NCBI RefSeq assembly: GCF_004210375.1
Contig: NC_134829.1
Span: 28,722,034 to 28,786,033 of the forward strand
Direction of reading: 5' to 3'
Source: Tachypleus tridentatus
Lineage: Eukaryota > Arthropoda > Merostomata > Xiphosura > Limulidae
Length of the DNA: 64,000 nucleotides
How positions within the stretch are numbered: position 1 is the first letter of the stretch; the number at the start of each line of letters is the position of its first letter. The position numbers and the translations under genes were made by a program. Positions 1 to 64,000 of the stretch are shown in pieces. Below the pieces are notes generated by a model. The model did no database searches. It worked only from the letters and a program-made list of their open reading frames with translations, and was not told the DNA's origin.

Positions 1-1331
1 TAAAAGACACTGGTAAATGTAAAGATATTACTCAGATGTGTGCGTATGAATGATTACAGAATCGTATTTTAATTATGATATGAATTACTAGTTACACTTT
101 TATAAGGTGATTATTTAGGTAATTTTTATCTGGCAACAACACAAGTATTTGTCATTTAGTTATTTATCTATACCATTAATGAGTTAGTACAGTGTTCCTC
201 CCACCATGGTATGAATGCAAGTTACAAGAAAAATTGTCGAGAGTGAGTGTTTCTAGGATAAGAGGATCTCTCTCCCTTCTAGGCAGCAATCACAAGAAAA
301 GGTTGAAAGCAGTCATTGTAATCAGTTGCCTTCTATCTAGTCACCAGTTAAACATTTGTGACCACTGCACACAGACTCAGCAATTTTGCTATAACACAGA
401 TTACTTGAATGGTTGGAATAACTGAGAATAACTACAAACCATAATTTTCATTAGTTGACTACTTTTATGATAAATGATATAAATATTTAGACTGATTGTT
501 AGAATAATCAAAAACAATAATAATCAGAAAAACTAATAATTATTCAATCAATTTCTACTGACTGATCAACGTAATCCCTACTTGTAGATAATCAATTTCA
601 TTAATTCACCCAACTATAAATACAATTAAAATATTTCAGATAATTTTGCAGAACCTATTTAATGTTTTTGAATTTTTTAGATTTTGACAAAAATTATATA
701 AAGCTTAAAAGTTCTCACTTGAGGTAAAAGTATAAAAGAACATCCAGATTATGAATTTACTTTTTTTAATTTGTTGAAGAAAATGCTGTTAATGAGAAAC
801 TGCCTTTTCTTAGTAAGTAACTTTGTACATATACCAACCTAGCATAGAATCCCCAAAGCTTTGAAACATCAAAAGTTAATTTTTATGTAAAAATGCTGAG
901 AAGTTTATCAATTAAATATTCATATCACTACAAGATAAAATTCAAGGCTAAAAATAGTGGTAGAAAATGTATCTTGATAACCTTGATAATATAAAGACAA
1001 TACTGATAAATAAACAAATCATATGAAAGTAATTTCAGAAAATATAGAAATCTTTAAAAATCATGAGAGAAAATTATATAAAAGGGATGGAAGCATGTCT
1101 TGATAATTTATAAAATTAATATGATTTTAAATATGCCTATGAACACACCACCAAATATTACAATATCAGGTAAACATCTGAAACACAGGCTATAGCCTAA
1201 TTTGTAACTGGTAGCTAGTAATAAAATACAAGCAATTAATTGCTAAATTAGATGACTTAGATTATCATAAGGACTATTAACTGTGACAACAAAGTCTTTA
1301 AAGTTAAAAGGACATTTGTCTTTTTACTCAC
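1..1331. other. ZC3H18 intron, no feature seen
   Basis: AT-rich sequence between exon 6 and the next exon, which lies outside the window. I see no coding or repeat signal. Confidence 0.7.
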
Positions 1332-1449
1332 CCTATATTCAAACTCTGGCCTTGACCAACGCACTTCAAAATTTTCATAACGTCCTCGCCAAAAATCGCG
1401 TGCTTCTCTTTCCATTAGTTCAAAATTTTCTGGACCATTGCCATATCCG
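1332..1449 (-). CDS. ZC3H18: ZC3H18 coding exon 6: FWRGRYENF motif (last exon in the window)
   Basis: 118 bp: one base completing Gly, then 39 codons ending EFEYR, followed by a GTGAGT donor at 1331-1326. Contains ARDFWRGRYENFEVRW, the counterpart of the FWRGGQYENFRVQY stretch in vertebrates. The next exon lies left of position 1. Confidence 0.92.
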
Positions 1450-4400
1450 CTGAATATCATAACAGAAATAAATCACTAATTAAATAACATTTCTTTTTAA
1501 AGAATAAATATATGCATGTATTAATTTTTCACATATTTTAGTATTTGCCTCACCACTTAATTTTTTGTTTTAAATAAATACTTGAGTCAAACTCACATCT
1601 AAATTTTAATAACTGTTCTTTTAAGTCAGTGAAAAACAACAGGATATATTAAGTATCATCACAGCTTCATTTTTTTAATTCTGCAATGTAGCTCACAGAA
1701 ATAAAACAGTTAATAGATTTCAAAGTATTATTTTTAAACTTAAGCAACAATAAACATGAAAAGCATACCCATAATACATCATTTCACCTCCAAGTTTTCT
1801 GGAAGGACTTCTTCCATAAACATCATTTTCTTTGTCATAGTCTGGAAATCTATCATTTACATCAAGAGAGAGATTCAACCTCTTCTCCTCAAAATCTGGT
1901 TCCTGCTCTTTCCTGCGATTGGCTTTCTTCATCAACTGAAAAATATTAAATTTACACATAAAAACTCATAACTTGCCCAAAACAAAATAATTTTCCAAAC
2001 TGAATTTTGTAGTAATCCATCTTGCATTATTCAAAAACCTTATTCTACAAGTTTCTGAAAGATTCAAGCTACTTAACCTTCATCCTCAACACATCTGATG
2101 AATCAATTCACAAAAAATAAACACACATCATAAAACTATAATTTTGCAGTTTTTATAATTTGTCTACAATTTGCTTTTATTAAAGTAAATGTTTTAAGTC
2201 TTTCCAAATGGAGGTCAGTCATTCTATAACTTTTAAAATATTTTGTGTATCTTCACAAAATTTGGAAAGCTTTCATTAAAAACTACAATCTTTTGTAAAC
2301 CAGAAATCAGATTTTTTTTAATTAAGTATGTTTATTACAGATTACTTTTTAAGGAATCATGGTGTTGACTAGTCCAAGTGTAGGATGATTTTCATATTAA
2401 AATTAAAGATACTTTTCTTCACCTAAAAATGTTTGTACTTCTATAATCTTTAAAACCTCCTAACTAAACATAAAACTTTGAGTAAAATTTTATATTTTAT
2501 TGCTATTTTCTTTGCCATAATTCTATAGAGATTGGTAGATTTGACCAACCTTGTAACTACTATAAATAAATACATAAAACTAAATTACCCTTTTTTTCTT
2601 TCTAGAATGACTGCAGGTTGTAATAGCAAACTGTATCTATCTTGAATATCTTAAATCTCATGACACTCTACATCTCTTTATATTTAGCTTTTATGTTCTA
2701 CTGCCCTTTCTACTGTATCTAACTAATAATCCTTCCATTAAAGTTGTAAACAACCAAACAACTAGAATTCACATAGTTTATAAAGAACCTTTATTTTCCA
2801 TTATCTTACCTAATCTAACTTTTAGATTTTAGTTACTTTTATAACAATAAAGAGCATACACGAAGAACAAGAAATATAGTACTTCAATCTCACTCTTTTG
2901 CAGTCAGTTGCCAATGAAATTTAGGCCCACTTTTTCATAATGATCATAGTAGTACACTAATTTTTTATTTACAGTGGAACCCCTCTAAGTGGCCACCCCT
3001 TGAAAGCAGTCATTCAATCACAGTCCCTTTTTTTGTTTACATAATCCTAAATATGTACAGCAGAACCCCTTTAATCAGGCCAGTTTGTCTCAGTCCCAAA
3101 GGTGGCTGCTTTAGAGGGTTTCCCACTGTACTTAAATAATGCACCTAAAAACACATAAATAAAAGTGAAATTGTATGTTTGTCTGTTTGTTAACTCCTCA
3201 CAAAGTTTGGTATGGTGGCTCCTTCAGTAATTAGAGGTAACATGAAGAGGTAAAATTCCAATCAAGTTTTCCACAACAAACATTTATTTAATAACCTAAA
3301 ACTATATTCAGTGACTCAGTTTCAATTCAGTTTCTTTCATTATATCACACTACTTTTGGTAATACTCAACAACATACATTGTCATTTGGCAACAAATGTC
3401 ACTCTTAGGCCAACAATACTGTTTACATTGAACATATAATGCATATGTAATTTTTTCATTTACTTTTATTTCTCTGTTAACTTACTCATGGATGCAGAAA
3501 AGTAGAAGGAAATAGTGTTTCTAATATTTGTCAGATTCACAAATGGTTGTGTAAAAGAGTAATTCTTGCACTTCAAACTGATAGTGTTTATTACATAAAT
3601 GATTAACTGCTACAAAAGATTCTTGGAAAGGAATTCACCTACACATCAACTAACACTGTTCCAGTTATAGATGATGTATATTATCCAACCGATTTCCTAA
3701 GCTTGAAACACCAGGGATGACAAGACTACTCCAATATTAAAGGATTATTAATCAACAATGTTGGATCTCATCAAAACTTGTTTACATTGTCAGAAGACAG
3801 AACAACAGCAAACAAAAGCTTTAATTTAGACTGTGTAATTTTTGTTTCGATAGTCAATGGTTTATGTAAAAATTCAAATGTTATGAAAATTGAATTTTTT
3901 ATACAAATGTTCTTAAAAGTAATTTTTAAATATCTATTTTAAGTAAGTTGCACACCTGTGCACTCAAAAAATAATTCAGCTAATAAAACAGTAGAGAAAA
4001 TTAATGGCAATTTAAAGAAAAAAACGATCTAACTGGTGAGCATGGAAAGTGGGCCTGACTTTCTAATTTGTGACTCTATAAATAAATAAGATTGAAGCTT
4101 ATAAAATTTAAGCTTTGTCTTAGTAAAATTTACATAATACTGAAAAAAATTTTAAATATCATACTCCAAAGAAGGAATGGTAAATTAAATGGGGAATATG
4201 TAGAGATTAAATATCACAATTCTCATATTAAAGGAGACTGAGAATTGTTTTAAATATTTTCTTATAATATTAAGAATTCAAAATTTATAAAGTATTAAAA
4301 TTTGATTTATTAAGCCTTTTGCAACAGCCTCAGTATAATATACAAGAGTTCATATTAATATTCTATATTAACCAAACATCCAAAGACAAAATGAGCTAAT

Positions 4401-7400
4401 ATGTATTCAGAACCAAGTACTTAACTTGACCAATTCAACATCATCAATGAAACTCACCAATACTGACATTAACCCTTTTGCAACAGGCTTGGTATAACAC
4501 ACGCATTCGTCTACACACTTGCATAAATGAAGTATTTGCATTATAACTTTTGATAACACATGCATATTCACAAAATTTGGCATATTTCTAATAGTATTTT
4601 TAATTCATCTACATGTTTGCATTATAACTTCTGATAAAACGTGCATATTCAGAAAATTTGGCACATTTTTTAGTAAAGATTACGAGTTTTCATGTACAAA
4701 AAATTTAATTTTTAATGTAATATTTTTACTAAAGATTTTCTTGTGAAAATAGTCTGTTTAGCTGAATGCAAAGTGATTTCATATTATGATTATGAAAACT
4801 ATTCTTCATCCCAAAAATCTCCAATATTATTTAAGTAATCTCTAAAACCTCCTAAATACATATCAAATGTTTGTTTTCAGTAAGATTTTATATTTCATGT
4901 TATTTTCTATACTCTATGTAAACTTGTAACCATCATAAAAAATTAAGAAATATAAATTATGTTTATTTTTATGCTAGAATGATTATGTATTATAACATAA
5001 AAAAACAAATTTACATAAGTAGCTTAAGTCTAATATTATATATTTATTATTTTTTATTGTATTTACCTTCTAGTCATGCCTAACTAACATGCATTGATGC
5101 AGTACACAGGCAATCATATTACCATATCCAATAACATAAAACTAACTCCCTTGGTCTTGGCTGTGTATTAGTGGACTAGTATTTTACAATATATAACAAC
5201 ATTTATTATGCATTATATACTGAGAGAGAGAGAGAGAGACTATTACTATTTAGAATTAAGTTATGATGCTTATTTTTCTTAAAATATAGAACAATAAAGA
5301 AGTAAAGCAAACAATTATCTTTTCTAGCTACAATCTTTGAAATCAGTTGCTGCTGGACACAGGTTGCTAAGCCTTTTAAAATTTTGCATGTGGAGGATAT
5401 CAAACAATTTTTTTCACTTTTTATATATACACAGTTGAATAACAAACAAAACGTAACTATACTGATACCACATAATTCCATTATAATTTATCAAGCTTAG
5501 TAACTAAGCCGTACTTAGGTCTAAAAAAGTATGAAGCTTTGAGCAGACTAAAGATACAACCTACTTCCTTGAAATCTTTGAATGAAGAACATGGTAGCCT
5601 TTAACAGATTAAAATGGCTGAAACAAAACCACTAGGGTGACATTCTGAGCTGTTGATTGGTTATTCACGTCTTATATTGTAAGAAGATTATATAATGGAC
5701 CATTTCTAAAAATGGAAAGAGTCCACTTTGTTTCTTTGATTCAGTATGTAAGTCAGATCTCAGCAAAATAAAAAGATATGAGGTTCTTATTTTATATTTT
5801 AGCTTGTCAATATTTGTAATGAGAGTTCCTAATCTGTACAAAACTACAGACTTAGTTTTTTTGCATTATCAACATCTAATTTTAACCAATGCTGCATTCA
5901 ATATGCCATGTAACTCACAAAAATTGATATTTAGGTTATTCTTTTAATACTTATTTTTAAATTAAGAAATTATCTCACCTATAATATTTAAGTTCAAATT
6001 ATAATCTACATTTTGGTACCAAACTTACTGAAATAAATTCACAAAATATTAGTTCAATAAAATTTTGAATGCAAGTCAACAAATGAAATGTGGCCTTTGG
6101 CCTGTGTCTCATCATAATAAGGTTAAGAAGATAAACTGAAGAGTTTGTGTAGCATGCATACACAAATAAAAGAATACACAGCCTAGTAGCTTACAGACTA
6201 GACTGAAGGGGCCAAAATTTAGTCAAGATGGTTCAAAAACTGAAGACTACATAACTATTTTTTTATTATTTCTATAAATCACACAAAGTTTGAAAAGATT
6301 ATGAATTTACACTGTAAACTAAAATTACCTTATAAAACACTCATTTCATAATATAAGTGTAATATCAAACTGAAAGAATAAAAACTTCCTAACAGATAAT
6401 TTAGTATACTTACTTCTTTGGCATGTCGCAAACCCCTTTCCCAAGCAGATTCCACTGGTGGAAGCTCTTCCATAAAAGGTGGTGGCAGTGGTGGTGGTGG
6501 TAGAGGAGGTAGTTCTGGACCACCAGGCTAAAATTAATAGTCAAATTCATTCTTTTAAAAAGAGATTATGAATTACTCAGTGTTATCATTTTCATATTAT
6601 GAGCCTCTAAAAACTGTTAATGGTCAAAAATCTATATTCAAATTGATAAAACCTGCTTTGCTCACTGAATAAATCTATGCAGGATGATAACAAAAAATCA
6701 AAGATAAATAATTCATTAGAAAAAGAATTGTCACTTAAGACACTATGGTAGAACACAAACTGTATCTTACAAACATTTTATGTTTCATGCAGCAAAGTTT
6801 ACTAACAAAGTCTGTATTACAGTCAGTTATAAAGATATAATGTTGAAATGTTAAGAGAAGTTTTCTTGAAGTCTTTTGTCATAAACTTATATGAACCTTT
6901 ACAATTACTCCATTGTACACCATAAAAAACAAACCAAAAAAATAATTTTTCCCCTAGTTACTTGATTTAAGGAATTCACTAGTCATATGCTCAAGACTAC
7001 CAAATTTTAAGCTTAGTATACCACTAATTTCAAACATACTAGCCCAGTGTTAGTATGATTCTCTTTCATGAAGTCTATACAGATCCACAAAATGCAACTT
7101 ACATAATTCCTGAACCTGCTCAAAAATGCTCGATATTTTTTTTCAAATCATTGAACATCTGCTGTCACCACTCCTTACAATTAACTCATCAACTCTACAG
7201 CAAAAGACAGCCACCTTAAGCATATTAACTAAAACAATATCATGGTAAATGTCACTATCCATTCTGAAGAGGTCTTCCACTTAAAGACATTTAATACATG
7301 AGTGGCATACAAGGCAAAAATCCTAAGCAAGGTACAGAAAACAAAAGACTATCTTAGTTTTATACACTAATTAAATATTTTTGGTGAAATCATAAAGTTA

Positions 7401-10400
7401 GTCTTTCTAAGCTAAAACATTCTATCCATGTGGTATTCATAAATAAGTTGTACTGTTTAATGCTGACAAAATTTTTCAAACATTGATATTCTTTGTTCTT
7501 CAAATAACATTTTTTATTTTTGCCCTATATGAAGAAGTCTCTAAAATATGTTAAGCTATTTTACATATAGAGTAATAATATTCAACATACACTCAGATAC
7601 AAAAACAAACAATAATTCAACATGAAACAAAACTTGGTTTGGCATTATGTATTAGTTCTGGTTTAGATTCACATTTGGGTTAAAACAAACGTTTTATCAA
7701 TTAAACTGATATGAAACATACTAAATAGTAAAGTACCATTATTTTCACGAATTCACAGAAAACAGCAATACACACTTATGAACTTACAAGTTAAAATTAG
7801 ATTTATAATGCTACATGTCTATACCTTTTTCTTAGCCCTTCTTTAAACAATATACATGCCTTGCTTCTAGGGTGCCCATTACAGAAATTCAGTAAATTTA
7901 GTAATAACTGATTTCTCGAATTATGCATGGTGAGTGTTTGTATCATTAAATATTCTGATTATTTATTAGCAATTTTATTTTTCTATGAATTCTTCAACTT
8001 AAGTTATTCACAGAACAAGTTTAATTTATATATTTTTTACATATACTTCACATTTATCATAAAATGGCATGGCATTGCTACTGTCAAGAACTTTGTCAGG
8101 ACATATTTGTATAGATGGTAACATTTTTTTGTAATAAGATTACTCCATTGTAAGCCTGATATGCACACATGTATACGTCATGCAGTTATCAGTTTAAAAG
8201 TTAAAATGTCCTTCTGCTGGGATTATAAAAATGAATTTTAAGGCAAAGTTTTACTGATGAAAAACAAAACAGATATTTAGTCAAAATGATTTAGACCTTT
8301 ACCTAAGGACAATGTTATAAACATTTGACTGCCATGTGATTTTGTTGATATTTTATGTGCAGAATAAATAACATGCTCATAAAGTTTACGATTTTATACA
8401 TTATTAACTTAAATTACATTTTCAATACATCAAAAATGTCAGTTTATCACAGATGAAAACTGGTTAATCTGCTTACATTTTTACATCTGCATCATGTATG
8501 TTGAAGTAAATTATGCTATTTTTAGTTTTATAGCAAATAGTACACAATAATAATTCATTTTGAATATAATAGTCCTCATAAATAATGGAGTTCTACGAGT
8601 GCCACTGTAGTGTGGGGTCTACAAAAATATTTACACTATATCATGCAGTCTATACATATACTAACATCACCACCATTTTAGCTTTCATTCATCTGCAACT
8701 GGTGCCAGTTATTATAAATAACACTTTTAAACTAATAAAGTACAAAAGACTAATAAATAATGTTTCTGAAGCAAATATAAATGAAATAAGTTCAACAATC
8801 AAAACCAGTTAAAGTATAACCTAAATTTAAGGTACATTTTGGAATTCACAGCATATTAACTTATTATTTGCAGAACAAAAACATGGACAAATATAAATCA
8901 TTTAGCAAGAAATTATGTTTTAGTGAATCAATAAAACAGAGATGATAATAGTATCTGTGTAGATCACACAGTATAGTAGCACTGCTCTGTGAACATTGTG
9001 CAGACTGGTACCACACTGCTTGAATATGCTTTCAAAAATTAACAGACCTGCAATATGCCTTACACTATTGTGTGTTAAACCATTGGAAAACTGGTGAAAA
9101 TCATTCAGCTCTATGTTTTTATTTTAAAATTACAAACAGTAGTGGACAAGAATGGCAGCCACACCATACATTGTTAATATACTGGCCATGCAAGTTTCAT
9201 AATCAGTACCTTTTGCACACAGTTACCATTTGGCAATATAACCACTTTTCCCACTGTCTTATTAGTTATTTACTGAGTATTATAACTCCCTGATGATTAG
9301 TTTCCTGTTTTTGTTTTTATAATCATAAATATTAGAAAAAAACTAACTAGCTTTACAATATTCCCAAAGTGAAAATCAAGTTCCAAGTGTACATTTCTAA
9401 GCATTAAAAACTTTGAAAGTATTACTACTAAAGCTTTTCACATTAGAAAAATATAAACTTCATGCATTTATTTAATGTTAGATTCAAATAATAAACAAAA
9501 TAATGTACATTTCCAAATAAGCATTTTTACTTAAATATGTAGAACTTACCCCTGGCATCATACCCATTCGAGGTGGTCCTATAGGTCCAGGTCCAAGTCC
9601 AGGACCAGGACCCATCATTGGTGGTGGAGGAGGAGGGCCACCACCTGCCATCATTATATTACCAGGGCCCAAAGGAACAGGTTTTGGACCAGCAAACATG
9701 TTGTAATTTCCCTTGTCATTAATCCCTGGATGAATGAATCTACATGATGTTCCCCAAGTACACTGGCCTTTATTAAAGAACCTACACACTGGACGAGGCT
9801 GGGCTTTTCTGCCCCCACTACCTTCTTTCACTTCTCCTTCTTCCAAGTCATCATCCTACATCAAATTATATTATAATTATGGGTAGGCAGAGCCACTGTT
9901 GTCATTATAAAGTTAAAACAGATGACTATTTACAACTGATGATCATATTTTTAATTGAGATCTTTTTATAATATTTTTTTCCAATTATCAGTCTACTGAT
10001 TCCATTAAAAATAATGATCATAAATTCATAATATCATTACAATATTCTGTCTAGTAATCAGTGTTCATATTCAACCATAAGTACAACTTGTATTCAAAAA
10101 TTAAAACTTTTGCTTCACATAACTTACATCTGAAACCTCTCCATCATCATCATCTGCTTCACCTTCTTCACTCTTCTCTCCCTATGAAACATTACACTAT
10201 TTAAATCTGAATCATCAAATTAAAATTCAAAAATAATAGTTCTATTAGTTTGATTCAGCATTACTTATTACCAAATGATTAACATTTAGTAAATATCAGT
10301 GCTTTTATGGTGATAATTGAATAATAGTAATCAAAGCAAGCTGTACCTAGAATGAAACTAAAAATCAATTTCACTATCAGTATGGCTAATTATAGTTTTC

Positions 10401-13400
10401 TTAAATTTAAATTAACAATGAAAAAACCTTATAAAATATAACAATAATAAATAAATCAAAATAAAAAATAATGGCATTCAGTGTATTAACTGTTATAATC
10501 AATACTGTTAAAAGTTAACAATATAGTATACCTTAATTGGAGAACACTCAAAACACTTGTCTTTAATCTTTGTTATACAAGTAATCTTGCCCTTCTAATT
10601 TGTCACATTACTAAAGAAAACTCTAAGTTTTCCTATTATATAACATTAGACTATTCCCATCTGACACAGTTCAAAACATATATTTAACTTTTAATTAAGT
10701 AGAGTCAGTAACACTAACTTTCCCATGCTACAACCAAAAACCAAAGTTTATGAGACTATAAAACAGATAAAAAATAACGCCTGACACGGCCATTATAATC
10801 TAACAAATTGAAATATTAATTAAAAAAACAACAATTGGCTAAACTTAATGTGCAATAACTTTTACTAGTCTTTTTTATATATCCAATTTAACAATCACTT
10901 ACACCGAGCTAGAGTAAGTAATAAATAACATTCAGTCTTCTTTGCAAACTGAGAAAGATAACAATACAAACACACAGTATGTAAAAACACACAAGGCATT
11001 AATATGACAAAGAAATTATAAAACTAATCCAAACAAGTTAACTGTATAGTGCTAAACTATATACAGAACTGTTATACAGCTGACTTTACTTGTATGTAAT
11101 AATAACTTAAATTAACAGTCAGCACAACCAATAGTAGTTAATATATTAAAACTGTTTATTATTACACTAAACATCCCAACAGTGATGACATGAAAATTTT
11201 CAAATGGTTGTGGTACACTGTAAAACTTTTGCTAAAATATTTTTGAATTTTCTACAAAATAACACAACATTACCTATTTTATTCTATAGCAATATTTGTG
11301 TTATTTATTCTAATATTTTCTATTATAATTTTATTTGAATTAATTTATAACCATTCAAGAAGCTGGTAAACCAACAAGATACTTTGCTTGTTCCAGGAAC
11401 AGGTCATGCAATTAAAACATTAATGGAAGAAAACTACATCAGTAATTCTAAGAACCCACAACAGAAAGCAAAGGTGAATATTTTATATATTAGCCATATT
11501 ATGCTGTATCCAGTACCAATAAAGCCATTTGCCAAAAACCAAGTTCTACCAGACAAGTTGGGATACAACACATGCAGTAGTGGTCTAGACACTATGTATC
11601 ATCAATTCTTATAAACAACTGTTAAAATAATGTAAACTGCAGATTGTTTTCCACATTCCTCTTGATTTGTCCATGACTAACAATGTTTAGCCCTTTTAGC
11701 TTCTAATGCTTTCTTAACTTTTGGCAAATTAACTTTTAATAATTTTTAGTATACTGTTCTAAAATGAAACCCAAACTCTAGCATGTTTTTAGTAGACACG
11801 GCCATCAGCAGTGAGGTACTGTAAACTTCGAGGCTTAAATATGCAAGTTTCCATTCCAAATCTACATTTGGGAACTGTTAACATTGAATTTTGAATAGTA
11901 AAATGATTTAAACTTCAAAGAAAATTATTAGATTTTTAGATAGTTAAATATGAAATTCAAGAATTATACATTAAACATTATTTGATAACCTCATTATCCC
12001 AAAAGGCTTCAAAAAAGGGAAAAACACATGTATAGTGAATTCCCTCAGAAAAACATTTTAATTTCAGATTCTATCAATCATCAACCTAATACAAAGACAA
12101 CTGTGAATAAATAAATAACTAGAGATTCTGTTTTGTCTATTTATTTTTAGCTGTTTTATAGTTTTATTTAGATACATTAAAATCAGTCTTTTTCAGAGTT
12201 TTCACTTTTAATACTGTAATGTGTATACTAATATACCACATATTCTCTACACGCTAATTTCACTTTAGAAGTAATAACAAATGCAAAACAGTATTTGAAA
12301 TTTATACAAGCAGCTAATATTTAATACAGAATTACAGAAACAAGCTTATCAATAATGTATGAAGCACAAAAAATGGAAAAACATTAATATAAAACAAATA
12401 ACAGTTTAAAATAATTTTCATTTAAAATGTAAAAATCAGAAACTTAACATAAAATACAACCTGGAAAGGCAAGTTGAAGAGTTTCAAACATACTTTTGCA
12501 GGGAAAAAGAATTATAAACAAAAATTCCAAAGGTATACATAGTTTCATCAGGTGACTTTCTCCTGCTATTAAAACTCATTGAGCTGCTGAGAGCTGAAAG
12601 TGTCCACATTCTTAAAGTCATGTGATTCCAGTTCACTCAAAAAATGTCATGCAAACTATTACAGCATGGATAAGAACAAAAATTTCATACTCTCACCCTA
12701 ACAGTCCTTTTTGAGATTGCATGCATTTATATTGGATAATATAATGAAAATTCAAAAACTCCTCCTTGGTGCAAGAATGATCAACAATCTGCATCATTTC
12801 TGTAACAATGAGAAGCCTCAACTTTAATGTGTCCATGAAATTTGGTAAAAGTCAGATCACACTTTATAAAGTTATTAAGCCAAAACTGTGAAAATGCTCT
12901 AGCTCCCCATTATAAAAAATGCTTCAAAGTGATCCAGAATCTAAAGACCAAATGCAGCAAGGTCTATCCATTACTAACTTTTCATCTTGCGTAAAATTTT
13001 CATATGCACTAATCTATTAGTTTTAGAGACATGCATGCACAGAAATGTAAATGCACACAGACTCGACTGCAATACCCTTGCTCCACCTTCTGAGAGTGAC
13101 AGTAATAAATTGAAATACTTTCAGGTGGATAACAAAACTAAGCTCTTGAAAACAGATGTTAAATGAGTAATTTTGAACTCTGCGAGTATCTATATTGTTA
13201 TTCAACAATTTTACTTAGGACTTAAGTTTTCATTGGTAATAAAGATACTGTCAAAAACAAGTACAAACTGTAACCACTCATACTACTAATATTAAGCTCA
13301 TTTGTTATTATACCTAATCCTGAATTTCTAACAAATTTCACTACAGCAACACTTAAAGTGTGTTTATTTAATATAATAATGGCTCAGAATAATTACGGAA

Positions 13401-15053
13401 ATAGAAAAATGGAAAAATGTTTCACAATAAATGCAAAAGACAAAAAAATAAAAAATGAATAAAATTGTTAAAAATAGGAACAGCTAAGTTGTAAATAGTT
13501 AACTGTTATTGTTTAGAGAGAGGTCTATAAGAACTCATGCAATTTTATTAATAATTCATTTTTGTATATGCAATATTACTAAGATTTTCTTTATTCTAAA
13601 CAGTAGTTGTTAATTTCTATTAAATATTATTTAACGATACGTACATAAATATGATCAAACTTTCTAAAGCTATTCATCTACAAATTACTAAAAAATTCAC
13701 TAGATAAAAAGCAACACCACAATGCATTATTTTTTGTCACTTATTATCAAATATGTTTTTCACCTTGATTCTTCATTTTTAAGGGTGAGTGCTATCTATT
13801 TATACAGTCTACTAAATACTTAAATAAAAACTTCAATTATTATGATATTTGGCCAAGACAAGAAGGATTTAGCTTTTTTCTTTCTGAATTGCATCTATTA
13901 ATTTGAAAGATGCTTTCATAATTTTCTTGGTCACATTAAGTTCATCAGCACAATACTGTTATACATTTAAGTATGATATATAAATATTTATGAACATTTC
14001 ACACACAAAACAACTATGACATAGTTAAAATTATTTTAATTAACAGTTTTATTGCTAGTACCAATCCTGAATTTGCTAGCGGGAAAAAATTAGCAACTGT
14101 TTTCTCTACTGTTTTCAGAAGTTGTAAAACAAAAAATAGCAAAACTGTCATTTTAAACAGTTTCTTGATTCAATCAACACATATTCAAAATTAGAATTCA
14201 AACATGCCCTGATTTTCAAGGTTTATATTTTGTAAACAGAAAAAATATAGCATGATACCAAACTGAAAATTTTAAGCTTTTCCCTATGAACTAATAAGCT
14301 ATTTCATTATCTTTTTCTCCTCCAGCAAGTTTTCATTTCATTATTGTAAATTAACATAATACAGTGGAATACTTTTTATGTAACTTTTACTTTAGAACTC
14401 ATACTTACAGGTTCTTTTTTTTCAACTTCAATTTCTTTATTGATTACTTCATCTACTTCTTGCTCATCTTCGTGCATCTCTTCTTCAAAGTCTAATTCTC
14501 CATCAGGAGCATGCACATGTACATCTGATAACTTAGCTTTATTATTTTCATCTTTTCTTGTTCTTGATTTGATTTTTACAATATTTTCATCTAAATCCTT
14601 TGTTTCTTTAACATCATTTAGAGCAATATCATCGTTTTCATCCTGAGATGAATTCTCAGAGAAAGAATTTTCACAGTCTTTAATATTCTCAATAGTTTCA
14701 TTGTCAACTGTTGTACTAATTTCTTCAACAGATTTATAATTTTTACATATACGTTTCTGAATAAATTTATCTTTGGTGTTTTCTTGTGAACTCTCAAACT
14801 TAAATGGGATACTTCTTTGTTTTCTCTTTCGTCTTTCACGAGATGTGTCAGAACCATCAGATTCTTCACTTTCTTCATCACTTTTTGACTGTTTGTTGTC
14901 ATCATCCCCACTTGAGGATGCTCCACCTCTTTCTGAATCAGACTCAGAATTGCTTTCTTCATCACTCACATCTTCCATTCCATCTACACTACCTTTTTCA
15001 CTAGAAGGTTTTTCACCAATGCTATCTACTTCATTATTTCTTTCATCATCCAT
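1332..15053 (-). CDS. ZC3H18: ZC3H18-like CCCH zinc-finger protein, 5' portion (six coding exons, 3' end outside window)
   Basis: ZC3H18 is a nuclear RNA-binding protein. In animals it bridges the cap-binding/ARS2 complex to the NEXT-exosome and to mRNP factors. Six exons join in one continuous frame: 15053-14409, 10181-10128, 9855-9550, 6527-6414, 1935-1769 and 1449-1332. All introns have GT-AG ends, and the phases agree (0,0,0,0,2,0). They encode 468 residues. Order: an acidic, Ser-rich N-terminus (1-215), more acidic sequence (216-256), one CCCH finger (C257-x7-C265-x5-C271-x3-H275), a Pro/Gly-rich linker, then the block HAKE|LMKKANRRKEQEPDFEEKR and an FWRGRYENF motif. These last two match the vertebrate ZC3H18 core (recalled, not searched). 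The ATG at 15053 is the first in its exon; the frame stays open back to an acceptor near 15076, so a non-coding exon lies upstream. The Arg/Ser-rich C-terminal half lies beyond position 1. Confidence 0.93.
1769..1935 (-). CDS. ZC3H18: ZC3H18 coding exon 5: KEQEPDFEEKR core
   Basis: 167 bp, entering in phase 0 and leaving in phase 2. Begins LMKKANRRKEQEPDFEEKR and continues DYDKENDVYGRSPSRKLGG, matching the conserved ZC3H18 segment after the finger. The split Gly codon (GG|C) is completed by the next exon. Confidence 0.93.
2216..2640 (+). repeat. Copy 1 of an unclassified interspersed repeat (about 400 bp)
   Basis: Shares ordered blocks with 4613-5005: CACAAAATTTGG near the start, then TAAAACCTCCTAA, then GTAA.ATTTTATATTT, then CTTGTAAC followed by CTAGAATGA. 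Diverged but collinear. No coding frame and no terminal inverted repeat seen. Lies in a ZC3H18 intron. Confidence 0.55.
2970..3130. mobile_element. Short inverted-repeat element (MITE), probably pogo/Tigger-like
   Basis: About 160 bp beginning TACAGTGGAACCCCTCTA and ending AGAGGGTTTCCCACTGTA, imperfect terminal inverted repeats of about 16 bp bounded by TA, the usual target duplication of Tc1/mariner/pogo elements. The CAGTGGAACC-type end is like pogo-family termini. No transposase, so non-autonomous. Inside a ZC3H18 intron. Confidence 0.65.
4533..5005 (+). repeat. Copy 2 of the same interspersed repeat, with an internal 80-bp duplication
   Basis: Collinear with 2216-2640. Its first part is duplicated in tandem: the TTTGCATTATAACTT..GATAA block occurs at about 4538 and again about 4617. 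Just upstream, a CTTTTGCAACAG(C/G)C block occurs twice (about 4316 and 4475). All non-coding. Confidence 0.5.
5222..5239. repeat. (GA)n microsatellite
   Basis: Nine GA dinucleotides in a row within a ZC3H18 intron. Confidence 0.9.
6414..6527 (-). CDS. ZC3H18: ZC3H18 coding exon 4: polyproline linker and WERGLRHAKE motif
   Basis: Thirty-eight codons, phase 0 to 0. Proline-rich start, then PPVESAWERGLRHAKE, which is near-identical to the vertebrate protein at this point. GTAAGT donor at 6413-6408. Confidence 0.92.
6528..9549. other. ZC3H18 intron, no feature seen
   Basis: AT-rich. Open frames at 7927-8121, 8585-8812 and 9072-9293 (plus strand) lack recognisable domains and look like chance frames. 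Confidence 0.6.
9550..9855 (-). CDS. ZC3H18: ZC3H18 coding exon 3: CCCH zinc finger and Pro/Gly linker
   Basis: 102 codons, phase 0 to 0. Starts DDDLEEGEVKEG and contains RPVCRFFNKGQCTWG followed by SCRFIHPGINDKGNY, a C-x7-C-x5-C-x3-H finger typical of RNA-binding CCCH domains. A Pro/Gly/Met-rich linker follows (residues about 280-335 of the assembled protein). The finger and the INDKGNY sequence after it are the best identifiers of the family. Confidence 0.95.
10128..10181 (-). CDS. ZC3H18: ZC3H18 coding exon 2 (54-bp acidic micro-exon)
   Basis: Eighteen codons reading GEKSEEGEADDDDGEVSD. Flanked by an AG acceptor at 10183-10182 and a GTAAGT donor at 10127-10122, phase 0 on both sides. The acidic composition continues from exon 1 into exon 3, so inclusion or skipping would leave the frame intact. 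Confidence 0.85.
10182..14408. other. ZC3H18 intron, no feature seen
   Basis: 4.2 kb of AT-rich sequence between the acidic first coding exon and the 54-bp exon. I see no gene, RNA or transposon signature. Confidence 0.6.
14409..15053 (-). CDS. ZC3H18: ZC3H18 coding exon 1: acidic, disordered N-terminus
   Basis: Encodes residues 1-215. It opens with MDDERNNEVDS and is dominated by Ser, Asp, Glu and Lys runs, with a basic patch RERRKRKQRS near residues 72-81 that could act as a nuclear-localisation signal (inference). It ends at GAACCT followed by GTAAGT, phase 0. Low complexity produces several long open frames on the opposite strand here; they have no independent support. Confidence 0.9.
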
Positions 15054-16239
15054 AACTGATATTAAATCTGCTGACCTGAAAATCTATAAAACACAAACTT
15101 CAGGAATGAAAGCCCTTCTTAATATAATTTACTAACTTAAATCATATATAATTATACACATTAATACTTTACGTTAATCCAACACTGTACTGATTCTTTG
15201 TAAAAATCTATATACAATGCAGTTAACTAAATGATAATACGTTTATGTTTTAGTAGAACCAAAATGATCCTATCAGTAAGAATTTTCAATGCCACACTAA
15301 ATATACTAATAGTTACATTCTATCACAACCAAATTTTATTTTGATTAGAAAGTATATAATTTAGATACATTTAAAAACACTGAGTTAGTCAGAATAAAAC
15401 AAAAATATGAACAAGTCTGAGCATTACAAAACTAAATAACTATAAATCATATAATTACTTACAAGGGAGAATATAGTTCAGCTATGCCATACATGTAAAC
15501 AATTTTAAATCATGACCTACACTGAAACTGAATAACAGGAATTATTTCAAGATACTTTGTCAGAAAATACAAGCATGCCAAAGGTGAAAACAATTCAACA
15601 TCCAGTTCACATGTAAGATAATAAACCAATTTATTTCTTCCTTACCATTCTTTTACAAACTTAAACACTGGAATTTGAAGACCACATTTACAAATAACAC
15701 TAATTGCACTACACTAATACAAAAAAGGAACTTGTATTACTTCACGTCTAAAAGGAAAATACACTGACTGATACACTCTACCATTTCTTAGGTATATTTT
15801 ACAAACCTAATATTTATAACCTACCCTTAAATTTGCTATAAAACTTAACATCAAAGCTTTAGATCTATCTAAGCCTATATCATTAAACCTTTTACTCTTA
15901 GTGTTATAACGAGTAATAGCTTCCTCCAGCTTATAAACAAATTATAACATTTAGTTGATAACTGTATGTATTTATATACGTAGATATATAATTTTACTAA
16001 GTTACAACTGTCTTTTTAATAATTACATTAAAAGTATAACATGAAATTCACATAGCATATCCAAACCTGAGATGAAATATAATTAGGTTTAATTTTGTAG
16101 AGAAGAGAAAAAGTAAACAAATGAGAAAAATATACTTTAAGAAATAAAAATATAGCCATAAAACAAATATCCAACACTCAGACATAAATAACCTGGTGGG
16201 CTGGTGGGTCATTATCTACTGTAACCTTAAGGTAGTGAT

Positions 16240-16810
16240 TAAAGTAAAGCCCAAATTCTGTTGGGAGTACCATCACCTATCCATTTTACAGTGCCTACTA
16301 TGAATCGAGGAATCAGTGTGATAGTTTGGGGGCATACTTCTGTTAAGGCAACAGGAGATATTTGCAAATTAGATGGAGTAATGGACCAGCACAAGTACCG
16401 TCAGACACTGGTCCATCATGGTATACCCCGTGGTTTGTATATTATTGGTAAAGGATTCTGCTACCAAGAAGATAATGACCCCAAGCATCCATCCAACTTG
16501 TGCAGAAATTATTTAGCTAAGAAAGAAGCTGCTAGAATCATTAAATGATGCAATGGCCCCCCAAGAGACCTAGTCTCAACCCCGTTGTACAGATCTGGGA
16601 TTTGATAAATCATAAACTTAAGTCAAGGGTTACTCCAAAGAATATTTATGGGAGTTTAGTAGAAACACTTAGAGGAAATTCTCAAAGGACACTTTAATTA
16701 AATATGTAGCAACCAAGCCAAAAACAACATCTGCAGTTATTAAAGCAAAAGGAGGATACACAGAATATTAACTGTTTGTTGAACTCAAGTACTTCCACTG
16801 AGTTTATGTT
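16240..16810 (+). pseudogene. Tc1/mariner-type transposase remnant
   Basis: A DDE transposase fragment broken by frameshifts and stops. Frame 16261-16548 reads PTMNRGISVIVWG, then DGVMDQHKYRQ, then QEDNDPKHPSNLCRNYLAKK; the QxDNDPKH motif carries the second catalytic Asp of Tc1 transposases. Shifted frames downstream give MQWPP, SPDLNPV-like and IWDFI segments, the third-acidic-residue block, then a tail ending KGGYTEY. The N-terminal DNA-binding part and the terminal repeats are not visible. Lies in the 5' intron of ZC3H18. Confidence 0.85.
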
Positions 16811-17045
16811 GTACTAAATACAAAAATTAATAAAATTCTGATGTTTCACCTGTTTCACTGTTTTTGAGAGTAGCCTAAAATCTAATTTTTACCTTTGTCC
16901 ATAAGACTTTTGCACATTACTGTATACATACACATACAATAACATACAATTACTGTACAGTAATGAATGATGAAAATTGTAAGTTTAGAGTACGTGCTGA
17001 CCCCTCTAGTAAATTTATTAATAAAAGAGCAAATATTGTAAAACA

Positions 17046-17970
17046 AGGTGATTTAGTCTTTTTTCTATTCAAAACAATGACCTGATAGTTGAATTCAGGT
17101 TACAATATTAGAAAGTGGCATTTACAAATATTACTATATTATTAAAATATGGTACTGTCACTTTTTTTTTAAGATTCATTTTTGCATTAAAAGATTGTCC
17201 AGCATGTTTTTACACTACTATATTCATGGGTCCACAATGTGTCATACTGAGTTATTTTATAATTTTTTGTCTTTTACAAAGTCCACTCAAAGAACTGACC
17301 AAAACAATTTGGTCAAATATAAAATACATAAAGAATTCCAGTAGCAATTAGAGGAATTAATTACAATACTGACATTTTTTTTTCAAAAACATATGTTACT
17401 AGAAAATGTGTAACCAATAATGTCCTGCACAAGTGGCTTGAAACATAAATAGCTTAGAAAATTATAATAATTCATTAGTATATGTAATTCTTACTTGTAT
17501 ACTGAAAATTCTGACACCACTTAAGAGTAAACTCAATCCATGCCTATTAAGGTTTTAAATGTTTTGTAAGACATTGTGCAGTATTTCAAATGTTATTCTC
17601 ATGCCATAAATCATTATGCCTTAGCTTTGTTAAGAAAAAGTCTACAATTCATTTCATCAATCCTAAAACAACAATTCAGTAATAAAACTATAACATATAA
17701 CAACTCAAATGATAGAGAGTATCTGTTTAACACTACCACACATCTGAAGTCACACCTCAGCTCAATATTTATTAGGGAACTAGCAAAGATTAGATAATCA
17801 CACACAAAATCAACAAAATGAAACAAAAACTGAGGAACATGGCATATCTTACAAATAAAGTGATGATTTAGTCTTTTATTTCTTATATCAAAAACAATGC
17901 TCTGATATTTTAACTATGATTATAATATTAGAAAATGACTGTTACAAATATTGGATTATTAAAATATCTG
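17046..17970. repeat. Diverged direct repeat, two copies of about 110 bp, 815 bp apart
   Basis: 17046-17152 and 17860-17970 share GATTTAGTCTTTT, AAAACAATG.(C/T)CTGATA, AATATTAGAAA and TTACAAATATT in the same order and spacing. The DNA between is unremarkable. Could be an old segmental duplication or two copies of a repeat; too short and diverged to call LTRs. Confidence 0.45.
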
Positions 17971-18469
17971 GCATTATAAATCCAAAGACTTACCACTGCC
18001 CTAGCAGGGGATAAAATTGTTTAAACATGTAATTTCAATATGCACTGACAGATACAGCTCATAAAGTGTTCTCTGAAATTTCTGTTTACACCACATATAA
18101 TACTGATCTAAACTGTTTTATATGTTACACATAAACATTCACAAAATGTTAACATTTGATCTTTAATTCCCATCACATATTTACTGTAACAAACACTTAT
18201 TTTATATCATACTCTGCATACTTTATTAATGATATATATGAGAGTCAATAGGTTATTAACAAGTCTGAAACAGAACTTAATAAGTACCAAAAAAAGTCAA
18301 AAATGCAAAACAACAGTGATCACCTACACAGTTCCAAAATAACTTTAATTTACAATCACAAAAGTTGAAGTTGAAGGCTTATCACTTTGTTACACACAAT
18401 TTCATTAATCCTCAAATTACTGAATTTGTCATACCACAAGATCCAAATATTGTATTATCTCATGATTTA

Positions 18470-19330
18470 GACATATTTAATGCTATGGACTTGGTATACT
18501 TAGATTTTCAGTAAGCTTTTAATAAGACACTGCACATAAGACTGGCTATAAAAACCACATCAATATGGTGTTGGAAAAAAGCGTAGTTCATAGAGCTGTA
18601 ATGTTGCTGGATAAAAGAAAGCAAAAAGTCAGTGTTAATTCATACTGTATGAATTGTGGATTATTAGGTGTTACAGAATGACTTTGGAAAAACTAGGCAA
18701 AATCTTGAGACTGTGTTCTATTGCTATTAGTAAAGCTAACAGATTTTTAGAATGTATTTTAACTGTTTTGCTTATAATAAAAAGGGTTAAATGACTTTAT
18801 ATGAATCACCAGTAAGGTCTCAGCTTTGGTAATGAGTGCAATTTTAGTCTCCTTAACTAAGAAGGAATGAATTAGCGAAAAAGGTTCAAAAGAAGGTTAC
18901 TACAATAATGTGGAGTGACAGAAAGGTTGCATTATGGAGTTAGGCTTGGAGGTGATCTTACAGAAATCCATTAAGAAACCAGATGAAAAAGGTTTTGATC
19001 TTAAACAGAGCCCAAAAATGTTAAGGTTCAAAATCATATATAAACATCTTTATATTGCATTCTGAAGATTATGGATAAAGAGTACACAAGTCTGATATTT
19101 GAAAACAAAATTGGGTTATTCTGCAAGGTTTTTAATTTTTTTTATAAAAGGATAATTATCTAATGGAATAAGTTGCCATCAAAAATAATAGAGGTCCGAC
19201 TTCACAAAATCTTAAAAGAACCAATGAACTCCACAAAAATAAATGGTGGCCTTAAAAAAATTAATTTTACTATTTCTTAGGGATGAAATCAAGAACAGCT
19301 TTGAAGGGCCAGCATTCCCTTTGGTTGGTC
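18470..19330 (+). pseudogene. CR1-type LINE reverse transcriptase remnant
   Basis: Decayed non-LTR retrotransposon. MDLVYLDFQ then AFNKTLHIRL is the RT motif seen in CR1-like elements (VDLVYLDFQKAFDKVPH). Further on come LLDKRKQKVSVN, ISKANRFL, and near the 3' end WNKLPSKIIEV, all in family order but in shifting frames with stops and a probable internal deletion of the catalytic region. Lies in the 5' intron of ZC3H18. Confidence 0.8.
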
Positions 19331-20316
19331 TGGATATTTTATGTTATGGTTCAATAACATGTACAAAGTGCTTCAGATGTAACTTACAAGGCACCAGATA
19401 ATGATAAATCAAGAACAATAAAACTTGTAAATCTCATATGCAGGTTGCTAAGTCACATATCACAACAATTTATTTTCACTTGAGATTTTTAAAAATTATA
19501 CACATTTTCTAACTAGGTAATTCATCTATCGTTGTATTAGAATTAATAAAAAACGCGTTCTGAAATACAATTTTCAGTTCTTACAAAATTACAAGTAAAC
19601 TCAATTTTTATTAGTACACCTAGATAACACAATAGAAATAATAATACTGGTATTAATAACCAAATCTGACCTACTTTAATGTTATATATCGGTTTTCATG
19701 TTTGGCCACGCTTAGAAACACTAACAGTTGCACTGTCAGTCGCGATTATTCAAGACTCGATTAATTCAACCCGCTAGTTTACTATACTTAGCCATAAACT
19801 TTGATTAAGACTAACTTGTATATGTATTACTATTAAGCTGTATTGTTAGGCTTAGCACAACTTTCATCTGTAGTAAGCATAAGTTCAACCACACTTTTCA
19901 AGTGAATAATGAACAAAACACTGCACTGTGCACTTAACTTCGAAAGAAAAATAAAACAGACACCACCAAACTAAGTTCTTAAATTTAAATCACCTACTTC
20001 GTCACAAAAGACAAAGAAAACTTTAGGCACTGCAAGAACACAAACATCCACTTTTTGCACGATATTGCAGCGACGTCTATATATTTGTACGTCTATGTAA
20101 ACTTACGTTAGTTGTACCTGGTAATGACGAAATCTTACCGAAACGTTGAACATTTGTTAATTTCTTAAACTTGTAATACAAATTTCTTCGTAACCATTCA
20201 TGAAATCTTTAAGTTTTATTAGCCTTAACGCGAGTTCCTCATTATCGAATTTGAAACCAACTTTTGTTTAATATTACGCCCACTTTGAACTCGTTCGTTA
20301 AAAAAATATAGCTTAC

Positions 20317-20580
20317 CTTAAGCCTTTTCCTATAGCAACTTTGAAAAACATTCATGTGGTTTCCACCGGTAGGTGAGGGGTAAGTTAAAAGATATAACGA
20401 AAGAAAAATCAGTGACTGGGTTCCTCGTGATGAAGAAAGTATAGAAAATCTCTCATGTAGGTTTGCACTAACACAATATCTATGTTGTACAACAGTCATT
20501 GTTTTATTGTTAGTAGGCCAAACATGTTCTAATAGTTAGTATGCTAGATTCTGAAATCGACAGTCTACGGTCAGAGTCAT
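20317..20580 (-). promoter_or_regulatory. Possible non-coding first exon and promoter region of ZC3H18
   Basis: A good donor (AAG followed by GTAAGC) ends an exon-like stretch at 20317. The ZC3H18 start exon needs a spliced 5' leader, because its frame stays open to an acceptor near 15076. CpG is more frequent from about 19.7 to 20.5 kb than in the surrounding DNA. A second GTAAGT at 20106-20101 is an alternative. A 60-codon open frame crosses the stretch but matches nothing I know. The upstream end is a guess, and no TATA box or initiator is convincing. Confidence 0.25.
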
Positions 20581-20589
20581 GTCGCTGCA

Positions 20590-23500
20590 ATACTGTGCTC
20601 CACACTTCGAAATCCTGAGTGTATTATAAGAGTGATGGTAACATCCAAGTTTTTGGTTATAGTAGTTAATTGCCAGCGGGTGATCCTTTTTTCTAGTGTA
20701 TTATCCAAAAATTAAGAACTGCTAGCACAAATACCCCTGGTAATATGAAAACAATTTTTATTATTTGGAAAACATAAAGAAAACAGGACATATACACTTA
20801 TTCTGCATGAAAATATATTTGTTTCTGCTAGGCTGTGCTTAGTTCCATAGCTTTCTTTCTCTTGAGATAGTCTACCGTCGGACTAAACATAATTATCCTT
20901 AAAATGGGGTTTTGCTCTGTAATCTCCTAGTAGAACTGAATCATAAAAATGCATTGGGATTCAACAAGTAAGCTATTTTCTTTTCCTGGCCAACAAAATT
21001 ACCTCATAGCTTTTGTTCTTCTATAGCATACTAGACCAGCAAAGGTTATTGCAATGCCAACATTATCAATCCAAATGCTTTATGTTACTGCAATATCCTC
21101 TTGGGCTTAAATGACTTCTCTCACTGTAGAGAACAACTAAAGCAACGTAGACATTCTGGACCATAGCCTACCGCCATTACAGCACAGAAACTACATAGCC
21201 AAAACATTTCCAAATTTTCTATGTATTTAAAGCAGATAAAAAACAACAACCCAACAACAACAACATATGATATGTATAGATATATTCTTTCAGGCTTGTC
21301 CGAAGCCAAGAATTAAATTTGTCTTAAAAATAAATTATCGTTAAACTCGTGACAGAGTCCAAGAACTAGTTAACTTTACTTTAATCCTGAGAATACCTAC
21401 GCGTCACACAAACGACACATACTCTTTAAAGTGAGTCACACTAACTACAAAAGTATTAAACCTTTAACGAAGATTTAAAATATACAAACAGTGCAGATAC
21501 TTTAATAATAGTAAAAAAACATACACACAAGAACTTAAAGCAAACTTATCAACATAATATATTAACTTTAATTCTAAATAATACATTAATATTATTTCTA
21601 GTTCATAACCATATAAAAAGCTAATATTTCACATGATGCAAAAACACATGAAAATATAGAAAAAGACTCTTTAACAAACAACTCACAAATTAACAATAAA
21701 ACAACTACCCATACTCTACATACTAACATAAACAAACTACTCGAAGAAATAAGTTAATAAACAAAATACAGGGATAACCATTTCACTTTAAAAGTCTAAC
21801 GCCTCAAGTAAATAATCGCGATTAAAGGAAAAGAACAGAATAATAAAAAATAAATTGGTTTAAAGTAAATAATATTCCACTTTAAGAAATGATTTATGTC
21901 CCTCAAAATTGGTAGTTCAATACAACATTTAAGCGTAAATTCGTATATAAATGTGAAGTATACAAAAAACTTTAAAAATATAAAACATAGAATAAGACAA
22001 AATGATCCCACTTAAAAGAGAACTCTTTAACATTGTAAAATTTTATGCATTAAGCACGCAAAAATACCTGAGTAATAATATAAAATCTGACTGCTTTAGT
22101 CTTAGTGTTTTTTATTGGTAACCATGGGTGCCTTAAGGTTTCTCAGGCTCTTAACAAGTTATGTTCAGCTTCAGCTAACCCGTACTGCAGGTTTAAGATT
22201 TCCACTTCGTACACAGACAGAGGAGTTGACCTTTGCCTCCGTCTATTTGGCTACAATCTTTTAGCAATGGTGTTTGAGCATTGAAATCTGCTGTAACGTG
22301 GGTCAATTAGCAATCACATTAGGTGTCCTGGAATGGAATTCTATGCTATTTCCTTTGGGATTACTATAATTATTTCTTCACTGGGGATCTCTCAGAGTCT
22401 ATGACAATTTCTGTCCTTATTCTGGTCAGCCCAGCCACTGAAGTCAAATTTATCTGCTTGCTTCATTTATACTGAAGCTTGCCTTAATTTCAACTTCCCA
22501 GAATTTGAGTATCCCTTGACAAACGTCTATCACAGGAAAGCTCTTTTACGACCCAGGTATATAGTAATACCATCGAAAAAGAGAACACATCTGTTGCCTC
22601 TAGGTTATGGTAATGTCTCGCCATATGATAGGACAAATCACTGAGCTCATCTTTTCTTTCATTGCTATCTCCTTTGTTGGCGTTAATCTGCTGCTAAATT
22701 GCTTGGAGGCTTAGCTTCTCCAGATGCTATAGTGTTGCTTCTGACAATCTAAAGCTGATGATTTCCCTAGAGTTCACAGCAGCATCAGGGCTTTCATCAT
22801 CCACCGCACAGTCCAGTCCTGGAAGATATTAGTGTTATTTTTTTCACCAATCTTATAAACCTTTTCAAGTCAGATGTGCGGTAAGGAATGTATCTTCAAT
22901 GATAGATTATGCTTAAAGTGAATGTTAACCCAGTTTCTCTGTATTCTTGATAATTTCACATCTCTCACTGCAGAGAAAATCTTGGGCATTCTAAAGAAGC
23001 TGCGAAACTTTAAAGAATAATGAAAGATCCAATTTATCACTCAAAAAGAGAAAAGGTAGAATTCACAAACACAATTTACTGGGATAAGGCAAGATAACCA
23101 CCGAATAGTTGAAAAAAACAAAACAAAGAGACTGACTGTGGCTAAAACTTGGCCTTAAATACAAACAGGTCTGGATTCAAATTAAAGACTGACTATTTTC
23201 CAATCGATTAAAGCTCAGTGAAGTTTATTGGTTTCTAAAGATGGAGTCATAATCCGCGGTTATGATTGTGAACTATGCACTGGTCAAGCAATAAGTTTAC
23301 AGTTTCAGTGTGTACTCACGTTAATCGTAACTCATATAACGTTTATCTGAGGAACATACCTTTTCAGTCCTCTAGCTTCCCTCAATGTTTATGTGATCAT
23401 CTACCCATGGCCATGCTTCCCTTTGTTTAACATACCCTGAAACATGAACATACACGCTACACTCTCTGACCCTATCTCATTTATAGCCTACCATGTGGTT

Positions 23501-24760
23501 ATCATACAGACAGAACTTAGCTCTAATAGAAAGAAATGGAATTTGATCGTGGTTGGATCCTGTAAGTTCACTTGACTTGGGTTAGGTACGAATCCCATTT
23601 TTTACTGTAGTCCCTGCCAATATTTTCATTGTCTTTCCCTAATCATTTTCTTCCATCTCAAATTTTATAACAGTTATGGTACATATTTTAAGGAGTTACT
23701 GCATGAATGATACTTTCTGCCTCCCTCATTACATTACAACTTGCATTTTGATGTTTCAAAACTGTATTTTGTAATAAAAACGAAAAGAAAATATTCAGTT
23801 AACAGTTTGCTTACTGATTAAAAATATTTCAATCTGTATGACAGAGAATATTCCTATCACAGCCGAATAAAGCAATGTGTGTGGCACATGTATGTAGTTG
23901 TCGCGATATCTAAGCCCTTATCTACGAGTTTCAGTACTGCTTACAATTTCATTCACTTATTAATATTTTAACCCGATCAAGTTAAAAATTCTTTGTGTTA
24001 TTCGTTTGGGAAACACAAGATCAAACCGTGTTTTCTCTCTTTTACCACAGTGTAAATATTTTATTACTATTTTCTCTTTAAAAATCAACAAGCTTGTAAT
24101 ATGTCTTACAGAGATAATGTTTCAATGAAAATTACAGTTATGCTGAATTTTTCAATAGTGCCTTCCAGGTCTTTTAAAACAGTTAGCCTCATAATAATCA
24201 ATTCTTAAAGTCAAAATCAAGTCTCTATGCTTTGATTGTTTTCTTACTTCCTTCTTCTTTCTTGAAGTTTTATTTATTACTGTTCTTTATATATTGTTAC
24301 TATAAATGATTCTGAGTAATGTTTTCTGTACACGTATGCTTGTTTAAATGTGTACATTGCAGTACACATGTGTCGTCACTATACTTTGTCACATCCTCTA
24401 GTAGTCTGTGCATCTTGTCCCTGGCTACTGCATGAAAACTTTTAGTAACTTTTGAGTTATCTCCAGAAGTTAAGCTCACTAGCAACAGTAGTGTTATGTA
24501 GGGACAATAAAACTCAACTCATTTTTATTCCAGTTTTCACAAAATCAATAAACACCAGTAAAACCCAGACGAAGCAATACTTCTGAACTATTTTCCAAGA
24601 TTAAACCTCGTGCTATTACTGCTTCACTCCAATGTACATTCAGAAAGAGCTGGATTTTCTTGTTAATCGTAGATCTTGAATTTTCCCATGAAGACCGAGG
24701 AAAAATCTAAGGAGTACTGGATGACATAATTGGCGAAATATGGAGCAAAGTTTTGTATCA
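20590..24760. other. Intergenic, probably partly decayed retroelement; no gene supported
   Basis: No exon with splice signals and homology. The stretch 22.1-23.2 kb has a more balanced base composition than its flanks and may belong to the Ty3/gypsy remnant to its right, but no diagnostic motif could be read. The frames at 20242-20499, 21121-21309 and 21796-22011 (minus) are not recognised. Confidence 0.4.
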
Positions 24761-24769
24761 GCAAATTCA

Positions 24770-25390
24770 CTCAGTGGCTTAGTAAGTAAGGGGTTTGCAA
24801 CATCTTATTGATCATGAGCTTGTCTTAACTGCCAATAATCGAATGATAATTCTACAATGTAGTACATAAATTGCATCTGAATACCGTCAAATAGTTTAGA
24901 AAGCAGGGAATTCCACATCCTTCAGACAATGATCATTCAGATCAGTAACTGTTTTAGCTGCCTATAATGTTGTAGTAATCAAAAAATGCAATCATTACAC
25001 TTTGCCAGCTATTACTACCTAATATCTCAGAAATCGAGGGATGCTATTTCCTTTCAGTCAATAGTTTCTTGAATAAGGATTATCTTAGCTTTGAAGATCA
25101 AGCAGAGCTTCAATAATGTAGTCCATGCATTGTCTTCCACTATGCTCAGAAAGCAAAAGGTTGTGATACCATTTCATTAAGAAATGTTTTGACCACTTGA
25201 CCTTCCTAAGTTGGATGATCAAATGGCAATCCTAAAATGTAATCCATACATTCTTCTAGATCTTCCTACCTGACAACTCAAAAATCAAGAAACCTTATTT
25301 CTTTTCAATCATTAGTTTTGCAGACTATAAATAGTCTTAGCTTCGAAGACAGGTCTGGACTAATCTCTCCCTCTTAATCAGGTCTATTAA
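24770..25390. repeat. Array of five diverged tandem units of 118-131 bp
   Basis: A core resembling CTCAGAAAGCAAGGG recurs at about 24778, 24896, 25026, 25145 and 25277. A second core resembling AATGTAGTCCAT recurs at about 24855, 25113 and 25233, each at a similar offset. Divergence between units is high. It abuts the 3' side of the reverse-transcriptase remnant. Confidence 0.55.
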
Positions 25391-27080
25391 AACTCAGTTT
25401 CTTCCCAGAATATGACTGAGAATCTTTGCTGCTGTTTACATAAGCAAATACTTTCCCAACATGAGTTTCAAATTTGCCTTCCATAGATCCTGGAACAACA
25501 TTTTCAAGTTCTCAGATGCAGGAGAAGGTGTTTCCAAATGCTAAAATATTATCGACATTGACCAGACTCTCTAATTGCACTCTCTTGAATATAAACTTCG
25601 TCAGACATTTAAAAGTAGCTGTTTAATTGCAAAAACCAAATTTCATGACTAAATTCACACAGATCATCTCCTGTACTGAGAGCAATCGTAACATTGTTTA
25701 CGTCTTGCACCTTGACTTGCCAATATTCAGATACTAAAACCAAGGTTTTAGACCAATGAGAGCCTTCTTGCATAACCAGACATTCATTTGTTCATAGTAA
25801 AGAGGTGCCCATGCAAGCTATAAAATTTACTTGTCAAAAATCCATGCAGAAACTTGGCATATCTTTCTTCTCTTTGACGATTTACTGAAGGTGATTATAG
25901 CCTGTAGTATTTGCTGTATGTTAGTGTTTGCAAGTTCCTTCCTTGCTTCTAGGAAGTTATTTATCAAAAACGTATCATTTGTGTCTGTGTGGTACTTATT
26001 CATTGTTTTTCTACCTAATCATCTGTCTCTTCCTACAAACACATTGACATATTAAACTAAAAAAAATACTGAGTTGAATTTACTGTATTGGATTTAGATT
26101 ACCAGTAAAGTCGTCACCCAACACATTAAGATGCGTTATTAGCCTCATACGTGCCTTTTTATAGTTTTGCAGTAGACCCAACCCTAGTATTACCGCTAGC
26201 ATCAATTATTTCAGTTTCATATATCATGCCTATGAACACTAATGCATATAGTTTGATAATAAATCATTCATAATTACAAATTAACACTGGAATATAATAT
26301 ATTGTCAAGCAGATCACTGCCCAAGTTATTTCCTCTTTCGTGGAGAAAGGACAGTTTATTTCAGGCATGACTCCTGAAATAATGGTTCACAGCCTTGAAA
26401 CATTAGACTAAGTTTGGATGAACAGCATTTGTGTACACGAAAATATGGTTACACCCTTTCTTACATTCCTGTGTTCCAGGGCTTGATCTGGATAGCACTG
26501 TATGACTTTCCACATCAGTTCACCCACCGTACGGGCAAAACCGTACAGCACATACATAATGATCTCATCTGAAGAGCTTGTTCACGAGGATTTTCAATGT
26601 TCCTGTGTCTACCAGGAACTCAAACTCTTCCTTCGTGCCCTTATAAACACACATTAGGCTCCATACAGCACTTAAAGAGCTGGGGTGATCACTATACCTT
26701 TTGGTACCAAGTTGCCTACAGTGACCCCCTCTCCCCAATAGCAGTCATACTTGTCTTCGGTTCCAAGAATTTCTCAGAATATTTACCATATCATCTAATG
26801 CTTTTTTTGTTGTCATTATGGATATTATAACCTAATGGCCGACACCAATATTCCCTGTCTCCTTTGTTGAAGAGCAAGATACTGGCATTATAGTTTGGTG
26901 GTTACTTGAGTCATTAGCTGGAACTAATAGCCCTATAATCTTTCCTGTGTTGCAAAGAACGGACAGTTTTATCGCAAATGCTCTCAAACCTACAAGCAAA
27001 GCAGTTGCTTTACTTTTTTCTCTTTTATAATGTCCAGACGTAGGCATTGACCATTGCTGTAGTGTATGTGAATATGACAT
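25380..27080 (-). pseudogene. Decayed Ty3/gypsy retrotransposon (gag zinc knuckle?, protease?, reverse transcriptase)
   Basis: Minus-strand frames, broken by stops and frameshifts, read through Ty3/gypsy pol. From about 25990 down: an ILQAIITFSKSS segment like the RT entry block, EYWQVKVQDVNNVTIALST, then KFGFCN and TATFKCLTKF (family: MPFGLCNAPATF), then LVNVDNILAFGNTF, where the catalytic YVDD is degraded to NVDN, then FQDLWKANLKL. Upstream, near 27050, SGHYKREKSK resembles a gag zinc-knuckle end with its cysteines lost, followed by LSVLCNTG, a possible protease site. Inactive. LTRs not found. Confidence 0.8.
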
Positions 27081-27719
27081 GAGCGAACCATGTAGCCTTG
27101 TAATGAGGTATGTGAAAGGTCTTGCACAGCCTTGTTTGTCAACTCACTCTACATCAGGGTGGTAGCCTCACGTTTTTTTCCAATGGACATGCTAAATGTT
27201 AACAATGATGTAAACACTTGACATCATCCGTCGGTGGAATTGCCACTACAGCTGTCATTCCAGTGGGTCAAGTCATTAATGCATGGCGTGCCTAACGCTT
27301 TGACAGTCATCTTGCCGCTCCTCACGCAATCATATAATAATACTGAGGGCCAGACCATTTAAGCTCAGGACTAGGCATTGCATTGCTTCTTTGAGAAGCT
27401 GGTTCAGATCATCTTGTCTTGAACATCAGACATATAAGATTTGCCTCCTCAAATGTTACATGTACCTGCCAAAAAACTTTCATAATCTTGATGGATGGCA
27501 CAAAGACATTAACGTTCTTCAATGGGTAACAAGTCTTTGAACAAAGCTATAATGCCACAAACTATTCCAGGTGGTTCATTGTACAACTCTGCAAGAACCC
27601 AGGTGGTGTCAAAAGCTACCATCATTGTCAATGGAAATCTTTTCTGTCCTTCCCATGGGTGACTGTTGCTTCCTGTTAAAAAGGCAACCGACAAAATTCA
27701 TCTCTCACTGACACGTATA

Positions 27720-29040
27720 AGCTATGTCCACTAGTTACTTGTGATCTTAAGCAGAGCTTGTGGTGTAATATTCTAACTACAATTACCTAGGTGTTTGGTA
27801 GACACCTCCCTATACAGTATTTAACTCTCCAGTTGTCAATACTTCCCTTTTACCCAGATTGATACTAAAAAAACAATGTTTCCATGGTTTGAGAGCGCCA
27901 CCTGCAAACAGGTCTTTCAGAAGTACTTTCTACCATGACAGAAAAGGTATGTGTGTAACCACTCTAATTTATATTCATCTGGTAGAATATCCGTAAGCCT
28001 TTTCAGTATCAGCTGTTAGAAGGTTATGTGATTAAAGTATTTATGAATAATAATTATAGTACTGTGAAACAAAATTGCTTTGTCTCTTTGCACTTTATAG
28101 TAAGATGTGTATTCTGCCTAAGAGGATAATCCACTATGACATGAAATCTCATTCATAGGAATTGACACTTATATAATTTCTGGTCAAGCTTGGTATTGGC
28201 TAAATGTAAAAACTAACTTACTGTGAGGGAAAAAAGAAGTTAGAAGATAACGCTGTTAAAAGAAAAAGGACGAACGTTTTCCGAACAATTCTATTAGTGA
28301 AGACTCCCATGTTCAAGATCATCGAGTTTATTTTGCTTGTTTCGAGAAAACGAAAGTAGCATTTAAGAGAAATGACTGGTTTTAATTTGTACAAGTACAC
28401 GCTTTCTTATTTGTCAAATAGTAAAGGTTATTTTCACTTTTAACTTTTCTAGTCTCAATGCTTTACACACTGAAATCTGCGATATAATCAAAATCACTTT
28501 TAATTTCCTGAACGAATTTGCTGTTAACTACGTGTTTGCCTGACATTTTAGAAAAATCGGTTTTTATCTAAAAATACTACATTCATATAGCCAATTGTAT
28601 GAAACAATGTACACATCGAGAACAACAGCAGTATCAACTATTAGCATCTTATTGGAGAATGGGATAGGAGTGTACTAAACTGAATTAGCCAGAAGCAACG
28701 TTCCATTGTTAACATTTTTGAAATATTTGTGTCAAATGTGAAAAATTCAACGTATGTCATACAGTAAGAGATAAATTGCCAAACTAAGGTAAAAATGTGC
28801 TCGTATTTTTTAATATAAAACGCAGTGATTTTTGATTTCATTATATACATTATACGACACCCAAATTTTTACAATATTTCACTCATTTGTAAGCGATAAA
28901 CAAACCAACGACACTTCTACTGCGACGTTTATAGTAAACTTTTATGACGTTTTAGGGAGGAGTAACCAATTTGCAAAAAAAAATGAACAAAATAGCGTAG
29001 CCTAGGGTAGAATTGAACCTGCAACGTTCTGACCTTAAGT
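27720..29040. other. Intergenic, no feature seen
   Basis: AT-rich. The frames at 28218-28400 and 28641-28850 (minus) have no recognisable content. Confidence 0.55.
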
Positions 29041-29045
29041 ACAGC

Positions 29046-29325
29046 TTCTGGGATACTCTTTGCCAACGAATAGAATTGATCCTTACATTACAAAAAGCAC
29101 CCCCCCCGCAATGACACAGCAGTATGTCTGTGGACTCGCACTGCTAGAAATCAAGTTTTGATACCCACAGTGGGCAAAGCAAAGATAGCCCATTATGGAG
29201 CTTCGTAACTAATCCCAAACAAACAATACTCCTACAGCTCAAAAGGCAATCATGTTCAGTGCCAAGGATTCAAACCGACAATTTGCAGATTACAAACAGA
29301 GTACTCTAGCCACAAGCCACCACTA
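29046..29325 (-). mobile_element. SINE-A copy (truncated), split by a SINE-B insertion
   Basis: Left piece 29046-29100 has ACTCTTTGCCAACGAATAG; right piece 29232-29325 has AAAAGGCAATCATGTTCAG and then the degraded tRNA-like head. Together they match internal and head segments of the SINE-A family. Its DNA is interrupted by the element at 29105-29231. Confidence 0.7.
29105..29231 (+). mobile_element. SINE-B copy nested in SINE-A
   Basis: Short tRNA-derived element: ACACAGCAGTATGTCTGTGG (degraded A-box region), AAGTTTTGATACCCACAGTG (B-box region), GATAGCCCATTATGGAGCTT, and the tail CCCAAACAAACAA. Same family as the copies at 57.5, 58.9 and 60.9 kb. Confidence 0.75.
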
Positions 29326-29339
29326 GCTGATACACTATA

Positions 29340-32300
29340 ACGATGACTGCTAAATCTATTCAGTTGGACAATAGATCAAAAGTTAGTGGTGGTTGATCAA
29401 AGTTTGAGATAATTATGAGCTTATAACATTGTGTAGCTTTACAAAAATATTCAGATACAAAAAATCTTCTAAACTTCTTTAGCACTTCCCCTCAAGTTAA
29501 TGCAGACAACTTCCTCTAGTGTCACATGGCTACTAAATACTGTTATATTTAGCATCTCCTGTAAAACGTAACACATGCTGCAAAGAAATTTAAAATTTAC
29601 AAGTTTCATATACTTAAAATTAATTTTATGTTACATATTACTCTGAAAAAGATTTAATTATTTTGATCTGTTGTTAGTTGTGCGGAAAATACGCTGCCCT
29701 AATGTTAGTTTCCTTTAGTTCTAAAAACAAGTTTTATAGTAATGAACAATCACAACTTCTCTGACTGGATAATTATTTTTGTATGCCCAAACTGTATCAT
29801 GTGAATAGAGGTCATCGACTCATACTTTTAAGTGCCATCTTCTGTACAATTTAGCTTTGAAGCTTCCTTTACTCTTTTTAGAATAGATACTTGTGACATG
29901 GGTTGTATTTCATGAAGCCTTCTTACTATGACTAAAAAACAGCACTTCAGAAAGTATGTAAACTCATTGTTCTATTTCATCTATCACACTTAAAATTCTC
30001 AGATTCAAACAGTGTAAACTCATGCCCACAACAAAAGATGGGTTCCTGTTATGCTGTAATAAGCACTAAGGACCTTTCATTAGTTTAAGGTCCTAAAATA
30101 ACTTTCTCAATGATATTGGCTTGAATATAAGATGTAAAGAACAAATGAATTTTTCAAAATTTAACATCTAACTTTAGTGATTCTCAAATTTATTACTTTC
30201 CTAAAAAGTTACCACATATTTTTGCACAAAATTCAGTTAAAAGATAGGGCTATAAAGTTGTTTTAAATCTACTACTAATATGAAGAATAACTTTAAAGTA
30301 GCATCTCAGTTTACCCATGAACCAAGTTCTCTCATTACTCTACTCTTATGAATACTCTAATGAATTGTTTATTGCAGTTTTTAGCTTATTATCTCCCTTC
30401 AAAGATTTTCAGTTGATTGATTTTTCAGAAATGGGTAAATGGAAAGAATACTTGGATAACACTAACATCTCACAGAAATTCATAGAACCAACCCAACTCT
30501 TAAACTCCAAATTATGAAAAAAAAAAAAAAACTTTTCAGTGAAGTGAAATAACTGGTAAAATATTTTTATCCTCGTTATAAAATAACAATCCACAATGTA
30601 TTTCAATCTATTTAAAAAAATAGAATTAAATGAAATTCAATTTTCCTAAAAAGCTAAATGAAAAGTGGGTTAATCCACTTTGAAATTAAATTATTTTTAA
30701 TGGTTCTTATGCACAAAGATATCAATATAAACTAAATTATTACTATATATTAGAATATTCCTTCAAACAAAGGTATTAAAATAGAACTTACATGTGTCAA
30801 GATTTATTCCATTCTACAAAACTGTCGTAAACCTTTACTGATCCCAATTATTTCATAATTTTAAATTCAGAGCATAAACAACTGAAGCCTAATACCATGG
30901 GCAAAGTAATGACCACTGATCTGTGTGAAAGTTATCTAACCTATACGATCTTTACCATACACCTCAAACTGACTATAACCAGATAGTTATAATATTTAAC
31001 CATTTCTGTTCCATAACACTTCAAACATACAAGAACCTTGATATCTTTTGAGTCTCATGAAGTAAAAGGTATTGAAAATCAGCATTATACTGAAATATGG
31101 AAATCCCATTATCCACCAAAAAACCCTTAAAATATATATCTATGTGCACTCAACACTAAGTTTTCAAAAGTGAACATGTCAAAAGCCATACTAAAAAGGT
31201 AAAAACCATAAACTGCTTGAAAGATATTCATTTGTGTTTGACAGCATACAAACAGTGGGTTTTATACTTGAAGATATGTATCAGTAGCAGTACACACAAT
31301 ATAAATATGAATTAACTTTTCCAATATTTTTTGTTATTGTAAATAGCTGAAATGAAAAAGTTCTATTTTTCATATAAAATATTAATTGAAACTCATTTTC
31401 ATGTAAGTATATAAATAACTTTAAACCTGTTAATGGAAAATCAAACTTCTTTGAAAGTTCAAGCAGGTCTTAAAACTTAAATATTGATTAATCTGCACTT
31501 TAAAACAACTTTAGCAACCAACATAGTGGAATATGTTTTGTTTTTTTATTCTGACAGAAAATGAAAATGTAAACAAATTTAAAATGGATTTTAAAACTCA
31601 AGTTACCCTTAAATGTTTTGGCAATTTTAATACAAAAATAAACCTGAAAAACATCTTTCAAAATCTTTAGTAAATCTGACAGATTTATTAACTGATCAAA
31701 ATAAAGTCTAAAACAATAAAAAGTAAAATTAATTTTGAAAAAAAGTTATTACCGAAATCCACTAAAAATGAAATAAACTTGGTAGTTTTGCTAAAGTTTA
31801 TGGAAGAAATAAAACTTAAAACCAACTACTTAAAAATAAGTTCTATATGTGTTTTGTTATTCAAATGAAGAAAAATAAACATTGGCCCCAGAAAGTAGTA
31901 CAGTATTATACTAAACAAATATTAGCCTAAAAATAACCATTTAATTGTAAGTAAATCAGCATACATCAAATGAATAATTTCACTCTTCCCTTTTCTCTAA
32001 ACATTTCACTGATTAAATTACCTTTAGCAGTTCACAATATCTATATAAACAAATTAAGAAAGCATACAAAAATAACAATGAAATTTCCCTAAGAAAGTCA
32101 GTATGAAATATCCTTGTATAAAGTTTGGAATTTGGCAACTATGGATTAGTTGTATAATAACAAAAAATAAAAATTCAGATGCCATATTTTTTTAGTGAAG
32201 TATGATCAAAAACAAGAAAGATGTGTAACACTTCAAATACTATAACCTTATTCTGCAGTTGAGCAACCTTGGAGGAAACTTGTGTATACAAGTTATAACT

Positions 32301-32428
32301 ATATATCATAGAAACATCAAAACAATTACTCTTTGATTTAATAAAATGTTCTCTCTTGTTTCCATGCAAAAATACTCAAAATGTTATACATTCAAAATTG
32401 GTTTTTCTTGTGGTAGGTGTAAAAAAAG
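29340..32428. other. Intergenic / glycogenin 3' flank, no further gene seen
   Basis: Contains the glycogenin 3' UTR immediately below 32429 (end not determined; TTTATT, an AATAAA on the minus strand, at about 31684 is one possible polyadenylation signal) and A-rich runs such as 30519-30531. No homology recognised. Confidence 0.5.
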
Positions 32429-33124
32429 TTAGATATATTGTGGCTTCTTCATTAGGAAATCTAACCTCTTCAGAATATTATCAGAGCTGTCTTGGCCAAG
32501 ATAATCCATTCGTCCTTGTTCCCAGGCAAACATACCTCGGAAATCTCCCACATCTGCCCCTGGAATATCAGTTTTCTTTGTTATATTTTCTTCTGAGGTC
32601 AACTTCTCAGACGATGCTGTAGGTTCAAAAGTCTTGGAAGATTTTTCTTCAGGTGGTAACACAGAGGTCTCTTCAGTTTCATTTGTTTCTTCTAATAGGG
32701 TCAATTCTTTCAGGTTTTCTTCTACATCAATATTTACTCCTACTGTTGATTTTTCCTCTCTTGTAGGCTTGAGAGATTCATCATTAGAAATGTTTTGTGA
32801 AGGAGCTTCTGGAGGTACTTCAACAGAATTTGTCAAAGATTCATCTCTTGATTTTTGAGAAGTAGGTCTTGAAACAGATCCACTTTCAGCCATCTCAGGA
32901 AGATCTTTAGAAGTATGAGAAATTTTGAAAGATTCATCTCTTGAAGATTTTCTAGAAGTAGGTCTTGAAACAGATCCACTTTCATCTGTTATAATGTCTG
33001 GGTAGGTTCTGAAAGATGGAGGAGTGGGAAGGCTCTCAACAGCTTGAGTTACAGGCGATGGGAAGAAGCTTATAAGCTCTTCAGCTGTGACATACTTTCG
33101 AACGTGCGCATGTGTCCGAATATC
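32429..33124 (-). CDS. GYG: Glycogenin coding exon 6: variable tail and synthase-binding C-terminus
   Basis: 231 codons plus TAA. A Ser/Thr/Glu-rich variable region includes an in-frame tandem duplication with a period of about 96 bp ([10 protein letters not shown]...KS.RDES twice, 33030-32834). The last 31 residues start [17 protein letters not shown] and match the conserved motif by which glycogenin holds glycogen synthase. Six codons follow that motif's usual end. Confidence 0.93.
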   Translation of the reverse strand, partial: DIRTHAHVRKYVTAEELISFFPSPVTQAVESLPTPPSFRTYPDIITDESGSVSRPTSRKSSRDESFKISHTSKDLPEMAESGSVSRPTSQKSRDESLTNSVEVPPEAPSQNISNDESLKPTREEKSTVGVNIDVEENLKELTLLEETNETEETSVLPPEEKSSKTFEPTASSEKLTSEENITKKTDIPGADVGDFRGMFAWEQGRMDYLGQDSSDNILKRLDFLMKKPQYI

Positions 33125-36100
33125 CTGAGTTACATAATCACAACAGTAATGTTAAAATTTAATGCAACATAGATATAAAAATTCTTACAAACACTAACTT
33201 GTTTTATTACCAAGTAATTTTAAAGAGTAACAGATAGATTTAAAACTAATATGAAATATAATAAACACAATATGAGAGCAACTGTACCCTGAATATTTTA
33301 GTGATAAATCATAAAACAAAATTGCTTATTGACAAAAGGTAAAAATTTTAGTCAGACTATCTACAGTTTTAAAATTAATGTGATGATCGAACAAGGAAAT
33401 ATTGACATGACATTTTACAATTTTCTACAGTAATTATTAGAAAGTCATATTTAAAATGATTATTTGTACCAAGTCCAAACTTTCCTCAATAAAAAAACGA
33501 TTCTCAATGCATCTGTTATTTTTGTAAATGGCAAATAATTTAAGGTAAAATAATTTCAAAAGTTAGGTTTTTTTCTAAGTAGCATGTGGTTATTAAGAAG
33601 TAGATATACCTCAGATAATAAAGGAAACACTCTCTTGTTAAAGATACTCAACCAAAATTGCACAAATTGAGCATATGTGGGATGAACATTGGCTGAAGGT
33701 GACATCTGACCAGTCTGTGGGTGGAATTTAACATGCCATGGTTTATAGGAACCAAAGAAATGAACAATTTTCACATTTCTTCCAAATCTATAAAAATGAA
33801 AAATTTAACATTATTGACTCAATATGATAACTAATGTTTAAATATAACCACAGCAGCATACTAATGTGAATATAACTAGAAACAAAAAATATAAAATAGA
33901 ATCTTTTATTTTCACTTAAATTTCTACATTTCAACTGATGATTTAACTTTGAAAGGCTTAAATAATACTTCTCATTAAAACTTGAAATTAACTTATTTAC
34001 ATCTGATCTAAAAACACAAGAAGCAAAGTATTAGTAAATAAAAGATAATTTACTCTTAAACAAAAACTTTTGCTATAATTATGCCACGTGTGTATGATTT
34101 GGAATAAAAGACTATTCCTTGTCACTACAGTGACAAGATTTACATTTAATGAATACACTTACTGTTTGAAAGCAGGAGTATAGGTGTAACTGACATTTGC
34201 CATTAGGTTGTAAATAAATGGTAACTTGTGAGATATGTTAAGAGCCCAGTTTCTGAAATACATGTTCAGCAGTCCCTGGTCACCACCTGGCAAATCAGTT
34301 ATCATTACAAATATGGCCTTTGAATAGAGCAATAATTTAAGCCTAAAATGATTTACTATTAAACTGCAACAAGGAATTATGAATTCTCGTAACATATTTA
34401 GTGTTTTAAATCTTTCATTATAAATCACATTTAAAACAATTTTATTTAATTAGTCAAATATTGTTTTTTTAATTTTGCACAAAGCTATACAAGGACTATT
34501 TGCACTAGCTGTCCCCAATTTAGCAGTGTAAGGCTAGAGGGAAGGCAGTCACCACCACCCAAACTCTTAGGCAACTCTTACCAACGAATAGTGGGATTGA
34601 CTGTCACATTATAATGCCCACAAGAATTAAAGAGAGCATGTTTGGTGTGACAGAGATCCGAACCCACGACCCTCGAATTACAAGTCGAGCACTTCAACCA
34701 CCTGGCCATGCTAGTCGAATAATTTAAGGCATACAATTACTTCATTTCTCTTCACTCCTATCTGCCTTATTCTTGGTTCATTACTGTACAAATCAAGTTG
34801 CTATACTCACTTATAAAATACCTTTTACTGAACTTGAAGGAGGCAGATATCAGTAAGATAATTTCCCCAAACTGTAATACTTAAGTTCACAATTTAAATG
34901 TTTCCATACCGTCAAAGCTGCCTTGCTGCTCAGCAAACTCGATCAATCCACAGAAAGTTTCCATAGCAGGAACATAAACAAATACACCACTATTAAAGCA
35001 GTCTGGCCACCCAATATCTGGTACAGCTGAAATTTCATCTCGTTCAAACAGCTCATCACAATTCTGAACCACCTAATGGTAAATATTGGAATATTTAAGA
35101 CATTCTTGAACTTTAAACTTAAATGTTAAAAAGGTTGAAAAAAAAAAAAAACAAGACAAAAATGTTTCTATTAGTAAAAATGAATTAAATTTTACTCTGT
35201 TGATCACACAGTGATTGCATAAACCCTAAAGTTTAAACATTTACAAGAATAATATATTAAATCATTTCAAAAACTAGTTTTGTGAAAAATATTCAACCAC
35301 ACTTGCTGCATATTCATGTTTCCAATGGTCAAGTTAACACATACAATCCCCCTTTCCAATTGAACATTATTCATATAACTGCTTTCAATTAGAGACAAAT
35401 GAGTTATTCCTAATGGATATTTCATTGTTAATCAATGGTACTATAAAGACTGGTATCTAAGATTTAATATTATTGGTTAAATTCCTACAAACATCTCTTC
35501 CAGATACCTTTATACATTTTTACAAAAGGAACTGACAAACCCAAGGCCAATGTTTCACATGAAAAGGACTTTTGAAGCTCATACAGCTTAAATTGAAAAG
35601 TAATTGTGTAATTTACACTCACACCTACCTTTATTATTCTATTGAGAAAATCATAGAGGATTTTGTTTTGTGTTTTATTGGGGGAGAGACAAACTCGTCC
35701 AAGAAATTCAGTTTGACAAGAGGGTCTCAGAAATATCTAGTGATCAACAAATGTTTCCAACTAATATATGAAGCTTTGCTAAATGGCTAGGTTATCCAAA
35801 TAAAATTAGTAATTTTAAACAATATTCCCCCACCCATACAGAATACCCACTACCTTAGAGAAACTTAGAAATTAAACATTTTACACCCTTGATAACTTAA
35901 GCTTTAGAAGATAATTCACTTTTTACTGATTCTTCAAGGTCATAGTAGTTAAGTGATTTTTTGAGAAGTGTGAACATTTCTGTACTAATTATGTTTACCA
36001 ATGGGGAATTGTGTATTATGTTATTGACATATAGATACAGAATAAAACTTAAAAAAAAAATAAAGTCAACCTCCTTCACGTACCTTTCAAAACTGAAGTA

Positions 36101-39100
36101 TGAATATCTCTATGTAAGTATAGTGAAAAATAATGTTAGAAGTTATAATAAGATACAGAAAACCAAACCCAAATTAAAGTCCATCTTTACTTTGTGTATG
36201 GGAGATGTTATAATATTGACAAGTCTCCCAGAAATGTTTACACATTGCACAGCATAAGCTATGTTATCAGGGCATATTCTTCTATGATCAATCATTTACA
36301 TCATGTAAAAACTCAGTGAAACATGAATAATTAACTTTCTATACAAATTACTTCATAATTTACCATAAGTTAAAGATACTTGATACTATTACTAGGGCAT
36401 GAACTAACTCACCACAGTATCTGGAGAAAGAAACACACACTTTGAAAATTGTGTCAGCCTCCAAATATGAAGTTTTGTGAAAGAAACCCCAAGTTCTGGT
36501 TGATCCAGCAAAGCCAGTTTTGTGGTTCCTTGAGTTCCTAAAAGTCGGATGGGCTGAACAATGTGAAACACTGTTGCCAGCATGTGTCTGAAATCAAAGT
36601 TAAGTTTTATTTATATTACTCTTAATAAAATGTCTTGCAAACACAGGATTAAAAAAACAAAAGTAAAGATCTTTTTATATTTAAAACTCAATGATAAACT
36701 AAGACTAACAATAATTATTTTCTACACAAAGATGTTCAGTAGTCTATAACAAATACCCACACAAGCCTTCTGTTGACATACAACCAGTTCTTTCATTTCA
36801 AAAGTTGGATACCTTTGACTGGAAGCAAGAACTTTTTAATACCTCTTAAGCTACTCTTTCTTGCTAGTTTTTACAAAAGGCTCAAGATCAGAAAATTGTG
36901 GGTTTGCTGCACTTCTACTGCTGAGGAAGTAATCTCCACTACCATTACCAGTGTGGTGTTCATGTACAAGTTGTGTAATTTTACTTTCAAAGAATCATTA
37001 TGCAATATTCAAAAATGATAGGCCTATCAATCACCACCTTAAGTTTTTCTGTAACTGGGAGATGAAATACCTCCTATTGGTGTTACATCAGTATGTTAAT
37101 AGTTATAGTTTTTGCTCAGTCTGTGTGGACTTCAAACCATTCAAGGTAAAGCTTGGTGTCAGCTGGCACACAGTTTAGGGTGAAAAACATTGTAACAAGC
37201 TTTATCAGGTCAAGTATATAGTTACCAATTGGCCATTTAACTTGTTCAGCAATTTCATGGAAGAAGTTTTCTTACAAGCATGTGCCTTAACCATCTTGTC
37301 AGTCTTTTGACCAATTTTCTTCTGTAAGAAAGTTATACCAGTGGATCACATCACTTAACTACCTTTTTCTTTGCCATTACAACATTCTGAAACAATTAAG
37401 ATATATTTTGACTCCCTACGTCTTATTTAAATTATATGAATCATGAGTATCACACAGTTATACCATAGCTACCATGCAGCACTTTTACAGTAATTATCAT
37501 TCTACACTACATTTGTATTTCCATACTATATTACCACAGTATTAGTTACTACAACTTGTTTTAAATGATATATATGTAAATACGTCTCGTTTGGGTTGAG
37601 AAAATTTTTTACATAGAGGAGTGAACAATGTTTTGACCTCCTTTGGTCATTGTTAGGTTCACAAAGAAAGAGAGGTAACTGACCAGAAGCTGACCACATG
37701 TTTGAAAGGGGTTGTGTAACTGAGTCAGAATGTAGAGGGCAGGCTTAGATGTTTGAATATATAATTTTATATTTATTTTATTATTATTTATTATATATTT
37801 TAATATAGATATAAAGGTGTTCCTTTGTATTGGTTTATTTTGGGCTTAAGTTGTTGTATAAGTAAGGCTTCTTTAATTTTGCATTTGTTTGTTTCTTTAT
37901 TTAGTATTTGAGTTTTTTCTATGGTTATGTTGTGCAAGTCAAATAAACACCTTTATATCTATATTAAATATAGTAAAATAAAATTATATATACATTCAAA
38001 CATCTAACACCGCCCTCTACATTCCAACACTCAGTTACACAACCCCTTTCAAACATGTGGTCAGCTACCGGTCAGTTACCTCTTTCTTTGTGAACCTGAC
38101 GATGACCAAAGGAAATCGAAACGTTGTTCACTCCTCTACGTAAAAAATTTTCTCAACCCAAACACTAGCTATTTAGCCATATTTACATATACATTTCTCT
38201 ACATCACTGATTGTTTTAATGATAGTTACCACACTGCTATCACAGTATTTAAACTACTACAGTTACCACTGTATAATTCACATTATAGCAGGCTGTACAG
38301 AAAACAATCACACTATAGATGTACAACAATGAACTGAGGAAGGCATTATTGACATGGTTTTAATAGTGATTTTGCTTTTTTTTTTTTAGTCATAATGAGC
38401 TCAATGTCTGTCACTTTTAAATGAAGCACAAAGCCATGACTTAAATTGTTTTTTTAATACTGTTTCTTTCAACTGGAAACAAACAAATGTAGGTTAGGTA
38501 ATTTAAGCAGTTGTTATAACACTAAGGTTTGTTTAGCATAATCAGAAGAATACGGAGCCCAATAGTCACATTTTAAAATAGGAATGAGGCACATGGTGAA
38601 ATAAAATATGGAATAGAATAACCACTAGTGGATATGGCAACCTCTACATCCTATGGAAGGCCATTAATAATGTTATATATCATAGGAATCATCCTCCAAC
38701 CTTTTGTGCAGTTGGCCCTGACCTTAGTCTAAGAAATGGTAATACACAAACCCACTATGCTAAACTGGTTGACACATTCCTTGAAGACTTGCACATATTT
38801 GATAGCCATTTCATCCCATTAAGCAATTCAGTTATCTAAGTTACTCTGGAGAGCTACTGGAAATGACAAAGCAGCTATACTGATATTAGGCAATCAACAT
38901 CAGTTTACCCTTATTGTTCATACTGACCAGTCCATCAATGTCAAAGTTGTAAAGTATAAGGCCACTTGTGTGTTTCAGATCACATGCAAATTATCAGAAC
39001 CCTGATAAGCCCACATAAAAATGAAGTAAAATGACAACGTAGAACATTGCAATGCACCATTATACCTGAAACATTAATTCCAGCTATCCTGAAATCCACA

Positions 39101-42100
39101 CTGTAGTGCCATTGTTACATTACTACATCTATTATACCAGTTATACAGTACTAAATTTCATATAGCAGCTACAATGCTCACTATTCATTTAAAAAACTGT
39201 TAAGGAAGTTACAGGAAAGCCAAACACTGAATTTAGATTTTTTAAAATCATAATAAAGCACATGCATCATGAAAAACTGAACATTTGTAGTAATCACAAC
39301 TGAAACTTTATGGGGAGAGGTACGGTACCTTTTGAATACTAAATCAAGATGTACATAATATTCTAAACAGAACACAACCAAGTTTAGTAAACATTTTCTA
39401 GCATTTTAAATTCTATATGAATGTTGCATTATTGTGTAGAAAGCTGAGTGCATAAACTAAAATGATGTTACATATGCAAATTAGCAAGCCATGTGAAATG
39501 AAAGCCAATAATCACAGGTGAACAGCATGCACAAGAACTATTAAGAATTGAGTGTATCTTAGATAATGTGCTGTTATCAAATAATCATTTTTGAAAGTGA
39601 TATTTAATGGCCATTCTTGAAACAAAATATTCATACAATCTGATCATTACATGTAGATTAAGGATTTAAAATTTCCAAGACAAGGATATATCTTGCACTT
39701 AAGACATTAGAAAATAAAGGAATATGGTTTAACCTGGAGGTACTAGGGTCATTCAAGAATGAGTCTTCCTCAACGAGCAACATTTGAAATCTTCTAACAT
39801 AAGAATTGACACTTTGGGCAAAATATGTACATGTCACAGGTAATAATAGTATAGAACATTATCAGGAAAGATCTCCATCTCGGAAAGTAACAAGTTGCTT
39901 TTATGATATCAGTTAAATTGCTGCACACCCCATGAAGTTGAGAGAACGTGGTTATTCGTACTATTACACACGACATACTGGTCAAATTGTCAAATGTAAC
40001 ACCTACAGATTTCTGCCTGATCAGATTATTAGATTTGATGCTGGTAAAGTCATCCTCATACATAATACAAAAAATTAAAAGCACGTGGGAAGAAATTGTG
40101 CGTTTTGGCCATAAATGTAATAATTTTGCAGTAGAAACTATGATGCAGGGTTTTGTTTTTTAAAAATGCATGATGTGGCAGGATGGACTGGACTGTAATA
40201 ATAACATGAAGGTGCAGTCATTTTAATAAAACATTTCATTTGATTAATAAAAATGGTTCATTTAAACAGTTTTCATTAAGAGAAAAGAAAAATCCTATGT
40301 TAATGCCAGCAGGGATCATGGAGGAAAGGCAAGGATAAGCAGTCTGGTCAGCTCATTTCTCATTCTTATAAAAACACAGCCACAAACCTTCAATCTTCTT
40401 AATTTCTGCTGTAAAAAAGCCAAGAAGATCAGACATGGCAATCATTCTCCTGGAAAATAATAGTATTGAATACTATTTATACTTAAGAATACTTAAGAAT
40501 ATTCCCAAAGCATCTTAGATAAGAATAGTGTTTTTTTGATCTAAATTACCAAAATTGGATTCTCCCTCCCCTTTGCTAAGGTTGAGCCACTAAGCCCATC
40601 TTAATATTTTTTTGAGAGAAAAAGGTGACATTTTTCCCACAAAAGACAGACAAGTAATGATTAATAAAGCAAGGAACAGGTGATGTAGTAAAGGAAGCAA
40701 TGTCAATGTTCTCTACAATATTTCATTGAATGGAATAGTTTAAAATTAGCCATAAGAAACTTGATGCTCACTGATCAAACCTACCATGCAATCTTGTAAG
40801 AGGTACTAGATTATTATTATAAGGTCACATCCAGGACAATATAGTGGATTTAGAGTTTCTTAGACAGTGCATCCAAACAGCGTCAGAGAATGTCCATGAC
40901 ACTTAGGAAATCTGACTGGCATTTACCCAGCTATTTACAACTAATCCTGAGGAAGCCACTGTAGTGATTTCTGTCTAAAAGAATGAAAAGCCAAAGTGGC
41001 AAGTTGCAGTGTTAAGCATTCACTATTCTTCCCTTTCACAGGTTACCAGTTACATTTGACATGGATGAATGACTGGATCCCAGAGAAGGTATGGTGCACA
41101 GGCACCATGTATACAAGTCAATATGAGGTCATGTTGAACTACAATTTTTCAAAGAAAACTGATGATGCTTAAGCATTATGCTTACAATGTTATATTTCCT
41201 GTACTTTTCTTTTGTAAAAAACATTATGTAATTATTTCTTGCAATATGCATATACATGTAGAAGCATGAACAAGTAATCACAAAAACAGCATTCCTGCAG
41301 TTGGAAGAGAACAAAAACAGATGACAATAGGTTGATGCATTTTATATTAATAATCACTAACACTATTATAGCTTGTGATAAAACTACAGTGCAGTTGTGG
41401 ATGTTACAAGTTCTTTTTTAAATTAAACAAACTTAATTTTCTTTAGAAGTTAACATTTGTTACAACAATATCCTTACAAGCTTGTAATTGTAAGTCATGG
41501 GCACAATGACATGTAATGAAACTTATCTGAAATTTTTAAAAATCAAATTTTAAAAATAGTTTAAATTATTTGAAAAAAGTAAAACAAAAACTTTCAAAGA
41601 GAAGAGCCAAAATTACTTACCTCAGTGGACGACAAACTCCATCTGTAATTAGAACCACTAAAGTCCGATTGGTTCCACTCAATCTTAACGAATTTCCTAG
41701 AACTATACAACCAAGAGCACACAGATTATTGGATGCTATGGTAACATATGCTTGTTCAAGTTTTTCAGGCTCAGGTGGACATGGAAGCCAGTCTCTAACA
41801 AAGTCAACCATTTTATCCCAGCTCTTTGGCCTTGGCAAAGTTTTCCATTGAGAGCCATCAGTTACTTCATAACTGAAAGCATGTGGAACTGGTGAAGTAT
41901 GGGAGTTTTGAGCTGTTTCAGATTGATCAGAAGCAGCAGAGAAAGATGATTTTGCCCAATGAGGTGGATGATGAACTCTCCACTCTTCTGGTCTGGACTT
42001 CTCTCTATCACGATTAACTTCACTTGAACCACCATATGAATCGTGCTTATTGGACTCCTGTAAGTGCAAAGAAAAGTATCCTTTATTATAACCACCTCTT

Positions 42101-44047
42101 GGCAATGGTGAGTAATGGACTTGTACAGGAGTTGAGTAGCATGATGGTAGAGAGGATGGATGGGTGCCTTGGGGAGATGGATGTTCAGTTTCCCGATTAA
42201 TTGGAGAATGAGAAGTAGAAAGAACACCACTGTATGAGGGAGGTAATCTACTTTCTTGATTAATTGGAGACGGATGTTCAATTTTCTGATTAACTGGAGA
42301 ATGAGATGTAGAAAGAATACCACTGTGCACGGGAGGTAACCTACTTTCTGGATTTATTAGATGCAAGCAAGAGTTTTCAAAATGAGGAGATACTGAATGA
42401 CTGGATGAATTATCATGGCCCTTTTCACCATTATGCAAGTCAACACTCTTTTTATGCTCCAAGTTTTGATACTGATGGTATTGATCTACAGATGATTTTG
42501 AACCTTGTTGACTAATCCATGCCTCCATAGCATGGCGTCTGGGGCAGGAAGTTGAATGTTGGAAAATTTCTTTTTTTATTATTTCTTCACTAAAATTAAA
42601 ACCTCCCATATTGAAACACCATTGGGACTGATGCTGCTCCAAGCTGGAATCCTGCTGGGACTGATGCTGCTCCAAGCTGGAATCCTGCTGTTTTAAAGTG
42701 ACACCACAATTGCATTCTGGGAAATGTGCAAAGCTTTCTGAGACTGGTACAGATTCCCCTAAATCTGAAGTTTGAGATACTTTAAAGGCTTCTTCTTCAT
42801 TGTTTACTCTGAAAGGAATCATTGCTTGCTGCAATCTTTCTTTCACACACCAAAAGCACTGCTTATCACCATCTTTCCCTCCACCTCTCACAATATCTAC
42901 AACCACATTATCCAGAAAATCTTGCAATATTGCAATGTATGACAAAACTTTTTTTGAACAAAATCCACAGATATTAGATTTATCTTTGGAAACCCAAAGG
43001 GTATTTTCTTTAGACAGGCCTGTTTCATCTTTAATTTTTGCATCTTCTGCACAGCTACTACTAAGAAATTTTTTAAAAGTTTCATCATAAAAATCTGGAG
43101 GTTCATTGGCATGTCTCGAACACTTAGATGGAGTTACTTCTGTCCGATGGTCAGCCTTGGAATCTGTATCAGATACATTTTGATCATTTATTTTTGTACC
43201 TTCTTTGAACTGAACTTCTATGCTTTCACCTTTTTGTTCACAGGAACTTTCTTTGAGTGGCACTCTGTCTTGAGATTCATCATCAAAACCATCAACAATT
43301 GCAAAATCTAAGTCACTCTGCAATGGTGGGACTTCTGGAAAGTCGGGATAAAAGTACTCTTCTGAATCTGTCTCAGCTACTGCCTCATCTCTATGTAACC
43401 CATGAACATCTATTTCCAGAAATTCTTGTTCTTTTTGCACCTTAGAGAACACCAGTTCAGAATCTAAAGATGCTGAGGAGTCAGACATAACCAACTGTGC
43501 ATGTTCTACATCCTTAGGAAGCAAATTGATTACACCATCATCAGTGATGAATGTGTCAGTGCTTTCTTCTTCTGCAGAATCTTCAGGAAAATTTACTTGT
43601 TTTTGCTGATAGGCTTTAAGGAACTGATCACTCGTATACCAGTTTTTGTCTGTGTAACTAATAGCATCTTCATTTAGATTGTCTCCTGATTCTACTACAA
43701 ATTGTAGTGAGGTATTTTCTTTATTGTTCTGTACAGTTACTGCTTCATTCTGTCTATATTGATCACCATATTGAAATTTATCCAAGTTCCTCTCTTGACT
43801 AAGTACAGATGATTTTTCTTTAACTGGAGAAAATGAATGCCGAGGGTTTGAAGAAAACATTACATATTCTGAAGGGTTTTCAACCTCTGTCACACTGTGG
43901 TCAACTTCCACTTCAGCTCTCCGTTTAAAATCAAAACCTAAAGCATCCAATTCATGTTTGTCGGTTGTTTCTAAATGCTGCATTACATCAGGACATGCTG
44001 CTGTTACAGCTTCATTCTCTTCTTTTAGAAGGCTGAGTGATGCCATT
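32429..44047 (-). CDS. GYG: Glycogenin with long N-terminal extension (complete, six coding exons)
   Basis: Glycogenin primes glycogen synthesis in the cytosol by glucosylating its own tyrosine from UDP-glucose. Exons: 44047-41621, 36587-36413, 35072-34910, 34286-34163, 33787-33610, 33124-32429. All junctions are GT-AG and all phases close. The start is set at ATG 44046, because a TTGCAG acceptor ends one base before it. The protein is 1253 residues; usual animal glycogenins are about 330-700. Residues 1-762 are a disordered extension. The GT8 domain begins [12 protein letters not shown] at 763. Conserved: K847 (K86 in mammals), D921/D924 (D160/D163), Y955 (autoglucosylated Y195), H972 (H212), K978 (K218). 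The DxD site at 863-865 reads SPD instead of DAD. The C-terminus carries [17 protein letters not shown], the glycogen-synthase-binding motif. Mammalian numbers are from memory. Confidence 0.93.
33610..33787 (-). CDS. GYG: Glycogenin coding exon 5: end of GT8 domain
   Basis: One base plus 59 codons. [19 protein letters not shown] corresponds to the VVHFLGRVKPWNY segment of mammals, with the metal-ligand His and the active-site Lys retained. Ends FPLLSE before a GTATAT donor. Confidence 0.94.
34163..34286 (-). CDS. GYG: Glycogenin coding exon 4: GGDQG motif and acceptor tyrosine
   Basis: 124 bp, phase 1 to 2. [11 protein letters not shown] holds the D163 equivalent. [20 protein letters not shown] aligns with the mammalian segment carrying Tyr195 and Tyr197, so both tyrosines (955 and 957) are kept. 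Confidence 0.95.
34463..34714 (-). mobile_element. SINE-A copy (full-length type) in a glycogenin intron
   Basis: On the minus strand: tRNA-like head with GGCCAGGTGGTTGAAG (A box) and a GGTTCGGATC-type B box, then CCAAACATGCTCTC, ATTCGTTGGTAAGAG, a body, and an A-rich tail with GCTTTGTGCAAAATTAAAAA. About 250 bp. No conserved target-site duplication was checked base by base. Confidence 0.85.
34910..35072 (-). CDS. GYG: Glycogenin coding exon 3: [13 protein letters not shown] block
   Basis: 163 bp, phase 0 to 1. [19 protein letters not shown] and [18 protein letters not shown] are hallmark glycogenin sequence. It ends GSFDG with Gly split across the intron; this Asp corresponds to D160. Confidence 0.96.
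35073..36412. other. Glycogenin intron, no feature seen
   Basis: AT-rich sequence between exons 2 and 3. Frames at 35572-35790 and 35961-36257 are not recognised. Confidence 0.6.
36413..36587 (-). CDS. GYG: Glycogenin coding exon 2: [11 protein letters not shown] block and altered DxD
   Basis: One base completing Arg, then 58 codons, with a GTGAGT donor. [19 protein letters not shown] matches the conserved glycogenin block containing the catalytic Lys. The next motif reads [10 protein letters not shown] where family members read KCVF(M/L)DADTLV, so the first metal-binding Asp is Ser and the middle Ala is Pro. The codons (TCT CCA GAT) are unambiguous in this sequence. Confidence 0.93.
37621..37662 (-). 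ncRNA. Hammerhead-ribozyme-like motif, left arm (mutated core)
   Basis: Minus strand, 42 nt: stem I GTGAAC pairs with GTTCAC; core CTAACAA (consensus CTGANGA); stem II GACC/GGTC intact; AAAAC in place of GAAAC. Two core changes should abolish cleavage. Penelope-like elements are known to carry minimal hammerheads with a tiny stem III that act as dimers. Confidence 0.6.
37800..37943 (-). pseudogene. C-terminal GIY-YIG endonuclease fragment of a Penelope-like element
   Basis: 47 uninterrupted codons and TAA. Reads [13 protein letters not shown], then [19 protein letters not shown], ending TPLYLY. The [13 protein letters not shown] segment is typical of the end of the GIY-YIG domain that follows the reverse transcriptase in Penelope-like elements. 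The rest of the protein is missing (5' truncation), so it is not functional. Confidence 0.75.
38090..38131 (+). ncRNA. Hammerhead-ribozyme-like motif, right arm (core intact, stem II weakened)
   Basis: Plus strand, 42 nt: stem I GTGAAC (38090-38095) pairs with GTTCAC (38126-38131); core CTGACGA (38096-38102) fits CTGANGA; GAAAC (38118-38122) is present; stem III would be only the ACGT step (38121-38124). The 3' side of stem II reads AATC rather than GGTC, losing two pairs. Confidence 0.65.
38210..41610. other. Rest of glycogenin intron 1, no feature seen
   Basis: No homology recognised. A stretch at about 38.6-39.1 kb has coding-like composition in places but no readable domain. A mock exon at 40390-40459 is discussed under rejections. 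Confidence 0.45.
41621..44047 (-). CDS. GYG: Glycogenin coding exon 1: 760-residue extension plus first GT8 strand
   Basis: One 2.4-kb open exon, exceptional in this AT-rich DNA and so certainly coding. Residues 1-350 are acidic and Ser/Glu-rich. Two CxxC pairs (C360/C363 and C397/C400) could bind zinc (inference). An 11-residue tandem repeat, [11 protein letters not shown] twice, lies at 42689-42624; a 31-residue Pro/Ser/His-rich repeat lies at about 42355-42165. GT8 homology starts at residue 763 in the same exon and continues to GVCRPLR, where a split AG|A codon joins exon 2. An internal ATG at 41811 (residue 746, [17 protein letters not shown]) could give a conventional short glycogenin if used. 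I recognise no family for the extension. Confidence 0.9.
42624..42689 (-). repeat. 33-bp perfect tandem duplication inside glycogenin exon 1
   Basis: Two identical 33-bp units (42624-42656 and 42657-42689) encode [11 protein letters not shown] twice. In frame, so the protein is lengthened by eleven residues rather than broken. The identity suggests a recent event. Confidence 0.9.
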
Positions 44048-47000
44048 CTGCAAGATATTAAATATCCTTTCAGAAATAATTCAAACATCTGTTAATATGT
44101 TGTATTATCAGTTCTAAATTGTAAAGATGGTGCAGGAACTGTCATTTTGACTAACATTATGCAAGATCTGATAGAGTTTTATCTTAAAAATTGAGTAAAT
44201 TCTCTAAATGCCTTATTACACTCATCTGTTTATCCCCTTACTGTTGTATGTTAACAGTAACTGATTAAACTCCTATCAACTGTTATGGATGTTAAGTATC
44301 AACTTATGTTGCTTCTAAAATAGACAAACTGCACAGATTAATAGCAGGTCACATTATTAAAGCTATAAAATAGGCTATAAAGCTATAGAATATTGAGTGA
44401 AGTTGAGAAACAATATAGATCAGGAATAAAACACCACAATTCACAAGTCTAAAAATATGGTTTTAAAAATCATGCTTTACAACACAATTCTGAAATCAGT
44501 TTCTTACAGGTATATAGTTTAAAATGCTAAAACTAACGTTTCTTACTATACAATTAATAGGCACCAAATGTGATGACCAGTGCAGAAAGATTGCAACTAT
44601 TTAGCACACATCACTCTGAATTGGCCTTGAATGGGCATCAATAACAAACTTGTAAATCAGTTTCAGAGTTGAGCTTGGCTGTTGATGTAGGCTTTCGATC
44701 AAAACGTGAATAATCCAGGATATTTACACTCGAGGTTTTATTAGCCATATTTCTTCTTACTATTCGTGTATGGAAATAAAAAATTAAACGATACAGAACA
44801 AACACGTTGACCTCAGTCCTTAATACAATATGTGCACTGAAAATAAGAAATGATATAAAATTGAGAAATATGAACTGTACAGATTTGAACTAGTTCAATG
44901 ACAATGAAACGATGCATTTGTTTCTACCTTATTACGTGTGTTGTATGCAATGAAATGACAAAATATGCAAGAAAAGATTCGAACCATACAGAGTATAGAC
45001 GATCCTATTACGCATGTGGGACAGAATCTTGTACACCTAACATTTAACACTGTTGGTCGTTTTATGCTCTCCAGCATAGTACAATTTAATGTTTATTTGT
45101 GTGAAAAATATAACTATTATACTGAAATTTTAAATGACTATAAATCTATACTACTTAATGATCATACTACTCTGGGGAGTTTACACACTTTACACGAAAA
45201 AGGTTCGTAATTGAAAAGATTGGTCATGGTCCATCCGTACCATTACAAATTCCTACAAGTAGTAATTGACCTTTAGAATCTCATGGAACCTAACCCTTTG
45301 TTGTTTTTTGCATACGCGTTATTAACACATTTCGATGATTTTATTCGAGAAATTGGATAATCATTAAATAACTTGAGCTCAAAGTTTACTGCACGAACCA
45401 ACGTAAGATACTCCCTAAATTAAACTTCACTTTCTTCTGATGCAGGTCAACAATTACCTAACTTGAAACACACAAAACAGTTTTCACTATTTCAAAGTCG
45501 ACACCACTTCCGTTACGGGAGAGGGCGGAAAGAGAGTCCTTTATATTTCTCTGACAATCGTTTACAGTTTTTGGTGGCAAATCTTCATCCAGTGCAGCCG
45601 CGATTTCATGTCTTGTATGACACTTCCCGACGGAAGGTGTAACTCAATACTATCGCGTGAGATGTCACACCACATTCTTTAAAAACAAAATGTGGCTGGA
45701 AGAAAATGGTTGATTTTAGTGGAGAAATTATTGGTGTGGACACGTAATATACTGTATTATTTCAACATGAAACTGGTACTCACCATAATGTCATTATCAG
45801 ACTAAGCTATATAATTATACATTTACTTATTTTGTCAACAAAATTTGCACATAGTAGCTACTAGTGTTGGGGACAGCAATTCTTATTGTAAGCTTGCTGT
45901 TGATTCTATCAATCTGATACTCCATATCGTTTTTGAAAATTCTGCTAATCGCAGCATGGTTATATAAACGTGCGTCATTTTCAATTATTCTCATGCTGTT
46001 ACTAAATATATATTTTTTTTTTTTATTACGGGAAGTTATCGTTTTTAGTTACCTGACGTAAGCAATAGAAGACCACTACTTGCGACTCGTCAAGATTCAT
46101 ACATATAATACAAATGATTTAGCTACGAGGTAGCAAACAGCAATTTCCCTGCACTTTTCTAGGATTTAAAACTTCAGGTCTTATTTATATCGCTATACTT
46201 TTCAGATAGCACCAGTTTTCCGTAAGAAAGTATACAAGTCGACAGAATAAAGGGGACATTCATTGCCAAATAAGTTTGTATTATCTAGAGTAATTTGCAA
46301 GCAACCAAGACTGAGTGAAAGTACAATCACTGATCTTTATTCGCACGAGCACTGTGAAAATGTATTTTACTTGCCACAATGGGCACCTTCCTTGGTTGGA
46401 AGACATTCTAGCTTAAGACGAGGTAGTATGCAAGATTACCCGTTTACTTTGTGTTCCATACTTAATATATCTCCAGTTACTTAGTTAACATAAGGCTTTC
46501 CCAGAGCTAGCGGTGTGACTGGCCATTTCACAGGAAACAATAGGGGTCATTACCTAAAGATACTACCCGGCTTTCAGTGGAAAATAACATCATACTGCAG
46601 GTGAGATTTCAGGTATCTAACACAGGAAAACACAAGATGCAACTCCAAGTGAATGACACAGAATAGGTAGCAAGAGCGACAGTAACTTTTTGAACGTGCA
46701 CATATCTTAAATTTTACAAATTGTCTAATTTAACAAAGTAAAGAAAAGTAGTACTTTTACATACCACATACTTTAAGTTATAACAAGTCAAAAAAAGTCA
46801 AACATTTTCGAAAGTAAATAAACGTATCATGAAATTAATTCTTTAAAAATTCATACGATGTAAATGGTTTTGGAATAAATCCTTACCCAAACTTCGTTGT
46901 ATTGTAACAAAACTGTTTATAAAATTACTCAAGAGTCAACTCAGTTCAAAACGTACCAGTTTCTCAGACGAATTGCTAATAAGGCATCTCCACTAATACT

Positions 47001-50000
47001 ATATATCAGTTATATCCCCGTTTCCATAAAGTGTCGTGGTATTGTTAAAATGCCCCCTCGGCACTAGATACAGAAAATATGGTATGTTTAGTATATTACA
47101 CTTTACTTTCAAGTGTTAATTTCATTCTTTCTCCTTTCCCCCCTAACAAAACAACCAAGTTTTATTAGTACATTTCACGAGTTTGGTAGAATTCTAACGC
47201 CCTTCATACACAAATAGAATGCTTTATGAAAACTTTGCACATACCAGCAGAGGTTCAACACTGTGTGAAGTACAGAGTGCAAATGACAAAGCATCAACTT
47301 CCATACACAAAAAAATTAAAACCAAAATAGTTAAGTTTAGTATTTCTAATAGTGCACAAACGAGCAGTAATTCTGTGTCTTAATAACTAAACACAAGACG
47401 TGACATTTCATACTAAAAGTATGGATCCCGAGTTAAGCTAAAACCACACACACACGTTACCAATAGCGCATTAAGCAAACAGGACAGGAATAGTTTCTTA
47501 GGATTCTACATAAATCAGTTAACTTCTGCAGTCACCAGAATGCAATATCAAAAGAGGATCATTAGCATCTCCTACCATTAACACCTTTATTTTACTAGAT
47601 TTCTACTAAAACATAATCAGTATACAAGACGTCGTTAGGAATATTTGCAAACTTTCATTTGTTTATCATTGAAATTACTGGAGGTTACTATTTATGACCA
47701 GAAGCACGTGACGCATCAAGAGCCTTACGTCAGCTCACGAGAATCATTCACATGGAATTTCTTTGTAGGAGTCAAATGATTTCATTCTATTTCCCATATT
47801 GTTCGATTTAACCAATCGCATCACTTATAACGTTGTGCAAATGCGATCTAACTAAAACTCAATTTAAAGCACAACAACCAAATTGTGGGCTGAAGATGAA
47901 ACAAATCGAACACAAAACTGTCTACTCTCAAGGTGATAAACAACAGAACTGACCTGATATGCAAATTAAAAACGTGACGTTCTCATTTCCGAAACTTCCG
48001 AATACCCTGTGCTTAACGAGTTTCACGCTGATATTAAAAACTCCAAAGCTAAATCGTTATCCTATTAACTAAAAACAAGTAACACCACAGCCACGCAAAC
48101 ACCTAGAAATACCTGTCAAAAGTTCAACTTAGTTCAAAGCTAGTGCACCACGTTACACGGGAAAATGTCAACATGTAAACACACTGACAGCCAACAAGCC
48201 ACTGTCCATTCTTTTTAAGCCAGAAAGGAATGAAACACTCGACCTGGATAGAGGTCATCTGCGGTTACGATAGTTTAACAGTAGTTAGGTATCTGGAATT
48301 GACTGTCTTCAGATGAGGAAAATGCAGTGAACGCAAGAGGTTTAATAAATGTTTAAATAATAAAAAAGACTAGCCAAGCCTCGCTTTTAATTCCGTTTCT
48401 AATAGACGTGACAGCCTATATGGATCAAGAGGTTTCTTGTTATGTATTATATTCACGTAATCACATCTTAGTGATTTTTGTTCACGTTCGGTTATTTAAC
48501 TGTTTGTTTTAGTTTTTGCCCCAGTCCTCACTAGTGTATTTATTTATTTACCTGAGGGTGAGCTAATCCCACCCACAGTGATATTTAAACTAAACAATTA
48601 TTAAAAGTTAAATAACGTCACAAATAAACCCAAAAGTTCAAAAACCAAACTGGTAAGCCTGGTTAAAAAATACAGGTTTGAGAAAAGTACCATTCGGTAG
48701 ATTTCTCATATATTACAATGTTAGGAAGTGTCATAAAAAAATTTAAAATTTAATTTTCGTACAAAAAGGCGATAGATTTTGTTGCTGTTTTTACAGTAAA
48801 AAAACATAACCAGTACGGGTGGGGTGGGGGGCTGAGAGCTTGAATCTAAGTCAGACATACTTGTGGAGATCGTAATCACGTGAGGCGAAAAGTGTTAACA
48901 TAATACAGCGTCAAGTAAAAATTGGATCAGAAACACAAAATGAGGAAAGCTCGTGCACACTGTCACGTGAAATATTCATACACACGCAGGTCTCATCACG
49001 TGTTACAGTTTGACCGTGATCCACACGAACTACTTGGGGCCCAAGGACAGTGAAGCCCAAGTTTCCATAAACACAAGTATGGTATCTAAAAGCAGTAGTC
49101 AAGTTAAAGCTTTCGACTAAACTATTAACACGAAACACAGAAACTGTTGCGTAAGTAATTCAGTCACTTCCTCCACGCTGTTTCTAATTATGGACAACCA
49201 TTAACTCAAATTAGCCAGGAAAAAGTTTTGAAGTGAGAAAGGAGAGAACTAGTGAGCAAAATAGTAATGATTTGTGCTCTAAAGAAATGTAAAAATAGAG
49301 AGAGAAAGAGAGGTTTGAATTACATAACAGTACCGTGTCGTCTGTCCATGTACCTACTTCACAGGATGTGACCGGATCGTCACCAAAATTGGTATGGAGG
49401 TCCATAAGGTTTGCATAGGTGTACAAACAAATTCAGTTTTGCATATTTTTCGGTTTTGTTTTTGTGGTTTTTATGGGCGTTTTCATAATTATATACAAGG
49501 GAAGCAACTTTGTCCTAAAATAACCCTTAAGTCATTAATTTACACAACTTCCGTCCAGGGAACGAGTACTCTAGCTAAAACTATACATTCACGATTATCG
49601 TAAGTTTATTAGTGACTTGATAAACAAGAAAGCCATAGATCGTATGTTGTTTTTCGCAAATCTATGTTATACAAATATTAAATAAAACGACCTTAAAACA
49701 GTTACGCAAGACTAGTTTTTCCAATAGGAAGTTTGTTTTTATTTCAAAACTAATACTGAACAAGTCATTCTTAACTGGTTATTAACTATGAATTTGCACA
49801 GTAGACAAAACTTCGTAAACAACTTGCTAAAACTGGTTACAAACACACGGACATAACATCGTAAACAACTTAAGTTCCCTGTTCAATAACCTTTAACAAA
49901 TATGACACGTCGTCACCTACGAGTACCTCGAGATACCCAGTTCATTTTTTTTTTTTGTTATCCACTGAATTATAGGAAGAATCGTTTTACCAAAGCAGAG

Positions 50001-51280
50001 CCGTTTTTTTTTTTTTTTTAAGGAGATGGGTGGCATAATAATAATAAAAATACTTAAAATACTTTTACTGGTTTCCGATACGGACGAATATTTTGAACAC
50101 ATCTAATTAAAAGTTTACACAAATTTAGAATTATTATAACTGTGTAAGGAAAGCATTAGGGGGGGATGGAGCGTGCCCACTCAAAGTATATGGAAGCGAT
50201 GCCACTGCGCGAGTATTATTAAACGAACGGAGACAGGGGGAAGCTAACATACCATCAATGGCAAAAGGTTCAGCCATAACGTCTACGTAAATGCACTCCA
50301 CCCCCCCCCTCACAAAAGCTGAGATCAGCATTTAAAATAACCTTGGTTTGAATACGTGAAGAAATTTAGAACAATATCTACCCGTTTGTGAAAAGTTCAT
50401 TTGTATAGCTTCATTCAATTATTATTATTATTTACATAACAGTCTACGTATCAATTTTACAACACCTGCATATTGAGAGCCAGAAATCTTTCAGGGTTCA
50501 TGTTAACATTAAAATAAGATATAAAAGTCAGTTTGCGAAAATCAAACGTGTAATTATCATGAAACTTAACGTTATGAACACGATTTTTCTCGGATAAAAC
50601 CTGGGCCTATAAAATTAAATATTCGCCGAGAAAACATTGACTTAATACACCCACCGAATATCGGTAATACTTTGTTAGCTCATCTTGTTATTACTAGTAT
50701 CACTTCACACTAAACATTCCAACTTGCTAGGTATTAGTTTCCATGTGTATCTACCAACTGGAATATTAAAGTCATAATCGCGTTCAAACATTAATAGAAT
50801 ATCAGATTATACAATGTATCTATATTTGACGCATTCGTCACAGTACGATAAACTTTCTTGCATGTTGTATTACAAGGGCCATTCATCAACAATTTAATTC
50901 AAATCGAAGTAAGTTCTCTTTAATACAAAATGCTTAGTTATTGTGAACGAATTTAGGACTATTTATAAAGTAATTACTTTAACGTCTGGCTTCCTCTGCC
51001 AGCTTTTCTTAGGCATCACACACCATTAACACAATCTTGTACATTATTTACATAATATAGGTTAATATTCTCATGCATTTTAAAGTACAAATCTGTGCAC
51101 TGTTAATATTACATAATCTTACCCATTTGAAACAGATTCAGATGCAGGAACAAGCAGAGATGGAAGTTGAACAAATAATACTATAGCAGGTTCTGCAAAC
51201 AGCTGAACTACATAAAAGTTTAATATTCTACTGCCACAAGAGAAACCAAACTTTTTAACTGCATGAAATGTGTACAAGCT
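44048..51280. other. Glycogenin 5' flank and intergenic DNA, no gene supported
   Basis: The acceptor at 44048-44049 implies an upstream non-coding exon and promoter. CpG-containing DNA at about 45.5-45.65 kb is one candidate place, without a clear core promoter. Frames at 46263-46484, 48911-49138, 49211-49426 and 50134-50331 are unrecognised. Homopolymer runs at 49946-49956 and 50005-50020 (T). Confidence 0.45.
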
Positions 51281-51299
51281 TGATGAAAGAATGGTCAAT

Positions 51300-52050
51300 C
51301 AATCATTTAAGTTTACTAATGATAAAGGTCTTAGGTATTCCTGGCCGTGAAGACGATAGTGCTACTTTACAAAATAAATTAATTTAGCGAGACGGACAAA
51401 CAACTTTTAGATAGGTTTTGATCACGATAAATGCAAGATATTGCACGTGGGTTATAGTCTGAATGGAAATAATCTGAAACAATGTCATGGAAGTAGGATG
51501 CTGGTGTAATAACTGAAGTCTCTTAAGCTATCTAAGCAGTGTACTGTTGTCAGTTGTAGGGCAAATATGATTTTTTAGGTTGTATCTACAGAAATAATGA
51601 ATACAAGTCTAAAATGGTCATTCTGTTGTATACGTCACTTGATTGACCATGTTTTGGCTATTGTGTTCAGTTCTGGACATCTTACCTTAGGAAAGACAGA
51701 TTGTTGGAAAAGGTTTAAAGAAGGATTACCAAGGTAATACTTGGGGTTGTCATAGGAGAGATTAAATCCGTAAAAAGGTTTCTTCTTAAAAAAGTTAGGA
51801 TCTGATTGTAGCTTTAAGATTGCAAAAGGAAGTTATAATGTTGATGCATCAACATTTTTCGTACTTCACGAGATAATTATAGAACTAGGAGAAATTTAGA
51901 GAAAGCAAACGTTTTCAGCTAAGACTATTTATGAAATTCGGTGGTGTGGCCTATAGCATAAGTTGTCTTCGAATGTTGTGGAAGTAGTAAATTTGAGCGA
52001 GTTTAAAGCTTGATATATACAGGAATGATAAACTGTTTAAATGTTTAAAC
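51300..52050 (+). pseudogene. CR1-type LINE 3' fragment
   Basis: Broken frames give FDHDKCKILHVGYSLNGNN (family: FNVDKCKVMHVGYNNPN) and, further on, HLTLRKDRLLEKV, RDNYRTRRNLEKANVFS and the degraded W.SLP tail region, in the order found at the 3' end of CR1-like ORF2. Multiple stops. No intact reverse-transcriptase core. Confidence 0.7.
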
Positions 52051-52059
52051 TTATTTATT

Positions 52060-55000
52060 TAATACCTTTAATTTGACTTAAGAGGATAGGACAGCTAATA
52101 TGAAGCAACAATTACCATGTGTACCTACATAAAATTTGTAGAGCTATTAACAGAACGTAGATGAGTGTTGTAATAATAATAATAATAGTAGTATAAAAAT
52201 CGAGCGAGTTAAAGGTATTTGTACCCAAAATATACCTATGAACTGACGGCGTCACTCTGATATCGACAAGTCAGTGTAAAATAACATTCGTGTGAAGAAA
52301 AACTTGTCCTTTGTACATAATTACATTTCTATTAAACCAGAATTTTTGAAATGTATATTTTTTCTTTCAGTGTCCCCGTATATTATATCTTCTGTTTACT
52401 CTCCTCTATCACGCACTGTCGCTAAGTCAGCAATGTAGGGTAAAATGAATATTTGATAACTGATATACATAAATCCCTTACTCAGTATCACCGACACCAC
52501 CGGTGCATGTAAACTATACTCACGATACACTCGTACATTTGATTCTAAAACACCTGACAATTTAATGTACTTTAATCTTTAGACATATCTCGTTTACCCT
52601 TAATTGACCAATTATTGAAATTACACCAGCACGCATCTAGTTTACCTTAAAAACAAAAGTGCTTGGATCTCAGATAAACAGTAATAGCATTAGTTAAGTA
52701 CTAGAACGGTTGAAAAGACCGTTCGCAGATGCGAACATAAAAATAGGCGTTCGCTTGGTTATTCCGAAGGACGTATCTACAAAGCACCATGGCACTTATC
52801 AGGTTACCGGCAACGCGTGCGTAGTTACTTTTAAGTAACATTTTCACGTGGAAGTTTCCAGTACGATATCTGTAGCAAACAAAGATGGAGTCGTGCAAAC
52901 TATTAACATCCATGCCGAAGGAGTGCTTCCACGCTATAATAAAGGGCTCGAGTCAACAGCATTGAGATGACATTTTTTAAAAAATTATTTTTAACACTTT
53001 ATACTTTTGTTCTTAATACAGCAAGTTCTATTACTTCATGAATTAGTCAGTGCCAAATAGGATACAACAGAGAAGAGTGTTGGTCTAAGGCTGAATTTAT
53101 ATAAATTTCACAATCAACTATCATCCACAATTATCGTGTAAACAAGACTAAATGAAGTTAAATTTTAAGTCATTCACAAATAACAATTACGGCAATGATT
53201 AATAATTATATTTTAATACATTTATTTATAATACTTATTTCATTTACTATCGTACAAGATATGTCATTTCGTTTACCATGAAGTTCTAAATGTGACTAAT
53301 GATTAAAATTTAAATATGTCACACTGACCAGAAAATTTTCACTAAGTCATCTCTTTCACTACAGAACATTAACAGTTAAGTTTTAGTCCACTTTCTTACC
53401 GATCGAGTGAGATATGGGTTGTTTAACTATTTTTATTTTAAATATAGAGTATTTATCATTAACTGCAGTTATTGTGATTGCGTTAACTTCAGAATGGTAT
53501 AAAACCAGAATTCATAGGGCATGTTTATTTAGACTTAACGATGGAAAACGGACAACCAACAAGCGAAAAGCAGCGGTTAACTACATCTCAAATGGCCCTG
53601 GGGCAAAACCTTTGTTGCGCCGCCCAAATAACATCCTGTTAGAATACTTTCCCCTCAAATCTATAATACTCAAAACAATTTTAGCCCAACCAATAACTTT
53701 CGACATTTTATAATAATGTTTAAATTCTGAAATACCTAGAAAGAAACCAGTTTTTTTTAGGAACCCTAAGGTAAGTTGCTCCACCTATTGCTAAGCCACG
53801 AGCTAGGTGATCCGAAGCCTTGCGAAGGAGGCCGTACGCTACCTCAGACGAAAACGCCTTGCGTGCATTTTGTGAACAAATTTAACACTTAATATAAAAT
53901 CCACTTACAAAACTGTACAGTATAGTGCTATTAAGAAATTAAATTTTTCAGAAAAATTATATTACTTCAAACATTAAACATTTTAATAAATGGATTCAGC
54001 GAAAGAAACGCATAGAAGTTGAAGCTGGAAATTTTGAATTTTTTAAAGTAAATCAGATTTTGGTATAGTATTAAAATATAAATACAGAGTGGATTGTATG
54101 AAACGTTAACATTGTGCTTATTTTAGTCAAATGTTTCTATTTCAAAACTAAAATAAAACCTTAAATAACGTGAAAGAAAGTGTTATATACATTAAACAAT
54201 ATATAAACTAATATTTTCGAATTTTTAAACCGAAATAGATTTAACTCTCACCAAATTATAAGGCTTGTTCGTTGTCTACCATCTATGTATGGCTTATCAC
54301 TTCTGAAAATTTTCAAATTTGGGTTGATTTAGCAATAGTTCTTAGAAATTACTATTATTACCACTGCAATAAAGCATCTTCACCAAACCATATACTACCG
54401 GTTTCTTAATACAGTAATAACGATTAATGTATATCAGATAATCCACCTTAAATAATAGCCTGTTGACTCAGAAAATTAAACTAATTACCGATGAATCAAA
54501 TTGCAAGAAACAATTCACTTATTATCTAGCCCATTAAAATTCCATCTTTCTTACGATTTCAATTTTTCGCCCAATATAGGTTTATTAATATTTCTATTTC
54601 CTTTCTTTTAATATTTATGACACATTATCACTTTCTCGTACGAATACTAATAAATGAAAAAGTACGTCTCAATAAAGACTGCGATTCTACAATTTACAAG
54701 AAAGGTAGTATCCGAATGTATTAGAAGTACACCGCCAAGAAACTAATTTGAGTAGTTGAAAGATTCGGGGTGAAGTCTATCGTATACATTACGATTACGA
54801 CAAAACACGGCTTTTGAACAAACCTGATATCCATAATAGCAAAATGTGGTCTCAAACGTATTGGTTAGAGAAGAAATATCACTCCCATTCTACGTGTTAA
54901 TAAGAATCGGCCAACTTCATTGACAAAAGTTTAGAGGTTTGACCTTGGTGAAGTTAAGGAACACTAGCATGTTATACAGGGAGATATAATCTAGAATATA

Positions 55001-55940
55001 AGTAACTATGGCACAATTTTTTTCTAATATTAAACTAAAAAAATATTCAAATGAAACCAAGCTATTTACAAGTACTTTGCTAGTTGCAAACTGTTACAAT
55101 CGCGTATTCTCTATTTCTTCTCAACTTCTTTGACTGGATTTCACACTTAACAAGAGCTCCAACCTCAAAAACTAACAGACCTATAGCGATCCCGCGACTT
55201 GTGCAAAATTATGCAAATTACGTTTCTCAAAGCGCCCTCTAAACAAAGATGTAAAAAGGAAAACTATTTTATTTTACCTCCATAAATTTATTTGCAAAAC
55301 AAGAATCAACTAAAGTCTCAATAAATTTCTTCTTGTTAACAATTACATTAAGGAATTAAAATTTTACGTTGCAACAGGAAACAAATAAACAACAACAACA
55401 AAATCTTGAATGCTATAGCACTATAAAACTAACATATGATGAGTAAAAAAATACAAAACCCTCAGAAATAACTACGAAAACGAATTAATTAAAGACGTCT
55501 TTTTTGAACAAAATAAAAATAACATAATAACAAAAAAGTGAAACAAAGTTTTTATTGTACACATATATTGTGGACTCATCTATCCTGAAGTTGGAACTGA
55601 CAATGCATCAAAAATATGTTCCAATTATAGAAAACTTCTTAAGAAATCAGATATTTAGAAAGTTTACCAAAAATAAATATATCACATGGAAAGTACTGAA
55701 TAAATATTTTACGAGAGATTTATCCTTTTGATTGTCGAGAAAACACGCTTTTTATTACTGTAAATATTTTAACTTTTATTGTTTTAATTAATTATTTTGT
55801 TCTTAATCCAACGTTTTGGAGCAAATGGGGCCTACTGGTCCATTTTGCCTGTTCCATCCTCTAAGTAAACTAAAACTATTAATAAATACATGTTTAAAAA
55901 ATCAAGCCAGCACTTATTATTCACATACTTACTCAGCTTT
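52060..55940. other. Intergenic, no feature seen
   Basis: AT-rich with no recognised coding, RNA or transposon signal. Frames at 52701-52913 (minus), 53414-53713 (plus) and 53581-53784 (minus) lack domains. Confidence 0.5.
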
Positions 55941-55951
55941 CTCTTAAACTT

Positions 55952-56057
55952 GTCTCCCGCTAGTACACCGGTATATCTATGGATTGACAACGCTAAAATC
56001 AGGGGCTCGATTCCCTTCGGTGGGCTCGGCTTTGCTATAAGAAAACACACAAACACA
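55952..56057 (+). mobile_element. SINE-B copy
   Basis: Starts GTCTCCCGCTAGTACACCGG, then GACAACGCTAAAATCAGGG, a GGCTCGATTCCC B box, GGTGGGCTCGGCTTTGCTAT and an ACACACAAACAC tail. About 15 bp of the body (the CAGATAGCCCGATGT block) is deleted relative to 58845. Confidence 0.8.
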
Positions 56058-56179
56058 CTTCTCTTGAGCTCCCTCAAATTTACTTCCATCACGATATCCC
56101 TAAGATCATCTAAAATTTATATTTGTGTACCCTAGTTCTACTATTTTCACAATTAAATATAAAAAAATGATGTATCAAC

Positions 56180-57110
56180 ACTATAAATTCCATTTAACAT
56201 TTTAATCGCCGCAATCAGATCCTCTCTGTCTCTCTCTTTTTTCTTCAAGATAAAACGATTTGAGATATTTCAACCTCTCCTCATATGACAAGTCCTACAT
56301 CCAAAGCACCATTCCAGTGATTCTTTCCAACGATTCAATGTCCTTCCTAAGGTAAGGAGCCCAAGATTGAACACAATACTTTAAATGTGGCCTAACAAGT
56401 GACTTATACAAAAGAAATTACAATCTCTTTAGATTTGTATTCAAGATTTATGTAGATACAACGTAAAATCTTATTTACCCTACCACGTGCAACAGCACAG
56501 TGCTTGTATAGCCTTAAAGACTGATCCACCATTACACCAAGACACCTTTCTTTCATGACACTGTTAAAGTTATACCCATCCAAATTATACTTATAATTCA
56601 AATTGTGATAATCTACATGCACTACCTTGCATTTATTACAGTTTAAAACCCATTTACCATTTATTTGTCCAACTCACTAGTGATTTAAATGACTTTGTAA
56701 ATGAACAGCATCCACTTCACATATAGCAGCACCCAAGACCTTTAAGTAATTTATTGACCATTCCTTCATCTGTGCCATTTATACAAATAAAAAAGAGCAG
56801 AGGTTCTAAAACTGAGGTCTGAGGTATCCCACATGGATTAATGTAATGAGACTGATTGAGCTGCATTTGTAACAACCTCCAGCTTTCTTTTATCCAGCCA
56901 CTCTTCAGTCCATTTTGCTACCTAATCTCCAACACCTGTGGAAATGTTTGTTTTTTACAAGCCTTTTATGTATCATCTTGTTAAATGCTTTCTATAAATC
57001 TAGATACACTAAATCTACACACTTTCCTTCATCTATATAAGCAGCAACCTTTTCAAAGAATGTCAAAATATTTTCCCTTAGTGAAACTATGTTGACTGCC
57101 TAATAATATT
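56180..57110 (-). pseudogene. CR1-type LINE reverse transcriptase pseudogene
   Basis: The longest LINE remnant here. On the minus strand, in order: FFEKVAAYIDEGKCVDLVYL, KAFNKMIHKRL, then VVHVDYHNLNYKYNLDGYN, ERCLGVMVDQSLRLYKHCAV, ILRCIYINLEYKSKEIV, and REDLIAAIKMLNGIYS at the end. These are consecutive CR1-like ORF2 segments. The FADDT catalytic block cannot be read and several stops and frameshifts are present. Frame 56622-56404 is the best-preserved stretch. Confidence 0.88.
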
Positions 57111-57171
57111 CTAAACTAATGTAATTGACTTTCTGAGGCATCTTTTATCGGACTTTTAAAACTTTTCCCAC

Positions 57172-57230
57172 AATGGGTTATTTGTGCTATGCCTACCACA
57201 GATATCAAAACCCGATTTCTAGCGTTCATA
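57172..57230 (-). mobile_element. SINE-B fragment
   Basis: Minus-strand B-box region (ACCACAGATATCAAAACCCG on the plus strand) next to the LINE remnant; tail and head are missing. Confidence 0.5.
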
Positions 57231-57511
57231 ATAAAATACACATATTTATCTAACTAGTTTGAATACATTTAGGCTATTGCTCAAATTTTGTTTACTTACA
57301 GTTTTTTGAGAATATTTACCGCAAATTTATTCCCTTTTTGAGCAAAGCATTTTCTAATAATTAAAATAAAATATTCGTGTTTTCTACTTTAAAATTGTTT
57401 ATATATTTTTTTTGTTGTAAAAAGTCAAAAAGTACTTTTGTGGAATAGAATAATTCGAAGAAAATTAAAATTAACATCAAGAAAAAATTTCAGTAGTTTA
57501 TCTTTCACCTT

Positions 57512-57640
57512 TTCCCCGCACAGTGGTGCAGCAACATGTTTGCGGACTTACATAATTAAAAACCGGTTTCCAACACCCGTGGTGGGCAGAGCATAAACAA
57601 CCCATTGTGCAGCTTTGTGCTTACTTCCAAACAACCAATT
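57512..57640 (+). mobile_element. SINE-B copy
   Basis: CAGTGGTGCAGCAACATGTT, TGCGGACTTACATAATTAAA, a degraded B box, CCCGTGGTGGGCAGAGCATA, CCCATTGTGCAGCTTTGTG and a CCAAACAACC tail. Confidence 0.75.
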
Positions 57641-57881
57641 AAATTATTTGAACTTTAAATTCGTTGAAGTTCAAACACATGCAATATTTACTTCTTCCCT
57701 TCGTCTACCTAAGTTACTATGAGTGACAAACTGAATAAGTAAATTTGAAAAACAACAACAGATAAAATAATTTTTGTCAACGGGTATCTAACGCCTCTTT
57801 CCATTGGTTAGAGATAATAAAAGTTTAAACGAGTAACTTAAGAAATACGTACATATATAAGTATATTTTGATGAACGCTGT

Positions 57882-58150
57882 GGTTTGGTTTGTTTTGATT
57901 TTCGCGCAAAGCTACACGAGGGCTATCTGCGCTAGCCGCCCATAATTTAGCAATGTAAGACCAGAGGGAAGGCAACTAGTCATCACCACTCACTACCCAC
58001 TCTTGGACTACTCTTCTACCAACTAATAGTGGGATTGACCATCACTTTATAACGCCCCCACTGCTGAAACGGCGAGTGTGTTTGGTGTGACGGAGAGTCG
58101 AACCTGTGACCCTCAGATTACGAACCGAGTGCCTTAACTACTTGGCCTCT
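57882..58150 (-). mobile_element. SINE-A copy (near full-length)
   Basis: Tail side TTTCGCGCAAAGCTACACGA, then TTTAGCAATGTAAGACCAGA, ACTAATAGTGGGATTGACC, GAGTGTGTTTGGTGTGACGG, and the tRNA-like head with its B box near 58098-58110 on the minus strand. Confidence 0.88.
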
Positions 58151-58177
58151 AGAGTTGATACACAAAAATAAATAAAA

Positions 58178-58303
58178 CATCTGGTTGGTTTGTAATTAAG
58201 CACAAAGCTACACAAAGGGCTATTTGTACCCTGCCTACCACTGGTATCGAAACCCGGTTTTAAGGGGGTTTGAGTCTGCAGACATACCGCTGTGCTACTG
58301 GGA
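58178..58303 (-). mobile_element. SINE-B copy, reverse orientation, beside SINE-A
   Basis: GGTTTGTAATTAAGCACAAA tail side, CAAAGGGCTATTTGTACCCT, ACCACTGGTATCGAAACCCG (B box complement) and ACCGCTGTGCTACTGGG (A-box side). Confidence 0.78.
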
Positions 58304-58309
58304 GAGTGA

Positions 58310-58830
58310 AATATTGGGAAAATGTCTTTCTTGCTTTTTTCAAAATGATAGACGCTTCAGGTTAGAAACATTTAAATATTATAGATGCAGAGGGAAAACA
58401 AAATAGCAAATTATTCCCTTTACGCTGTAAAGTTAAACATGAAATACAAGACTCAGGGTTAGGTTAATGGCAGCGTAGTATTTTGGTAATAAGAGCTTAC
58501 GCTAAAAATTGAATTTCATTAAAGGTACACAGTCGTGTAGCTTTGTGTTTAAAAACTGACAAATAAAATAAAGAAATAAAACATTATGACTTCCAATAGC
58601 GATAAGTTGTGATAAATTTGTGTTTAGATAATAATTTTATGGATTTTATAAATTTAGTTTAACTTTGGACTTTTAAAATTATTTATTTTAGCTTGTCCAT
58701 AAGTTATGATTTAGTCGTTATTTTTGTATCATAGGTTTTTTGATGACATATTGTTGAAGTTGTGTTTTGACAATTAAAAGATCGAAAGAAAAGGTTTGAT
58801 CGTATCCAATCGCTTTAGAATCGTAAAACC
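58310..58830. other. Spacer between SINE copies, no feature seen
   Basis: AT-rich; no homology recognised. Confidence 0.5.
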
Positions 58831-58844
58831 GTTCCTGATATCAC

Positions 58845-58966
58845 GTGTCTCCCGCTGGTACAACGGTAAGTCTACGGATTTACAACGCTAAAATTAGGGA
58901 GTTCGATTTTCCTTGGTGGTTTCAGCAGATAACCCGATGTGGCTTTGCTATAAGAAAACACACACG
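58845..58966 (+). mobile_element. SINE-B copy (best-preserved)
   Basis: GTCTCCCGCTGGTACAACGG then TAAGTCTACGGATTTACAAC (A-box side), GAGTTCGATTTTCC (B box), AGCAGATAACCCGATGTGGC and TTTGCTATAAGAAAACACAC. The spacing of the two boxes fits a Pol III internal promoter of tRNA origin. Confidence 0.85.
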
Positions 58967-59210
58967 TTATTATGTAGGTAATATTTTAGCGATAAAAATT
59001 CTATTGAAGTCTTACTTCATAAACATTATATCTTTAGTAATTACAACTAATAAGTAAAACAATATTATATCGTTGTTGTTTCATCGATGGGTTCACTTTA
59101 AATTGTTTGTTGAAAGTAATTCAAAGCCCAGTCTGTTTAAAATATAACAAATTAGTGCATTTACACTTATAAATTAATGTAAATTGTCATATTTCTAAGC
59201 TACAAATGAT

Positions 59211-59481
59211 TGTTTGTTTTGAATTTTGCGCAAAGCTACTCGAGAGCTGTGTGTACTAGTCGTTCTTATTTTGCAGTGTAAGACCAGAGGGAAAGCAACT
59301 AGTCATCAACACCCACCGCCAACTCTTGGGCTACTCTTTTACCAACGAATAGTGGGATTGACCGTCACATTATAACGCCCTCACGACTGAAAGGGCGAGC
59401 ATGTTTGGTGCGACGGGGATGCGAACCCGTAATCCTCAGATTAAGAGTCGCACGCCTTAACACACTTGACCATGCCGGGCC
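59211..59481 (-). mobile_element. SINE-A copy (full-length, well preserved)
   Basis: Runs from the TGTTTGTTTTGAATTTTGCG tail to the GCCGGGCCGC head. The minus-strand head reads GGTTCGCATCCCCGTCGCA around the B box, with CGACTCTTAATCTGAGG in the anticodon-arm position. Best copy for defining family ends. Confidence 0.9.
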
Positions 59482-59879
59482 GCTACAAGTGACATTCAAA
59501 CCTTCTAACAATATTAGGATCTACGAATACTCAACTTGCTTATACAAAGTATCTCAATAAGTGAAATAGCAGAAAGCACAGATCAAAATACCTAAGGAAA
59601 ACACACTGACTGATTTAACTAACTCTACGCTTTATGGCTATCTCCTAATTATAATCTAGCTACAAATATAGAAGAAAGATCTGACGTCAATTTAGATGTT
59701 CTAGGCCTACCCTAACACTGTGCGCTCTCTAGTTAGCATAAAACTTACAATATTAAAAATATAGGTTACAATACTGACCCTGAAGTCCTTTGAATAACAA
59801 AAATGAAAAGTAATAAAAATTCACTATATTTTCTATTTACCAACTCTTTTGGCTTTCTCTCAAAGACCCTTGGAATGTC

Positions 59880-59970
59880 CTCTGATAGAATAGTGGTAAG
59901 TTTTATGTATGTACAAAATTAAAATCCGGATTTAGATTTTCCGCGATGGAAACAGCAGATAGCACAAACA
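59880..59970 (+). mobile_element. SINE-B copy (degraded)
   Basis: GATAGAATAGTGGTAAGTTT, TTTAGATTTTCCGCGATGG and AACAGCAGATAGCACAAAC keep the family order; both boxes are mutated. Confidence 0.55.
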
Positions 59971-59999
59971 AGTATATAAGTCCATGGTATAATGATGGA

Positions 60000-60480
60000 A
60001 TGGCTAATTGTCGCTAGCTGTCTTAACTCTGAAGGAGTTCTTTTTGGGTAGGTGGTTGGGTAAATCCACTGATGACTCCAACTTTGATGAAAGGCCAACT
60101 GAGCTACAAAGAACTTGCCAGTGGAAACTCAACGTGCTGAGGACCTCGGACTTCCTGTCCATCGTGATCATATTTAATATTGAACTGTCTATCATTTTTG
60201 TTTCTGTAAGTCACCCATTCATTATTTGTAGTGCAGCGTATGGTCCCTCATAACACATGCTTCACGTTTAGAGTTAATCCTTTTTTATGATGGGGAGTGT
60301 ACAGCCATATTGTGTCACCTTGAGAAAATACAATCTTATCAGCATTAATATCATAAAAGCATTTCAGTTTATCACTAGTTAATGTCTGTTTTTATTCCCG
60401 TTTGCCTTCTTTAACGTTGTAATTACAAGCATTCCACATTTCACCCATCTTATGGTTGTAATTCATCTCTATATCTCCAA
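60000..60480 (-). pseudogene. Ty3/gypsy integrase C-terminal remnant
   Basis: Minus-strand frames read FYDINADKIVFSQGDTIWLY, TPHHKKGLTLNVKHVL, GTIRCTTN, VTYRNKNDRQFNIKYDHDG and QHVEFPLASSL. This follows the Ty3/gypsy integrase tail (YDxxAxxxxFxxGDxVWLYxPxxKKGLSPKL..PWxGPY) in order. Stops interrupt it. No reverse transcriptase is seen nearby, so it is an orphan fragment distinct from the one at 25-27 kb. Confidence 0.75.
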
Positions 60481-60891
60481 CAGTTTCATCGATTTTGTGT
60501 CTATCCGAGCATTTAACAAAGATTTTAATTTCTACTTAAGTATATCTCTTTCTTTTAACTTCCTGCTATATTCTCCTTGACAATCATTTTTAACTTCCTG
60601 CTATCTTTCTTTTGATTTTCTCTTTCTTCGAATTTTCTTCTCATTCCTCCTGATTTTGTCTTAATAATTTCATTATTTCAATTAACATTTGAATCTCACT
60701 AAGTGATTTCGTAGTTGTTATCTTTAACTGTTAAAGCTCTATCTCAAATACATTCAAAAGTATATTTTATTTTCATCAAAATACTTCACGTCTGACAAAG
60801 TTATTGTATCACTGCTCTTTTGATGGTGGTTTCTTTCAAGTTATCTGGTGAAAATAATTCCAAGATCAATTTTCTTATTCTCGACCCACAC

Positions 60892-61012
60892 CTCTGTGGT
60901 TTAGCAGTAAGTCTGAAGGCTTATAATACTAAAAATCGAATTTCGATACCTGTAGCGGACACAGTTCAGATAGCCCATTATGAATTTTGTGGTTAACAAC
61001 AAACAAACAAAA
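60892..61012 (+). mobile_element. SINE-B copy
   Basis: CTCTGTGGTTTAGCAGTAAG, GCTTATAATACTAAAAATCG, TTTCGATACCTGTAGCGGAC, GATAGCCCATTATGAATTTT and an AACAAACAAACAAAA tail. Confidence 0.75.
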
Positions 61013-61019
61013 TAAACCA

Positions 61020-61900
61020 GTTAAACTATAAAAAATTTTAGTGTTTCCACAAGCCTGAATACTTCTACACTACTACAAGTTGTTGTAAGCCTGTATTGTA
61101 AATGACGTTCAAACCTCTCTGGAAATGGTGGGATTAGCGAAAAACCAACTTATTTGTACAAAGTAACTCTATAAAAGCGATAGCAAAGATAAATCAATTC
61201 GCTTATTTGAAAGTAAAACCATACTGGATTATCTGCTGTGTCAACCATGGGAAGTCGAATTCAGGATTTTATAATGGACAATTTATCACTTTTTCTCCTG
61301 GAGGCAACAGAGATCTAAATATCTCACAAAAACAATGACTGATTCAACTTGCTATCTTGAAATAACTTTATACACTTCACAACTATCTCATATTTATAAT
61401 GTAGTTTCATATATACGAGAAACTCTTGAGGTCAAATTTCCTTGGCGGTCTAACTTTATCTTAACATTATATATCCTCTAGCTAACATACAAATTACAAC
61501 AATAAAATTATAAAGTACAACATATATGTACCTATAAATGTCCTTTTTATTACTTCTTGCGGATATCTAATTAACTTAAACTTAGATATAAATCTTGCTT
61601 TTATAACAACGAAGCATTTAGGAAAATTGTCATGAAATACTAAAATTTGTTTAACTGTTTACAACAGAGTTTGAAATTTGTCTGAAATAAGACTTATGTG
61701 AACTTTAACTTATTTACGTATACGTATGTTTAAAAACCAAACTTTCAGGATTTGCGTCTTAAATATTTATCGATAGATTTATTAGAAGTTCTTATTTTGT
61801 TTTAGATTTGGAATGTAATCTTATAGAAAATTTTATTTTTTCTCACTTAAATGTAACAACCAAAAAACATGGTTAATTAATTTACTGCTAAACTTAACTA
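61020..61900. other. Intergenic, no clear feature
   Basis: A trace of SINE-B-like sequence (TTATCTGCTGTGTCAACCAT, about 61227) is the only repeat hint. Confidence 0.4.
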
Positions 61901-61902
61901 CG

Positions 61903-62114
61903 TTTTTTGTTTGGTTGTTTTGAATTTAACGCTAGTCATTCCTAATTTAGCAGGGTAAGACCTAGTTATTACCACCCACTCTTGGGCTATTTTATCACCA
62001 ACGAATATATTGGGATTAGCCATACCTTTATGATGCCACACGCCTGAAAGGGCGAGTATGTTTTGTGTGACCTGAATTCGAAGTCGATCGCTCTAACCAC
62101 TTGCCTACACTGGG
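61903..62114 (-). mobile_element. SINE-A copy (internally deleted)
   Basis: GTTTGGTTGTTTTGAATTTA tail, TAATTTAGCAGGGTAAGACC, CCACTCTTGGGCTATTTTAT, CCTGAAAGGGCGAGTATGTT and a degraded head. About 50 bp shorter than the 59211 copy. Confidence 0.8.
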
Positions 62115-62154
62115 TCAATAATGTCTTTTCTTAAAATAACAACTTGAAACTAAA

Positions 62155-62307
62155 AACAAAATATTCACACAAATCTACTCGAGGATTATCTGTCAATAGC
62201 CGATAAACTACATATAAGGCAACTAGTTAACAGTACCCACTGCCAACATCTGAGTTACTACTGGTTGAGTGAATAGTGGAATTTGACCATTATTCCAATA
62301 GCATTAT
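62155..62307 (-). mobile_element. SINE-A fragment (5'-truncated) abutting an inverted SINE-A
   Basis: TCTACTCGAGGATTATCTGT, GGCAACTAGTTAACAGTACC and GAATAGTGGAATTTGACCAT are tail-half SINE-A sequence. The fragment stops where the plus-strand copy begins at 62308. Confidence 0.65.
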
Positions 62308-62580
62308 GGCCTGGCATGGCCAGGTGGTTAAGTTATAAGACTCTTAATCCGATGATCGGGTTCGAATCCTAGTCGTGCCAAACATGCTCGCCCTTTCAGC
62401 TGTGGGGACGTTATAATGTGACGGTCAATCCCACTATTCGTTGGTAAAAGAGTAGCCCAAGAGTTGGCGGTGGGTGGTGATGACTAGCTGCCTTCCCTCT
62501 AGTTTTACACTGCTAAATTAGGGACAGATAACGCAGATAGTCCTCGTGTAGCTTTGTACGAAATTAAAAAACAAACAAAC
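62308..62580 (+). mobile_element. SINE-A copy (full-length, plus orientation)
   Basis: Starts GGCCTGGCATGGCCAGGTGG (tRNA-like A box), GACTCTTAATCCGATGATCG (anticodon arm), GGTTCGAATCC (perfect B box), CCAAACATGCTCGCCCTTTC, CCCACTATTCGTTGGTAAAA and an A-rich tail ending ACAAACAAAC. Only 0.6 kb upstream of the aquaporin start. It is not a functional tRNA, since acceptor-stem pairing and a mature 3' end are missing. Confidence 0.92.
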
Positions 62581-63213
62581 ATAGCAACTAATGTGGAATT
62601 GTTAAAAAGATTACAAAACAGGTGTGTTTAACCAATGTTGTTGCATGTTCGTCTGACAGAATATTGATATGAAGTTTATAACTATAAACAGAAGTTTATG
62701 TTTTTTTTCTCTCTGCAGAATATCCATGTGGTCTCTGTTCTTTGCTTTATTTTGTTTTTTCTGCACTAGAATACAGGAAAATATCTGTTTACATTCAAAA
62801 GTGTCTTGCTGCACCTCTGAGCCCGACTTAAATAAAGAGATCATCATGTAGTATGTTTAGCTTCCACACGGTGGCAGCACATTTCCAGAAGAAGCTAAGT
62901 ACTATTATTTAAAACCGTGGCTCAGTATCGTCCAGTGTGTAGTTGATAGACTTCGCTGTTAAACCGTCAGTGAAGCGCTAATACTGTGTATATTATTCTC
63001 AGCCTCAGGCGAACAATACAAAAAAGTATGTACTTGGAGAGTGTTGTTTGTTGTTATCCTACTGTAGCTGTGAGAGTAAACAACTGAAAACTGAAGCAAC
63101 GTCATACAAATGTTCACAATGACAACTAGCCCAAGAAAGGCTCTAAAGCAAACACATGTAATTATTTCAAAATTTTAATAAAACTTTCTAAATGTTAACT
63201 CAGTTTGTGAATA
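62581..63213 (+). promoter_or_regulatory. Aquaporin 5' flank / leader region
   Basis: The leader must lie here or further left. AACTCAG at 63196-63202 could be an acceptor just before the start codon. TGCAG at 62714-62718, after a T/C-rich tract, is another acceptor-like site. No TATA box or initiator stands out. Confidence 0.3.
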
Positions 63214-63906
63214 ATGGCGCACCCGACGATTCCCAGCTTGGACTATGATCCCCAGACAGTAAGCCCAACACGGGTAGCGATGATGGGATCTATCATTAGC
63301 CCCAGCCAATCTACTGTGGAGGTCATGCGTCGTTACATTGAATCTCTTCCACAAGACATGACCTTTCGGGAGGAGATAACCAGTTCTCAGCTTTGGAAGT
63401 CCCTGAAAGGCGAGTTGTTGGGAACGTTATTGTTAACTGTGGTGGGATGTGGCGCTAGTCTGTCTGTCCAGCCAGATTCTGCAGCTGTGCAAGCTGTCAC
63501 ACTTAAAGTGTCTTTAGCATTCGGGCTGGTTATTGCTTCTCTTGTGCAGTGGACGGGACCTGTCAGCGGTGCCCATATGAATCCTTCTGTTTCCATAGCT
63601 TTGCTCGTGACCCGTCATATCAGCGTGCTGCGGGCCAGCCTCTACATTGTGGCTCAATGTGCCGGTGCTCTCGCTGGAGCCGCCGTATTGTACGGACTCA
63701 CACCACTGGAGCAGCGAGATTCGGTAAGTCTTGGAGCCTGCGAGCCGTCGAAGCACCTCCACCCAAGTCAGGTTTTTGGGTTAGAGTTTTTGGGAACACT
63801 GTTGGTCGTTCTGACCATCCTATCAAACGCTGACCCAGCCAGGACGGACTCTGGTTCCAAGGCCTTGTCTGTAGGTTTTTCCTACACTGCTGCACATCTG
63901 TTAGCG
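63214..63906 (+). CDS. Aquaporin (MIP family), first coding exon; continues beyond window
   Basis: A water-channel subunit of the plasma membrane. 231 codons from ATG 63214 to a GTAAGT donor at 63907, phase 0. A cytosolic tail of about 62 residues precedes the first membrane helix (KGELLGTLLLTVVGCG). KVSLAFGLVIASLVQWTGPVSG and then AHMNPSVSIALL follow: the first pore loop reads NPS (123-125), not NPA. The Phe in VSLAFG matches the narrow-filter Phe of AQP1, which favours a classical water-selective channel. Helices 3 and 4 follow, and the exon ends AAHLLA, just before where helix 5 leads to the second NPA motif, outside the window. Alternative: an insect Drip/Prip-type or Big-brain-like member. 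A GTAAGT inside the exon at 63725 is read through, since the frame and homology continue. The exon is visibly richer in G+C than its flanks. Confidence 0.93.
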
Positions 63907-64000
63907 GTAAGTATCTTTTAACTAACGCTTCTAGTTATTTTACTAACTGGACAAATTATATGTGCACAGAAGTGTTATATACAGGGGTTCTTCCACACAA

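Follow-up and report, generated by a model that had tools for sequence, protein, structure and literature searches.

Glycogenin is commonly viewed as a small enzyme whose job is to initiate glycogen particles. The locus described here raises the question of what a glycogenin may do when its GT8 domain, instead of beginning near the start Met as expected of glycogenin, is preceded by 762 open residues in the same exon. The window (the whole stretch of 64,000 nucleotides that was analysed) carries this gene on its minus strand. Is the extension truly part of a glycogenin gene, and is the resulting protein still a primer?

A coding extension fused to a glycogenin domain

The gene was modelled as one long exon and five further exons, with all five introns of the GT-AG type, and encodes 1,253 residues counted from ATG 44046. 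The protein is laid out as the extension (residues 1-762), the GT8 domain (763-1022), a linker and a C-terminal tail. The exons, and two repeats inside the long one, are as follows.

41621..44046, minus strand: long exon, encoding the extension (residues 1-762) and the first part of GT8 (763-808) in an 824-residue open frame
42173..42358, minus strand: 93-bp (31-residue) repeat, two in-frame copies (TRF, 84% match)
42623..42690, minus strand: 33-bp repeat, two identical copies (TRF, 2.1 copies, 100% match)
36413..36587, minus strand: GT8 exon in which the DxD motif is altered (S863-P-D865); GT-AG, 175 bp as in the paralogue described below; aligned to GYG1 and GYG2
34910..35072, minus strand: GT8 exon; GT-AG, 163 bp as in the paralogue
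34163..34286, minus strand: GT8 exon with GGDQG and Y955 (the equivalent of GYG1 Tyr195); GT-AG, 124 bp as in the paralogue
33610..33787, minus strand: last GT8 exon; GT-AG, 178 bp as in the paralogue
32429..33124, minus strand: last coding exon, with a disordered-looking linker and a C-terminal motif resembling the glycogen-synthase-binding end of glycogenins

The long exon lies in a minus-strand stop-to-stop frame at 41617-44091 (824 residues), which contains ATG 44046. GT8 starts at residue 763 (Leu, at 41760), the extension runs into it in frame and without an intron, and the donor GTAAGTAA follows directly after 41621. The last acceptor of the gene, AACTCAG/GATATTC, was taken from the printed sequence. 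An earlier note on this DNA had claimed an extension of about 760 residues that passes uninterrupted into GT8 within one exon, and the 824-residue frame, free of stops, bears this out. The range given there, 41811..44046, ends at ATG 41811, and the exon continues past it to 41621. The extension had also been described as acidic and rich in Ser, Glu, His and Pro; its 762 residues include 13.1% S, 9.4% E, 7.2% D, 6.0% P and 4.6% H, with 127 acidic residues against 72 Lys/Arg.

In the extension frame, 0 stops were observed against a mean of 55 in the shuffled exon (the lowest of 200 shuffles had 32). With training on the remaining exons of the window gene and on exons of two neighbour genes, mean codon log-odds were positive for the true frame in all eight bins of 100 codons (0.06 to 0.33), and the maximum among 99 noncoding stretches (minus strand, 44.9-60 kb) was -0.07. 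The sole bin in which one reverse frame beat the true frame was 601-700 (0.24 vs 0.15), one of the eight. Both internal repeat units (93 and 33 bp) are multiples of three, and the copies of the 93-bp repeat, when compared, gave a dN of 0.14 and a dS of 0.33. The extension is coding and is fused to the glycogenin GT8 domain.

When GT8 was compared with the PDB (phmmer), it matched GYG2 (E 1.8e-85) and GYG1 (E 3.4e-83) at positions 19-275 of the 277-residue query, and is homologous to glycogenin over nearly its whole length. The tail gave a 25-residue match to GYG1 C-termini in the PDB (E 1.1e-4) and a weak match to the GYG-1 peptide 4qlb_G (E 0.046). The match covers 25 residues only, against the C-terminal ~34 residues that have been reported as the minimal synthase-binding region of glycogenin (PMC9188544). 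Judged by this similarity, a putative C-terminal glycogen-synthase-binding motif is present in the window protein.

A second extended gene and the Cys/His module

A search of the 2.17-Gb assembly with the extension as query returned two matches among 6 scored candidates, namely the extension itself and C10:173436613-173436984 (E 3.9e-18). The latter sits in a 502-residue open frame that continues directly into GT8, and belongs to a paralogue on another chromosome (C10:173434678-173455129) for which a seven-exon model with GT-AG introns was built. The C10 paralogue resembles the window gene in the fusion of a Cys/His module and GT8 within one exon, in the four exons after the long exon (175, 163, 124 and 178 bp, with identical lengths and phases in the two genes), and in the tail motif. 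It differs in having an upstream exon with a likely anchor, D-P-E rather than S-P-D at the DxD position, the changes H212N and K218N, and ~450 extension residues in its long exon against 762 in the window gene.

The earlier note had recognised no homologue of the extension; searches of Pfam, NCBIfam and the PDB agree with this, but one paralogue, that on C10, is found in the same genome. In Pfam the extension gave sub-cut-off matches alone (best, DUF5620, E 0.0041, and RPA_interact_C, E 0.012), and we attribute these to chance, the C10 long exon having matched 0 families. It matched 0 families in NCBIfam (bacterial and archaeal models) and showed no homologue in the PDB search. Scans of the long exon, the last exon and two C10 exons yielded no carbohydrate-binding Pfam domain. 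AlphaFold2 models of two extension parts, each made from a single sequence, were uninformative (mean pLDDT 38.3 and 36.7). RVxF-like motifs of the PP1-docking type occur in both extensions and were dropped as candidates, with ~0.7-0.8 per extension expected by chance. The glycogenin papers found, judged by their titles and abstract openings, contained nothing on a protein of such extended design.

The first in-frame Met of the C10 long exon falls seven residues past the start of the first CxxC, therefore the whole module requires entry from an upstream coding exon. A first exon (C10:173434678-173435345) lies 0.8 kb upstream and joins the long exon in frame. It begins MSEFLFSSSITVPLAVAVSALCYTTYVYFRKHRQK, has a hydrophobic start (best 19-residue Kyte-Doolittle mean 1.92) followed by RKHRQK, ends in an acidic tail, and likely encodes an N-terminal membrane anchor. 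In the genome search this exon had no other match with E <1 (next best, E 1.03); within the window it gave low-scoring matches only, none of them acceptable upstream of the long exon; and in Pfam it gave one sub-threshold match (TMEM87A-B_GOLD, E 0.012). No membrane segment was found in the window extension, where the best 19-residue mean was 1.41. Upstream of the C10 gene, a weak RVT_1 match (E 9.2e-5, below the cut-off) was seen at C10:173432212-173432688.

The module shared by the two extensions is located in the window as follows.

42787..43173, minus strand: Cys/His module (residues 292-420), with CxxH 309/312, CxxC 360/363 and CxxC 397/400; core 358-414

The CxxC pairs at 360/363 and 397/400 are just where the earlier note had placed them. 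Cys 309, His 312 and Cys 360, 363, 397 and 400 are identical in the window gene and C10. The module core is 54% identical between the two (dN 0.34, dS 1.40, dN/dS about 0.25), the conservation of the module resting on these two sequences. Outside the module, the extensions are 25-27% identical in a forced alignment (dN 0.73-0.96), which is near the level that unrelated disordered chains may reach. A profile of the two modules matched 0 PDB chains and had 0 confirmed relatives in IMG/VR and GTDB contigs (non-animal collections). The module is probably zinc-binding. In GT8, the window gene and C10 are 70% identical, and of their 236 nucleotide differences 142 fall at third codon positions; in the tail, the last 44 aligned residues are 66% identical. 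As read from these alignments, purifying selection is acting on GT8, the tail and the module core. The simplest reading would be that the fusion is older than the split of the window gene and C10.

Altered catalytic residues and a possible docking role

The GT8 search of the genome gave at least 25 exon matches at at least five loci: the window, C10, C7 and two on C13. A search with the Pfam GT8 family reported C4:62076322-62076468 alone (35.9 bits) and was judged insensitive because it missed the glycogenins; the C4 match itself is separate from the five glycogenin loci. In the C7 gene and both C13 genes (all three of the other glycogenins found), the GT8 exon opens directly behind a splice acceptor that is absent from the extended pair; the upstream exons of the C7 and C13 genes lie outside this comparison. 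Among the matches listed for the extension, none was at the C7 or C13 glycogenins.

The DxD metal-binding motif (D102-A-D104 in GYG1) is D-A-D in human GYG1 and GYG2 and in all three other glycogenins found in the genome; it reads S-P-D in the window gene (S863-P-D865, the motif thus being absent from the window protein) and D-P-E in C10. In both extended copies Tyr15 is replaced by Cys, Arg77 by Gln and Asp13 by Asn, and C10 additionally lacks Asn133, His212 and Lys218 (the last two as H212N and K218N). We take H212 and K218 of GYG1 to touch metal and phosphate, and Y15 and R77 to line the donor site. D102, D104, H212, K218, Y15 and R77 are all six kept in the three other glycogenins found, and Lys86, Asp163 and Tyr195 in all seven sequences compared. 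The window copy keeps D104, H212, K218, K86, D163 and Tyr195 (Y955). In a tree of the seven sequences, rooted for drawing only, the extended pair is grouped with support of 100/100 on a long stem of 0.49 changes per column, and the other three glycogenins form a group with support of 88/90.

The DxD motif has been reported as essential for Mn2+ coordination, and human glycogenin-1 with p.Asp102His is expressed but has lost autoglucosylation in vitro and in patient tissue (PMC5203857). S863 of the window protein occupies the same position as human D102. Because the DxD motif is altered, and the human D102H change at this position abolishes autoglucosylation, the enzyme core is probably non-working as a primer, with the qualification that D to S in the window gene differs from D to H in the human variant. 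Weak activity is possible in the window copy because D104, H212, K218, K86, D163 and Tyr195 are kept. GT8 and the tail are 70% and 66% identical between the two copies despite the DxD changes; selection thus maintains both fold and tail, even as the catalytic site has diverged in two different ways. Since the DxD motif was looked for and is absent, the window protein is filed as glycogenin-like and probably synthase-docking, not as an active primer.

The reading that we favour, and hold with some confidence, is that this is a glycogenin-derived protein in which self-glucosylation is lost or nearly lost and synthase docking is kept, and whose N-terminus places or regulates the complex. GT8 would still fold, the C-terminal tail would dock on glycogen synthase, and the 760-residue N-terminus, acidic, disordered-looking and with its one Cys/His module, would position or regulate the complex. 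The protein may act as a non-priming partner that associates with glycogen synthase either by itself or in a mixture with one of the three other glycogenins. The synthase could then be held at a site defined by the N-terminus, or be kept from the active primer, much as human GYG2 restrains synthesis. The fused coding frame, the similarly built paralogue, the altered DxD motif and the retained tyrosine and tail motif are shown; we infer that activity is lost and that zinc and the synthase are bound, and likewise the localisation and any effect on glycogen.

The window protein is like GYG1 and GYG2 in its GT8 domain (50-51% identical), its acceptor tyrosine and its C-terminal tail motif, and differs from them by the 762-residue extension, SPD in place of DxD, Y15C and R77Q. 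Human GYG2 has been reported to show minimal autoglycosylation and to suppress glycogen formation, its low activity being ascribed to the flexibility of Y228 (PMC12267440). As a mechanistic analogy, GYG2 and the window protein would both be paralogues of lowered self-glucosylation that bind the synthase alongside an active glycogenin; for the window protein, the sequence suggests reduced activity. The two differ in that the DxD motif of GYG2 is intact, and in that the GT8 match begins at residue 36 of chain 8z0a_E, without a large N-terminal extension there. STBD1 is a glycogen-binding protein with an ER anchor followed by a cytosolic, glycogen-related part. An N-terminal anchor with a glycogen-related cytosolic part would be a similar arrangement in the C10 paralogue; unlike STBD1, the parts scanned had no carbohydrate-binding domain, and in the window gene no anchor was found.

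Alternatively, the dead domain could be a primer acceptor in trans, pairing with another glycogenin that glucosylates its tyrosine, with a localised primer as the result. This overlaps the docking reading, although the outcome differs, and we regard it as a real possibility that should not be assumed. The tyrosine and the tail motif are kept in both extended copies despite the changed DxD, three glycogenins with intact DxD are available in the genome, and glycogen synthase has been reported to bind glycogenin as dimers (PMC9188544). However, the tyrosine could be kept for structural reasons.

It is rather unlikely, in our judgement, that the protein is an active, tethered glycogenin, which would self-glucosylate weakly or with another metal or sugar donor while the extension merely positions a normal primer. 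The window copy does keep Tyr195, K86, D163, H212 and one DxD aspartate, its GT8 is strongly constrained and all exons are intact. Nevertheless, D102 is lost in the window gene, D104, H212 and K218 are lost in C10, and Y15 and R77 are lost in both, all six being retained by the other three glycogenins found; moreover, the D102H change has been reported to kill the human enzyme (PMC5203857). The earlier suggestion that the extension tethers or regulates the primer fares accordingly in two ways: a tethering role gains weight because the C10 first exon encodes a likely membrane anchor, but an ordinary primer with an added tether is not supported, since neither extended copy has a normal DxD motif.

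Returning to the docking reading, we would extend it only tentatively to chelicerates as a group, in which glycogenin pseudo-enzymes may make up a family of their own, duplicated and equipped with a new Cys/His module and, in at least one member, a membrane anchor; they would be platforms that fix synthase to a membrane or another site and decide where or whether glycogen forms. A very long glycogenin that is conserved yet seemingly dead, alongside three copies with intact motifs, would show the glycogenin fold serving also as a docking platform in animals. Such a role would agree with recently reported evidence for human GYG2 as a brake (PMC12267440), and would offer a natural system in which to study glycogen placement within the cell.

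Gene start, integrity and surroundings of the locus

The region upstream of the long exon was delimited by its CpG profile.

44641..46000, minus strand: probable promoter and first-exon region; CpG o/e 0.93, with a step at about 44.65 kb

The long exon and the rest of the gene each have an observed/expected CpG ratio of 0.18, against 0.93 at 44641-46000 and 0.84 at 46-62 kb. In the C10 gene the CpG step falls between the first exon and the long exon, close to the end of the first. CpG depletion in invertebrates usually marks methylated transcribed bodies, and this puts the window promoter upstream of the long exon. Specificity is lacking, however: 16-19 kb and 30-32 kb are also CpG-poor outside gene models, and CpG is normal (0.69-0.92) in three of the four 500-bp bins at 173.4455-173.4475 Mb within the C10 gene. 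Across the window (1-64000) the ratio is about 0.2 over two minus-strand genes against about 0.85 over 45-62 kb, a contrast that could possibly serve as a map of transcription units in this genome.

ATG 44046 is a putative start, with a phase-2 acceptor (CTTGCAG/A) adjoining it at the start of the long exon. A search among minus-strand ORFs in 44047-52000 for one with a hydrophobic start and a phase-2 donor gave no convincing first exon. Candidates at 45077 (60 residues) and 44748 (36 residues) had no convincing join to the long exon. A bacterial promoter scan was not meaningful for this gene.

To the idea of two transcription units, with a separate gene for the extension or an internal exon promoter giving a short glycogenin from ATG 41811, we give very little credence. 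ATG 41811 does have A at -3 and G at +4. The earlier note had considered a promoter inside the exon, but there is no promoter-like recovery of CpG near this ATG (o/e 0.16-0.34 near 41.8 kb), the recovery coming at about 44.65 kb. No stop separates the extension from GT8, C10 has the same fusion, and the acceptor that starts the GT8 exon in the three other glycogenins is not seen in the window gene. An assembly artefact or a decaying pseudogene, for which the altered catalytic motif might speak, is scarcely credible, since the same design is found at a second locus of clearly different sequence, neither gene model has a stop or broken splice site, and GT8, tail and module core appear to be under purifying selection. 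The frameshift or assembly joining of two genes that had been raised earlier can likewise be set aside, as C10 repeats the frame, the fusion point and the Cys/His module.

Two hemocyanin exons, chosen from at least 25 matches in the genome, had as their best PDB matches 1lla (with equal chains) and 3ixv, Limulus and tarantula proteins, in keeping with a chelicerate; a spidroin query, run with no positive control, gave no match. Elsewhere in the window, open stretches at 16243-16545 (plus strand) and 56407-56673 (minus strand) resemble to the eye remnants of a Tc1-type transposase and a reverse transcriptase, both without a significant Pfam match. Downstream of the extended gene lies a CCCH zinc-finger gene (minus strand, 9487-15053; Pfam zf-CCCH_4, E 9.9e-9 at 9487-9855), in which an acidic exon (14379-15053, minus strand) was grouped with the zinc-finger exon by inference; together the two presumably resemble ZC3H18. 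Upstream, on the plus strand, is an aquaporin exon (63211-63918; Pfam MIP, E 7.4e-43). The closest paralogues of these neighbours are on C1, at C1:48859997-48860323 for the zinc-finger exon (76% identical) and C1:49000422 for the aquaporin (80% identical), rather than near C10, so that a whole-genome-duplication origin of the C10 copy is unsupported. Among the matches listed for the extension, GT8 and C10 queries, none was on C1. The two C1 paralogues are 140 kb apart and in the same orientations as in the window, which suggests a duplicated block between C5, where the window lies, and C1, and points to a large-scale duplication.
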